A DNA stretch of 64,000 nucleotides from Peribolospora baueri. Lineage: Eukaryota; Basidiomycota; Peribolosporomycetes; Peribolosporales; Peribolosporaceae. The notes under the pieces were generated by a model. That model saw nothing but the letters and a program-made list of their open reading frames with translations, was not told the origin of the DNA and did not search any database. Location: NCBI GenBank assembly GCA_029717555.1, contig JAMDHS010000043.1, forward strand, positions 120,326-184,325, written 5' to 3'. Shown here one piece after another: positions 1 through 64,000 of this stretch (the stretch's first letter is position 1; each line of letters opens with the position of its first letter). The position numbers were made by a program, and so were the translations under genes.

Positions 1-3000
1 GAGAAGACCCGTGCTGTCCTCGTACAGCACTTGGAGCAGATCGCCGGCTTCAAAGGTGACGAAAGGATAGCCGAGCCGTTGAGCGCCCGTCAAGGCGGGC
101 GAAGGGTAGATGGCAGCCTCGACGCGCAGAACGCGATATTTGCTTAACTTCGATCCCGGCGAGACGCCACGGGCGCCAGTCGCGCTGTCATCGTACTTCC
201 GGGCGCGACCGCGAGCTTGGCCGAGGCTGAGAGTAAGGGAAGGGTCGACCAAGGTCTCCATATGCGGCGGTGGCGAAGGGAGTGGGGGTGAGGAGGAATC
301 ATCCCGAAGGAGCTCGAGGAACTCGAGGCCTGTGGGCGTCGACGCCACGAACAGGTGGTTTTCCTCGTCGAAGGTTAGTGCGGGCAAGGTGGGAGCTTCG
401 GAGGCGATCGTAGACACGTCGGCGGATTTCGGCAGGAGGTCTGGAGGCTGAGGATCAGATGTCCCGGCGCCACGTTTCCCAAAGGTCCCCCGACCCGGGA
501 GCGGTGAGCCCGCTCTTTCGAACGAGGTCTGGCTCCCGCTGGTCGCCGCTCCAGACGCGGGGTAGACTCTGCCAGCGGGTACAGCCGCCTCACGCCCGCC
601 TTTGCGAGGCGGCATACGCAGAGTGAAAGGAGTGCTTTCCGCGGCAGGCGCAGCGACGTTCCTGAAGCTACGAGCCCGCTCCAGCTTCGATGCCACCGCA
701 AGACTGGGCGCCTGGCGGTCGCTCTGTTCCGAAGGCCGTCGCGAATGACGCCAGCTGACGCGGTCTGTGACCGTTCAAAATCAGAATGAAAAGAAGCGAA
801 AGCAACATGGTTAGCTTCACGGCCCTTGGACTGCCCGATGCCGATCAATGGACGACGACTCACCCGGCTGACAACTCTCCAGGTAGGCGGCGTGTTCGGC
901 GACGGCCGAGTGACTCTGCCAGAACTCGCGGACCACGTTGATCCCGTGGAAGGTAGCTCCCTCATGACCATGCTCCGCGACGGCTTGAGCGAGCAATTCG
1001 CCTTCGTCGTTCCATGAAAAGTCGATCCAGAACTCGGTAAAGTTCTGCTTCACCTGGAGGAAGTGGACGGCCTGTATGCGAGCGAATTCCGCCGTGCTCA
1101 CGTCGAGGAGCCGGTCGACGCCTTGCAGGAACTGGGGGAGCTCCTCCATGAGCTGCGCGTGTAAGGCTTGGAACGATTCCGCGCTCTCCCTAAGACGCTT
1201 GTCCACCTTCTCACCCCTTGTCGAAGCGGCTTTGACGCGGGCAAAGTCGGACTCACGCGCATCGCGCTTGGACATGACTGCTTTCGGGTTGGAGACGAGC
1301 ATGACTAGCTCATGTACCATCGGGATGACCGTTCGACGGATGTCGTTGTCCATTGTGCGCCAGGCGAAATTGACAGTCCGTCGAAGAACATCGATAAACG
1401 CCTCTATCCGTTCGTCGACGCCCGGGTCACCCTCATTGAGCCGATAGACGACCTTGAACTGCTCTAGAAGCCGTATCTGGGTCTCGTAGCAATTCTTGAC
1501 GCTTCGCGACCAGTCGATCGCATCCCGGCTGAACTGTTGCACCTGCACTTCCACATGACGCAAGCGAGCAGCGAGGGCGCGATACTCTTCCGAGGTGTCC
1601 ACCCAGTCCGGGCCACCGACGAAAGTGTGTTTCACCTTTTCCTTTTGTCGGAAAAACTTTTTGGAGACGCCATGGGAGAAATTCTTGTGCGCGCCCATGC
1701 GCTGTTGCTGACGTTTGCTAATGATGATCTTGTCCACCATGTCCTTGCGCTTCTTGATCTCGTCGATGGAAGCAGCCACTGTCTGGATGTCGTCACAGGC
1801 CTTTTGCAAGTTTGCGTAGTCTGGATGAGAAGCGAGCGTGGTGGATATGATCTGCTGAAGCAGCAGAGGGTATTTGAGAATTCGCTGAACGGGCTTGATG
1901 AGCAAGCTGCTGAGATCCCAAGCGGTGGTCCTGCGCATTCATTCGAAACAGATCAGTCGGTCGCTCGCAGATTCGGCGATCATTCGGTCCCAAAAGAAGC
2001 CAACTCACTTCCCCTTGGCCAACTCCTTGCACTCGGCGAGATAGATGGCGACCTTGGGTTGCTCTGCTTGGAGCATCTGCAAGCGAGCGATGGACGTCTG
2101 ATGGCGCGAGCAATAAGCGGCGTAGACCTTCTCGATACGCGGCATCTGAAATAAAAAAAAGGTATCGGACGGGGTCATCCATATTAGCAATCTCATCTGC
2201 TACGAAGACCCTTGCCCATTCACGCTCACCATTTCGACGAACACCGTCCCCACCCGATCCTCCACGATTTCCATCTGCACGTCCCCCTTCACTTGGAAGG
2301 TCGCCTCCCCCATGGCGGACGCGAGGGCGGCGGCGAACTCCTCCGCAAAGGCGGCACTCTGCTCGAGATGGGCGAAGATGACGCGGATGTCGGCGAGAGA
2401 GAATGGCGCCTCAGCTGGCATAGGCGAAGGCTGTGGTGGGAGTCCCGCGCTGAGCATGGCTAAGCCGGCCGACTTGGCAACCGTTACGCCAAGCGCGGAC
2501 AGGGCAGCGCTCGTCGTGGTCGTCGTCGCCGAGCCACTGTTTTGCGTCGGCGTCTCAGAGTTGGCGGTGGTGGCGGAAGTGGAAGATGAAGAGACGGTGT
2601 ACATCGACGATCGGTTGGACGAGGTGGAAGGCGAGGCGGTCTGGAAGGCACTCGGGGCTCCGGAGGTCTGCGAAGCGTCGGACGGCCGCGGCGTCATGGC
2701 CGTTTTGACGCTGGGACTGGGCGGCACGTTGAAAGCAGCCGCCCAGGTCGTCGCCGGCGTGTTGAGCCCGGCCGACATGAGCGGTGTATCGCCCGGTCCA
2801 GAGCCAGGACATAGGTGCGCGCCCGCGCGCGCACGGGCTAGGTAAATGTCCCTGATGACGGCCAAGTCGGACGCGTAGCTCTTCTCCGTCTCTACCAGTT
2901 CTCGGATCGTGTGGCGGCGCTTCGTGACCCTTTTGAACCACTCTTCCGGCGCCTCGCCTTGACTGGAGCGTTGGAGAGAAGAGACGGAGGACGTTCGACT

Positions 3001-6000
3001 ACGCTCGGACGCTCGAGGGGGGCCAAGAAGAGGGCTGACCGAGGCCTTGAGCGCTCCATCGGTAACTGTCTCAGGCAAGCTCCGATCTCCAGCCTGCTTC
3101 GACAGGTCCTCCTGGGAAGTCTGAGCAAAAGAGTCGGGTTGACTAGGCCAGAGCCGAAGATTCCTGCTCGGCGAAGGCGTTCGTCCACGAGCCTCATCGC
3201 TCGTCCTCGGCTTCCCCGGCGTTTCCGCGTTTCCGCTGGCGTTGAATGCGCTGTCCAGAGGGGTCGATACCTTCTCTATCCACTCGGAGCCAGCTGGCGA
3301 AAGAGCGGGCGCTCCCAGCGAGGAGCCCGGTTGGCCGATCGGCGTCGAAGAGGATCCGAGGGCTATTGCCTTAGCGGGCGGCTTGGGCGGGGGCGTCGGC
3401 TTCCGATCGAGCATGCGGAAAAAGGGTGGCCTATTTGAAAGGGCGACGGCGGAGGCAAACTGCTCTCTGATACTCGCCTCCCTCTCCGCCTCGGCCCGCT
3501 TGACGGCCAAGTCCTTGATGCCCTCCCATTCTCGATCCCGCGCCGCTTTCTGCTCAGCACCAGGATGGTCAGGGGGATGGTTCTTGGTCAACGGAGGCGC
3601 GTTAGGGTTGCGAGGGTCGAAGGTGAACATCCTTCGTCGGGGCGAAGGCAAACCACGCAGCTCGGCGAGGTTGGGATCGTTCGCAGCCTGGCTCTTGCGG
3701 GCCGCGGTCCAACCCCAGCGCTTGCTCATGTCGTCGACACCATCGCCGTCTCCACTTTCGCCCCCGTCCGGCGGCGAGTCTGCTTGCCGGGAGGTCATCG
3801 CGGTACGTCGAGCCTCCATCTCCACATATTCCTCCTCTGCGGCCACGACGAACTGACCTCGCCCGAGAGGTGTGCTTCCCGATACTGACTGTTCCCGCGA
3901 AGTAGAAGCAGCGCCAACGACCGTATCTCCTCCTTCGGAGTAATACGTCCCTCGGAAGTCGGCATCTGATTCGGCAAACGTGATGCGATCTCGGCCGAGA
4001 GCGTAGAAGCTCTGCGGATCCACGTTGAGCTGAGAGAAGGTCGAAACCTCCGAGTACTTCGTCCCGCGAGGGCCGTCGTTGCGCGCAGGAGGCCATCGAG
4101 CCTGAGGTACGCGAGGCGTACGCCTCGGCGGCGGCGCAACGTCCTCTGGGAGCGGAGAGAGGGTCGCCGCAGTGGGAGATGTCATCAAGCCTCCCTGGCT
4201 CAAAATTCGGCCCTCCTTCCCCTGCTGAGGGCTGTCGCTCGGACCCGAAATTGGGGCATCTGTCACAGTTCCTTCCTGGAACGACGACTGCCCTGCGCTG
4301 CCACCACTGGATGGCGTGGAACTCTGATCGTGTGGGATAGAGACAGTGGTGACGGTCGACGGGGTCGCCAACGTCCCACGAGTGGCCAAGCTCCGTCCCG
4401 ACCCGGGCACGTCCACCCACTGACCGTTCTGCGTGTCCGCAGAGCCAGCTGAGCCGGGCCCGTCGCGCGCGAAGCTGCTCAAACTGGAAGCATAAGTGGA
4501 CGCGTAGCTGTGTCGCCAACGGGCCGCCGCTGCGGGGCTGCCGCTAGCGCCGGCACTGATGGGAGGTCGCGTTGACGAAGAGGACGACGCTGAGTAGGCC
4601 GACGAAGGGGCGAAACTGGCTCGTCCGCCAGGAGCAGACAGAGGCAGAGATAAGCCCTCTGCGACGGCCTCGAACGCTTCGCGTACGTCCGCCGACGTGG
4701 GAGCGGGACCAGTGGTGGCGGCGGCAGTATTGGGTGGGACGGTAGCGGGTGCCAGTTGTCTGGAAGCGCCTTCGGCGCGAGCGGAAGATGAGCCGGAGGC
4801 GGTGCGTAGACGCAAGGGGTTCTTGGGAGGGAGCGCCGGACGAGCGCCGGCGGACGAAGACGTCCACGCCACGCGAGTCTGCTCCGGAGCGACAACGGGC
4901 GCCCTGAGCGTTCTGTCCGAGTCGTCTCTAGGAATACCCAAGCTTGACCCATCCGTCACCCGGGGTTTTGAGGCCTCATCGGCGGCTTCGGAAGGCAAAG
5001 GCGGAAGAGGGGAATCGCGCGTCTTGGGGGAGGTGGCGCTATCGACAGAAAGGCGCCCGCTGCCGCCGCCGCCGCGCTCCGTGCTTTCGGACGACGGTTC
5101 CCGCCGGTGAGGAGGAGAGGATCCGGCGAGGGGAAAGAGGGCGGCCGTGCGGGGGGCGCCAGCTGGACTCCGGGCATACCCGAGACGGTCTCCCACGCGC
5201 AGGCCTTCCTCAGCATAGTCGCTGAAGACGGTCCAGTCGGTGGAGACCGTTTGCGTGGACAGGTCCGAGTACGCGGGAGAGAAAGCGGCCGTCAGGCCAA
5301 GGCCGGTAGCGGGTGCTGTGGCAGATGCTTTGGCAGATGTGGCAGATTCAGGAGGGAGAGAGGAGGGGGCAGGTGAGGCGTAGAGGTCGACCATGTCTGT
5401 CAAGCCCGCCGAGCTCGTGGTGCTGCTGCCGCTCGGTAGCGGGGCGCGCTCGCCGTAGCCGCCTCCATTGGCGGGGACGCGATCTTGCACTGTCGAACTG
5501 GAGTAAAAGGACGCGGTGCTGCTCGATCTCCTCAGCACGCGACCAGACAGCGGACTGCCGCTCGACGACCACGACAGCCCACGAACGTGGCCGGCGGACC
5601 GGGCCACCTTGGCGCCGCCCAGACCCGGGCTCGTGGACGGCCTGTGACGGTCTGTGGATGGGCAGGTGGGCGAATTGACGACGAGGTTAGGGGCGCGAGA
5701 GGATACTGAGGGGTGCGTTTCGCTCGCCCAAAAGGAGATAGGGCGACGTGCTCGCGGCCGGAGAGGGGAGTCGGCCGCCGACAGCGGGAGCGCGAGCAGG
5801 CGTGCAGCTGCGGAGGGAGGAGAGGAAGCCGAGCTTCGAGAGCTGCCGGACGGGCGAGGGGCGCTTGCACGGCCAGCCACAGCCTCTGCGCCTTCACCTT
5901 GCCCACTGTCGCCTTGGCCTCGTCCACTCTGATTGGCCATCCCCGAATTCACAGACCGATCCACCTCCTGCCTCTCTCGGTACCCAGCGTCCGCACTCGC

Positions 6001-8664
6001 CCTTCCCCCCTCTTCACTAGTAGCACCACCCTCTTGACCACCCCCGCGCTCGGCTCCGCCCGCGCCCGGTGCCGGTACTGGTGCCCTCTCCACCGCTGCC
6101 GCGGCAGTAGTCGCCGAATCGGACGCACCGGAGGTACCCGGTACGGACGCGATGCTTGACGTGGCCGAAGATTTATCGGACCCGCTCCCTCGGGCGGGGC
6201 CGAGAACCATCTTTCGACCGTTTGTGAAGCTGATCCTCCTATCCAACGCCCCCCGAAGCGCCTCTTGGCCCTCCGTTGCTCCCCCTCTAGCGTCAGCTGA
6301 CCCTGCGAGCACGCTCTCTGACCCTGGCGCCGCGGCAACGGTGCTCAGGACCGCGATGGAAACGACGGTCGAGCGATCTCGTTCTAGGTTGGCTGTGGTG
6401 GGAGAGAGGCCCACAGTGGGACGAGAGCGAGAGCGGCGGGCTGGATCTGGAGGAGACAGGAAATCAGAGGTGGTGGTGGCGCCGGTGGCAGGCGTGGAGG
6501 CGATGGCGGCAGATGGGATGGAAACGAGGTCGAAGTCCGAGTCGGAAACGGAGGTGTCACACAGGGCCACATCGATGCCATCAAGGGGGAGGGTAGCAAG
6601 AGCTGCCGAAAGAGGCTCTTCGGCCCCCGACTGTCGAGCGAGCCGCGGCCTTGAGTTTTCCTCATCCTCGCCCTCGTTCTCGCCCTTGTCCTTGCCCTTG
6701 CCACTATCCTCTGCAGCGCCACCCTCATTCCTCCCCAAAACTTCTCCGTTCTCGTTTCCCTTCCCTTCCTCAGCGATGGAGAACTCCTTCCTCTCCACGG
6801 AGACGCCGGCAGCCCTCCCATCGAACCTCCACCCCTTTCCCCCACCGACCTGCGCCCACGTGCTTCGTTCCTTGACGCCCTCCGCGGAGCCAGGTCTAGG
6901 CCGAGTGAGCGGATCGGGATCGTGCATGCGGTCGCGGACGAACGCGCGGAAGGAGGCGTTGACGGGGTGCGTCGGATCCAGCGTCAGGCTTTCGCGATGG
7001 TGTTGGCGGTCCTGGGGTTCCGAGGGAAAGGGGGAGGGATAATTGGAAGAGGCGATGGTGGTGGTGGTGGAGGGCGGCGACATGCGAACGGCAGAAGAAG
7101 GCGCATCCGGTCTCGCTCCGTCTAGTCGCGCGAGCGCGCTCTCCGGCCTCGACAGCGGCGGCGACGCGGGAGAGAGAAGCGTAGAGGCGGACGCGCCTGT
7201 GCGTGCCATGGTCCTCGACCTCGCCAGCTCGCCTCGGCTCCCATTGACAAAAGGGCTCATGGCCCGGGGCGTGGGGGGCAGTGCATCCATGTACCCCTTT
7301 GTGCTCGCCACGCTCCTGGTGGAGCGCCTGGTCGGCCCGGCGAGCGCTGAGCGCGGTCGAGGGACATCTGCGACAGGTGACGTGGAGAAGGAGGTCGTCG
7401 TTGCGGTCGATTCTACTCTTCCGCGGCGTTGTGCGCCTGCTGCTACAGGGGAGGAAGAAGAGGGGGAGGGGCGGTCGAAAGGCAATGTCGGAGAGACATT
7501 CCGGTTGCGGGACCTGTGAGACGACGACCATGTAAAAGATGGACCGGACTTGGAGTGAATGAGCTTGGACGAGGCAGGTGCAGAGGAGATGGAGGACGCA
7601 GAGCGCAGCGACGGTTCAATGCTATCGCGCCCTTGACCAGTTTTGAGCGGTAGAGGAGGGAGAGCATGTCGGTTCTTGACGAGGTCAGCTTTACGCCGCT
7701 GGCGGGAGACGCCTTGGCCCTCGTCGCGCACGTCCTCCCCATCCACCAGGCCATGCGCGCGCTCGGCCTCGTCGTCGCCGTCACCTCTCGTGACGCTCCG
7801 ACTCCTCCCTGCGCTTGACTTCCTCGACATGCTGAATATGGCCCTCACGTCTCCAAAGCGGTCACCCGCCCACCTCTTCGGCTTCTCCTTCTCCTTCCCC
7901 CGCAGCGAAGGGGAGGAGGAAAGCCCGGTCGTGCCCGCGAAACGGGAAGAGTAAGATGGTGAGGAAGGGGAGGTGATGCGAGCCTCGGTGGGGGAGACGT
8001 CGCTATCGACAGGCGTGGAGGCAGTGCCATGGGAGCGGAAGGAGTAGACTGACGCCGACCTGGGATCGGCGCCGGCGGAGACGTCAGCAGAGTACGCCGT
8101 GTTAGGGGTGGAGGGCGAGAGAGAAGCTTTCTCCTCATCCTCCCCGACACCCCCACCCGCGTGGCCCGCCGACGAAGGAGCCTCTTTCTTCTTGCCAAGA
8201 CCTAGAAAACCAGAGGAGGATCCGACCAAGCCGCCACTACTTCCGCCGCCAGACGCAGCTCCCATTCCGGCGCTCGTTTTGGAAGACGAGCCGCGGAGGA
8301 AGCGAGCCGATCGAGAGCGGTGAACGGCGGAGGGAGGAACGACGGTCAAGGGTGAGGGCGCTCTTGACGACCTTCCTGCCGTCGCGGCCGCATTATCCTC
8401 GCGCGATGGCTTCCTCGATGGGAAGCGCTTGCGTGCCCCTCTTTCTCCATCTGGCTCTGCACCGACGCCGTCGCTTACGACGGACGTCGCGCCGTTGCCA
8501 GATTCCTTGCCAGCGCCAGCGGAGACGGCATGGACGGGAGAGAAGTCGGAGTAGACAGAGGGGCTCGAGCTCGGGTCGAAAGTCGGCTCTTGTGTGGGTT
8601 GCGGAGACGAGTCGGGGCTAGAGGGGTATCGTCGGTGGACGGATAGATGGGGCAAGCGGGGCAT
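1..8664 (-). CDS. DH-BAR-SH3 Rho guanine nucleotide exchange factor (Tuba/DNMBP or S. pombe Gef1 type), 3' end outside window
   Basis: Predicted exons on the minus strand are 8664..2230, 2145..2009, 1930..864 and 764..<1; all introns are GT-AG and phases close. The visible product is about 2800 aa. Residues 1 to about 1910 are Ser/Pro/Ala-rich and lack a recognisable fold. A DH (RhoGEF) domain starts near residue 1915 with RELVETEKSYASDL, is interrupted by a Ser/Thr-rich insert of about 110 residues, and contains the conserved LLIKPVQRILKYPLLL segment just after intron 2. A helical BAR domain follows (about 2290-2520). The frame stays open to base 1 and is entering an SH3 domain (YPFVTFEAGDLLQVLYED). 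Known family role: activating Rho/Cdc42 GTPases at curved membrane during polarity or septation. The start ATG is the first in the frame; a later start within the disordered region is possible. The C-terminus is missing from the window. Confidence 0.85.
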
Positions 8665-10730
8665 CGTTCGACGGGGCGGCGTTTGGGGATGGGGGCTGTT
8701 CTATAACCGAGGAGTGTGGATGCGTGCGACTGCACTGAGAGCGAGAGGAAGAGACTGCGAGGAGAGTAGAACGGCGAGAATGCTGACAGGGTATCTGACC
8801 CTCTCCTCCTCCGTCTAGCAGCACGCTTGAAGGCGGGGCAGGAGAAGCGCCGCGAGGGGAAGAGCGGGGCAAGTTCGAGTGACTGTCAACAGACATGTCG
8901 GCGTAATCGACAGCAAGACGGGGAGAGAGATAGGGGTGGAAAGAAAATGGGAATACGGCGCTCACGATGACCAGGGCGTGGGCGGGTGGCCCGGTGTTAT
9001 GGTACACCGGCGGGCGTCCGACGGCGCTGTCCTAGCCAGCCCAACTTGGACCGACCAGGGCGGGGTATCGGGGACTGCCGAGACGAATGGAAATGCGAGC
9101 GAGGGGACGTGGTATGGGTATGTCTGTGACGAAGACGGCACGTCTAATGAGACGGACTGTGAGAGAAGACGAAAGGAAGAGGCGGAAGTCCGCGGCGTAT
9201 TCGACTATCGTCGGCGGCGTGGGGTGATCGCTCGATCCGATCCAAGTACGTCGCTGAGAATGTGAGGGCGATGGCCGGAAGGAGGCGGCGATCGTGTTTG
9301 TTGGTCGCCCGACGTCGACGTCGACGTCGTCGTCGTTGCCGTTGTGGTTGTGGTTGTTGTCGTCGTCTTCGGTGGAGGAGATGGTGGAGGGGAAGAAGGG
9401 GTGGTGAGGAGAAGCGAGCGTCCGAGGTGGTGTCCAAAACGGTGTGCCTGCCCGTTCATCTAGCCGCCGCAGCCAACAAAGTGACGTGCCCCAGAGCGGA
9501 GCGAGGGCGACGCCTCGTCTTGTCTTCTTGTCTTCTTGTCTTCCAGTCTTCCTTCTATCCGAGTCCCGGCTCTTGCCTCTTGCCATCGCCGATTTCATTG
9601 CTGTCGCTCTCGCGCTCTGCTCCTCCTTCTCCCTTCGCCCTTGGATGCCGCCGGTGCGACGGCGCGGACGGTGGATGCCCGTGCAATAAATAATAATAAC
9701 ACTTGTTAATCGCCGGCTTGTTTTCTTTATGATTCCTTTTCCCTTCCATCTATCGTCCCTTATTGCGCGGAGCAACACCATCCACGCGCCAAATCATCAC
9801 GTGACCTTTTGACGTTCCAACGCGCGTGCTTAGTCAGCCACTGGGCCTCTCTTTTCTTTCTGAGCCGACAGGACGGCAGTGGCGCAGACACATCGTCTTT
9901 ATATTCCATCTCTGGTCGACCGCCGTTCCAAGTGAGTCTCACGATGACCGCTCGCTAGGGTGCATTCGATGTTGGACGCCTCGACGCCACGCTCAGAGCC
10001 CTACTATTTCCTCCGTGGGCGTGTCCGCCTTTTTCTGCGGGGTAGCGTGTCGTAGGGCCGAGGTTGCTCCCTCACCGTCTCTCTTCTCTTTGGTGACCTT
10101 CGACTTTGTTTCCCCCCTCCCTCCCATCTCTTAGCATCTCTTCTATTGCGGTACCCTTGTGTACGGCTTGTATATTGGTGAGTAGAGGCACGTATTCAAG
10201 CACCAAAGCGTTTCCCGCAGTAGACGACCGGGACGAAGATTAAGGTCTCCGAGCGAGCGCCGCACCGGGCATCGATTCGGTCCGAGCCTCGCTATGAGCG
10301 ATACTACAACGGTCTGATCTCACCTTCTGCTTCCGCTCCAGACGTTTCTTGTCTGCATCTGCTTTATCGCTCAACGTGGGCTCTCTTCCTCGTTCATCCC
10401 GTCGCGCAGACGTCTTCTGTCGTCTCCGTCCGGCCCTGCCGTGGATAGTCGTTCGTGAGTGAATGCTCTATCCTGCATGCATGGATTAATGACCCGGATC
10501 CTTATCTACGCTCACCCAAACGGAGGTGCAGCGATTTCAGTCTTATTGTGATGGGAGCTTGTGTCTCTCAACCCTGCATCCACATCGACGTCGATTTCGC
10601 TTGCTGATTACAAATGAATACACACCCATTGACCCTCTCTTCTCCTTTCTTTTCTCCTTTCTCATCTGCCTTTCTCTCATTCTCTTTCTACCCAGTCTGT
10701 CCTGAAGCCGATCTCTGAATCGTTCTTGTC
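8665..10730. other. Divergent intergenic region between RhoGEF and PUS9-type gene
   Basis: About 2.07 kb between divergent starts. No exon was supported. It holds a GTC/GTT-rich trinucleotide stretch near 9312-9372, an AT-rich patch at about 9686-9735, a TCACGTGA E-box-like palindrome at 9797-9804, and a CT-rich stretch at 10620-10700 just before the PUS9-type ATG, a common feature of fungal core promoters. Short open frames here are GC-driven. Confidence 0.5.
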
Positions 10731-13265
10731 ATGCCGGCTGAGGAGATCAAGTTGAGGCGGACTGAGCCCTACTGGTGCGCTTCTTGCTGTTCTGTAAACG
10801 AAACGACTCGACGGCTAAAGCGTTTGTGGAGAGATTCACCGCCAAGTGTCCCTGACGCCACCTCCCTGGTCCTATTCCTTTCTTTTCCGTTTCTCCTCCC
10901 CATTCCTCCCGCTATAGGTATGAATTCAAGACCTGGACCAAGCTACGGTGGTTCGGTAGAGAGGCGCTCGAAGTCTTCGCGACAGAGTTTCGGGATCGGT
11001 CTGAAGAGTACTATGTGAGTGCGAAAAAGAGAGGTTCCCGCTCAACCCGTTGCGTCGTTCCGCTCATCATTTGACCGACTTCGTGCAGAGACACGCGCTG
11101 GAGACGGGTACCGTCACCATCAATGGCAAGGTCGCCAACGTGGATACGGTTCTCAAAGACGGAGACCTCATCGTGTACGCTCGTGAGCCTTTCTTCATGG
11201 TTTGCGAGGCCGTCGCAAAAGCTGACTGTTCTTTTGTTTGGCCGGCGGGTTCGGGTTAACCAGAAATAGCATCCACCGACATGAGCCTCCTGTGACGGCA
11301 GATTCAACCCGCATCCTCTATCGGAACGACGATGAGGGGCTCCTCGTCGTCGTCAAGGTGAGAATGCTAAACCTCCCTGATACCTCCCTAATGTTGTTGG
11401 ATCCAGAATAGCTCATTCCGGTGGCGTGCGCGGACACGTTCTACTCTTCTTGGATGTCTCCCTTTTCAGCCTGGAAGTCTCCCAGTCCATCCAACAGGCC
11501 GGTACATGAAGCACTCGGTGCGTTATGTCGTCTTCCATCCGAGTTAGTACATCGTTTTGGACGCCGACCAGGGGTTGATCTGTTCTTCGTTGCGTTCTCC
11601 GCGCAGCTGCTGGAGGTCATCAAGGAAGAACACGGCATTAAGACAGTGTACAGTGCGTTGGCTCTTCCATCTCCAATTTGCTCTCAGATGGGTCGCTTCT
11701 TGCTACACGTGTCGCTGGTGCCGACTATCCACATCACCCTTATTGTCCCTTCCACAGCTTCTAACCGATTGGATCGACTAACTTCGGGTGTGATGGTGTG
11801 CGCCACAAAAAAGGAGACCGCCGCAAAGTTGGGAGAGGCATTTAACGAGGGAAAGGTTTACAAGGTGCTTTGACGGTCTTTACCCCACCGAGTCGGCTCT
11901 TGGTGTTGTTCTCATGCGCGCTTTGCTCCTTCTGGTCGTGTCCCAGGAGTACGTTTGTCGAGCCGCTGGCAAATTCCCCGAGTGAGTATCACGGCGCACT
12001 TTGTCGTCCGTCGCAGTACCATCTCATATGACCGTCTAACGACTAATTTACTGCCCAGGGAGGAAATTCGATGCCAGGAGCCGTTGCTGGTCATCGACAG
12101 GTCCATGGGTCTTACTATAGTTCACCCGGCAGGCCGAGTGAGACGTGTCTTGTCATCGCTTCTCTCAGACCGTGGATAGGGTCGGTTATTGAAAACCCTT
12201 CATTTTTCTCCGTGAAGCCCTCTGAGACCTTCTTCAACCGACTTTCATATGATGAACGGACGGACTCGAGCGTCATTCGATGTCGGCCGATCACGGGACG
12301 AAGTGAGTGGCACTCTGTGCGAGGAGGCGACAGCTTGACAGATTGTAGCGGGCATGAGACAAAGGCTGACTGGACCTTTCCGCTTTCCGCCCACTGAATC
12401 GAATAGCGCATCAAATTCGTGTTCATCTGCTACATCTTGGACACGCTATCGTCAACGATCCGATCTACAACCACGCCGCGTGGTCCAAATTCCGACACTC
12501 GGACAGCGTGCCCAGGCCTCCCCAGACGCCTTCTCCTCTTTCAGGCGCCGCGTCCCCACCGGCGGCCGAGAGTTCTTCTTCGTCCAGGACTCCTCCATCC
12601 CCTACCCTGCGCCTAGACTACCTCGGCCCAACCGAAACGACGACCCGGACGGCCAACGGTCCCGTCGAGATCCCTCCCGACGCTGCGGCAGTGATCCACG
12701 CGCTGCGGAGTTCGAGAGAGGAGGCGGAGGGATGGCGGAGATGGAGGGACATGGTCATGTTTGGGAAAGCGAATGCCGAGCGAGAGCTCAATGGCGGGAG
12801 CGATGAGGCTAATGTGATGACGACGACGGCTCTGAGAGAGGAGGGAGCAAGTGAGAATAAGGAGGGGGACGGACAAGAAGAACCATCCCGTGGAGCGGGC
12901 AACAACGTCGGCGCGGACGGTAGCTATCGAGCAGATACGCCTTTTGGGATGAGGGCACAGAGGGAAGCCATCGGACATTGCGAGGAGTGTAAGATGTAAG
13001 TCGAGCGGACGGTGTCCTTGGCGTCCATTGTCATCCCACTCACATCACCATCTTTCTTTCCCTCGCACCACTCCCCTACCCTCTCAGCCCTCTCCTTCCG
13101 GACCCGAAGCCTTCGGAATTGTTCATCTACCTGCACGCCATCAAGTACGCGCTTCCGGGACATTGGTCGTTCGAGGACGAGTTGCCGTCTTGGGCTCGAG
13201 ATGGATGGATTCCACCGAAGGGGACGGAGGGTTTGACTGTGAGTGATGTGGAAGGAGATACGTGA
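10731..13265 (+). CDS. PUS9: tRNA pseudouridine synthase, RluA family, PUS9/PUS8 type
   Basis: Twelve exons: 10731..10774, 10918..11014, 11089..11174, 11270..11357, 11470..11517, 11607..11652, 11758..11864, 11947..11981, 12059..12137, 12218..12302, 12407..12995, 13088..13265; total 1482 nt, 493 aa, every phase consistent. The N-terminus (EPYWYEFKTWTKLRWFGRE) resembles yeast Pus9/Rib2, followed by an S4-like RNA-binding stretch (TGTVTINGK). Catalytic-domain motifs are PVHPTGRY (about residue 107) and NRLDRLTSG (about 138), with the catalytic Asp present, and PITGRTHQIRVHL (about 233). A disordered insert (about 265-400) precedes a short C-terminal zinc-like CEEC segment. The DRAP-deaminase domain of Rib2 is absent, so PUS9 is favoured. 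Expected role: pseudouridine formation at tRNA position 32. Donor 11175 (GTACGC) is the weakest junction. Exons of 35-48 nt are common here. Confidence 0.88.
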
Positions 13266-14310
13266 GGTGGAAGTGGGAGGATAACGTTCGAAGAGGCCAC
13301 GTTGTAGTGATTTGGCGGAGCGCACTAGGGGAGATGTATCAGGATTCCACGAAGCGAGAAGAAGGAATGGGAGGATGGATGGACAAGAAGGACGTGCACG
13401 GCGCATGAGGAGCTTAGAGCACTCGCGCGCTCTGTCGCCTCTTGTTCGCTCCTTCCGTCTCTTAATTCTCGCCTTTCCCTGTTTCTGTTGCAAGCCACGA
13501 AACTGAACGATGCGCTTGGGAGGTCAGATGTGTCATCACGACGTCGGTGCAGAGCAGAGCAGTGCGGTCGGTCATCTACCTAGAGAAGCAGTTCTGGCTT
13601 GGTAGGCGATCTACCTGTCCTACTCCTACCGCTTGACTTGCCGAAACGTCGCGTCGCTTCGCTTTCGCTTTCGCTTTCGCTTTCGCTTTCGCTTTCGCTG
13701 GCCGAGTCCGCCTACACTGCTCACCGACGACGGCAAAGGACACTCGTTCTCGCCGTTTCCGTTTTTCAGCACCTCTGGTCGAGCGTCGATGGCAGACATG
13801 ATGGCATGAACCGGGAAGATGGTCGAGACGGGAAGCTTCAAAGAGGCAATTTCCGCGCTCGCATGCCCCCCCCCGGTCATATGTGCCTATATCTAGGAAA
13901 TGTTTATCCTAGAGGTGCGGGAGGAGCTCAGCGATGATGATTGTCCATGACGTCAAGCAAATGAAGCCGGAGACGACGATGCAGGAACGATTCGCCGCAG
14001 TAATCCGAAAAGACGCATACAGTGGTCGGTTGGGGATTCTCAAAACTCAAAACTCATGGTTGCGCCAAGAGCGAAACCGACGCTCGGTGACAGAGCGGAG
14101 ACGAGCGTTCCGCGCGGTCTCCTCGCAGCCTTGGGTTATGATGCATGGCGTGCCTTCCATTTCTCTTCGTATAGACGACTCGAAGGACGCGAAGACGGGT
14201 AAGGGCAAGGTAAGGTAGTACGGGTGCGGGTGTGAAGCACGGAGGGAGGCGATGCTGGATATGCGTTCTAGAAAGCGAGTAAACGAGGCGGGAGAAGCTG
14301 GGACAGCTTG
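13266..14310. other. Convergent 3' intergenic region with hexanucleotide repeat
   Basis: About 1.05 kb between the stop of the PUS9-type gene and the stop of the mitochondrial carrier on the other strand. Apart from the (GCTTTC)n array and a short C run near 13867-13876, nothing with coding character could be supported. Frames here lack conserved motifs and splice logic. Confidence 0.5.
13652..13699. repeat. (GCTTTC)n hexanucleotide microsatellite
   Basis: About eight near-perfect copies of GCTTTC lie in the 3' intergenic region between convergent genes. It is open in several frames, which is why an artificial reading frame (Leu/Ser or Arg/Lys repeats) crosses it. No function is visible. Confidence 0.85.
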
Positions 14311-16639
14311 TCAGGCTGACGGCGCGAGCAAGCCGCGCACCCACTCGTAGGTGACGACTAATGGAACGAAATAGAGAATCGGAAACATGTCAGATAAGAT
14401 CTCTACGCGGTGGGGCGGTGGGACGTCCACTCACAGCTCGTCCCAATGCTCGGAGCGACCTTGAGAAGGTTTGGCAACAGGCCACGGTACATCCCTCTCC
14501 AACCTTCGACACGCACGATGTTCCTCACCGCGTCGAAAGAGTTGTTGTACGAATAGCCGAGCTTGCTGGCGCCCATTCCTATCACTTGCATCTTGCGTCT
14601 GCGACGATCGCGGACAGTGAAAGACCGGCACGAAAGTTGAGCGTACGAGATACAAGTTCGTCGTGAGACGCTGAAGCCAGCCGATTGGCTTGTTGGGCAG
14701 CTAACACAGTCGAAAAACCGAATCGAGGCGCTTACCTAAGTACGTCCAATGGATACGTGAGCGTCTGGCTGATGCTACCTGCCAATGCGCCGCACACGAG
14801 CTTGCGGATGGTTCCCGGTGACGACTCTCCAGGAGGTGTCAGACGTTTTCGGAAAGCCTCATAGGCGGCGAAGTTGATAGCTAATTGAGTCGAGGCGAGA
14901 GTCGTTGCAGGGAACGATCAGAAAGTGGACAAGCATGCGTGAGTTCACATCCCGTACTCCTGGGTGGCGGCGTCTACGCCACGCTCATTACTAGAATGAC
15001 GGTGGAAACAACTCACCAACATAAGGGGCTATTCATCAAAGTAGATACGAAAGGAGAGCGGTGTGAGAACAGCCAAGAGAGCTGATATGGCGGCGAGGGC
15101 GGCAAGCGAGCAAAGAGGGCGGACACGGCAGACGAGCGGATAGCCTTGACTCACCGACGCCCTACCAGAAAGAAATAGGGAAGCACGAGAAAAAGGACGA
15201 CAAGGAAAGAAAGGGAAGGAATACCACGTTATGGAAGAAAGGCAACGCTCTGCTCGGGCCAATGGAAGTGAATCGATGTGCGCGTACTCACCGCGCTCGT
15301 CGGCCCGATGCCGCGATACAAAGCCCTGATACCTCCTTCCTCGCGATACACCTGGACCGTCATGGCCCACATGCCGGGCAGCTTCTTCTCCGCCTCTCTC
15401 CTCGCCGCCCTGCTGGCCTCGGCACTCAAGCTGACCGGAGCGTCGGGCTTTGTTCCAGCAGCGAGAGCCGACGAGAAAGAGGGCGCCGTGGAAAGAGAGG
15501 AGACGGTGCCCTGTTGCGCCTCTAAGAATAGCGAGGCGGACATGATGCTTAATCTGCTTCTGACAAGGTCAAGGGGATATGTGCATACGACGGAGCTGAT
15601 GCCCGCCAGCGCGCCGGCCATCAAGCGGCGGCCCGTGTCGAGCTCGGCCCCGTCCGACGGGCGGAGGAGCTGCAAGAAAAAAGCGAGTGAAGCACGCAAA
15701 TGACCGAAGAGAGGAACAAATAGGAACGCGTGTACATGTGAAACGAAGAGCTCTTCAGAATGGCAAGCCTTGGAAAGGACGAATAGAAGTGCGGGCGTAT
15801 ATGCCGGAGCGACTGCTTTTCGGCGCACACTCTACCACTCACCACCTTGAGGATCTCGTAGCTCGAAAATTGGACGGCCGAATAGGGTATAATCCGGAGA
15901 CAGTTGATGCCATTACCGCGCATGAAGCCCATGAAGCCTTCCTCACGATAAATCTTTATGAGGCCGGAGAGGACGCCTTGGTATGCCTGCTTGGGCCGGG
16001 TAGAGGGTGCAGCTGGGTGGCCCACCATTGGTGAGAACCGCTTGGGTGGTGGCTGCACTTGCCTGGAGGGACGCACAAAGGTACATCAGTACCATTGCCT
16101 CGCCAAAGTGGCCGTAGCGGTGGGCGCGAGTCCAGCTTGCCCTACAGACGCTCAGGACCACCCACTCACATGATGATCTTCAGCCTTTCCAGCGGGCTCA
16201 CCACCGTCCGACTCGTCGCGCCGGCCGCTCCACCGGCGATAAAATAGGATATCAAGAAAGACCGATCGGGGAGTTGGTTCATCCTGCTCGTCTCCACCGT
16301 CGTCGTCGCCGCCGACGCCGGCGCCGCTTGGCCCTCCCCGCTCGCAGCACGACTTGGTGAGGAATCGGCCAACGGTGCCGGTGCCTGTTCCCATTTCTGT
16401 CGCTGCCGTTCGTGGCTCCCTTCCTCCCCTTCCAGCTCCTCTACCGCCTCCGCCGTCGCGCTCGGTCCCGCGTCGGCGCCTTGGGACGCGCCCGCCCTTC
16501 TACCTTTGGGGACAGCGTCGGTAGAGTCGGAAGAAGACGAAGATGTAGAGAGCGAGGAAAGCGGTGGAAGGCGCTTAAAGGAGGGAGAAGGGGGCGGGTG
16601 TAATGGCGGGGCCGAGGTTGGTGCGACAGCCGTGGTCAT
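14311..16639 (-). CDS. Mitochondrial carrier family protein, YPR011C-like (adenylyl-sulfate/PAPS carrier type)
   Basis: Predicted minus-strand exons: 16639..16170, 16062..15843, 15669..15292, 15161..15155 (7 nt), 15028..15017 (12 nt), 14880..14736, 14598..14435, 14357..14311; 1443 nt, 480 aa, all phases consistent. Residues 1 to about 125 are low complexity, so an internal start is possible. Three carrier repeats follow with signatures PLERLK, PLDLVR and PLDVLR, each at the end of an odd-numbered helix. Second-repeat EEGGIRALYRGIGPTS and third-repeat RRKMQVIGMG fit yeast YPR011C, a carrier of adenosine 5'-phosphosulfate and related nucleotides; substrate is inferred. The two microexons supply the conserved Gly-Val/Ala-Pro-Tyr-Val stretch that opens the third repeat. 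Without them the conserved segment is broken and out of phase. Confidence 0.85.
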
Positions 16640-17949
16640 GCTGGGCCGGTGTAAGTCAGGTGAGCAAGGGAACGTGGGGATAAAAGTCTTCTAAGCCGTC
16701 CGAAGCGTTGGATGATAGCAGGGAGAGGGACCTCCTCCAAACGAAGCAAGGGGATGAGTCGGTGGGAGGACTGAATGAAAACGAAGAGGGAGAACAACGA
16801 CAGCTAAAAGTGCCTGTCCTTAGAGAGATGATGTTCTGCCGGCGGAGGAAGACAGAGCGGGGAAAGAGGGGCTGGGACGGCGCAAGGCGGTGGTTGGCTA
16901 TGAGACGGAGGGAGGTATCGGCGCCGGAAAGGCGGTCATCGTCACGATAGGGCCGACGAAGGGAGTCGTCGAGTCGAGTGCAAGTTCCATCTCAACCCAA
17001 CCAAACCCATCGAATCTCGTCTTTTGCTCCTCTTCGCCGTTCTCGGGCCATCACGGTTGCAAAGCACGTTGCTTACTGCGGCAGCTCCTCCGCCGGAGGC
17101 AAGATTTCACGTAACCCTTTACCCGCCAGGCACAGACGGGACGGACAGAGAAGCGACAGGCGGCGGACGATGGAACAGCTTGCCGGCCTCCGCTCAAGGC
17201 GGCGGACTGGCTGGCTGTCCGTTGCCTATCCGGACCTCTGATGGGATTCCGACCAGTTTGCGTGCGTCTGGTAACTCGGCGTCATGCGAATCTGACCAGA
17301 GACGATCAACAGCCACTACCGACCCAAGAGGACGAGAGAGCGGCGGCGGCGAGTGGACGAGGCGAGGCCAAGGATCACGTGAATCTGTTCTCCTTGGCCC
17401 ATTCCGATGGCCGTTCTATCGCCGTTCTCGCTCTTCTCTTTCGCAAGCGTCTGTTCTCCCGATGCTCGCGCCGCCTCATCGAGAATGTCGCCGTGTAACG
17501 TGAAGAAGGAGCGAGGCGCCAAAGGGCGAAGAGATTTTGCTGTGGAGGGCGCTGTTCGCGCAAGGCCTGCGGTTCGACTGATTCCATGCGCGGCGGATAG
17601 GGAGAGCGTTCGTCCCAGCTGCGTGCCTTCACAGATGCCCGTCACAACATCCGATAGGGACGGACACCTGACATGATGGCGGGCTACATATTCGAGGCCA
17701 TGACTTCCTTCGTCGTCAGCGAGCGATCTGTGCCTTCCACCTCGGCGCGGTCGGCGACGTACCATCGACGGCAACGCCGCAGCGGATGGGAGAGCGTCCT
17801 CAAACCAGGCATGTCTGTATTCACGTCGACCAACTGCAAAGCCTCCTCCTACTCAGACGGGGGGCGGAAGAGCCAGAGAAGGACGAGGATGCTGGAGAGG
17901 CCGTCGCCATTGTCGTCATCGTCACTTCCGGTATCGTTCGTGAGAGAAG
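16640..17949. other. Divergent intergenic region, no supported gene
   Basis: About 1.3 kb upstream of both the carrier gene and the hypothetical gene at 17950. Several open frames overlap on both strands, but none shows a family motif or consistent splice pattern. A TCACGTGA palindrome occurs at 17375-17382. Unrecognised 5' exons or a small gene cannot be excluded. Confidence 0.4.
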
Positions 17950-18819
17950 ATGGAGAGCGGCGACTTGCCAACGTCTTCGCCGGCGCAGGTGGAGTCTCGC
18001 GTGAGTTTCTCCGCCCCACGCTCACGGGAAATGCCCCCGTCGCAGCGCCGACATTAGACAGTGACATCTCATGACGTCTTTCCAGGATGCCGGTGACGCT
18101 CAGATCCCTACGGACGCGGAGTCAACCATAAGCGATACGCCTGCTCAAGTTAGCTCAGATGGGCCAGGTATGCCTCCGCCAGTCGCCTTCTAATCTTTGC
18201 TCTAAACTTTCTGCGTTCTTTCTACGAGAAAAAGGTAAAATGCTAATCCACAGCACGAAGCCATCGGAGCACCCGCTCGGACAGCGCTAGAGCACGGGGG
18301 AATACTTCGCAGTGGGAGCAAGTCAAGCGCGCCGCCGTCCAGTTCGTCATGAACGACGACTTTGGCTGTCAGCGGCCTTACAAGTCTCCGAGCATACTCT
18401 TAAATTTCGCGGCATGACGAGGATTACGGGCTTGAAGAGAGGGTAGCGGACTACGTTCACTACCGTCGTCTCTACGCCTTCTGTACCTCGAGTGAAGGAG
18501 AATCTGCCGTAGCCTTCCTCAAGTCCCTGGTTGTAGAGTCGGCTTTAAATCAGTCGGTCAGTAAGAGATGCTGTGCGGACGAGCCAGAGAGAAACCGTCC
18601 AAAGGCACCAGCGAGGGCAACAGGCGATGGAAACGCCTTGCTGTCCGCGCCATTAGGATCGACGGTCGTGAATCCTCGAGCGACATTTATTCTTCAAAGC
18701 CATGCACCTCAGGCTTCGGCACCGCTCAGTGGGCACCAGAGCTGAACGATGACATCATGTGGGAGGTGCCGACAAATGGCAAGCCTCGAGCTGAAAAGCC
18801 GTATCCTGGGCCCGACTAG
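17950..18819 (+). CDS. Hypothetical intron-rich small protein (156 aa model)
   Basis: I do not recognise this protein. A phase-consistent model is 17950..18000, 18086..18167, 18254..18345, 18422..18560, 18713..18819 (471 nt). It starts at an ATG followed by a Ser/Pro/Asp-rich segment (MESGDLPTSSPAQ), then a mixed helical part (WEQVKRAAVQF, YVHYRRLYAFCTSSEG, AVAFLKSLVVESALNQ). Introns 1, 2 and 4 have good GT-AG borders and branch-like sites; intron 3 uses a weak GTCATG donor. The last exon could instead be spliced at GTGCCG (18761) into downstream frames, merging this gene with the next one. Support is coding-like residue composition and phase only. Confidence 0.4.
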
Positions 18820-18827
18820 CATTACTC

Positions 18828-19603
18828 ATGGAAAGGAAAGACTGCTCAATCTGCTCCGCGCTCATAGATGCCGCGTACCGGTGGTCTTGATCGGCAGCAC
18901 GACGCGAGGCGGGAGCAGGTTGGAGGGCGCCCAGCTCGTTCGGACACGCGTACGCCGTCCTTGACTGGTTTCATGTGACACACGCTTGGGTGAGTAAAAC
19001 TCGAATTTGGGTCCTCACAGAGAAGTATCTGATAGCGTCTTTTGTCCGTCCCGTTCCAGCCAGAGCTCGACGCTTCGCGCAAAACGAAGCCGTGGACGTG
19101 ACCTCGTCCAAATGGCGCTTCCGCTTTGAGCGGCTTCTATCCAAGGCGATCCTTGGTTCCTTCCGAACGAACGTAGTCAGAAGTTCTGTGACGAAAAACG
19201 TACCTAGGCCGCGGACGGACTATGTTTTGCACTGTGGTGTGGCAAGTGCGAAAGGCGATGTGGTCAATACGAACAAGTGGTCTTACGGACCGACCCCGTT
19301 CTCCCCTACTGGCAAGGAACGAGTAACAGGATGTGAGTAGGTGTTGTCGTCAAGTCTGGCCACTTCACACCACTCACGGACGTTCGCCGCCGCCGCCGTC
19401 CGTCATCCAGCCACAGAGGTCTCTCCAGCGTGGGATCGGTATGCTCAACGTACCAAACCAGCTCGGGCTCGAATGTACGCGGAGGGATGGACATGTTTGA
19501 ATGAGACTTGCTCGCAGTTTTTTGCGGTCAAGTTGCGTTCTGTCGACTCGCCCTCCTATCGCTGTTCGCTGAGCGAGGGCTGTCGGAGCGGTTTGGGTGG
19601 CTG
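18828..19603 (+). CDS. Hypothetical gene with Cys motifs (CSIC; GWTCLNETC), ends uncertain
   Basis: A chain of exons keeps one reading frame across clean introns: about 18901..18989, 19060..19097, 19181..19332 and 19411..19603. Features are HAYAVLDWFHVTHAW, then YVLHCGVASAKGDVV and KWSYGPTPFSPTGKE, and a Cys-containing GWTCLNETCSQFF block. An ATG at 18828 opens a short CSICSALIDAAYRW segment that may be the first exon. The Gly-Trp-x-Cys block reminded me of zinc-binding segments in some fungal AlkB-like dioxygenase proteins, but no dioxygenase HxD or RxxxxxR motif was found, so no function is assigned. The stop at 19601-19603 may be an unrecognised intron; frames continue to about 20022. It could be one gene with its left neighbour or a decaying copy. 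Confidence 0.33.
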
Positions 19604-21007
19604 AAGTGGATTTGACAGAGTTACGAGGTGAGCATCGGAGGAGGAAGAACAGAAGGAGTTCTAAGGGCCCGCCCGCCTGGGTGATGGCTGCTTGTCTTGT
19701 CTTTCTGCTCCAGCATCGTCAACTTGCGCTTCGTCGGTCCGACGGGGCCGTGGCGGGGATGTACCGCTTTCCCCTACCAGGCCATTTAGGAGGGGTGCCG
19801 TGGCGGCCAAGCCTTCATCACGTCCTGTGCCATGCGGGATCGCGGTTGCGAAAATTGAACGAGACGGTGGCCATTGCCGGCATGAGGTCTGAGCATGATG
19901 TCCGTTATGGACGTCCAGATGGCCGTGCTTCTCCGTCGTTGTCGTCGGTGCGGTTAAAGAGGAGCTCTCCGTTGGCCGTCAAGTCGCGTACGGTGAGGGG
20001 TCCGAGCCGAGAGCGTCGCTAGATTCAGTCTTGGTTTACCCTTCTCTGTTCGTTTTTGTCCTTGCGCCCGGCTCGCCGAGGTGGAAGTTCGAGAGCTGTG
20101 CTGGCCGCTGTGTGTGAGGCAGCGTTGACGTGCGGATGTGTACGAGTGTTCGGTGCCGGTGGAGGAGCGAGTGAGGTGTGAGAATGGATGAGTTGGCGTC
20201 GGCGAAGGGGATGTGTTCGTTGTGGTTGTGGTTGTCCTCGCTCGCCTTGTTCTCGCTCTACTACTGTACTACTGTTCACCGCCGACGGACCTGATCAGAT
20301 CAGGTGGACTCACCCAGCTCACCGGCCCGGACGATCGATGCGGTCGGACGGCGGTGCGGCTGTTAATGATGATTAGAGCGGCGCAATTGGCTAATTAAGC
20401 CTTTCGTTATGCACTTAACTTGGCTAATTATGTCTCTCCTTATCCACTTTCCATCTCTCCGCCTCGCCCACTCCTTGGCTTGCCTCGCCTCTCCTCGCTC
20501 GCTCCTCCTCTCCGCTCCGCCTCCTCCGCCTCCGCCGCTCAACTTCGGCTGTCGTCGCCTCGACCGACGCGTTCGCCTCGGCGCCTTTGTTTGTTCAACG
20601 TCGGCGTCGTCGTCGTCGCCCGACGCCGCCTTCCTTCCCCTAACCCTTTCTTGCCTTCGTCCACATCACCTTGCCGCCCGCCATCGCCTCGCCCACGACT
20701 GACGACCAGACCAGACCAGCACCAGCCAGCGAGCAGCCGCACCCTAACTCGCACTCGCACCCCGCAACGGCAACGGCAACCGGCGCGCCCTCGACCTTGC
20801 ACACTCCCGGCTCCCTCGCATATACATATGCGCACAGACGTACATATCTACATGACCTGACCACCCCGTCGTCGTCGTCGCTCTCCCACGCACCCTCTCA
20901 CACGCACCCGCGTCCGCACCGCTCGCCCAAACGGACGGCGAGGACGAGCGACGAAAGGAAACGAACGAAGGAGAAGACGGAGAAGAAGAAGAAGAAGAAA
21001 GGTCGCC
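19604..21007. other. Upstream region and leader of the BEM2-like gene
   Basis: About 1.4 kb. 19604-20022 may hold further exons of the preceding hypothetical gene. From about 20430 the sequence is strongly C/T-rich, ending in a purine-rich GAA run (about 20980-21001) just before the ATG at 21008. Long frames through this stretch are compositional. A long pyrimidine-rich leader is typical of fungal promoters. Confidence 0.45.
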
Positions 21008-21499
21008 ATGCTCCGACGCAACAAAGCGCCGCCCGCTCGCAAGGACAGCGCAGGCGGTGGTGGCCAGCCGCCGCCAACCTCGACCTCGGCGTCGCACTCG
21101 CCCTCGTCGCCCATATATACCCATCACCACGCCGACGCGCTCGCCTCCTCCCCTTCCCTCCTCTCCATGCACCCTCCCCAACAGGCCTACTACCCTCCCT
21201 CTTCCCCTTATTCCCCCTCCGCCGCATCCCGTCCTCCAGACAACACCGCCGTCCACTATCACCAACGCGCCAGCCCCAGCAGCTCCTCTGGCTCCCAGCA
21301 AGCCTACTCCGCCGGCCACTCCCAGAGCCAGGCCTACGGCGCCCCTTCCACCGATGCCCAGAGGAGGCCCTACGCCGGCCCCAGCGCGAGCTCCAGCATG
21401 TTCGACCTCTCCAGCCCGTCCACTGCCTCGCCGCCCGCTCCGTACGGCGGACAGATGGCCGCGCCCACCGGCCTGCCGCCGCGCTTGCAGCAGAGGCCT

Positions 21500-21537
<38 letters not shown>

Positions 21538-24500
21538 ACAGCAGCAGCAGTCGCAGCAACTACAACCACAACAGCTCCTAGGCCGCCCACAGCGAGGCCT
21601 CGACAATCACCCCCTGCCTAAGAGCCAGTCCGCCCTGTCCGCCCTCTTCGCAAGGGCCAAGGCGCCTTTCTCCGCCTCTTCCTCTTCCTCTTCCTCGTCC
21701 GCCCGACCCTCGGCGACCGTGCCTGCCACCTCTGACAGCCATCCTTACCGGCAATCTGTCCAACAGCAACGACAGCAACAACAGCAACAGCAACAGTACG
21801 CTCCCTCGTACAACGCCGGCATGCCGATCAACAGGAGTCGAAGCAACACTGGTGCCAGTACCGCCACGTTTGCCAGCACGACGACTTCCAGCACCGTCTA
21901 TCCCTACGGCGCCATACGGTCCGAAACCCCCACTAGCCCCAAAGGCCCTCAGCAACCGCAACGCGAACGCATCAGGGCCGGCGACCAGCAGCGTCCTACG
22001 GACCACGCGCGCCAACCCCAGCCCTCGTCGGGTCGCCAGCTCCTGTTCCCGCCCGCCAGCGCAGTGCCGACGCCCGGCAGCCCCTCCCAACTCTTCTCCG
22101 AGGTCTCCCCTGAACCTTCGCCCACCTCGACACCGCCGCTCCCGTCTCCCACGCCGTCGACGAAACATCGCAAGAGCGTTTTCTCCTCTCGCGAGCGTAA
22201 GGGCTCTGCCGCCTCCATGTCCAGTCGCTCCCTGCACGCGTCCGAGGGTGCCGAGCGCGGCGGCGGTTTCGGCCTCGGCCGGCTCCTCCCCCACCGTTCC
22301 GTCTCGGGCGACATGCACCCGCTCGGTAAAGGCTCCAATGCCAACTTGACCATCAGCATGGGCATCCACGGAGGCTCGCACCTCAGTAAGAGCACCACCA
22401 ACTTGGCCGCCTACAGCACCTCCTCCTCCCCCTCGTCTCCCATCTCCGCACCACCGTCTCCGTTCAGTTCCGCACTCGGCCCTTCGCCCCCTATCCGTGC
22501 CAGCACGAGCCACGGCGACCTTTTCATCCCTCCCAGCGACGCTCCGCCCAGCCCGAGTCTCGCTGCCAACGCCACCTATACCCACCACCAATGGCGTACC
22601 CACAGGCACCTTCCCTCCACCCATTCCCTTCATCCCTACGCCGGCCGCGACCAAGTGGTCACGCCGCTCGTACAGCAACGTCGCCCTTCGGAGCCGCTCA
22701 TGCCTTCGCCTCTCCAAATCCCCAACCCCCGCTCCGTCCAGCCCGCTTCGGCGGGCGACGCTGACCAACTTGTCGTCGTCTCTCCCACCTCCCCTCGCCC
22801 GAGACCGCCCAGGTCTGCCTCTCCTGGTGGCGGCAGGGGCTTGGGACAGAGCCCACATCGGGACGCGTTCGCGTACGCCGAGGGCGGCGCCGGCGCCGCG
22901 CTCATTGGCGCCGTCGGTCTCAAGCGCGGCACGGGCGGCATGGACACCCTCAAGAGCTCCGGACACCCCTTCAGTCGGAGCATGGACGATCTGTCTTCGA
23001 TGTTGAACGACACGAACAAGGACGATGCGATGAGAGAGATGAAGAGGCTCTACGAGGAGGTCGGCAACGTCACCCTCAGGACTGAAAGTCCCGAAAGCAT
23101 TCCCGTCTTGCTCGACCAGAGCGCCGACGGGGGCGCGAGGGGCCATGCGCACTCCCGATCCACGCCTCCCACTGCCATCGACCGTGGTGCCGCACAACCG
23201 ACGCCCGCCGTCATTCCAAGTGCGGCCGAGATGGCCAACGGCAAAGCGTCGCTGCCCTCATCGCCTCGCGCGCCGGAATTGGACTACCAACCCCGGGACG
23301 ACCAGCAGCGTGCTTCGCCCGGCCGCCATCAACACGGCCGCAAACCCAGCAAGGCGCCGTCTCATCGCTCCACCTCATCCACCGGCTCCGCCGTCAGCTC
23401 AGGCCAAGGCGGCTCCATGGGCCCCTTCGCCGGCGTGCCCGCTTTCCTCGTCGAGGCCAGTCAGCACCCCCTCCCACCCAGCCCTCAGCTGGCTGCCAAT
23501 CGTCAGCGTAGCGCCACGGCGTCCGTCGTAACTGGCGGTGGTGGCGCTAAGGTGACCGGCTTGGGGATCAGGGACGCGCCCGCACTGCAGGAGCCGAACG
23601 CGGCGGCACCCCCCTCAGCGACAGGAGCAGCGGGAGGAGGAGGGGCTGGGAAGAAGAAGCATGGGAGGGGCGCGAGCTTGCACCACCTCCACGCCGGCTT
23701 GGTCAGCCTCTTTGGAGGCGCACATGGCCACGCCCCTTCGTTCTCTGTTTCTTCCTCCTCCGCGTTCAGCCCCTCTTCGTCGGACGCCGTGCCAGCTCTG
23801 CCCACCACGGGTATCAACATGGTTGCCGTCAACGCCCAACATGGCGCTGGTGGATCAGCCGGTTCGTCGTCTAATCGCCTCACGGATCCGAGGAGGCACT
23901 CGACCTTTGTGGTTACATACCAAGGTTTCCTCTTGCGCAACACCTCCTTCTCCCCTTCCTCGTCCCTCACCTTGCCGTCGGCTCCGGGAGGAGCAATCGC
24001 CGGCGACCCTCCCAGCGGCCTGTCCGTCGCCCTAGTGAACCCGGCCGTGGCGGACGCGGCGGTGTCCAAGGGCAGCTGGAAACCGTTCAAAGTCGTTCTC
24101 CGCGGCACCAAGCTCTACTTTCACAAGGTCGGAGGAGACCTCGGAAGAGAGGTGGCGACGCTGTTCAATAATGACTCGTCGCCGTCCGCTCTTGCGACTG
24201 CCAGAGCGGTCGCTGTCGCCGTCGGAGGCGGAAGCGGAAGCGGTAGTGGAGGCGGGCACTCGCAGCCGTCCCCATATCCACACCCGTATGGCCGGGACAC
24301 GGGTTCGCCACCGTTGCCTCAGGACCTTTTGAAGCGGGGACCGGCGGGGACGACAAGGGAAGAGCTGTTGCGCGCCATGTCTGCCTCGCCTCCTCTGTCC
24401 TCCTCCTCCAAGCCCAGGGATTCCTTCTCCAACCACTCTTCTGCGTCCGCATCCGTGTCAGCCAGCGGCCCAACAAATGGTCCCCGGAGGAGGGCCTCCC

Positions 24501-24576
24501 AGTGGAGAACGACGGCTGCCTCGTTGCCGGCCGCCGTCGAAACGGACTTGCCAGCGGCGGATGCGACCGTCAAGCA

Positions 24577-24611
<35 letters not shown>

Positions 24612-27600
24612 CTTGGGTTGGCAGAGGACCGCATCCCGAGCTTGTCATCGCGCCCTTGCCATCCTTGTCTGAGCCAGAGTGGTCAGGTGCGGACGGCGAT
24701 GGCGACGATCATGGAGTTAGAGATGGAGATGGAGATGGAGACGGAGATGTCGTCGCGGCGGATGGCGACGCCACTGCACCCGGGTCGAAGAGGACAACGT
24801 GGTTGGAGAAGGTGCGAGGAGGGACGATCCCCGCGTTGGCGCACGAGCTCGTCTTCGCTACGCAATTGGACGTCCTCGACGAGTCTGGCGTGAGAAGCGA
24901 GTCTCCCGCCTCTCCGTCCCCGGCGTCCGTCGGGACAGGTGGCACGCATTTGGGATCCGCACTGGACGAAGAGGTGGATGCGTTCGTCAAGCCGGTCATT
25001 GGCGCTGCCGTCCTGCGTCCTAGCGTGGGCGTCCCGGCGCTTGTCGAAGAGGTGCAGAGGAATGTCCGGCTTGCGCTATCTAAGGACGAAAACGCCGACG
25101 TCGCCGCCGCCACCGCCGTGGACAAGGCTCGCTTGGCGCAGAGGCTGCGCAGCTTTGTCGTTACCCTTCTTCGCCAGCTTCCACGATCTTGCCGACGCGA
25201 CGAGATCCGAGCGAGCCTCGTCGACTCGCTTAAGGCGACGCATGATGGCCTCGTCGCGTCTGCCGAACAGGCCGGCTCGCACCTCATCTCCCTACTCGAA
25301 CAGACGCCCCCCGTGGAGCTGTCGCAGACAGACTTTTCCGCCGCTCCTCAGCCTTCCAAATCGAACCGCCCGGAAATGGACGCCCTCCGTCACAAAGGCC
25401 TCACCCCCGCCTTGTTTCTTAGTCTCGACCCAGCCGAGATCGCGGGCCAAGTGACGGCCTTCCACGCCGACCGACTCAAGGTCTTCTCTTCCATGTCTAC
25501 TCCCTTTTCCTTCCTCGCTCGCCTCAGCGACCCTGACAACCAGTCTGCCACGTCCGCCTTTGCGTTCTCGCCTCTCGTCCCACATCCCCTCACCCGACTC
25601 ATCTTGCAGCAGCTCCTTCTCACTCCGGCTCCTCACCCCCGCCATACCCCGCCGCCGTCCGCTCGGGCACCTCTCTTGTCTCGGTGGATCCGCGTCGGCG
25701 AAGCGCTGCGCACGTCGGGTGACGCTGCCGGCTGGCTCGCCGTCGCCACTGCAGTGTGTTGTCGCGCCATCGCTCGCCTGTACGACACGTGGGCGATGAT
25801 CGAAGAGGAGGAGATGCGGACGGTGGTAGAGGTGTGGATCACAGAGTTGGCCAGGCTAGGACTCTCGGAGTGCGAGGATACTAGCGTGAGGGAACTCGTT
25901 CTCGGGGCGCCTGATGGAAGGCCCTGCGTGCCTTTTCTGGGCACCCTCATCGACGATGTGATCAAGGTCCTCGACGGCGGGGACGACGGGCAGTCGATCG
26001 TGCTCGCCAAGGTGGCAGAGGCCGAGGGCCGCGTCGGAGACGTGCTCGACAAATGTCGTGCCGCTAGGTCGTTCGCTGCACCCGCGTCGGCGACGACGGC
26101 CGAACCCGTACACGAGTATCAGGCCTTCTTCCAGGCCCTCTTTTCTCATCCAGCCGGGCCCGAGTCTGCCGTGCCGTCCTTCCTCCAGCCGTCGCTCCAA
26201 GTCGAGCCTAAGAAGCTCGGCAACGTCGATCTGAGCCTCCGGCCGCTGGAACAGCCGCTTGCGCGCGCCACCGCCAACCTGCCCCTCGTCTTTTCCGAGA
26301 CCCTGCCCTACCTCTCTTTCGTCGAGCGGGACGATAAGGAATTGGCGGCGCTTGGTATCGTGAGGAAAGACAAAGGCGGCGACCGGCAGACTGGACAAGA
26401 CAGGTTCATGTTCGTCCTCGGTGCTTTGGCCAGGGCGAGCGGCTCAACAGCTCGATCTATGCTCGCTTCTTCTTCCTCTGCACCTTCGGATGAGCTCTTG
26501 GTTCGCGTGGCTGACGGAGAGCTCGTCCTGCACGTCATCTCCGAGTCCGTTCGCAATTCGGTCACGCCGTCTCGGAGTGCCAGTCGACGATTCAGCCAAC
26601 TGTCTGACCTGTCCCGCAAGACCGGATCTTCGGCTAAACGTAGCAGCGCGCCTCCCTCTCATCGAAGCTCGTTTACGCCCGGCGAGCGTCGATCCAGCGC
26701 CGACGTGCATCGCCGGGAGGCGACCACCCACGAAGATGATGGCGGAGGTAGCGGCGGCGAGACGTTGACCGTCGCCGTCAAGGCGGGCACGTTGGAGCGG
26801 CTCGTCGATTGTCTCGTTCTCGGTGTCGGACAGCTGCAAGCCTCTACGGCTGACGACATTGGTCACCTTCCACCCGCCGTCTTGCGCAAAAAGCGCTTGT
26901 CCCTCGATCTCGACGAGTACCGATCCGCCTTTCTCTCCACTTATCGCACATTTTGCGATCCCCTCGTCCTCTTCGAACTGCTTAAGAAGCGCTACACGGG
27001 AGCCAGCGGTGCGGCCAAGGAGCTCAAGGCCGCACAGGAGTTTGGCGTTAAAGGCTCGAATAGGTACCCCGCTTGGTTGCCGACCTCGGACGACGCGGAA
27101 GGCCCGGATTTGACGGTCGCTTGGGCCATCCGACGTTCCATCCTCGCCATCCTTCATCGATGGATCTCTGAGCACCCGGCGGACTTTCGGGACTTTGCAG
27201 ACCTGCACGATTCCATGTTCACTTTCCTTGATCAGGTGATTGCCGCCGCCGCCACCGCTACCGGGAAGGATGAACGGAGGAGCGGACAGGTCTCGGTGCA
27301 AGAGGGTGCCGAAATTCGGCTGACGCTCGTCTTGCAACTGCTCCGGCCCAGCGTGCGCGTTCCCGAGGCGCGGGAGACCGGCGCACGGAGTGGGCTCGAT
27401 GAGGCCGCTCTAGAGACTCTCAGCCTTTCATCCACCTCCGCCGAGGAGATCATTCGGGCGTTAGAGCCAGCTACCCGTGCGTGTCGGGCGGAGATCAATC
27501 GCACTGATCTACTCGCTGCCGCCGAGGTGCTATATACCCAGTCCGTTGACCTTTTGGGCTGGTTCCCCACTCGAAGTCTCTCGGGACCATCGGATGAACT

Positions 27601-30597
27601 CGTCATCTCGACCATGTACACCACGCTTGCAGAGGCGTCTCCTCCAGGAGACGCCGGCGGCCCGTCTCCCCTTGGCAAGATGCCTATCTCGGTTCAGAAC
27701 GCCGTGAACGCTTTCGACCTGGTCCGCGCCTGGTTCACGTCACAGGTGGCCGATCCCAGCATCGGGCTGTTGGAGAGGCAGCGGCGGCTGGAAAAGTTGC
27801 TGCGCATCGTCGAGCTCTGTAGGGCTAGGACGGTCAAGGCTACGGGCGGCGCGTCGGCCATTACCGGTCAAGAAGGCACGATGGTGGAGCTGCGCCAGCC
27901 GACAATACCGTCCATGGTGGAGTGCGCTGCGGTCAACAGTCTGGTCAGCCCAGAGTGTCGACTCTTCGTCAGGGCTTGGCAGGGCCTGTCGGTCGCACGG
28001 ACCGTCATCGGCGGCGATGCGCTGCTCGACTACATCTCGGCTACCATGCTTCTGCCTAGGCAGGAGACGAACTTGAGCAACGTCGTCGACTTGGGTTGGC
28101 TGTTGGAGAGGATCGTCGAGCTACTCATCACACCGGGGTCGGTACGGGGCGGAGACGGTTTCGTGCTGTTCGAACGTCACCAGAGGGTCGTCCAGCTCAT
28201 CGACGTCAGTCTGGCCTTCCTTCTACAAGGCTCCAACGACACCTCTTTGTCAGCGGCCGAGCATTTGCAGGCTCTGAGACGACGCCTCAAGACGAGTCCA
28301 TTGGACCTGCAGATGCTGCGAGAGGTAGCCGCTCAAGAATCCTCCAATGCCCTCCCCATGGCCTCGACCAAGCACGGGACGGGCAAGGAGAAGCCGCTGC
28401 ACTCTCTCATCGCCACGCAGAAAGAGAAGATTAGACGTGATCGCCAGGCTCGGGAGATGGTTTCTCACGAGAGGGCCAATGTGCAGCAGCGGACGGACCG
28501 GCGGCAGAAGGAGCTGAGCAGAATGATGGAGCGGCCCGACGCCAAGGCGCCCCCGCGACGACGAATGACGGCCCTCATCCGTGGCGCCGTCCGACCCCTG
28601 TCGATGGCGTTCAACGACAAGACCGATGGCGCTCCACGAGCCGCGCCGAGGCCTCCGATCGAGCTGTTGGAAGCCGTCAGCACCGTACGCACGAGCTTTG
28701 CGATCGGTCTGGATTGTGCCCAGGTTTCCCGATGGCCCAGCAGTCATCGGCCCTGCGTCTTTCACCTTCAGTCAGAAGAAGGCGGAAGCTATCTACTCCA
28801 AGCGCCGACGCAGGCCGAGCTTGCCTCTTGGTTCTCGCACATTAGCGATGCCGCCAAGGTGTCCGCCGTGAGGCGGTCCACATACGTAACTGCTCGAGTT
28901 AGCCATGACGCCCCGAGAAATGGCCTGCGGGCGAGCAACGGTCGACCGAATGGTGAGAGCTTGTTGCAGTTTTATGTTGACCAGCTCGACGCTAATGGGC
29001 ATCTTCTTTTGTGCTATCGAAGCCACTTTTGGGGTCGACATCAAAGAGTTACTGGAGAGAGAAGGCACCGAGGTACCTATCGCCTTGGAGCGCATGCTCG
29101 CTGAGGTGGAAAGTCGAGGTGAGCTACGATTTGCTCCACATCCGACACGTTCCCCGCTGATTGATTTATTTCGACGTTGCACCATCATGTAGGCCTGCAA
29201 GAACAAGGAATTTATCGGATATCCGGCGCGAAGAGCAGCATCAATGGGCTGCGCCAGTTGCTCGACTTTAGTGAGTACGCCCTCGTATCCGTAGACCGCA
29301 CAGCCCCATTTTGAAGGAACGGTCTGCTCATCTGCCGTCTGAACACGCGCACAGGCCCTCCGGAGAGCGTGGACCTTGAGACCGGCGAGTTTAGTGACGT
29401 GCACACCATAGCCGGCACCGTCAAGCTCTTCCTCCGCGAGCTGCCCGAGCCACTTGTCCCGTTCTCTTCGTACCAGGAGTTCCTTGCCGCCGAGCGTGAG
29501 CACTTTACTCGTGTGAGCAAAAACAGCCGAACAGTGACCGACCGCCAGTTTTCTTCTTTACATATTAGGTATCCAACACTGGGATGAGCGATTATATGCG
29601 CTGAGGGATGCCGTGTGGAATCTTCCATCCGCCCATTTCACGACCCTCCGGAGGCTGATGGATCATCTTTTCAGGTAGGCGGCGAGATGGCTTTCAAGAT
29701 CGTGAGCGGTCTCACTGACCCCGTGTGCCTGCCGTCCGCCTTTTTGCTGCTCCAGAGTGTCTGAGAACGAAGAGTTTAACTCGATGGCCCCGCACAACAT
29801 CGCCATCGTGTTCGCAGTGAGTCCCGCATTTGGCCGTTTTTCCACCCTCTGTTAGTGCTAACCGACATGCCTCGGTTCTCCCAGACGTCACTTTTGCAAC
29901 CCACGCCCAGCTCTACTTCGGTCGGCGAGTCGTTTGGGAATTTGGGTGCGCAACGTCTCCCACATATCTACATTTTTTGTATACCGGCTGACTTGAGCAT
30001 CGTGCGACATCTTTTGCAGGCAAAGCGGCTCACGTCGTCAAGTTGCTTCTCACCCAGTCTCACTGGATCTTTGAGCCTGCGCCAGAAGCTGACGCTGAAG
30101 AGGAAGAGGCGGCGGAAGACGTGGTAATGGAGGAAGGTCCTGGTAAACCGACGTCAGAATACCAAGCTTTGGAAGGTCCTGCGCCAGAGGATCAAGGGGA
30201 GGCAGTGATGTTGGCCGAGACCATAGAGGTCGGCGATGGAGCCGAGCTTAGCGTCACAAGCGAGCCCCTGGCCGCAAAGGTCACTGCTGATGAGGCGCCT
30301 TCGATCGCCGAGTCCTCCACGCTCGCCGAATCCGCGTTTGTGGATGCGTCAAGCATGGTAGAGAAAATCGACGGGGTCAACGAACCACTCGTCGCGACGA
30401 CGACATCGTCCACGACGCCAGTCGAGTCGGCGTTCGAGCTCGAGGCACGTCCGCGGTCAGAACTGTTCAGCAATGGAGCGCTGCCTCCCCTTCGGGTCGG
30501 CAGCCCTCTAGGCCTGCTGGACCTCGGCGAGTCTTTTGTCGATGCGCTGGGCGGCGAGGACGCTATTGCGAGGCATAAGCATGTGGACTCGACGTGA
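21008..30597 (+). CDS. BEM2: BEM2-like Rho GTPase-activating protein (PH, RasGEF-like, PH, RhoGAP)
   Basis: Exons: 21008..28952, 29023..29118, 29193..29270, 29355..29495, 29569..29674, 29756..29816, 29885..29945, 30020..30597; 9066 nt, 3021 aa, phases consistent. The first 960 residues are Ser/Pro/Gln-rich with two polyQ runs. A split PH-like domain lies near 965-1045 ([29 protein letters not shown]). A RasGEF N-terminal-like domain (about 1918-2090; [13 protein letters not shown]) and a degenerate CDC25-like domain (about 2230-2440) follow, then a second PH (about 2540-2620) and a RhoGAP domain encoded by the small exons (about 2650-2890). The RhoGAP domain carries the arginine-finger motif GIYRISG and the helix [13 protein letters not shown]. 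This order matches yeast Bem2, which turns off Rho1/Cdc42 in bud-site and septin control. The acidic C-terminal tail of about 130 aa is unusual. The intron-free 7.9-kb first exon contrasts with the intron-rich GAP part. Confidence 0.87.
21499..21553 (+). repeat. CAG/CAA repeat encoding polyglutamine (first of three in the BEM2-like gene)
   Basis: Mixed CAG/CAA codons encode about 18 consecutive Gln around residue 170. Further runs lie at about 21760-21797 and 24574-24610 (12 Gln, almost pure CAG). The mixed codons suggest selection for Gln rather than simple slippage, except in the third run. Confidence 0.9.
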
Positions 30598-31720
30598 CGG
30601 CGATCCCTCTTGAATCGGCGGCGACAGCCGTTCGTAGTGGCCGCCGCTTTCGTCCACCTTGCCCTTTCTACCCCAATCCCATCTTGTATCGACAATGGTA
30701 GCATCGTCCCTTCCGGTCTCTCATCTATCTCCGCTTTCGCCGCGATCTTGCATGATACCATTATTCTTTATATCCTTATCGCAAGTTGAATTGGCAACGG
30801 ATCTCTCCACGTATGGCGTCGTTGGCTCGCACCCGTCCCTCGCGCTTGTGTTCACGCAATCATATGCGATCGCTGTCGAGAAGAAAATCGACTTCGCCGG
30901 GCGTGAGTTCCCTGCAGGCGGCCGGTGGCTAGGGTGCTCGTCAAGCCGCCGCTGGTGAGCGCTCAACGCCGACTTTGTGCCGACTTCCATTACATTCAAT
31001 GGTGTTGTCGCAGCACCAGCTGTCCCGGGACGTGACACCAGACCGGCCTCTGTACCTGAATCCTGAAAGTCTAACATTCGCGGCTACGCACTGACAGTCG
31101 CTTCAGTGCGAAGCCCTGAGCGGTGCGGCCATTTCCCGCGCCTGCGCGTAATCATCTACTGACCTCTGTGAAAGGGGACAAGACGTATCCATAAGATTCC
31201 ACGCTTGGGATGCAAACGAGGACGGCCGGAGATGGAGCGGTTGTTATCAGTTGTATCGGGTGCCAGCAAGGAAGGAGATCAGGTGAACTTGGGAAAGGAA
31301 GAATTGCATGTGCTGTACGCTAATCGCCCACATCGGCTCTCCGCGCTTTGCTCGAAAATACAAAAAACTTTAACGTTTTCTACATTAATGTCTGTGAGTA
31401 CGAGATCGACCGGGCACGTTTAGTCAGAGCTGACACGCTCGTCGTTGAGAGTCGACGTGATGAACGTGATCAGGACCTTCCTACCGTACATGAGAGAAAG
31501 ACAGAGAAGCACCATTGTCAGCTTCAGCTCGGTCGCCAGCTTTAGGACGCGGTCTGTCGAAGGGGGTCCTGTAATGTGTGATGTGTAGAGGAGAAACAGC
31601 TTGATAGGAGACGACGAAAGGTACCGTTCGTCGCCGTGGTAGTCGTCGCCCGCGCCTCCTGAATGGACGTTCATTTTTTTCTGATGCCAAGTCATCGTCT
31701 CCTCTTGCCCCTCCTGCTCT
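30598..31720. other. Convergent 3' intergenic region
   Basis: About 1.1 kb between the BEM2-like stop and the stop of the oxidase gene on the opposite strand. A minus-strand frame of about 118 codons (31077..30721) has no recognisable motif. The region is less GC-rich than its surroundings (for example 31340-31400), in keeping with 3' UTRs. Nothing else was supported. Confidence 0.5.
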
Positions 31721-34227
31721 TCACAGCTTGAATCCCTGGGCTTGACTGGAGAAGAAGCCGTCCGGGTCGTACTTCTTCCGGATGGCCTTGAGGAGCGGGA
31801 AGGCGGTGGAAGAGCGGGCTACGAGTTGGCCGGCCAGCCTGTTCCAGACGGGATATGGGAAGCGGTTCAGAGGGGAAAGAGGGAGGAGGCAAGTGAGAGC
31901 AACCAGTCATTCGAATGAGCGCGGATAAAGAAAGCAAGAAAACTGCTTGTTCCCGCGTCGCACCACATCCCTGCAACAGCCGCTATGATTCAATTCTCCC
32001 CTATATCTAGACACAAACTCACGTTGGCGTTATTGGTAAACAGCGGCAACCCGTTCGGTCCCTCTCCCTCTGTTTGCTCTTCCACGGCGGATGGGTGCAC
32101 ATCCTTGATAGACATGGGGAAGTTTTCAACATGACCGCTAGGAAGCTTACCGGGAGCCTCGCTACGAGCGAACTCGTTCACGGCCGAGGAGACGCGGGTG
32201 CAAGGTTGTTGGGCGAAGGAGATGGTCATCCGCCGATTTGGTTTGTGCTTGGAGGATGAACCAACTTTCCGCCCAGAGAAGTGGCGAATGACATAAAAAC
32301 AAATTTAAGGGGCAGTATGTGAGAAGAGAAGGTGAGACAAAAGGATAAGTTGCCTGAAAACAAGTCGAGACGATCCGAGACGTCTCAACCTATACACATG
32401 AAAGGGGCATCCACAACCCCAAACGCGTTCCCACCCCTCTCAATGCCTACATCAGCCATGTGGCGAGAAGTGGGTTTGACGGTGCCTGCAAACCACTGGG
32501 CGCTGTGCAAAGAGGGAAGGGATGGCGGTTAAAGAGAGGACGAGCGCGGCTGTCGAAGCACCGAGGCTAGGCAGGGGACACCACTCACTTCGTGTTGTAC
32601 AAAGTCCCTAAAAGCGGAAGAGGGCAAGTGCGGCCATAGACACATCACATCAGGAAAGCCGAGCGTCGATGTAGGACCCATAGCCTCCTTTCTTCTCCCC
32701 CTTCCCTTTTCAGCCAAACTCTTGATTAGGACGTCCGGCGCGTCACACCAGTCAATTGCGATTGCAACGACCCACCATCTGAGTATCGATTCTGATCGTT
32801 CGCCTCCGCAAAGGACCTCGCCTTGCCATCGTTGACCGTGGCTTCGACGTTGGCAATGCTGTCGAACGGGCCAGGCTGGGGCGACTCTGCCAGGTAGGTG
32901 CGCTGGACGGGGTACAGCTGCGAAGGACGAGGGGAGACGAGGGCGAGAGATGAGACCGCTTTCGGGAAATGTAAAAGGTCATTCGGACGACGGGAACAGA
33001 ACAACATGACGGCATGGCACGGTTGACCGCACGTACCATGTGATCTCCTATCTGAACGAGGTTGAAATGATATTGGCCTTGTCGTCTTCCGACTTGAGCA
33101 CGAATTCACTGCAGGCCTCCAGCATGGCGTCCCGAGACGATTCGGGGAACTGGTAAAACAGGCCGGTTTTAATAAAAAAAGAGCGGGGAGTCGGAAAGCA
33201 CGCGAGGAAGGGCGGGTGAGGTAAAGAAGGAAAAGTGCAAGCAGGCTGGAGCTGGCTCGTTCTACGCACCATGAGAGCGCCGCACCAAATGGGCCCTATT
33301 GGATGCACTCTGACCTCAAACTCGGTCACGATTGCGAGGGGCAAGCCTCCGCCACCTTTGAGGGCCAGGAAGAGATCTTTGTACTCGTTGTCCCGCTGTG
33401 TAGGACGCATGATGGATCGGTGTGCACCGTGCTGCGCCGCTCAGTTCGGCCTGAAAACTCACAGTTGCATTGATAACCTCGCCGTTGGAGAGGACGACCT
33501 GGAAGCGTTCCACATTATCGCATCCCAGACCTACCGGGGGGCGAGGAAGAAAGCATCCTTCAGCGTTAGCGATCCCCCCGAAGGCCAACGACACGACACG
33601 ACCAGTCCAGTCCAGTCCAGCGCCAGCGCCACCTCACCGTGCATGCTGGAAAGACAAGACAGGCCGCCTCCCAAGGGAAAGCCGCCCACGCCCACATCAT
33701 TGACCCTCGCGCCGGCAACCTGGATGCCGTGCCCGACGCGCTCGAACCAGGGATAGACGTCGCCCCATCGGGCGCCCGGTTGGAGGACGGCGGTGGGGTG
33801 GCCGGGGTTGTAGGATGTTGGACATGTTGGGTTCGAAGGCGATTAGCACGCCGTCCTTGCAAGCGCTGAAACCCGGATTGCAGCTCATGCCGCCGCTCCG
33901 GACGGCCCTGGTGTGGATGGGCGGGAAGGGTGGGGGGAACGAAAACCATGGTATCGTTGTCGTCAGCGTCCAAGCGCGCCCCCGTTTTCATGTTAACGAA
34001 GGCAAGCACCCACAAAGGCAGAGCGAACCGCCTGGCAAACCTCACGGCCTCGCTCACATGAGCCGCCTCGGTCGGGGCGACGACGAGGAGAGGTTGGAGG
34101 TGGTTGTTGGCTTTGACGAAATAGTTGTCGTCGCCTTGTTGTAGGCCTCGGAGCCAGGAAGGTAGACGTGGGCAGGGCCGAGGGAGGCGAGGAGAGCGTC
34201 GATGTCGACCTGGGAGGGAGAGGGCAT
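31721..34227 (-). pseudogene. FAD-linked oxidoreductase (berberine-bridge-enzyme-like), frame-disrupted
   Basis: Family features are clear on the minus strand. They include an N-terminal VYLPGSEAY, an FAD-binding segment AVRSGG...NPGFSACKDGV, the block PTAVLQPGARWGDVYPW, GLGCDNVERFQVVL, LALKGGGG...AIVTEFEVR, and the C-terminal KKYDPDGFF...GFKL typical of BBE-like enzymes. Likely exons: 34227..34014, 33907..33638, 33530..33463, 33395..33270, 33149..33037, 32917..32776, 32607..32589 (19 nt), 32502..32390, 32264..32023, 31838..31721. Conserved peptide continues in another frame at about 34136, 33831 and 33066, and the last junction is out of phase. The His that normally carries FAD in the GGH motif is Met. 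Several small indels inside conserved blocks argue for a recent pseudogene; sequencing error is the alternative. The next gene upstream on this strand is also a flavoenzyme. Confidence 0.62.
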
Positions 34228-34653
34228 GGTGGACGGGAAACGAAGAGGAGAGGAGGCTGGTGTGGACGCCAACGTCTAATCAGTAGCCAGTCTTGTCTAT
34301 CTCGCCCGGCCTGCCCGACGTGCGGCTGTCGTTACGGCCATTAGCAGGCAGCGGTGCGCAGTGACGTTGGCGTATATTGGCGATGGGGCCCGCAAATCAC
34401 TCTTTCGAGCATCTCACAGGCACGACAAGACAGTCAATGATTACAAGCGTCAACGTCGTCGTCGTCGTCTTCACCTCGGCCACCCTCAAGTTCGTGTTCT
34501 CATACTAATGCTAAATTGGGTCATGTGACGGAGGCCAAGCACCCACGGCGTGCATTGGCGAGACAGGCCCCCTGGTTTGCGCGAGAACGTCGTCGAGTCC
34601 CCCATTCTCAAATATTTCATTGCCCGTCCCCACGTCTAGGAAGCATGAACGGC
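34228..34653. other. Spacer between two same-strand flavoenzyme genes
   Basis: A 426-bp gap separates the stop of the phenol monooxygenase-like gene from the ATG of the broken oxidase. It contains a short GTC repeat (34449-34470) and AT-rich patches. No gene is visible; it should serve as 3' UTR of one and promoter of the other. Confidence 0.5.
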
Positions 34654-38309
<3,656 letters not shown>

Positions 38310-38508
38310 GTCGACGAGGTATGGCACTACGGAAGGGGGGCTGAGCGTGCGTTGGAAAGCAGGGAGGCCGCTGTCACGTCAGCGGCCCAGCGGTTTATAT
38401 ACAGATAAAGGGAAGACGGATGGCGAAAGGGTTGAGATAGCATACCTGTTTGACTCCATGATCCGTCCGCTCGGTTCGCGCTCGAAGAGGGGCTTGTAGA
38501 CGACTAGA

Positions 38509-38580
38509 CGACGATTCTCTGCGACGATTCTCTGGGGCGATCCTCGGGACAATCCTCGGGACGATTGTGCGGGACGATGG
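38509..38580. repeat. Imperfect tandem repeat, 12-13-bp unit
   Basis: The unit CGACGATTCTCTG occurs twice exactly and then about three more times in degenerate form (core CGATNCTCGGG/CGATTGTGCGGG). It lies about 200-270 bp upstream of the monooxygenase start and could be a cluster of regulator sites or a minisatellite. Confidence 0.65.
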
Positions 38581-39092
38581 TCTGGCTAACTACCGTTCAA
38601 GGCGTCGTCGGTTTGCGGGATGAGAATGAAGGAACGAAAGAAGGAAAGAAGGGCGCTTCAGCCATTGGAAACTCGAACGTCTGCATGCACGGTCGGAAGG
38701 GCGACCGGCGGCCAACACCAATGCACGTATGTCTCTCCGGGCGATGGCACTCACATAGCACTGCAAGAGAAGAGACGATGAGATGAGATGAGAGAGGGCA
38801 AAAACAAAAACAATCACAATCGCAGTGGTCGGGTCGAGGATGAGACAACAAGGACAATAATCGATCACATGGAGCCGCCTTTTCTTTTCTTTCTTTGCTC
38901 CTCTCCACGGCTAAACGTTCTCCACCACCTCGACGTCGTCCGTGTCGTGTCGCTAGCCCGCCGGCCTCGCACCGCCCCGGCCGGACGTACGTCGACGTCG
39001 CCCGCACTGCCATTCCTCCCGCGCTCCCTTCCCACGCCTCCTCCTCCCACGTTTGCCCGGCCGGCTCGGCGGTTCGGTGTCGTCGCCTTGTG

Positions 39093-39150
39093 GGGATCCG
39101 AACCAAGGCCAGCTAAGTTAAGCCGAGCCGAGCCGAGTGGTTCGGATCCC
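39093..39150. promoter_or_regulatory. Perfect 13-bp inverted repeat (hairpin or dimeric operator)
   Basis: Arms GGGATCCGAACCA (39093-39105) and TGGTTCGGATCCC (39138-39150) are exact reverse complements. The 32-bp loop contains three AGCCG units. It sits in the divergent promoter region, 132 bp before the SLD3-like ATG, so it would lie in or near the 5' leader. Confidence 0.75.
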
Positions 39151-39281
39151 ATCCCGACGCGTCCGCCGGCGTCTCCGCATATTTCATTTACGCGCTCGAC
39201 GCGACGCGGCCCGACCGATCACCGTCTCCGCCAGTCGTCTGCCCGCCGACGATCCTCGTCCCACGACCGTCCTCGCATCTA

Positions 39282-41535
39282 ATGGTCACCCCCGCCCAGA
39301 CGACTCTCCCGTCCCTGTCGTCTTTTCTGCCGCTGCCGTTTGTCCTCGATCTTGAATGCCCCATTCAGTGGCCTCACGCCCATGGCGGAACCTCGTCGAG
39401 TCCGCTCAAGCGTGAGCATTGTAACGGCAACGGCAACGGAGCGACGACGGCCGCGGGCGCGCTTTCTCCTCCTCCCTTCACGTCCCCTTCGAGCAAGGAT
39501 GGTGACCAGCCGATCGCCGACACGGTCCCCGGCGGTGAACCGGTGAAGGAGTGCATCAAGCGGAGATATCTCGAGTGCTTGTGGTTAGGCGAGGTCGGTC
39601 GCGCTCCATCAACGTCCGTCGGTCGTCCAGTGCGGTCGGACGCGCTCTGTCTCTCGAGGCGAACCTATTGACTCGTTGTCTTTTTTTCTTGCCCTGTTCT
39701 ATGTTTCCCTTCCTTCTTTTTCTATAGCACCACACTTCCCTTTTTTCTTTCGTCCACTCCCTACGGCGCCTCAACCCGGAACCCTCCGTCGTCGCTTCCA
39801 TCGCCTCGACCCTCCCACACCTGTCCATTCAAGCCCTCTCTCGTCGCTTCTCCCGCGTCCTTCCTCTTGTTCTGCATCAGCTTCTTTCCCTAACCGACTT
39901 GGATCCTGTTGCGAACCTGGCTTGTTTGCCCGCAACGGCGCCGGACGACCAGCTTGATCCCATCGAGGTCCATTTCCTCCGCCGCGCTATGGTGGAGACC
40001 GGGCTCGCCTCCCTCACAGCTCCTACGCCGCCACCATTTGTTTTGCCAACGAACGACGAACAGGAAGCGGGACGAGGCGATCGGAGCGAGGATGCACGCG
40101 GCGGGGGCTATGACCGTCAGAGAGACCGATGGCAGATGGAGGAGAGGCGAAAGGAATCGACGCTAAAGGGATGGCTGGAAGATGTGGAGATTCGCGAGTG
40201 CGTCCCGTCTCCGTTTTTGCTTTGACCCACGCCTTCCTGTGATTGTGCGCCATCTATCTCGCGATGCTGATCAGCTAATCTCCGCCGGCATTGGATAGGA
40301 CGCAACTCCAAATCCTCATCGCGCTCGAGCTTCTCCGCCTTCTCGCGCTGCTCCCGCCCCCCAACGTCATTGCAAACGACCTCGGCTCGAACTCATCCGT
40401 TCCACCCTCCGTTCCTGCCGCCTCTGCCACGCGCAACAAGCGTAAACACAATCACCCGCAGCGTTTTTCGGGCTCGTCCACCGGCGTTCCTGCGTCGGAT
40501 AAGGAGAGGAGGGAGGAAAAACGTCGAAAGAGAGACGAACGAAGGAAATTTAGGATAAGTGCCGTTGGGACAGCGGGAGTGGAAATGGCCGCCGACTCGT
40601 CCATCGCACATCGACACGGAATGGAAGGGGAGCAAGACGAGGGCGATGGAATTGGGGCGCTCTGCTCTAGACCAGACCTCGAGCGACGACTGGACGTCCT
40701 GGAAGATCGACTTTGTATCCGCCAGGCTACCGCTTCAGCTGGTCTTGGCAGCATTCTGTCTACCGACAGGGATATCTTCGACAAAGATGACGACGTTTTT
40801 GGCTCCTCCGGTCCATCTCTTGGCGGCGACGCGGACGAGGTCAAAGGTCGGACGAGGCAAGGAAAGCCGTCCGAGCAGATCGGCCCCGGAAGAGGAGCAG
40901 GGTGGGCGGGAAGGGCGGACGGAGACGAGAGGGACCAGACACAGTGGTTTTGTGAGGAGGTTGTTCAGCGATGGTAAGCCCACTCTCACCTCCCTCGCAC
41001 CTCGCGTTTTGTCAGCCGTGCCGCAGCTCTCTCGTTCCGGTCGCTAACCTGTCCATCGGTGGGATTTCGCCTTCCCTCTCGTCTCCCCCATTTGTACCAC
41101 CCGACTAGCTTTGCTGACAGTCTACCGCATCAATGCGCGTCCTTCCGCTCCAAGTGCTTCGTCTCCTCTGGCTCTCTCGACCCTTCTCACGATACCCCTT
41201 TCCGTCCTGTCCCCCGTCTCGCTCGCACCACTAGCGACGTAATGGAAACGGACGTGCCGACGGAGAGGAGACGCTCGAAAGCTAACTCTGTTAGCGTGCT
41301 CTCTACCGGAAAGCTGCTCGCTCGACAGAAAGAGGTCGACATGGCCCGGCGCGTCGTCAGCGTTGGTGCCAGCTCGGCGGGCGGCGCGATGGCGATGGCG
41401 AGGGCGGACGCGAAGAGGCCGGCGTCCGGCGGCGGAGAGGCGGACGCGGGGAGAAACAGGGAGAGCAAGGTTGCGGACGTTCGCAGCCAGGCGAACACGC
41501 TCGTTCTCGCGACGCCGCAGAAGGAACGACGCTAG
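39282..41535 (+). CDS. SLD3: SLD3-like DNA replication initiation factor
   Basis: Exons 39282..39593, 39728..40197, 40299..40973, 41109..41535; 1884 nt, 627 aa, phases consistent. The order of conserved-looking blocks fits the Sld3/treslin domain: KRRYLECLWL near residue 95, a helical block (VHSLRRLNPEPSVVASIAS), then WLEDVEIRETQLQILIALE (about 250-270), and LPHQCASFRSKCF (about 492). A basic tail ends in VLATPQK. Known role: Sld3 brings Cdc45 to loaded MCM at origins and, after CDK phosphorylation, binds Dpb11. The linker between blocks is charged and Ser-rich, with several SP/TP sites. The assignment rests on short helical motifs in a fast-evolving family, so it is less certain than the enzymes around it. 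Confidence 0.6.
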
Positions 41536-41741
41536 TCCTTGTAGCCATCGAGTGGAGGTCGGGAGCCGGTACCAAAACCGGCGTCACTCATGACCACATC
41601 CTACCCACTTTCCGGGGCCCCGCGGGGGAGGAAAGGACGAGGTCGTACCAACGACGGTTTCGAGGATGCGACACTCAGTTGTATCATGAGATTACAGTAT
41701 CGCCCTAACGTACACATGTTAACAGTCCAAACCTCGTGCAT

Positions 41742-43685
41742 TCAGATGATCACATCCGACATCTCGACATGTCGCGGTAATACGACCACGGTGTCGCACC
41801 CATGCCCACACAAACTGACGATGTCTAGCGACCCGCCTCCGCCAAAGTAGGTCGCGTATATGCGAGCCATTGGAAGTCTGCGTTCGAAAAGTTAAGAACG
41901 GTCGGAGAGCGGAGGGGGGGGGAAAGGAAGAACGCCAAAGGAGAGGGGATGCACACATCGAGAATTCAGTGCACGAGCAGCGGGAGTCCACGGACAGGCA
42001 CAGACGGACGCACCCGTATCCAAGACCGGCCAGCGTTCCAAGTCCTGACGACAGTGTGGATGCTCCGATTTCTCCCAGCCCATCTCCGGCAGCCCCGCCG
42101 AGTTGTTGGGCCGAGTACGGACCTCCGTCGTTGCCTGTGTGTGAGGTCTCGGCACCGTCGTCGGTCCCATTTTTGCTGTTTCCTTGTGCCGCTGACCCGC
42201 CGGCTGTTGTGAAGGCATAACTGAAGACTTTAGGCAGGTTCTCCGGGCTTATGCCGCCCCCTCTGTCCCGAATGCGGAGTGAGAGCGTGCGTTGGGAGGC
42301 TGCGATGGTTACCGTGACGGGAGGGATAGGGTCGGTGGGTGACGATGTCCGGAGGTGTTGCTCAACTGCAAGCGTGTCAAACAAAGAGACGGGATGAGAG
42401 GACGAGTCTAAGGAGTGCTGAGATGTGCGACGAAGGGAAGCCCGCCTCTTGACGTTGCGAACAAGCGGCGCCAGGCCGACCAGGAACTCACCCGTTGCAC
42501 GGTAAGAGTTTTTTAGCTACGAGCACGAGCGGCGGTCAACGTCAACCAGATGGCGTCAGTTCAGTGCGAGTTTGAGAAGCGAATCCAATAGGCGAACGGT
42601 AAAGACGTTTCGTTCGGGCGCGCCCACTTTACTTACCAGCTCGGTAACGATGTACTCGAGATGCACGCTCACGCCCGTAAAGGTTGCGCCTACGTCCCCC
42701 TCTACGACGAGAGGTGGAGCAACGCCGAGAGTGGCTTCACAGAGCTCGCTTACGTAGTCCGCGCACATCCGAACCATTCGAAGGGGAGAAAGTTGCGTGT
42801 CAATGATGCCGACGGCAGAAGAAGGCGAGGAGGCAGAAGCTGGTGAGGAGGAAGAAGGAGACGACTGAGACTTTGGAGACGAGTGAGAAAGGGCGAGGTG
42901 TTGTTCTGCAATGAGACGGATGGCTATCCGACTGTGAATCGCTGCATCCAAAAAGGTGGAGACCGTTTGTGGAGGCAGATAGCGCTTGCACTCTTGAAAT
43001 CCTAGAGAGAGTGGATGGAAATGACACAAGCCAGAAGCAGTCAGCAATGACGGAGGAAAAATTGAACCTTTAGCTACCAGAAGAACAAAGACATCACCGG
43101 CCGTCCCTTGCTGCCTCACTCACCTCTAGCGAGGGTGGGAATGTTCTGCGAATGGTCCTCGACGAGCTGCTCGAGGACTCTCGTAAACACCTCGTTCTCC
43201 CTCTCGCTCGAGATCTGTCCAAACGAAGCAATGGTTCTAAACCCTTGCGTGTAGAGCCGGGCAATGCGGTGAATGTACGGGTTGGAAACAACGATGAAAG
43301 GGAGCGCGTTGAGGGACTGGACGCGCTTGGCGAGACGGATGGGAAGCTCGGACCGGGTGTACTCGGCGGAGGCGACAAGCGACGAAAGGGAAAGAGGCGG
43401 CTGTCCAAAGGCCATGAGCTGACGGATCGTAAGAGGACGAGGGGTGAGAGAGGCGTAAGCGGAAACGGATGGCGTAGTGGACGAGGGGGAAGGAGCTGGG
43501 GCCCGAGGTGAGGGAGATGGACGGGCTTGGGTTGAACAGCGGCGAAGGCCGGGACGCTCCGCTCTCCACGAAGTCAAGATGGCCGCCCGTGCCGACGGAG
43601 GGTATCGTGACATGGCTGCCAGCAGAAGAAGTCGGTGAGAGGATGGTGGGACGGATGATGAGACGTCGGCAGCGCTCAGTCGCAT
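41742..43685 (-). CDS. Mitochondrial pyruvate dehydrogenase kinase-type protein kinase (PDK/BCKDK family)
   Basis: Minus-strand exons 43685..43124, 43001..42637, 42516..42492 (25 nt), 42365..42014, 41877..41742; 1440 nt, 479 aa, phases consistent. The basic, Ser-rich N-terminus looks like a mitochondrial presequence. Residues about 60-190 form the helical PDK domain ending with VEDHSQNIPTLARGFQECK. The GHKL ATPase motifs are the N box TELLKNSYRAT (the last eight residues come from the 25-nt exon), the G1 box RDRGGGI, and the G2 box GLGYGLP. A Gly/Ser/Asn insert of about 45 residues lies in the ATP lid, as in other fungal members. It should phosphorylate and switch off the E1 subunit of pyruvate or branched-chain dehydrogenase in the matrix. 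Its start lies only 166 bp from the divergent neighbour. Confidence 0.88.
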
Positions 43686-43738
43686 CCTCCTATCTTCCAA
43701 GGTGCTCCAGGAGATTAGGAGATGAGTCGTAAGCTATA

Positions 43739-43758
43739 GCACGTGACAATTCACGTGC
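43739..43758. promoter_or_regulatory. Double E-box palindrome in a 166-bp bidirectional promoter
   Basis: Arms GCACGTGA and TCACGTGC are exact reverse complements around CAAT, giving two CACGTG cores 12 bp apart. The site lies 53 bp from one start codon and 94 bp from the other. CACGTG is the known target of fungal bHLH factors such as Cbf1; the binding factor here is inferred. Confidence 0.7.
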
Positions 43759-43851
43759 AACCACTTGCGCACGCTCCACATGCGCCTGCGCCATTTAGGC
43801 CTGGCGGTAGCGACTTGCTATCATCGTTCGCCCCAACCGTGACCTGAAGAG

Positions 43852-46266
43852 ATGGCTCGCGTCAATTTGACCGTATTCGGTGCGCATCCTTCCTTCCAGT
43901 GCCGATGCGGCAACTAACGAGATGGAAGCATGAACTCGTTTATTGGTCATGCACGGTTTACTGGCGCTGACGCCGTACGCTTCTCATCTCGTCTGCAGGC
44001 GCGACCGGATTCACGGTCAGTCGGTCTTCCTGAAGTGCTCCCTCGATCCTCTCTCACCTCGATTGTAATACGGACCATTTTGGTTTATCTATTTCCAGGG
44101 CCGCTTTGTCGTCGAAGAGATCGCCCGTCAGCAGGCTACCTTTGGGCCCGATTTCACTTGGGTGAGCCTCCGATGCAGCCTCCCTCGCTCCCGACTCCAC
44201 GTGTCCATGCTTCTGGAGTAACATAAGGTCTTGTCACTTCAGGCCATTGCAGGCCGGTCTCGTGCCTCGCTGGAGTCGATCCGAAACATTGTTTCCTCCA
44301 CCGATGGGAACTCCGGACCAGATATCATTGTCGCAAACACGGAAGACCAGGAAAGCTTGGTTGAGATGGCCAAAAGGTCCAAGCGTGAGTGCTACAAACC
44401 TGACTGGGCGTCCCTTCGCCGCTGTAGCCCTTGAGCAAGCTGGTGGAGCGTTTTACATGTCAATGTATGATGTCCAAAAACGTGTCCTTCGACAGTCCTC
44501 CTAAACGCCGTTGGACCATATAACAAACTGGGCGAACCTGTGGTGAAGGCAGTGATAGCTGCATCAGAGCAGTTGGCTGCTACGAGTGAACAAGGCTGCG
44601 ACTATCTCGATCTGTCCGGCGAACCACTATTCATCGAGTCCATGGCTCTGAAGGTTCGTCCTCCGAGCTTGCCCTTACCCTTCCCCGTCTTTCTTTCAAT
44701 TTTCGCTCTGAGCATGTGATAGGATTGCTCTCCTTCTCCAGTACCACGCATCTGCCGCCAAAATCAATATCTCTATCGTTCCAGCTGCCGCTTTTGATTC
44801 CATACCTGCCGATCTCGGCGTATTATACGCCAAGCGGTCTCTGCAGGCTCGCCTTGACGGCGACGGAGACAAGGGCGGGGCGGTGGTTCCCTCTAGCTGC
44901 GAGATGTTCTTGAAGCTTGAGGTGGGCGACAAGGCGAAATCGCTGGGAATGTGAGTGACGCAAGTAGCATTCGCCCTCTGCTCCACGACATCGTGAGCCC
45001 GTCTCACAAGGAGTGACCATCATCCACATCTGGGCCCCACAGGCACTACGCCACCTACGCCGCAGCCATCCAAGGCTTCGCCTCTCAGCATCTCCTCAAG
45101 AATGTCCGGAAGAAACTTGCCGCAGAGCGTGGTAAGCCGCCCATTCCTGAAGGTGTACAGAAAGGTCTGGGTTCCGGGATTCCGAAGAGGAAGAAGGGGT
45201 GGTTAGGTGTGATTTGGGAACCGGTGAGATTTCGCTTTTTTTCTTCCTTTCAATTTCGTTATGCAGGATATATTGCTTTTTATCTATCCTGGCCTGCAGC
45301 TGAATGGAGCCTTCCTTTGCCTTGGCTCGATTTAGTCCGTCAATGGGTATCTCATTCCCCATTTCTTTTCCGACACGGCCGGTGAGCTCCGAATTTTTTT
45401 CCTTCCTCACCGCCGAACCGCGAACCGTCTTAAGAACATGCTCTCAACACCACGCTTTCGCGCGCCTCCTCTCCCCAGTGGTTCGTCTCAGCCAAGCCTA
45501 CGATGCATACCTCGAAACGTCCGTCCCGCCCGTTCAGTTCGCAGCGTGGATTGTCGTCCCCTCCTTGCGCGTCGTGCTCCTGTTCCTCGTTTCCATGATC
45601 TTTTTCATATTCCTCGTCCGGCGACCGTGGGGGTGAGAACCTGCGGCAACGTCCACGACCCACATTTCCGCCTTCACCTTCGGCTGATCGGCTTGTACCT
45701 GACGCTCTTCTTCCGCAGGCGTTATCTACTTCTTCGCTACCCCAGGTTCTTTACGTGTGGTATGGCCAGTCACGAGGTGGGCATCCTCACATTTCTCAGC
45801 CTCGCGCGAATCGGACGTCGTGACGTGCTGCCACGTTGGACCTCTTCGTGTAAATCTTTGACCTGCCTGTTCGCCTGACGTATCCTCGCCTCCTATTGTC
45901 CTCGCCTACCAGGGTCCCAGCGCTGCCCAGCTCTCTGACACCTCCTTCCGCATGATCTTCCGGACCACTGGGCATTCGCGCGCTCTCCTCGACTCTGCCG
46001 CCACCAACACCAGCTCTTCATCCACCCGTCCCTCCGTCTCGCTCAAGGACGTCTCCGCGGACGTGACGCTCACGTCTGTCGTCCGAGGTCCGGAGGCTGG
46101 GTACGTCGCCACCCCAGCTCTCTTCGTCACTGCCGCCAAGACGTTGCTGAAGGAGAGGGAGAAGATGCGCAAGGGCGTCCTTCCACCGGCCGTGGCGTTC
46201 GGACAGACGGGCCTGATCGATGAGATCAATCGAGATGGGAGGATCAAGTTTGAGATGAAGGCTTAG
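43852..46266 (+). CDS. Saccharopine dehydrogenase-like oxidoreductase (SCCPDH type)
   Basis: Exons 43852..43879, 43999..44015 (17 nt), 44099..44161, 44243..44384, 44496..44653, 44742..44950, 45043..45223, 45336..45381, 45479..45632, 45719..45776, 45913..46266; 1410 nt, 469 aa, phases consistent. The N-terminal Rossmann motif VFGATGFTG is split over three exons, its core coming from the 17-nt exon. Next come AIAGRSRASLE, LLLNAVGPYNKLGEPVV, YLDLSGEPLF and AAAFDSIPADLGVL, all typical of the family. A hydrophobic membrane-like segment lies near residues 305-330. The C-terminus GLIDEINRDGRIKFEM also fits. The family is an NAD(P)-binding membrane or lipid-droplet oxidoreductase of unsettled substrate, not the true lysine-pathway enzyme. 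Exon 8 is small (46 nt), and its acceptor GATTTAG was chosen to avoid an in-frame stop. Confidence 0.85.
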
Positions 46267-46527
46267 TTTGGTTGAGACTCGGTGGCGGCCATCGGAAGCC
46301 TTTTCCACGCTGCCCCACCGACGAAGTATTCGTCTCTATAGCGTCCCCGCCGCCAGGACCTTTGTTTATCGGGAGGAGCACGGCACGCGAAACGAAGCTA
46401 CATATACAATTTGATTCTTGTGACTCTTGCGAGAAAAAAGCAAATGATAGCATCGGTCCACACGAAACTAGATCACAGATCGTCCATGCTTTTAGCCGGC
46501 CCAACGCCGGTCCCAAAATCTTTCGAA

Positions 46528-49500
46528 TCACGCCCCCATTCGCTCCTCCGCCGCCGCCGCCTCTGCCTGGATCTGCTGTCGTCTCAGCTCCGGGTCGATA
46601 GAGGAGGCACTAGCTTCTGCCGAGTCCGCAGCCCGCGTAGCCGCGTTCGATGACGACGACGACGACGACGACGACGTTTCCTTGGCCGTGGCCGTGCCTT
46701 CGCCGACGACCTGCTCGAGCATGTCGCCGCCAAGCTGCCTGCCCTCCTCCTCTTTGGCGACATTCATGCCCTGGCCTTCCGAGCTCGCAGCGACGGCGGT
46801 GCCGGCGCCGGTCGCCTGCTGCTCTTGCTGAGGTTGCGACTGCGACTGCGACTGCGATTGTCCTTCTGGTTGCTTCTGCTTTGCCTGCACAGGCGGGTCG
46901 AGCTTGCGCGCCGAAGACTGAGCAACACGGACGTCGCCCTTGTCAAATACGTTACGACCAGGCTCGACGGGATCGACGATGACGGAGGACGTGGTACTGC
47001 CGCCGTCGCCCAGGACACTGGCGCCCAAGAGCTTTTCTCCGTCTTTCGAGCCGGGTCCGACGGCGACGGGGGTCGAGGGCACAGCTTGGTTGGATTTGGA
47101 GGACAAGCTATGGTAGGCATCGTAGGACGTCGGGAATTCATTGCTATCCGCGAATCGTCAAGCCCCAGACGGCGGGTCAGCGAACGGCGGCGGGTGGGAA
47201 GAGCTCGCAAAGGTCTTTCAGCTCTACGCGTCCCGCCTAACTCACCAAGCGAAATCCCACGACTTCATCCACTTTGCGCTATGGCATCCCGACTGCGTCC
47301 ACTGTCCGGCGTACGTCAACGGGGCGAATTTCCACCAGCACAGCGTGGCGATGATGACGACGACGGCGGCGATTTGGAGACGTATGCGCGGACGGAGAGC
47401 GGCGGTGGCGAAATCAAAGAGGGCACAGAGGAGGAGGATGGCGAAATAGAGAGCGGGTAAATAGTGATGGAGGAAGAGCTGGCGGTTCATGAAATAGAAG
47501 GGAAGGTAGTGAAGCGCCCAGCCAATAGCGAGGAAAGAGCAAAGAGAGTCGTAGAAAACGATGGTGGCTGCAAAAGTGTGAGGAGAAGGAACGAGGGTCA
47601 GAAAGATGGAGCGGCGGAAGCATTCTCGGCGTTCGATACTCACAGTCGTTGAAATCCGAGTATCCCCTCTTGGCCCTGAGTAACAAGAGGGCCTTGGCGG
47701 CCGCGTAGACCAAGATGGCCGCGGTCGAACCCCACCAAATGAACGGGTTGCCGATCAGGTAGACCTGGCGTTTGTCTTTGTTCCAAAAGTTGATGCCGCG
47801 ACGGAGGACTGGCCACGTCGGAGGACGGGAGTCGTAGGCGTGTCGATCAATGAGGCCCGCGTTGGTCTGCCACATGACGGCTTGTAATTCGAAGAATTTG
47901 GTGAAGAAGGACGGGGGCACGTAGTTGACTTTGGGAGCATCCTCGGGCACTGCGAACGGGAAACGACGCCGAAAATTTGAATCCAGAAGAGTAAAGAGCG
48001 CGGTCGACGAGAAGGTACTCACGTCCGGCATGTTCATTCGTCTCGATGTACCATATCGTGCCAGGCCTCGTGGGGTTCTTATTGCAAGTGACCTCCTGCT
48101 GTCCGAAGCCCCAATCGGGCAAAGCGATCTTGTGGCTGAAGAGGTAGCAACCCGTGAGGGTATGCCTCAACCTGATCTTGGTCCGAATCGCTTTCACCGC
48201 TGGAGGACCCTTCCCATCGTCATGGCCGCCATCCTCCACCTCGACGATAAAGTTATCGTTGGCATCACCGTCGAAACCGTCGAAGCCGTAGCCGGTCACC
48301 TCGTTTTGAAAGTCGGTCTCCGTGATTGGTGGACGCACGCCGTCGTGGGAGTGGAGGTTCTTGGTCGTCATGACATGCTTCAAGCGGATCTCTTGCTTAT
48401 GACGCAGGAGGTGAATGGGCTCGTCGGGTCGGGTGTAAGGCAAGTCGGGGTGCTCAACGAGGAAATCGGTGGCGTTGAGGACTTGCCAGACGTTGTTCTC
48501 GTCGCTGTGCGGGTAGAGGGTGACCTGTTGCTCTGGAAGAATTCCATCAGAATGAGAAGGGTTAAGACGAATGGACGTGAGCTGAGGTAGTCAAAGGAAC
48601 GAAAGCGCCCTCGGGCAAGGCACCTCTCTCCACTCACGGTGGCTGCCGGCGGGGTACTGGTGGGTGTGGGAGTGGAGGTAGCCACCCTGCGTGTTGAGGT
48701 GGCGAAGGGTGATGTTGGAGCCCATGGCAACGTCTGCAAAATGGGAAGGAAGGAAGGATAGCAGTCAGACGACGGGCGTCCTCGCGCTCAGACAAGCGGC
48801 ACGAGAAGGCGAGGCTCACCGGCAAAAGTATCGTCCATGCCATGCCCGCGGAGGGTGTGCTGGAAGGCAGAAGACATGAACCCATCTCCCTCACCGCTGT
48901 AGGCGAGCAAGGCGAAGTGAATTCCGAAAATGGACATGTAAACGGAAAGAGGGAGGATGATGAGGCAAAGGACGCGGGCGCTGAAATGTTTGAAGAGGAT
49001 ACGAGGCGGAAGACGGAGATCGCCGAGGTGGCGCCACAGCTGGGCGATGGTGGCGAAGCCAACGGTGGAGATGGTGAACAGGCCGACCCATTTGCAGGAC
49101 ACGACTGCGCCGAGGGAAGCGCCCGTCAGGCTGAGCCAGGCCCACCACGGCTTGCTGAAGGGCCCTCGAAGCGGCGCCCCGTCTCGTCCGGCGGCGACGC
49201 CCTTGGTGCCCTGACCGCCGGTCGCAAAGCTTCCCTTCCTCTCCTCGTTGGAGAAGCCGACCCAGGCAAAGACAGTGAGTGCGGTAAAGAAGAGGAGAGG
49301 CGAGTCGAGAAGGATGAACCGGGACTGGGTGACGAGGCCGTTCTCGAAGGTGATCAGGAGCCCACCGACCATGGCTGTCGTGGCGCGGCAAGAGAACATG
49401 CGGAGGGTGAGATAGGTGAGCGGGACGAGGGCGATGCCAAGAAGGGCGGGGAGGAGACGCATAGAGATGTAGGGCACGCCGGCGGAGACATAGTCGCTGA

Positions 49501-50193
49501 GGAGCGAGGGAAAGGAGTGCGTAGCATGAGCGACGAGCGTGTGGGACTGACGGTGCGAAGAAGGAGGACGATGGAAAGGAGACTCACTTGCCGATGTCCT
49601 TGAAATCAAAGTTTCCATCGAATCCGCTGAGCCAGCCGGCGAGAGTGATAAGGAGCTTTGCGAGAGGGGGGTGAACGTCCATGAAAAAGTGTCTCTTGAT
49701 GTACTTGGAAGCGAAACCGCCGAAGTGAACTTCGTCGAAGCTGGTGGGCACCAAGGACGACCAGAGAGAGGATGAGCGTCGGCGAAGGGGAACGCTTCGA
49801 CAGAACTCGTCGCACTCACACGACACTGTTTGGCCAATCGATCTTCCAAAGCCTAACGACAAAGGCGAGAGCGACGACAGCGAAGATAAGCTTATCCTCG
49901 CCTCTGCCAAGGTTCAGCACGTTCATGACGCCCGGACCGGTTGCGGTTGCCGGCCCATTCTTGCTCGTCGCTCCGGCAGGCGCGAAAGGGGGGCCACCGA
50001 CATATTCGGCGCGCCGTTCAGCGTCCTCGTCAGTGACCGTTGCTTGATACACGGAGGAGGGCCGAAGAGCGGATCTACCAGAAGGGTTGAAATAAGGATC
50101 GTCGCCGTTGGGTGACGCAGGAGGAGCGGGGATGCGAGCGCGCATCGTGTCGTCTCGGAGAGAGCGGGAGGACGATTTGGGCGAAGCGGGCAT
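46528..50193 (-). CDS. PMT1: Dolichyl-phosphate-mannose protein O-mannosyltransferase, PMT1 family
   Basis: Minus-strand exons 50193..49820, 49740..49588, 49496..48820, 48733..48638, 48532..48023, 47949..47644, 47567..47246, 47107..46528; 3018 nt, 1005 aa, phases consistent. After about 95 cytosolic residues comes a TM helix ending at KIDWP, then the luminal catalytic loop [19 protein letters not shown] with the Asp-Glu pair and MDVHPPLAK. Several TM helices follow, then MIR repeats (about 402-600; [48 protein letters not shown]), then further TM helices. [15 protein letters not shown] favours the PMT1 over the PMT2/4 subfamily. The product mannosylates Ser/Thr of secretory proteins in the ER, usually as a Pmt1-Pmt2 dimer. 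Unusual: a tail of about 190 residues rich in Gln, Ser and Glu after the last TM helix, making the protein longer than yeast Pmt1. Confidence 0.92.
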
Positions 50194-50940
50194 TTTCGAC
50201 GACGGTTAAGAATCAGAGATGTGTATAGGAAGGGAAGGAGGCAAGCGCTGCCAAAGCAGGCGCGCCGTCTCAGAGAGCCCACAAGAAAAGAGGAAAAAAA
50301 AACAGCGCCGCTGAGAGAGTGTTGGAGGGACACAGCGGACAACGAAGACGAACAAGGGAAGAAAAGCGAAAGAGGGAGAGTGATGCGAGACTGCGCCGCG
50401 GCCGGAGCTCCTTCCTTGCCCACCGACAGGGGGAGGAGGGAGGTGGGGGGTAGATGATCGGGGAGAAGAGACGAAGACTTGGTCGGAGAAGAAGGACGTG
50501 GCCCGGGTTGACGAGCGACGGGTGACGTCCGGATTCGGAGACGTTCGTGCCCCGTCCGCTAGGCGATTCCAGCCGCAGCCGCCAGCACAGCGCGTCCCGC
50601 AGTCGTCTACCTCTGTCGACCGCCCACGTGCAGCGGCTTGACGGAGGTCCAATTCCTCGCCAGCTTTTCTCTCTGGTCGCCTCGATATCAAATAGGCGCC
50701 GGAGCGTGGTTCGGGCACAAAAGAGCATTACTACAGCGTAAGGGGGTAGCTAAATTACTCAGCCACACACATCAGGTCTGATGACCCTCATAAAAGTCCA
50801 AGGTCTTCGTCGCGCTCGGCAGGAACGCGGGCCTCGGCGAGCCTGGCGACGAGACCGGTGAAGCGGGCGTTCGACACCTCGGCAGCCTTGTAGAGGGAAC
50901 CGCTAGGAACGGGCGCCCACCAACCCGGACCAGCGGGCAT
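50194..50940. other. Spacer between PMT1-type and reductase genes
   Basis: A 747-bp gap upstream of the PMT1-type ATG and downstream of the reductase stop (both genes are on minus). It includes purine-rich runs (50286-50400) typical of a promoter read on the minus strand. No supported gene. Confidence 0.5.
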
Positions 50941-52947
50941 TTAATCGACAAAGGAGCTCCATTCGGCCCTCGGCCCCCTCCTCTCCATCTCGTCCCTGAC
51001 CATCTCGATGTAACCCTTCCAACCCCTCATCCCGTCCGTCGCGCCCCATCTCCTCTCGACGCTCTTGCACACGTCCACCTCAAAGCCGGTACAGTCGACC
51101 GCGGCGTCGCTCCAATCGGGTGACGGCGGGATGCCAAACGCTGCCGGATCGGTTTCCCGGCACTTTGTGAGTCCGCCTTGATCAGAAGACGCGTCGTCGT
51201 CGGCGAGGGTCAGTGGAGAAAGGTCGACGTCGAACGGCCTCCTTTCCAGGATCTCTTTCATCCCCAAAGCGCGGCGTGCGCGGGCGGTGTCGAACGCAAC
51301 GAGCTTGGAGATGAACGGCTGGTAGACCTTGAGGAGGTTCTTCCACGGAACGTAGGGCTCTGATAGCTTGACGTCCACTTGGTTGAGGAGGGTCATGGGG
51401 ATATTGGAGCCGGGCTGCAAGCCGGCGGCGATGTGATACGTGGGGACATTGGAGCCGTGGAGATTGAGCGGGTTGAGAGGATTGCGAGGGTGAGTGACGT
51501 GGGTGGAGGGGAGTTTGTGAGAAGAATGGGCAGAAGCGGTGAGGGCGACGATTTGATTGACGGCCACATCGATGGGGATCACTGGCGAGGATAGAAGAGG
51601 AGGTAGGTGAGAAGGTGCGACGTAGGACAGCGATCGGCGCGCTGTTGCTGCTCACCGTCCAAGCCGGCGCCATGGGCGATTAAGCTCCAGTCCTCGACCG
51701 GTTCGGCGGCGATGGCGGCACAAAGCGGGCTGCTGGGATGTCCGGCTCCCCAACCCTTCCTGGGAAATTCGACGGCGGGTCCAATGGTGGAAAGACGGAG
51801 GATTCTGAAGGCCTTGCCGTGCGGGCGGCGGCCGGCCTGGGGACGGGCGAGGGCGTCGACGCAGGCTTCAGCGAGCGTCTTGGCGTGAAAGTAGGTATTG
51901 ACGTGGGAATCGTGGGTGTCGACGCTGGAGGACGAGGGGAGGTCGGGTTAAGGGGTGATGAGCGGCTGGTGGGTCGATTGGATTGGATCTCACGCGCACG
52001 GGTGCCGTACTGACGTCTCACGCGCACGAGTGCCGTGCCGTCAGCACAGCCACGGCCAGACTCACCGTTCGTCGAGGCCGGGCTGGACGAGTTGCTCTTG
52101 GACGATGGCGGCGGAGGGGACGAACCAAGCGACGAAGGTTGTGGAGAGGTGGATATGGGTCTTGACTCTATAAGAGAGGAGGGAGAATTGAGAGCTGACG
52201 TACGCCAGATCGGTCTGTAAGGCAAGGAAGGAGGTTAGCGGGGTGGGCGGGTGCACGGGTGGATCGGAGGGAAGACTGACTCACTATGCTTGCGACGGCC
52301 TTGCTGAGGGGCAGGGTGAATCTGGTGTCACCTGCGGTATGGATGACGATGTCGGCCTGGTCGACGATGTCGCGTTGGGGGCCTTGCAAGGCGAAGCCAG
52401 TGGTGCCACAGTCGCCGTTGACGACGACGAGTTTGGGATGTCGGTCATTTCCTTGATCGTCTTTGGACGTCTTGGTACATGCGCGTAGGACGTCAGGCAA
52501 TCGGGCGACGGCGTCGTCGACGGTCTCGCCTCGGATGAGAGCGATGACCTTTTTGATGCCCTTGAGTTCGGGATCGCAAAGGAGGCGGAAGAGGAGGGCG
52601 GTGCCTACGAAGCCGGCGCCACCGGTGACGAGGATGGTGGTGCCGTCGAGCACTTGGGGTATCGTCCAGAGCGGCGTGGGCTCGGGGGCGGGTGCGGAGG
52701 AAGGGGAGTAGGAGGAGGCGGAGGAGGAGACGGAGGCGGAGGAGGATGACAAGCCGTTGCACTCGGATCGGAGGGTGCTGGAGGCGAGGGAGACGGAGGA
52801 AGAGGAGGAGGAGTTGTAAGAAGGCGACTGATTCGCCTGGGCTTGGAGGGTGGTCGAGGTATCGTCGGTCATGGTGGCAAGGGTGGAAGAAGGAGGAATG
52901 GTTGTGTGCGGGGGGGGATTGGAATCGAGGGAAGAAGAGCGTTGCAT
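50941..52947 (-). CDS. NAD(P)-dependent fatty acyl-CoA/thioester reductase-like protein (NAD_binding_4 family)
   Basis: Minus-strand exons 52947..52285, 52214..52066, 51924..51656, 51581..50941; 1722 nt, 573 aa, phases consistent. A Ser-rich N-terminus (about 95 aa; a second Met opens MTDDTSTT) precedes a Rossmann fold with TILVTGGAGFVGTALL (about residue 103). Then VIALIRGE, DIVIHTAGDTRF, HIHLSTTFV and the catalytic-type NTYFHAKTLAE (YxxxK), followed by a substrate domain with LRLSTIGPAVEFP. This is the reductase fold found in fatty acyl-CoA reductases and in the C-terminal reductase of NRPS-like enzymes. There is no adenylation or carrier domain nearby, so it is a free-standing reductase. 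The product could be a fatty alcohol or aldehyde; the substrate cannot be told from sequence. Confidence 0.8.
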
Positions 52948-53849
52948 GTTCTTGCTCGGCGCGATTGAAAAGGGTCAACGGGCAAGGGGGAAGGGGGAGT
53001 CGGTGGGGTGCAAAGGTTCTGAGTGCCGGCCGGGCCGGTCGGATCGGGCCGTCGAGTCGAGCGGAGGCTAGGCTGTTAGTAGTTGGGCGTGGCTCTGCTT
53101 GTCTTGTCTCGTCCCGCCCAGCGAAGGCGTGTGGGTGGGTGCGCTCTTTTTCTAACGCTCGTGAGCGGGGTGGTGTCATAAAAAAGAGCCATCGAGGCGG
53201 CGAGGCGGGATGATTCCGTTGGAGGGGGGGTGAGGGGGCCGAGAGCGTGAAGGTGTGTTGTGTTCTGTTCTGTTAGGACGACGGGCAGGTTGCATTTCTA
53301 AATGAGAGCGACGAGCGATCGGAGGGGAAGGGAAGGAGCGAGGCTGTGAGACGGGCGTGCGTGACGCATGGCCGCCGTCGTCGGTCTCGCATGTCGTCGT
53401 CGCTGGGTCGCGCGTATGGCTGTGCCGGCCAGCGGGCGAGGCGACGTCGTGTGCGTCGCCGTCGCCGTCCGCCCTTCCGTCTGGGCCGTGCTCACAAATA
53501 GCCCGACGGGTCCCAAATAGAACCACACTCGAGCTAACTCAGGACGGACGGCGTCGGAATAGAGCCCTTAGGGCGGATCGGAATAGAACCAGAGGGCGGG
53601 GCCGAACAGAGGGAAAAAGACCCTCGGCGCAAATCACATGCGACGTGCGACAGGTGCAGGCGCCGCCCTGGTTGGCTCCGCTCGACTCGCTCGACTCGGA
53701 TTCTGCAGGGATCGACGCCCGGAAGGAAATTCGGGCAGGTGGTGCCCATATCCGTCTAGTTCCGGGCCGGCGCTCATGTCAGTCAAGGGCGGTGCGAAGC
53801 GCGTGAGCGCCGACGAGCCGCGAGCGCCGCTTACAGCACGTGACTCACG

Positions 53850-53905
53850 TTATGGTATGGTATGGTATGGAATGAATAGTATGGATGGTATGGAATAGTA
53901 TGGTA
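53850..53905. repeat. TATGG pentanucleotide repeat and variants
   Basis: Three perfect TATGG units grade into ATGAATAG/TATGGA variants over about 55 bp. The repeat lies just downstream of a CACGTGA site in the divergent promoter region. Confidence 0.75.
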
Positions 53906-54350
53906 CACTAAATGCGGACGGCCGAGTCCTTGCTGTGTCGTCCGAGTCGGCCGGAGGCGCGTGACGTGGCTCAGCGACGGGTGGCGCCGTCCGCCCGCCC
54001 CCTTTCGCCCCGACTCGGGTCGACCGACCCGGGCGAGCGAGCGAGGTGACATCGCCGTCGCCAGGCGGGCTCCGAAGCAAGGCGCGTAGCAACCGGGGTG
54101 GCGCGTTAACAAATTCATGAGGGACAAATGCTCCGCTCCGCGTTTATCGTCATCGCCATCGCCATCGCCGGTTTGTACGCCCACGGCTCGCCGGGAAGAC
54201 TGACTTGACTACACGAGACGGCCAGGCCCAGGGCGACAACTTCTTCTTCTTACCAGCCCCCGCGATCGCCGTTCCTGCCCATATTGTCCACACCCCATCC
54301 CAATTCCATCTCCATTTCCATTCCATCTCCCATCTCCCTGCGCATATCCC

Positions 54351-54388
54351 TCTTCGTCTTCGTCTTCGTCTTCGTCTTCGTCTTCGTG
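54351..54388. repeat. (CTTCGT)n hexanucleotide repeat
   Basis: About six copies lie in the pyrimidine-rich leader 35-70 bp before the transporter ATG. The repeat is probably part of the core promoter or 5' UTR rather than coding. Confidence 0.8.
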
Positions 54389-54422
54389 CTCCGTTCCATG
54401 CCACGCTCGCCATCCCCATTCC

Positions 54423-56762
54423 ATGTCCCAACACCACCCACCCCACTCTCGTCCTCTCTCCGCGCCGTCTTTCCACTCAGTCGACTCCCATGGCTCCGCC
54501 TCCCAGCTGACGCTCCTCCGGAGCACCAGTCACATCGCCCTCGTCCCCTCCTCCATCGAGCCCTCACACGACCCTCGACTTCAGCTGCCCCCTTACACCG
54601 CCCCTCTGCCATCCACCGCAACCCAAGCCGGTCCATGGACCACCATCGGCCTCGGGCCAGGCCGAAGACTCTCTGTGCGCTCTCATCGTCTCCTTCCCGA
54701 CGACGACGGCCGCCATCCACAACACCCACCACCCCGGCCGCCGCAGAGGCCATCCAAGAACCTCGCCTTCTGGCTCGTCTTCGCCAGCCTCTGTGTCAGC
54801 AGCTTTTTGAGCGCGCTCGATCTGGTCAGTCCGCCTCGCCCAAAACCCTTCTCTCAAGACCTGTTTGCTCATACTCGCTCGTCCCTCGTCCTCTACTACA
54901 CCCTCTGCACAGACCACCGTCTCCACCGCCCTGCCCACCATCATCTCAGACCTTCACTTTCTCCGACACCCACACGACCCGTCCGCATCTTCAACCGACA
55001 CCGCCACCTCCGCCGCCGGAGACTACATCTGGGTCGGCTCCGCCTTTGCCCTCTCCGGAACGGCCATCTTGCCGTGGACCGGCGCCTTGGCCCAGATATG
55101 GGGCAGGAAGGCCGTCTTGCTTGCAAGCTTGCTCCTTTTCGTCGGCGGCAGCACCTTGTGTGGAGCCGCGAAAAAAATGGGGACGCTCATTGCCGGCAGA
55201 GGTGGGCACCCGACCGAATTCCTCCCTCCTTTCGCCGCCGTTCCGCTCTTGTCCGCCGTTTGACACCTCTCTCTTCCCCGCCCTCTTCGCCTCCAGCCAT
55301 TCAAGGTCTCGGCGACGGCGGGATCATCTCCCTCTCCGAGATCATTGTCGCCGACCTTGTTCCCCTCTCCGAGCGCGGCACCTACGAGGGCGTCCTCGGC
55401 GTCATCTGGGCCATCGCCAGCGCCATCGGGCCGCCCCTCGGCGGGCTCCTGAGCCAGAGAAACCACTGGCGCTGGTTGTTCTGTAAGTCCTCCTCCCGTT
55501 CAAGTAGTAGCCAAGGCGGCGGCGCCAATCGCTCCCTCGTCCTTGCGTTTTCCCCGTCGCAGACCTCAACATTCCCGTCTCCATCCTCGCCATACTCCTC
55601 GTCTCCGTCTTCATGACCATGAAGACGCCCCAGACCGATCTTCGAACCAAAATGTCCCAGATGGATTGGTCGGGCAACGCCATGGTCATCTGCGCCATGG
55701 TCGGCCTCACCCTCGCGCTCACCTCGGGCGGCGTCCGTTACTCGTGGTCCTCGCCCGCCATCCTCGTCCCACTCATCCTCGGATCCTTTCTTCTCGTCGG
55801 CTTTTTCGTCTATGAGATGCGCTTCGCCGCGTACCCGACCTTGCCCAAAGCGCTCCTCTCCAACCGCACCTCCTTTTTCGGCTATCTCACCGCCCTCCTC
55901 CACGGCGCCATCGCCATGGCCGTCATCTACGTCCTGCCCACTTACTTCCAGGCCTGTCTCGGGGCCAGCCCGATCCGGTCAGGCGTCATGATATTGCCGC
56001 TCGCGCTCACCGTCGCCCCATCCGCTATCGTGGCCGCAGCGAGCATCGAGATCAGCCAAAGGTATTTGCCCCAAAATTATATCGGATGGGTTCTGAGCGT
56101 GGTGGGCCTAGGGTTGATGACCTTGCTCCAGGTGAGTTGGACGGCATGGGGGCGTGGCTGGCGTCCGTAGCGTCGCCGACTGATTCATCCCGCAGACGAC
56201 CTCTCGACAGCTCGTCTGGGTCGCTGTCCAAATCCCTCTCGGAGCAGGCATGGGCATGCTCTTCACGACCCCACAATTCCCCGTCCTCGCGCCCCTCGAT
56301 CCCTCCCTCGCCGCTCAGGCTCTGGCACTGTATACGTTTGTCAGCAGTTTCGGACAGGTGAGCGGTCGGCGGCGTGCGTTGCGTCGAGTTACGCGGTGGA
56401 GCGGCTAGCGGCCCCCGTTAACTGTGGCTCGCCTTTCCCTCCTCGCGCAGACGTTCGGTATCGTCATCGGCGAGGCCATCTTGCAGAACCGCTTGGACAA
56501 GAGCCTCCCGGCCGCCTTTGCTCCTTATATCCCCGGGGGCTCCTCTCTCTCCTTTGCCGGCATCAAGCTCATCCGCCAACTTCCCGAGCCGCTTAAGAGC
56601 GAGGTACAAGAAGCCTTCGCCCAGTCGCTGAGAACGGTATGGTGGGCGATGCTTCCGCTGGCCGTCGTCGGGCTCTTGTCGTGCCTCCCGATGAGGGCCT
56701 TGGAGCTGCACGACGAGACGGATGAAGAGTATGCGATGGTCGTCAAGGAGCCCGGCAAGTAG
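54423..56762 (+). CDS. Major facilitator superfamily multidrug-type transporter (DHA2-like)
   Basis: Exons 54423..54824, 54913..55201, 55297..55482, 55563..56131, 56196..56357, 56451..56762; 1920 nt, 639 aa, phases consistent. A cytosolic N-terminus of about 115 aa rich in Pro, His and Ser precedes TM1 (LAFWLVFASLCVSSFLSALD). Then TTVSTALPTIISDL, the IWVGSAFALSGTAILPWTG helix, and motif A-like GRKAVLLASLLL. AIQGLGDGGIISLSEII and GPPLGGLL (motif C-like) follow. About 14 hydrophobic helices can be counted, as in drug:H+ antiporter-2 proteins of the plasma membrane. The substrate is unknown. A longer frame starting at 54284 in another phase does not carry the transporter sequence. The divergent neighbour is the reductase; export of its product is only a speculation. 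Confidence 0.88.
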
Positions 56763-58683
56763 AGCCGACGGAAGGGCTGACGAACGCCGAGAGGGCACGC
56801 ACTGCAGACATGCCCGGCGGTCCTATGCACGTCGTGTCGCCAATTCGATCGAGATTGCCACCAAAGCCCCGCTGCCGCGCCCATCAGAGCGATTGTTTAC
56901 TTCTGCATTCATCTAGGACACTTACTTTTTTTTTGCTAGTGGGACGAGGTGCACGATTTACGGCGAACGACCTGGTCGGGGCGTCCGGGCGCCAGGCGAG
57001 CATCATCTAGCGCCACCTTTTTTATTATTTCTTTTCTTGTCTGCACAACCTCCGCTTATCATCTTCTCAAATGCTCTCCTCGCATCTCACCGTCATCGTC
57101 ATCGCCATGGAACACATGAGTGTAATCTAGTGTAGATTTATCGAAACACACATCAGCAAACAAGGTTACCATATCCCTTTCCCTCGTCGTTGCTGTGTCC
57201 TCATTGGGGGGTACGGTGATGATGAACGAGGGGGAAACGAGAGAGCTATGAAGTGCGATAGGCCCGGCTCTTCGGTCTCCCCCCGTCCGACATTTTGAGT
57301 GACTTTGAAGTTCCAGAATAATCTTTTCGGAGTACCCAGCACAAAAGGCACCTGGATCAACAGATCTTGGCGAAGCCCAAGTGCAAGATGTCGGCGACGC
57401 TAGATGCCCAGGACGTAAGGGCCTGCCGACACTCGTGGCCGAAGCGGTGAGTGGTGATGCGCCCATAGTGAGCTGATGTCAACAGGAAGGGGGTGCTGAG
57501 TGAAGTCGCAGGAGCTTTCTCACTAGACCAGACCGTTTGCTAGCACTTGCAAGTCAGTCGTGGTCGATCCTCTTTCAAGCGCTACATATGCCGGTGCACC
57601 CTCGAGCGGGAAAGCCAAGCTCCGGAGGGAATGAGGTCGGTCATAGCGCCCAGACAAGTGGCGAGGCTGCCATAGGTCTCGCAACTGTTGGAAATGAAGA
57701 CATCAGCGTCGTGCAGAATGCAGGTAGCACGATCAGAAAAGCTTGTGCTCCTCGTTTGAACTGGTTGCAACAGCCATGTCGTAGTATCACCCGTAGACTT
57801 TGCTAGCGCACGGACGTCTTTAGTGGACAGGATCTTGATGGTAGAAGGGGTTGCGAACGCGTGCAGGCTAGCAGGACGTCATATGAAAGAAGCAACTACG
57901 CTTTTCTTGACCCCACTTGACGTCCTTATGGCAAATCCCAGACCATCGAAGGGAGTATTACCCTGGCGAAGAGAACGATTGAGGTTATCTGCAAATGGTG
58001 TATTGTAGTCGTCGATTTCTACCCTCCGTAAAGCTGCAAGGGCTTCTCGAGCTGATAGGAGCGCGAGGACGTCTTTGTGGGTTCGGACGAGCACGAGATC
58101 TCCCTGATCTTATAGCTCCGTTGCGAGCATAGACGGTGCTACCGCCTACAAGAAGCCCGACTAGCCGGTGGCGGTGATTGACTGAACCTCGCGAACGTCT
58201 CAAGATGGACGTGCATCAACAGTTATGTCGACGAAAGGGGCTGAAGAGGTATCCGGAACTAGCCGCATGGAAGCCGGTCTTTGTTTCGTATTAGTCCCAT
58301 TCAAGGGCAGTGGCATCTCTAAGGTCGAGGCAAGGAGGGGGTCTAAAGAACGATGCGAGGGTGAGACAGAAGTCAAAAGATTTATAGCCTCTGAAAGGAA
58401 GACATGCGCTTTCATACTCATCACTGTTAGTGATGACAAGTCCTTGACATGTGGACCTAAGTTTAAGGAGTGCAGGTTTGAGCGGCACGGCCTCATTCAC
58501 ACGAGCAGATCGACAATTGAAGTTTTTGTCTTCCTATTTATGCCGGCACGGATATGTAAGGTTTAGCGAGCTCGCCACTCAACCTTATTATAATCGAGCC
58601 CACTCCCTTTGGTATTCTTCCACGAAAATCAGATCATCCGTATTAACTCCCGCCTTCCTCATTCCCTCTTCACATCTCCTCAG
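56763..58683. other. Gene-poor region with decayed-looking minus-strand frames
   Basis: About 1.9 kb. AT-rich 3' sequence follows the transporter (56920-57060). On the minus strand, three frames look protein-like by composition. They lie at about 58496-58200 (RPASMRLVPDTSSAPFVD), 58094-57879 (VLVRTHKDVLALLSAREAL) and 57830-57582 (LLQPVQTRSTSFSDRATC, VFISNSCETYGSLATCLG). They could be exons of one unrecognised gene or a pseudogene; no phase-consistent full model was found. Confidence 0.35.
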
Positions 58684-59977
58684 ATGCCGTTAAAGCCCAA
58701 CGCTCAGTCTATGGACATGTCTGACCACGCTCGCCTCACTATCTCCCTTTCTGGCCCGGACCACATCGGCAAGACAACCATCCTCAGTCTCTTTCCCCGT
58801 TCATGGCCTCTGACTCATTTCGGGGACATCCATCTCTATGATGAAGAGATGAATGGGATGATCAATGACGGCTCTTTCAACACGTGGTGGTTCGGTCAGA
58901 AGGTCGAAGGAGGACCAGAGTTGCGTGTTGGAGCGGACGATAAAGAGTTTGTTCAGACAATCCTGCGAGCCTGCTCAGCTCGCAAAATGTTTCAAGACGG
59001 AAGAAGGTAGCCCCAAACCCATCCAAGTCGGAGGTCAGATTTTGTCGCTGTCCGGCAGTGTTTTCGACCGCTCCTCCCTTATGTTCGAAGCGGACTGCGT
59101 CACACATATCGCCATCCGCAACTCGATTGACTTGGACGAGGCAGAGAAGCGACTTGGCGGCATTCTTGCAGACATGGGCGGAGCCTTTCCTGCAGAGCAC
59201 ATTTGTTTCCTTTTGCGCTAAGAGGGGAGTATAGAAAGCGCAGTGGAGTGGTGCCTGGAGGCGGAAGGACGCTATAAACCCGTCACTCCCATTTACCGCC
59301 AGTACCAAAGGCTGCTTCATGAAGCTCTTGAGCGTCAGGTCATCGCTGGCCGCTACACGGCGGTTATTCTCCGCAGGGACGGCGAAACGTTCATTGAGAC
59401 GCTGTCCAAGGTTACTAAGGCCCTTCAGGGTCTATGCGGCGCGGAACATCCGTGGAAACCCTTGCTCCACAACCTGCGCTGCTGTCCAGCCTTCGGCGGC
59501 CTCTCCGAATGCGGTAAGTCGACGGTGGCTACGAATACCGTCTCGAAGGCCTTTGTCGCCACGGGCGGAGGCGCCTTTCGTCTCAAGATGGGCTACCTGC
59601 TTGAGCTAGCCGGAAAACGGCTGAATCGCGATATCTACGAGCTGCCTGAGAACGAGCGGGCCCTCGAATTCGTACGCGAGCTCGACCAGTTCTCGCGCTG
59701 GCATCGCTGGGTCCAAGTGATCACGCTCGAGAGCTTGCACGACTACAAGTTCACTCGTCGCGTACGCGAGCTGATCGGCCATGGCGTTCCCGGCAAGCTG
59801 CGTCGGAGCCGCACCGAGGCCGAGGGCAAGTCATTTGACATTTCCAAGGACGATGTGAAGATGTCGCGCGGAGCGGACAAGATCCGCGACATTGCCGACC
59901 TCGCCGTCGACAATTCGGGATCATTCCAAGATACCTGCGATGAGGTCTATCGCGTCGTGTCCCGCTATGGCATGTAG
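58684..59977 (+). pseudogene. Bacterial-type protein with two P-loop kinase domains, broken by a frameshift and a stop
   Basis: The first frame (58684..59010) has a Walker A-like LSGPDHIGKTTI and FGDIHLYD, resembling thymidylate-kinase-like domains. The similarity continues in the +1 frame (VFDRSSLMFEADCV, then a helical region) up to a TAA at 59219-59221. It resumes in that same frame at once: YRQYQRLLHEALERQVIAG, then a second P-loop FGGLSECGKSTVATN, FRLKMGYLLELAGKR, VITLESLHDYKFTRR and MSRGADKIRDIADLAVDNSGS, ending at 59977. This layout recalls actinobacterial kinase-like proteins (recalled, not searched). No intron of realistic length repairs either break. The roughly 1.3-kb intronless structure contrasts with all neighbours, which suggests horizontal origin followed by decay. 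Function is unknown; nucleotide phosphorylation is a guess from the fold. Confidence 0.6.
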
Positions 59978-61179
59978 TTCCATTCTCCTGTCGAAGTCAC
60001 TAAGTATCGCAAAGTGAGATGCACGCTTCGATGCTCTCGTGTGCTGAAATTGTTACAGAAAGGACGGGGACAGCTGGAAGCCGTCTGGAAGATATGAATT
60101 GGTATGAAAATAGATTATTCTGATCCAGGTGTCCCCTCCCTCCTCCAATGAGGGCTCGGAGGGCTGCTTTTATACTTGATGACAGGAGGGAGACCACAGG
60201 GACAGAAAAGAGGTGACGGAATGGACAATGGAGGGAAGACAAAGGATGAGGAGGTGTCGTATTGGATTGGAAAAGGCATCGGTGCATAGTAGAAAGGCTG
60301 TCCTCCATCGATCCTTCATCCGCGTGAGGATTTGATAGCATCGAAGGCGTGAGCGCAGGCCGCCTCGTCCTCGGATACGAGGGTGTTATTTACGAGTCCA
60401 GTCCGGCGCACCAGCGTGTGCCATCAGTTGTGCTATGTCAACAGACCTGGCAGCACTCGACCTCTGCACAGCAGGTATATCCTGGAGGACACCCGCTAGT
60501 ACAGTCTCCAGCCAAACACCCTGACGTACGGGGGTGGAAGCCCAACCTGTCTTGCGTAAGCGCAAACGAGGCTAGACCCAAAACGTATCGAAAGTTCATC
60601 GTACCGACGTTGGCGAGTCACTGAGACTGTATTGATGAAGAACGTTAAGCGGCGTAAAGCGATGACGGACTGGTGAGTCAGAACGAAGTGGCCATTCCAA
60701 CCGGGAATGCGAGCGGACGGGCGACTTAAGTACCAGGGGTTCCGTGCGAGCCCCGCACTCGACGGACACAGCCATAGTTCGATAGCGTGCGCCTTGTCAG
60801 GTCGGAGGGCCAATCAGAGCCATTACGTTGCACTCCCTCCCATGTAAGCGTTACGAGAGCTGGAATACCGGCGCAAGAGCATGAGGCAGAGGCGGTCACC
60901 GCAGAGATATGAGACGTAGGTGGCCGGGATCGCCGGCGGAAAGGGCAGGACGAAAAACGCGTGAGGATGCGAAGAACGTGGAATATGCGAGTCGGTCTGT
61001 TGCCATTTCTGGACCGCACGGTTGCTGCCTGCTTCTCTGAACGTGCAAGCGTTACGCGGTGTCGCGAATAACGTCGTCGTACATGAACTAGAGCCGTGTT
61101 ACATATAGGACAGCACTGCTGAAGAGAGCCTTGCATTGAGAACGGCACGCACCGAGTTCGACATCGGCGAAACTCATGC
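59978..61179. other. Unassigned region between kinase pseudogene and retroelement
   Basis: About 1.2 kb with no supported gene. Short frames on both strands lack motifs. It may include eroded retroelement sequence (the reverse transcriptase/RNase H part expected upstream of the integrase), but no YxDD or other catalytic motif was visible. Confidence 0.4.
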
Positions 61180-62652
61180 AGGGTGCCTCGCATTGATGGA
61201 ACCATGTTTGAGCGAGACGTGCGCAAGTCCGTGGCAGAGTGCGACACGTGTCAGCGCACCAAAGCCAGCAACCACAAGCCTTGTGGACCCTTGCAGCCGT
61301 TGCCGACTTCATCGCGACCCTGGGAGGTCTATCAGCGTCGATTTTATCACTGATCTTCCCATGTCTAGCGGTCTACACGGCGTTCCTAGCTCCATTGTGT
61401 CAGATAGGGATGGACGGCTTAATTCTCCTTTTTGGCAAGAACTATTCGGTCTCCTAGGTACCAAGTTCAAGATGTCCACCGCTTTCCACCCTCAAACGGA
61501 TGGTCAAACCGAGCGGACCAACCGTACCCTAGAACAAGTCTTCCAGGCGTACTGAAACTTCGAGCAAGACAATTTGACCACTCTCTTGCCGCTCGTAACC
61601 TTTGCTATCAACAACACCGAGTCTGCCTCGTCCAAGGTCTCTCCTTTACTTTGCCAATTTCGGCTACCAACCCCCAAGTCCCATCTACTATCAGTAAATC
61701 GTTGTCCTAGAACCCACCGGCCCAGGACTTTGCCACCAGCCTTAAGGAGACACACGCACCCGCGTTTCTCAGCAACTCCAAGCGGCTTAAGTCCGCCAAG
61801 CGACCGCCGCTAATCGGCATCGCCAAAACCACCCGTTCAAAGTTGGCGATTACGTCATGTTGTCTACCGAGAACATCAAGACCAAGCGTCCCTCTGCCAA
61901 GTTGGACTACAACTTGATCGGTCCTTTCAAGATTATTCGTGCAGTTAACCCCGTCGCCTTCGAACTCGACCTCCCAATATCCCTGTCTCGCCTTCACCCA
62001 GTCTTTCACAACTCCTTGCTCAAGCCTTACCGAGGCCCCGTCAACCGATCTCAACCTCCTGATCCCGTTTTAGCTGATGACGGCGAGCCAGAGTATGAAA
62101 GTTGAAGCTCTTCTGGACCGCCGCGGCTCCGGTAATTCGTCGTGAATACCTTGTTCAAGTGGCGCGGTTACCCACTTTGGGAAGTCAGGTGGGAACCCCT
62201 CAAGAATCTTGTCCACTCTTGCGATCTCGTCCACGGTTACGACCGAGCTCATCCTGCATTGACTGATCTTGACGCTTCGAGGACGAAGCGTCCTAGGAGG
62301 AGGGCAATGTAACACGGCGCCGTCGGGCGGGCCCCAGCTGTCGCGTCGTCGCGTGCTTCTGAAAGCCCGGCTATTCCCATGTTCCTCCGCGTTTTCCCCC
62401 AACACCACCGCTGCCGTCGCCGCCTCCCGACGATGTTGATCTTGAAAAACAGACCTCCATAACCTTAGTTTTCCAATTCCCTAGCTTCCTAAGTCCTGGT
62501 GCCCAGTCCTAGTTCCTTGCCCTTGCTCTCTAGTCCTTGAACCCTTGAAACCTTATTTTTTCCCTTGTCCTTGCGACCTTGTCCTTGTTGCCCACATCGT
62601 ACACGGCAACTGGCGCATTTTTCATCACATCGCGCCGACCACTCGTGTTACA
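61180..62652 (+). mobile_element. Degenerate 3' half of a Ty3/gypsy chromovirus: integrase, chromodomain, 3' LTR
   Basis: Integrase zinc-finger end ([13 protein letters not shown], about 61230), catalytic-core pieces ([39 protein letters not shown]) and the C-terminal GPFKIIRAVNPVAFELDLP...LHPVFHNSLLKPY occur in order but in different frames, with stops between them. A chromodomain remnant follows (EALLDRRGS), with frameshifts, ending just before the LTR. This order identifies the chromovirus branch of Ty3/gypsy. Gag, protease and reverse transcriptase are not recognisable upstream and no 5' LTR was found, so the copy is truncated and non-autonomous. It lies about 1.2 kb from the bacterial-type kinase pseudogene. 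Confidence 0.85.
62308..62652 (+). repeat. 3' long terminal repeat of the chromovirus (345 bp)
   Basis: Starts TGTAACAC and ends GTGTTACA, a perfect 8-bp terminal inverted repeat with TG...CA ends. A purine-rich tract (GGAGGAGGGCAA) directly precedes it, as expected of a polypurine tract. The interior contains pyrimidine-rich CCTTGTCCTTG repeats. Confidence 0.8.
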
Positions 62653-63968
62653 GAACGAGGAGGAGGAGGAGGAGTGCCGACATTCTCAGGAGGGGCCATG
62701 TTGTCATTCGCAGGATCAGAGTGCATGGACATATATGTGAGAAAGTTGCCTTGGTTCCTTGAGGTGAAGATACATCTGGGGTGGGGGCACCTAAAAGTGG
62801 GCACGCCCGTTATGCCGGGTGATGATGACAGTGGGAGAGTCTCTTTCGCTCCAACGACCCTGTATGGAGTAAAGAGTGGGTGGATGGAATGAATGCAATG
62901 AAGGATGGTCGTCAGTGGAATCCAGATCTCAGCGGCTGGCTGGCTAGTAAATGGAGGACGCCCACCCTGGATCTGCATGGCATGATGTTTCAAGTAGTGC
63001 TTTTTTGCTTTTTGAGGCTACGACGAGACCCGAAGTGTTGTAGACAAGAGAGACACTTGAGGACGAGTGGGAGATGGCTTTGGTAGGGGAGGCATGACGA
63101 GGGCGAGTCAAAGTCAAGAAGTAGGCAGAGTAGGCAGACGTTCAATCAAAAGACAAAAAGGGGGCAACCGATGTCGATTTGATGAAAGAGGAGGAGGAGG
63201 AGGAGGAGGGACAGAACGGCTTCGGTCAGTCGGTCACCTCATTTCCTTTGATACCGACTGCCGAAAGCCAGTTCCCCATTGTCCATGTCCATTTTCCCAT
63301 TTGTCCTGGTGGATAAGAGGGCTGAATGAACAGACGGAAGGTGATGGTGTATTGAAAAACAAGCCAAGACGATGTCGTCGGCACAGACGACCGAGTTGGC
63401 CCCATCAAACTGAGAGACCGCGGCTTTCTTCCTTCGAGCTCAACAAGATGGATGGTGAGCGACTTTTTGGAGTGACTGGATTGGTCGGCGGTACTGCGGC
63501 GCGAGCTATCGACCGAGCTCCAGGCTGGAACCTGGGACGAGGTTGGCATGTCCAGAGTGACCCCATGCAAGTGGTATGTGATCGGACGCGCTTACAAGCG
63601 TGGGAACGTGAGGCTAACTCTTTTTAAGTTTTCGGAGAGCGATTCGGCGTGCAGCGGACGGACGGCGGGTGGGCGACTAGAGGTATACTCGTAGGCGCGT
63701 CTCCGCTCGCTTTCACCGCGGCTGTGGTAAATCGGAGATATGCACGTCGGCGTTGCCGGGCGAGGGGGTTCCTAGCAAGCAAGCGGTCTAAGGGGGTCTG
63801 AGGGGGCGGAAGTGGAACGACTGGCTGGGCGATCAAGTTTATTTGAGCGAGCGCGGGCGGGCGGCGTCGCGGCGGCGGTTGGGCGATGGCTGTCGTGCGA
63901 GGGCCGTTGCGCTTCCTCCGTGCTCCTCCTCGCTTCTAAGCGAGCATACGTTGGCGCATACGGTCCCT

Positions 63969-63999
<31 letters not shown>

Positions 64000-64000
64000 G
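62653..64000. other. Right-end region, no supported gene
   Basis: About 1.35 kb with GGA microsatellite bits (62657-62672; 63188-63211) and modest open frames on both strands (for example 63067..63627 plus, 63570..63226 minus) that have no recognised motif. It ends in a homopolymer. Upstream parts of a minus-strand gene lying beyond the window cannot be excluded. Confidence 0.45.
63971..63999. repeat. Run of 29 T
   Basis: An uninterrupted T run is followed by one G at the edge of the window. It could be a microsatellite, the poly(A) end of a minus-strand retroinsertion, or an assembly-edge artefact. Confidence 0.9.

Follow-up and report, generated by a model that had tools for sequence, protein, structure and literature searches.

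The closest known systems to the locus described here are found in actinobacteria, in which a gene for one P-loop domain, K1, accompanies a gene for a DUF4254-K2-nucleotidyltransferase protein, annotated in Nocardiopsis alba as 'DUF4254 domain-containing protein' (P0012) and represented in Streptomycetaceae by loci L005 and L006. These proteins share their K1 and K2 signatures with the group of proteins that we refer to below as the fungal clade, and the best tblastn segments of the actinobacterial loci are 35-47% identical (28% for L025, which has another architecture). In actinobacteria, however, the two genes are separate, adjacent and often overlapping, and K2 is flanked by DUF4254 (PF14063) and a nucleotidyltransferase domain, neither of which is present in fungal-clade proteins. 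The same K1-K2 order in a single chain occurs in Patescibacteria, unclassified MAGs and an archaeal MAG (L011, L020, L022, L029, L045 and L051), at 25-28% identity to the fungal-clade protein P0004; a NUDIX domain is fused to the chain in L022, a NUDIX gene lies close by in L011, L020, L045 and L051, and L029 has no NUDIX. Kitasatospora phosalacinea (L025, K1-K2-nucleotidyltransferase) and a Clostridia MAG (L046, K1-K2-nucleotidyltransferase-NUDIX) also combine K1 and K2 in one chain, as the fungal clade does, but carry extra C-terminal domains, the nucleotidyltransferase match of L046 being below the Pfam cut-off (18.8 versus 21 bits).

K1 is predicted to have the thymidylate-kinase fold, but bacterial K1 domains fall below the thymidylate kinase cut-offs, the best being L046 with 21.2 bits against 27 for PF02223 and 18.6 against 83.25 for TIGR00041. 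PF02223 matched no fungal-clade protein, and TIGR00041 matched none of the window pieces, P0002 or P0004. K2 resembles the adenylate-kinase-related protein 3lw7 of Sulfolobus solfataricus and AAA_18 (PF13238), but fungal-clade members remain under the AAA_18 cut-off (best 22.3 bits, P0006), and no Pfam model reaches its cut-off in these proteins. PF14063, present in P0012 and P0014, had no match in P0001-P0008 or the window pieces. For the window pieces, Pfam returned nothing at E 1, and NCBIfam returned three chance-level ABC-type matches to the first piece (E 0.15-0.24). Literature searches, largely judged by title, found no description of the two-kinase family, a negative that covers those searches only; the family is apparently undescribed.

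The window, that is, the whole 64-kb stretch of DNA analysed (C116:120326-184325), ends at the end of contig C116 in an assembly of 22.1 Mb and 178 contigs. Judged by sequence comparison, its positions 58717-59977 (+ strand) are homologous, far beyond chance, to a two-domain P-loop protein, with a thymidylate-kinase-fold K1 followed by an adenylate-kinase-related K2 bearing the signature GGLSECGKS. Both P-loops are present in K1-to-K2 order (GPDHIGKTT at ~58753-58779 and GGLSECGKST from 59495) and, as the initial annotation had recognized, the frames that carry them are broken. The list of open reading frames contains three overlapping open pieces: the frame of 58594, which ends at TAG 59008-59010; the frame of 58862, which ends at TAA 59219-59221; and 59222-59977. 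A continuous frame of about 380-460 codons, as in the K1-K2 family, is therefore absent.

The N-terminal part of K1, including its P-loop, is in frame at 58717-58980, where it matches residues 3-95 of P0002 (E 8.2e-19) and keeps 14 of 15 family-invariant residues. The frame then shifts at 58980/58981, where pairwise alignment shows 11 bp fewer than in a sister copy on contig C28. A frameshift had been proposed at 59000-59035; it exists, but that interval is where the already shifted frame meets its stop. K1 continues in the second frame at 58981-59218 (ORF 58862-59221), with a DRS motif at ~59066-59074. Aligned to the C28 copy and P0002, this segment retains, where tested, 7 of 10 invariant residues. 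The in-frame TAA previously reported at 59219 is indeed present (59219-59221), in the place of a C28 arginine codon from which it differs by two bases. The end of K1 and all that remains of K2 occupy 59222-59977, in which 58 of 64 invariant residues are kept, 4 are deleted and 2 are changed. This piece contains a further lesion that the initial annotation had missed, an in-frame loss of 90 bp at 59795/59796 relative to C28, which removes the K2 strand VYxDTP (LVVYLDTPL), conserved in alignments A2 and A3 and kept in the C28 copy. Because its first in-frame ATG (59588) lies 3' of the second P-loop, K2 cannot start from an ATG in the third piece. With the TAA read through, residues 109-359 of P0002 align to the window copy with E 9.4e-86.

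The sister copy, also unmentioned in the initial annotation, is the only other one detected in the assembly by DNA search (C28:1486-2852, minus strand; two pieces, of 82-87% identity), and querying with the relative P0002 revealed no third copy. The sister copy is itself broken: compared with the window, an additional base is present at 59335/59336, its first P-loop is ruined (SPDNIDKKT) and its second reads GGLSKCGKST instead of GGLSECGKST. The 22.1-Mb assembly thus yielded no intact copy of the gene. The two copies are identical at 1,064 of 1,294 aligned bases (82%). Over 417 codons, they differ at 64 first, 46 second and 106 third positions; dN was 0.138 and dS 0.402, a ratio of 0.34 that varied from 0.21 to 0.57 by segment. 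Columns were taken as invariant when all relatives present, four or more of the seven, had the same residue. Of 89 such columns, the window copy retains 79, with 4 deleted and 6 changed; the C28 copy retains 84 of 90, with 6 changed. The low dN/dS, the retention of most invariant residues and the different lesions together indicate a constrained ancestor followed by recent, separate decay of both copies. The pseudogene status of 58717-59977 is secure, and the locus probably derives from an old acquisition of a bacterial gene for a two-domain P-loop protein, followed by a duplication and recent independent decay of both copies.

Comparison of C28:1-8000 with the window by blastn aligned 58541-59800 at 79.6% and 59796-59981 at 87.6% identity, with no further match in the window at 1e-3. 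As only 58541-59981 is common to both, the duplicated unit comprises the gene and 143-176 bp upstream of its possible starts: the alignable stretch 58541-58716 (+ strand) precedes the likely start at 58717 by 176 bp, and there are 143 bp before the ATG at 58684. This homology ahead of the possible starts speaks somewhat against a processed (retro-)pseudogene, and no A-tract follows 59977. On C28, a 175-bp direct repeat (1084-1258 and 4158-4332, L004; 93% identical) flanks a segment of ~3 kb holding a NUDIX gene and the broken kinase; the repeat had no further match in the assembly.

To characterize the family, we searched 5.8 billion proteins. The second C28 piece gave six matches and the first gave nothing at 1e-3. 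An alignment of the six matches (A2), scored against 7,997 candidates, retrieved 13 proteins, comprising seven close relatives (P0006 not included) and six DUF4254 proteins that scored 1e-17 or better, one of them from Nocardiopsis alba. In all, eight public proteins (P0001-P0008, from the sources jgi, lgn and ena) group with both fungal copies. P0002, P0003 and P0004 are full-length (445-460 amino acids), with K1 and K2 in one chain, and clade members are 42-57% identical to P0002. We infer that P0001-P0008 are fungal from their clade membership, from an intron-like insert in P0005 and from P0001, P0005 and P0008 starting mid-protein. The insert comprises 16 residues, begins with V and ends with Q, is absent from the sister protein P0004 and is what a retained 48-nt GT..AG intron would produce. 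P0003 and P0007 combine a degenerate K1 P-loop (GADEVGSTT and GADGTETAT, respectively) with an intact K2 P-loop, which suggests that K1 activity has been lost in part of the family, where K1 may be dispensable.

Searching genome contigs with the A2 profile through the patterns GGLSECGK and VYxDTP yielded 54 loci. By record title, 41 are from Actinomycetota, which bears out the kinship proposed in the initial annotation; the other 13 are from Patescibacteria, a Pacearchaeota MAG, Bacillota and unclassified MAGs, and five of these 13 (L054-L058) show a K2-like protein only. In Streptomyces and Nocardiopsis, K1 (about 216 amino acids) and K2 are adjacent genes, with DUF4254 before K2 and a nucleotidyltransferase domain after it. 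Eight loci encode K1-K2 as a single chain (L011, L020, L022, L025, L029, L045, L046 and L051), with a NUDIX domain fused in front in L022 and nucleotidyltransferase-like and NUDIX domains behind in L046. The L025 genome, Kitasatospora phosalacinea by record title, has a second K1-K2 copy that is 67% identical to the first (G003:C57:22381-23610, L071).

The gene set NUDIX - K1 - K2 - nucleotidyltransferase is conserved, mostly in Streptomyces and Nocardiopsis but also in Patescibacteria and a Clostridia MAG. Many of the 54 loci are close kin, such that neighbour counts are not independent. After one profile round, matches were found at 48 loci for NUDIX, 45 for a ~345-aa protein, 40 for DUF4254, 39 for a phosphoribosyltransferase, 33 for an XRE regulator and 2 for a carbamoyltransferase; the nucleotidyltransferase was found at 47 with an actinobacterial C-terminal query and at 21 with an L022 query. 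Single-sequence searches gave their own counts (NUDIX, 47; nucleotidyltransferase, 40; 345-aa protein, 44; phosphoribosyltransferase, 39). Of the 48 loci that encode a K1 domain, 2 have a fused NUDIX, 41 have one upstream on the same strand (overlapping the K1 frame or ending no more than 60 bp before it), 4 have one elsewhere and 1 has none. The uncharacterized protein of ~345-438 amino acids (L022:3280-4311, L046:2301-3347 and L006:9018-10334), found beside two-kinase genes at 44-45 of 54 loci, had no Pfam family in the two examples tested. Two bacterial MAGs that are only distantly related have carbamoyltransferases (Carbam_trans_N and _C) in the neighbourhood of their two-kinase genes (L022:5023-6657 and L046:3361-5001).

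To place the fungal proteins among these homologues, we built trees from K2 (48 rows) and from K1 and K2 together (28 rows). In the former, the ten fungal-clade rows (P0001-P0008, window and C28) form one side of a branch with support 100/99; in the latter, the eight fungal-clade rows included (without P0006 and C28) group at 100/100. The combined tree places the fungal clade beside Actinomycetota (95/90), a position that depends on midpoint rooting, the trees being otherwise unrooted. In AU tests, neither the grouping of fungi with six Patescibacteria-like rows (p 0.064) nor that with L025 (p 0.060) was rejected, and the grouping with the other actinobacteria, without L025, had p 0.031; long branches (L025, L029 and L046) and uneven composition weaken these tree results. 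The data thus point to a single fungal clade with prokaryotic affinity, for which actinobacteria are a possible direct donor. The earlier proposal is partly supported, namely for a now decaying bacterial-type double kinase with actinobacterial relatives.

The most serious alternative is that the gene is an old fungal or eukaryotic one, transmitted vertically with frequent loss, and that bacteria obtained their copies from eukaryotes or that the two groups split anciently. The depth of the fungal clade, whose stem measures 1.18 to 1.25 changes per column and whose members are only 42-57% identical to P0002, speaks for this in that it marks the gene as no recent arrival. The prokaryotic homologues, however, come from Actinomycetota, Patescibacteria, an archaeal MAG and Bacillota and occur within a conserved gene set; except for a NUDIX gene of a different type next to the C28 copy, nothing comparable was observed around the fungal copies. 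The family is also rare and patchy in the sampled prokaryotic phyla (2 of 296, 1 of 286 and 4 of 299 genomes; one holder was known beforehand in each sample, and three of the last four are weak matches). We therefore regard vertical descent as unlikely, and bacterial ancestry of the locus as likely.

The NUDIX hydrolase frame on C28 (G000:C28:3204-3854, minus strand; L002:2952-3602) is directly upstream of the kinase copy, on the same strand and in the order of the bacterial gene set. Compared with ORFs of the 54 loci, its best matches were opposite-strand ORFs with at most 25.4 bits, and the only same-strand ORF among the matches listed was L052:2761-4125 (12.9 bits). It is 38% identical to the L045 operon NUDIX over 58 residues (E 7e-4) and scores higher against MutT1-type hydrolases (5gg5, 40.3 bits). 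It had no second match in the genome, and neither it nor the L045 NUDIX matched anything in the 64-kb window. The adjacency may be a trace of bacterial gene order, although the resemblance to the operon NUDIX is weak and chance adjacency is the default.

Turning to the decay itself, a functional gene read by means of tiny introns, frameshifting or stop read-through, as the initial annotation had allowed, would agree with the clear residual constraint. Introns that open the frame also exist on paper, with 65 single GT/GC-AG introns (20-400 nt) and 144 double GT-AG combinations (20-120 nt), counts for which there is no shuffled control. Yet coding sequence of the sister copy and of the relatives can be aligned across both break sites, which leaves no surplus DNA for splicing to remove. 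The 33 single GT-AG introns listed are 223-400 nt long and all span the K1 DRS motif, removing alignable K1 coding sequence, and none restores the 90 bp, leaving the K2 strand lost. As the sister copy is in addition broken at other places, we find this explanation poorly supported and very improbable. Slightly less credible still is an assembly or sequencing artefact, which the position of both copies near contig ends might favour, with the window at the end of C116 and the C28 copy 1.5 kb from its own; the lesions, however, include losses of 11 and 90 bp outside homopolymers and a codon differing by two bases, and the C28 copy has damage of its own, including the ruined first P-loop. Bacterial contamination, the least credible reading of all, would fit a bacterial-type gene without introns but not the eukaryotic-type genes (RhoGEF/BAR, RasGEF and MIR-domain protein) on the same 64 kb, the paralogue on another contig or the nearest tree rows, which are fungal-clade proteins and not bacteria.

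The surrounding genes qualify the value of the missing introns. Alongside other eukaryotic-type genes, for RhoGEF/BAR (820-1938), a MIR-domain protein (47850-48590) for which protein mannosyltransferases are the best matches of solved structure, a NAD_binding_4 protein (52171-52974) and an MFS exon (54204-55613), the window holds two long uninterrupted frames: a RasGEF-domain frame of 2,747 codons (20861-29101) and a minus-strand frame of 2,166 codons (2203-8700) with no Pfam match at 0.001. The eukaryotic-type genes agree with the fungal origin given in the initial annotation. In view of the two long frames, the claim that all confident neighbours contain introns may not hold, and the intronless state is by itself weak evidence of transfer. 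Just 3' of the kinase locus (~61150-62310) is a degenerate integrase-like stretch that we take to be a retrotransposon integrase relic; Pfam returned nothing for the single frame scanned (61109-61552), and partial copies occur on four other contigs.

We also compared the family with mobile elements and defence systems. No phage match was found, none of 9 pattern stretches in viral contigs was confirmed as a homologue and the viral structure library gave generic nucleotide kinases; three Streptomyces plasmid records had partial, unannotated matches. An anti-phage library returned nothing for P0002, P0012, the L005 K1 or the 345-aa protein of L022. In L022 and L046, the NUDIX parts matched the candidate-defence model PDC-S07 (2.7e-15 and 4.1e-8, respectively), nucleotidyltransferase parts matched oligonucleotide-cyclase and other candidate defence models (3e-5 to 1e-2), and P-loop parts weakly matched VakA and, for L022, BrxA. 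We do not propose a defence system, as these matches fit general NUDIX and nucleotidyltransferase folds, although a defence role of the bacterial set is conceivable.

For the pseudogene of a bacterial-type double kinase, we infer catalysis, substrate and the direction and date of transfer as follows. Each domain would move phosphate from ATP to a small substrate, in the case of K1 most likely a nucleoside monophosphate, and one chain would provide two phosphorylation steps of a single nucleotide-modifying or salvage route. The prokaryotic versions of these domains are accompanied by a NUDIX hydrolase and a nucleotidyltransferase. The gene would have entered fungi long ago and been duplicated in this genome with some 140-175 bp of upstream DNA, and the copies would have remained under purifying selection before each broke independently. 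More tentatively, with the odds somewhat against it, the family could represent an undescribed inter-domain nucleotide-phosphorylating system, in which fungi captured as one protein the two-kinase core of a prokaryotic set (NUDIX hydrolase, K1, K2, nucleotidyltransferase, the ~345-aa protein and, in actinobacteria, also a phosphoribosyltransferase), a core that works without the rest and has been repeatedly gained and lost.

These findings reveal a two-kinase family that is common to scattered prokaryotes and whose fungal-clade form rises above no Pfam cut-off, and the conserved bacterial gene neighbourhood makes the pathway of the family testable. They also capture a probably acquired fungal gene at the end of its life, with two paralogues that were long constrained and then separately broken in one genome. 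Compared with relatives in which one copy survives, a fungus that has lost both would serve as a natural knockout.
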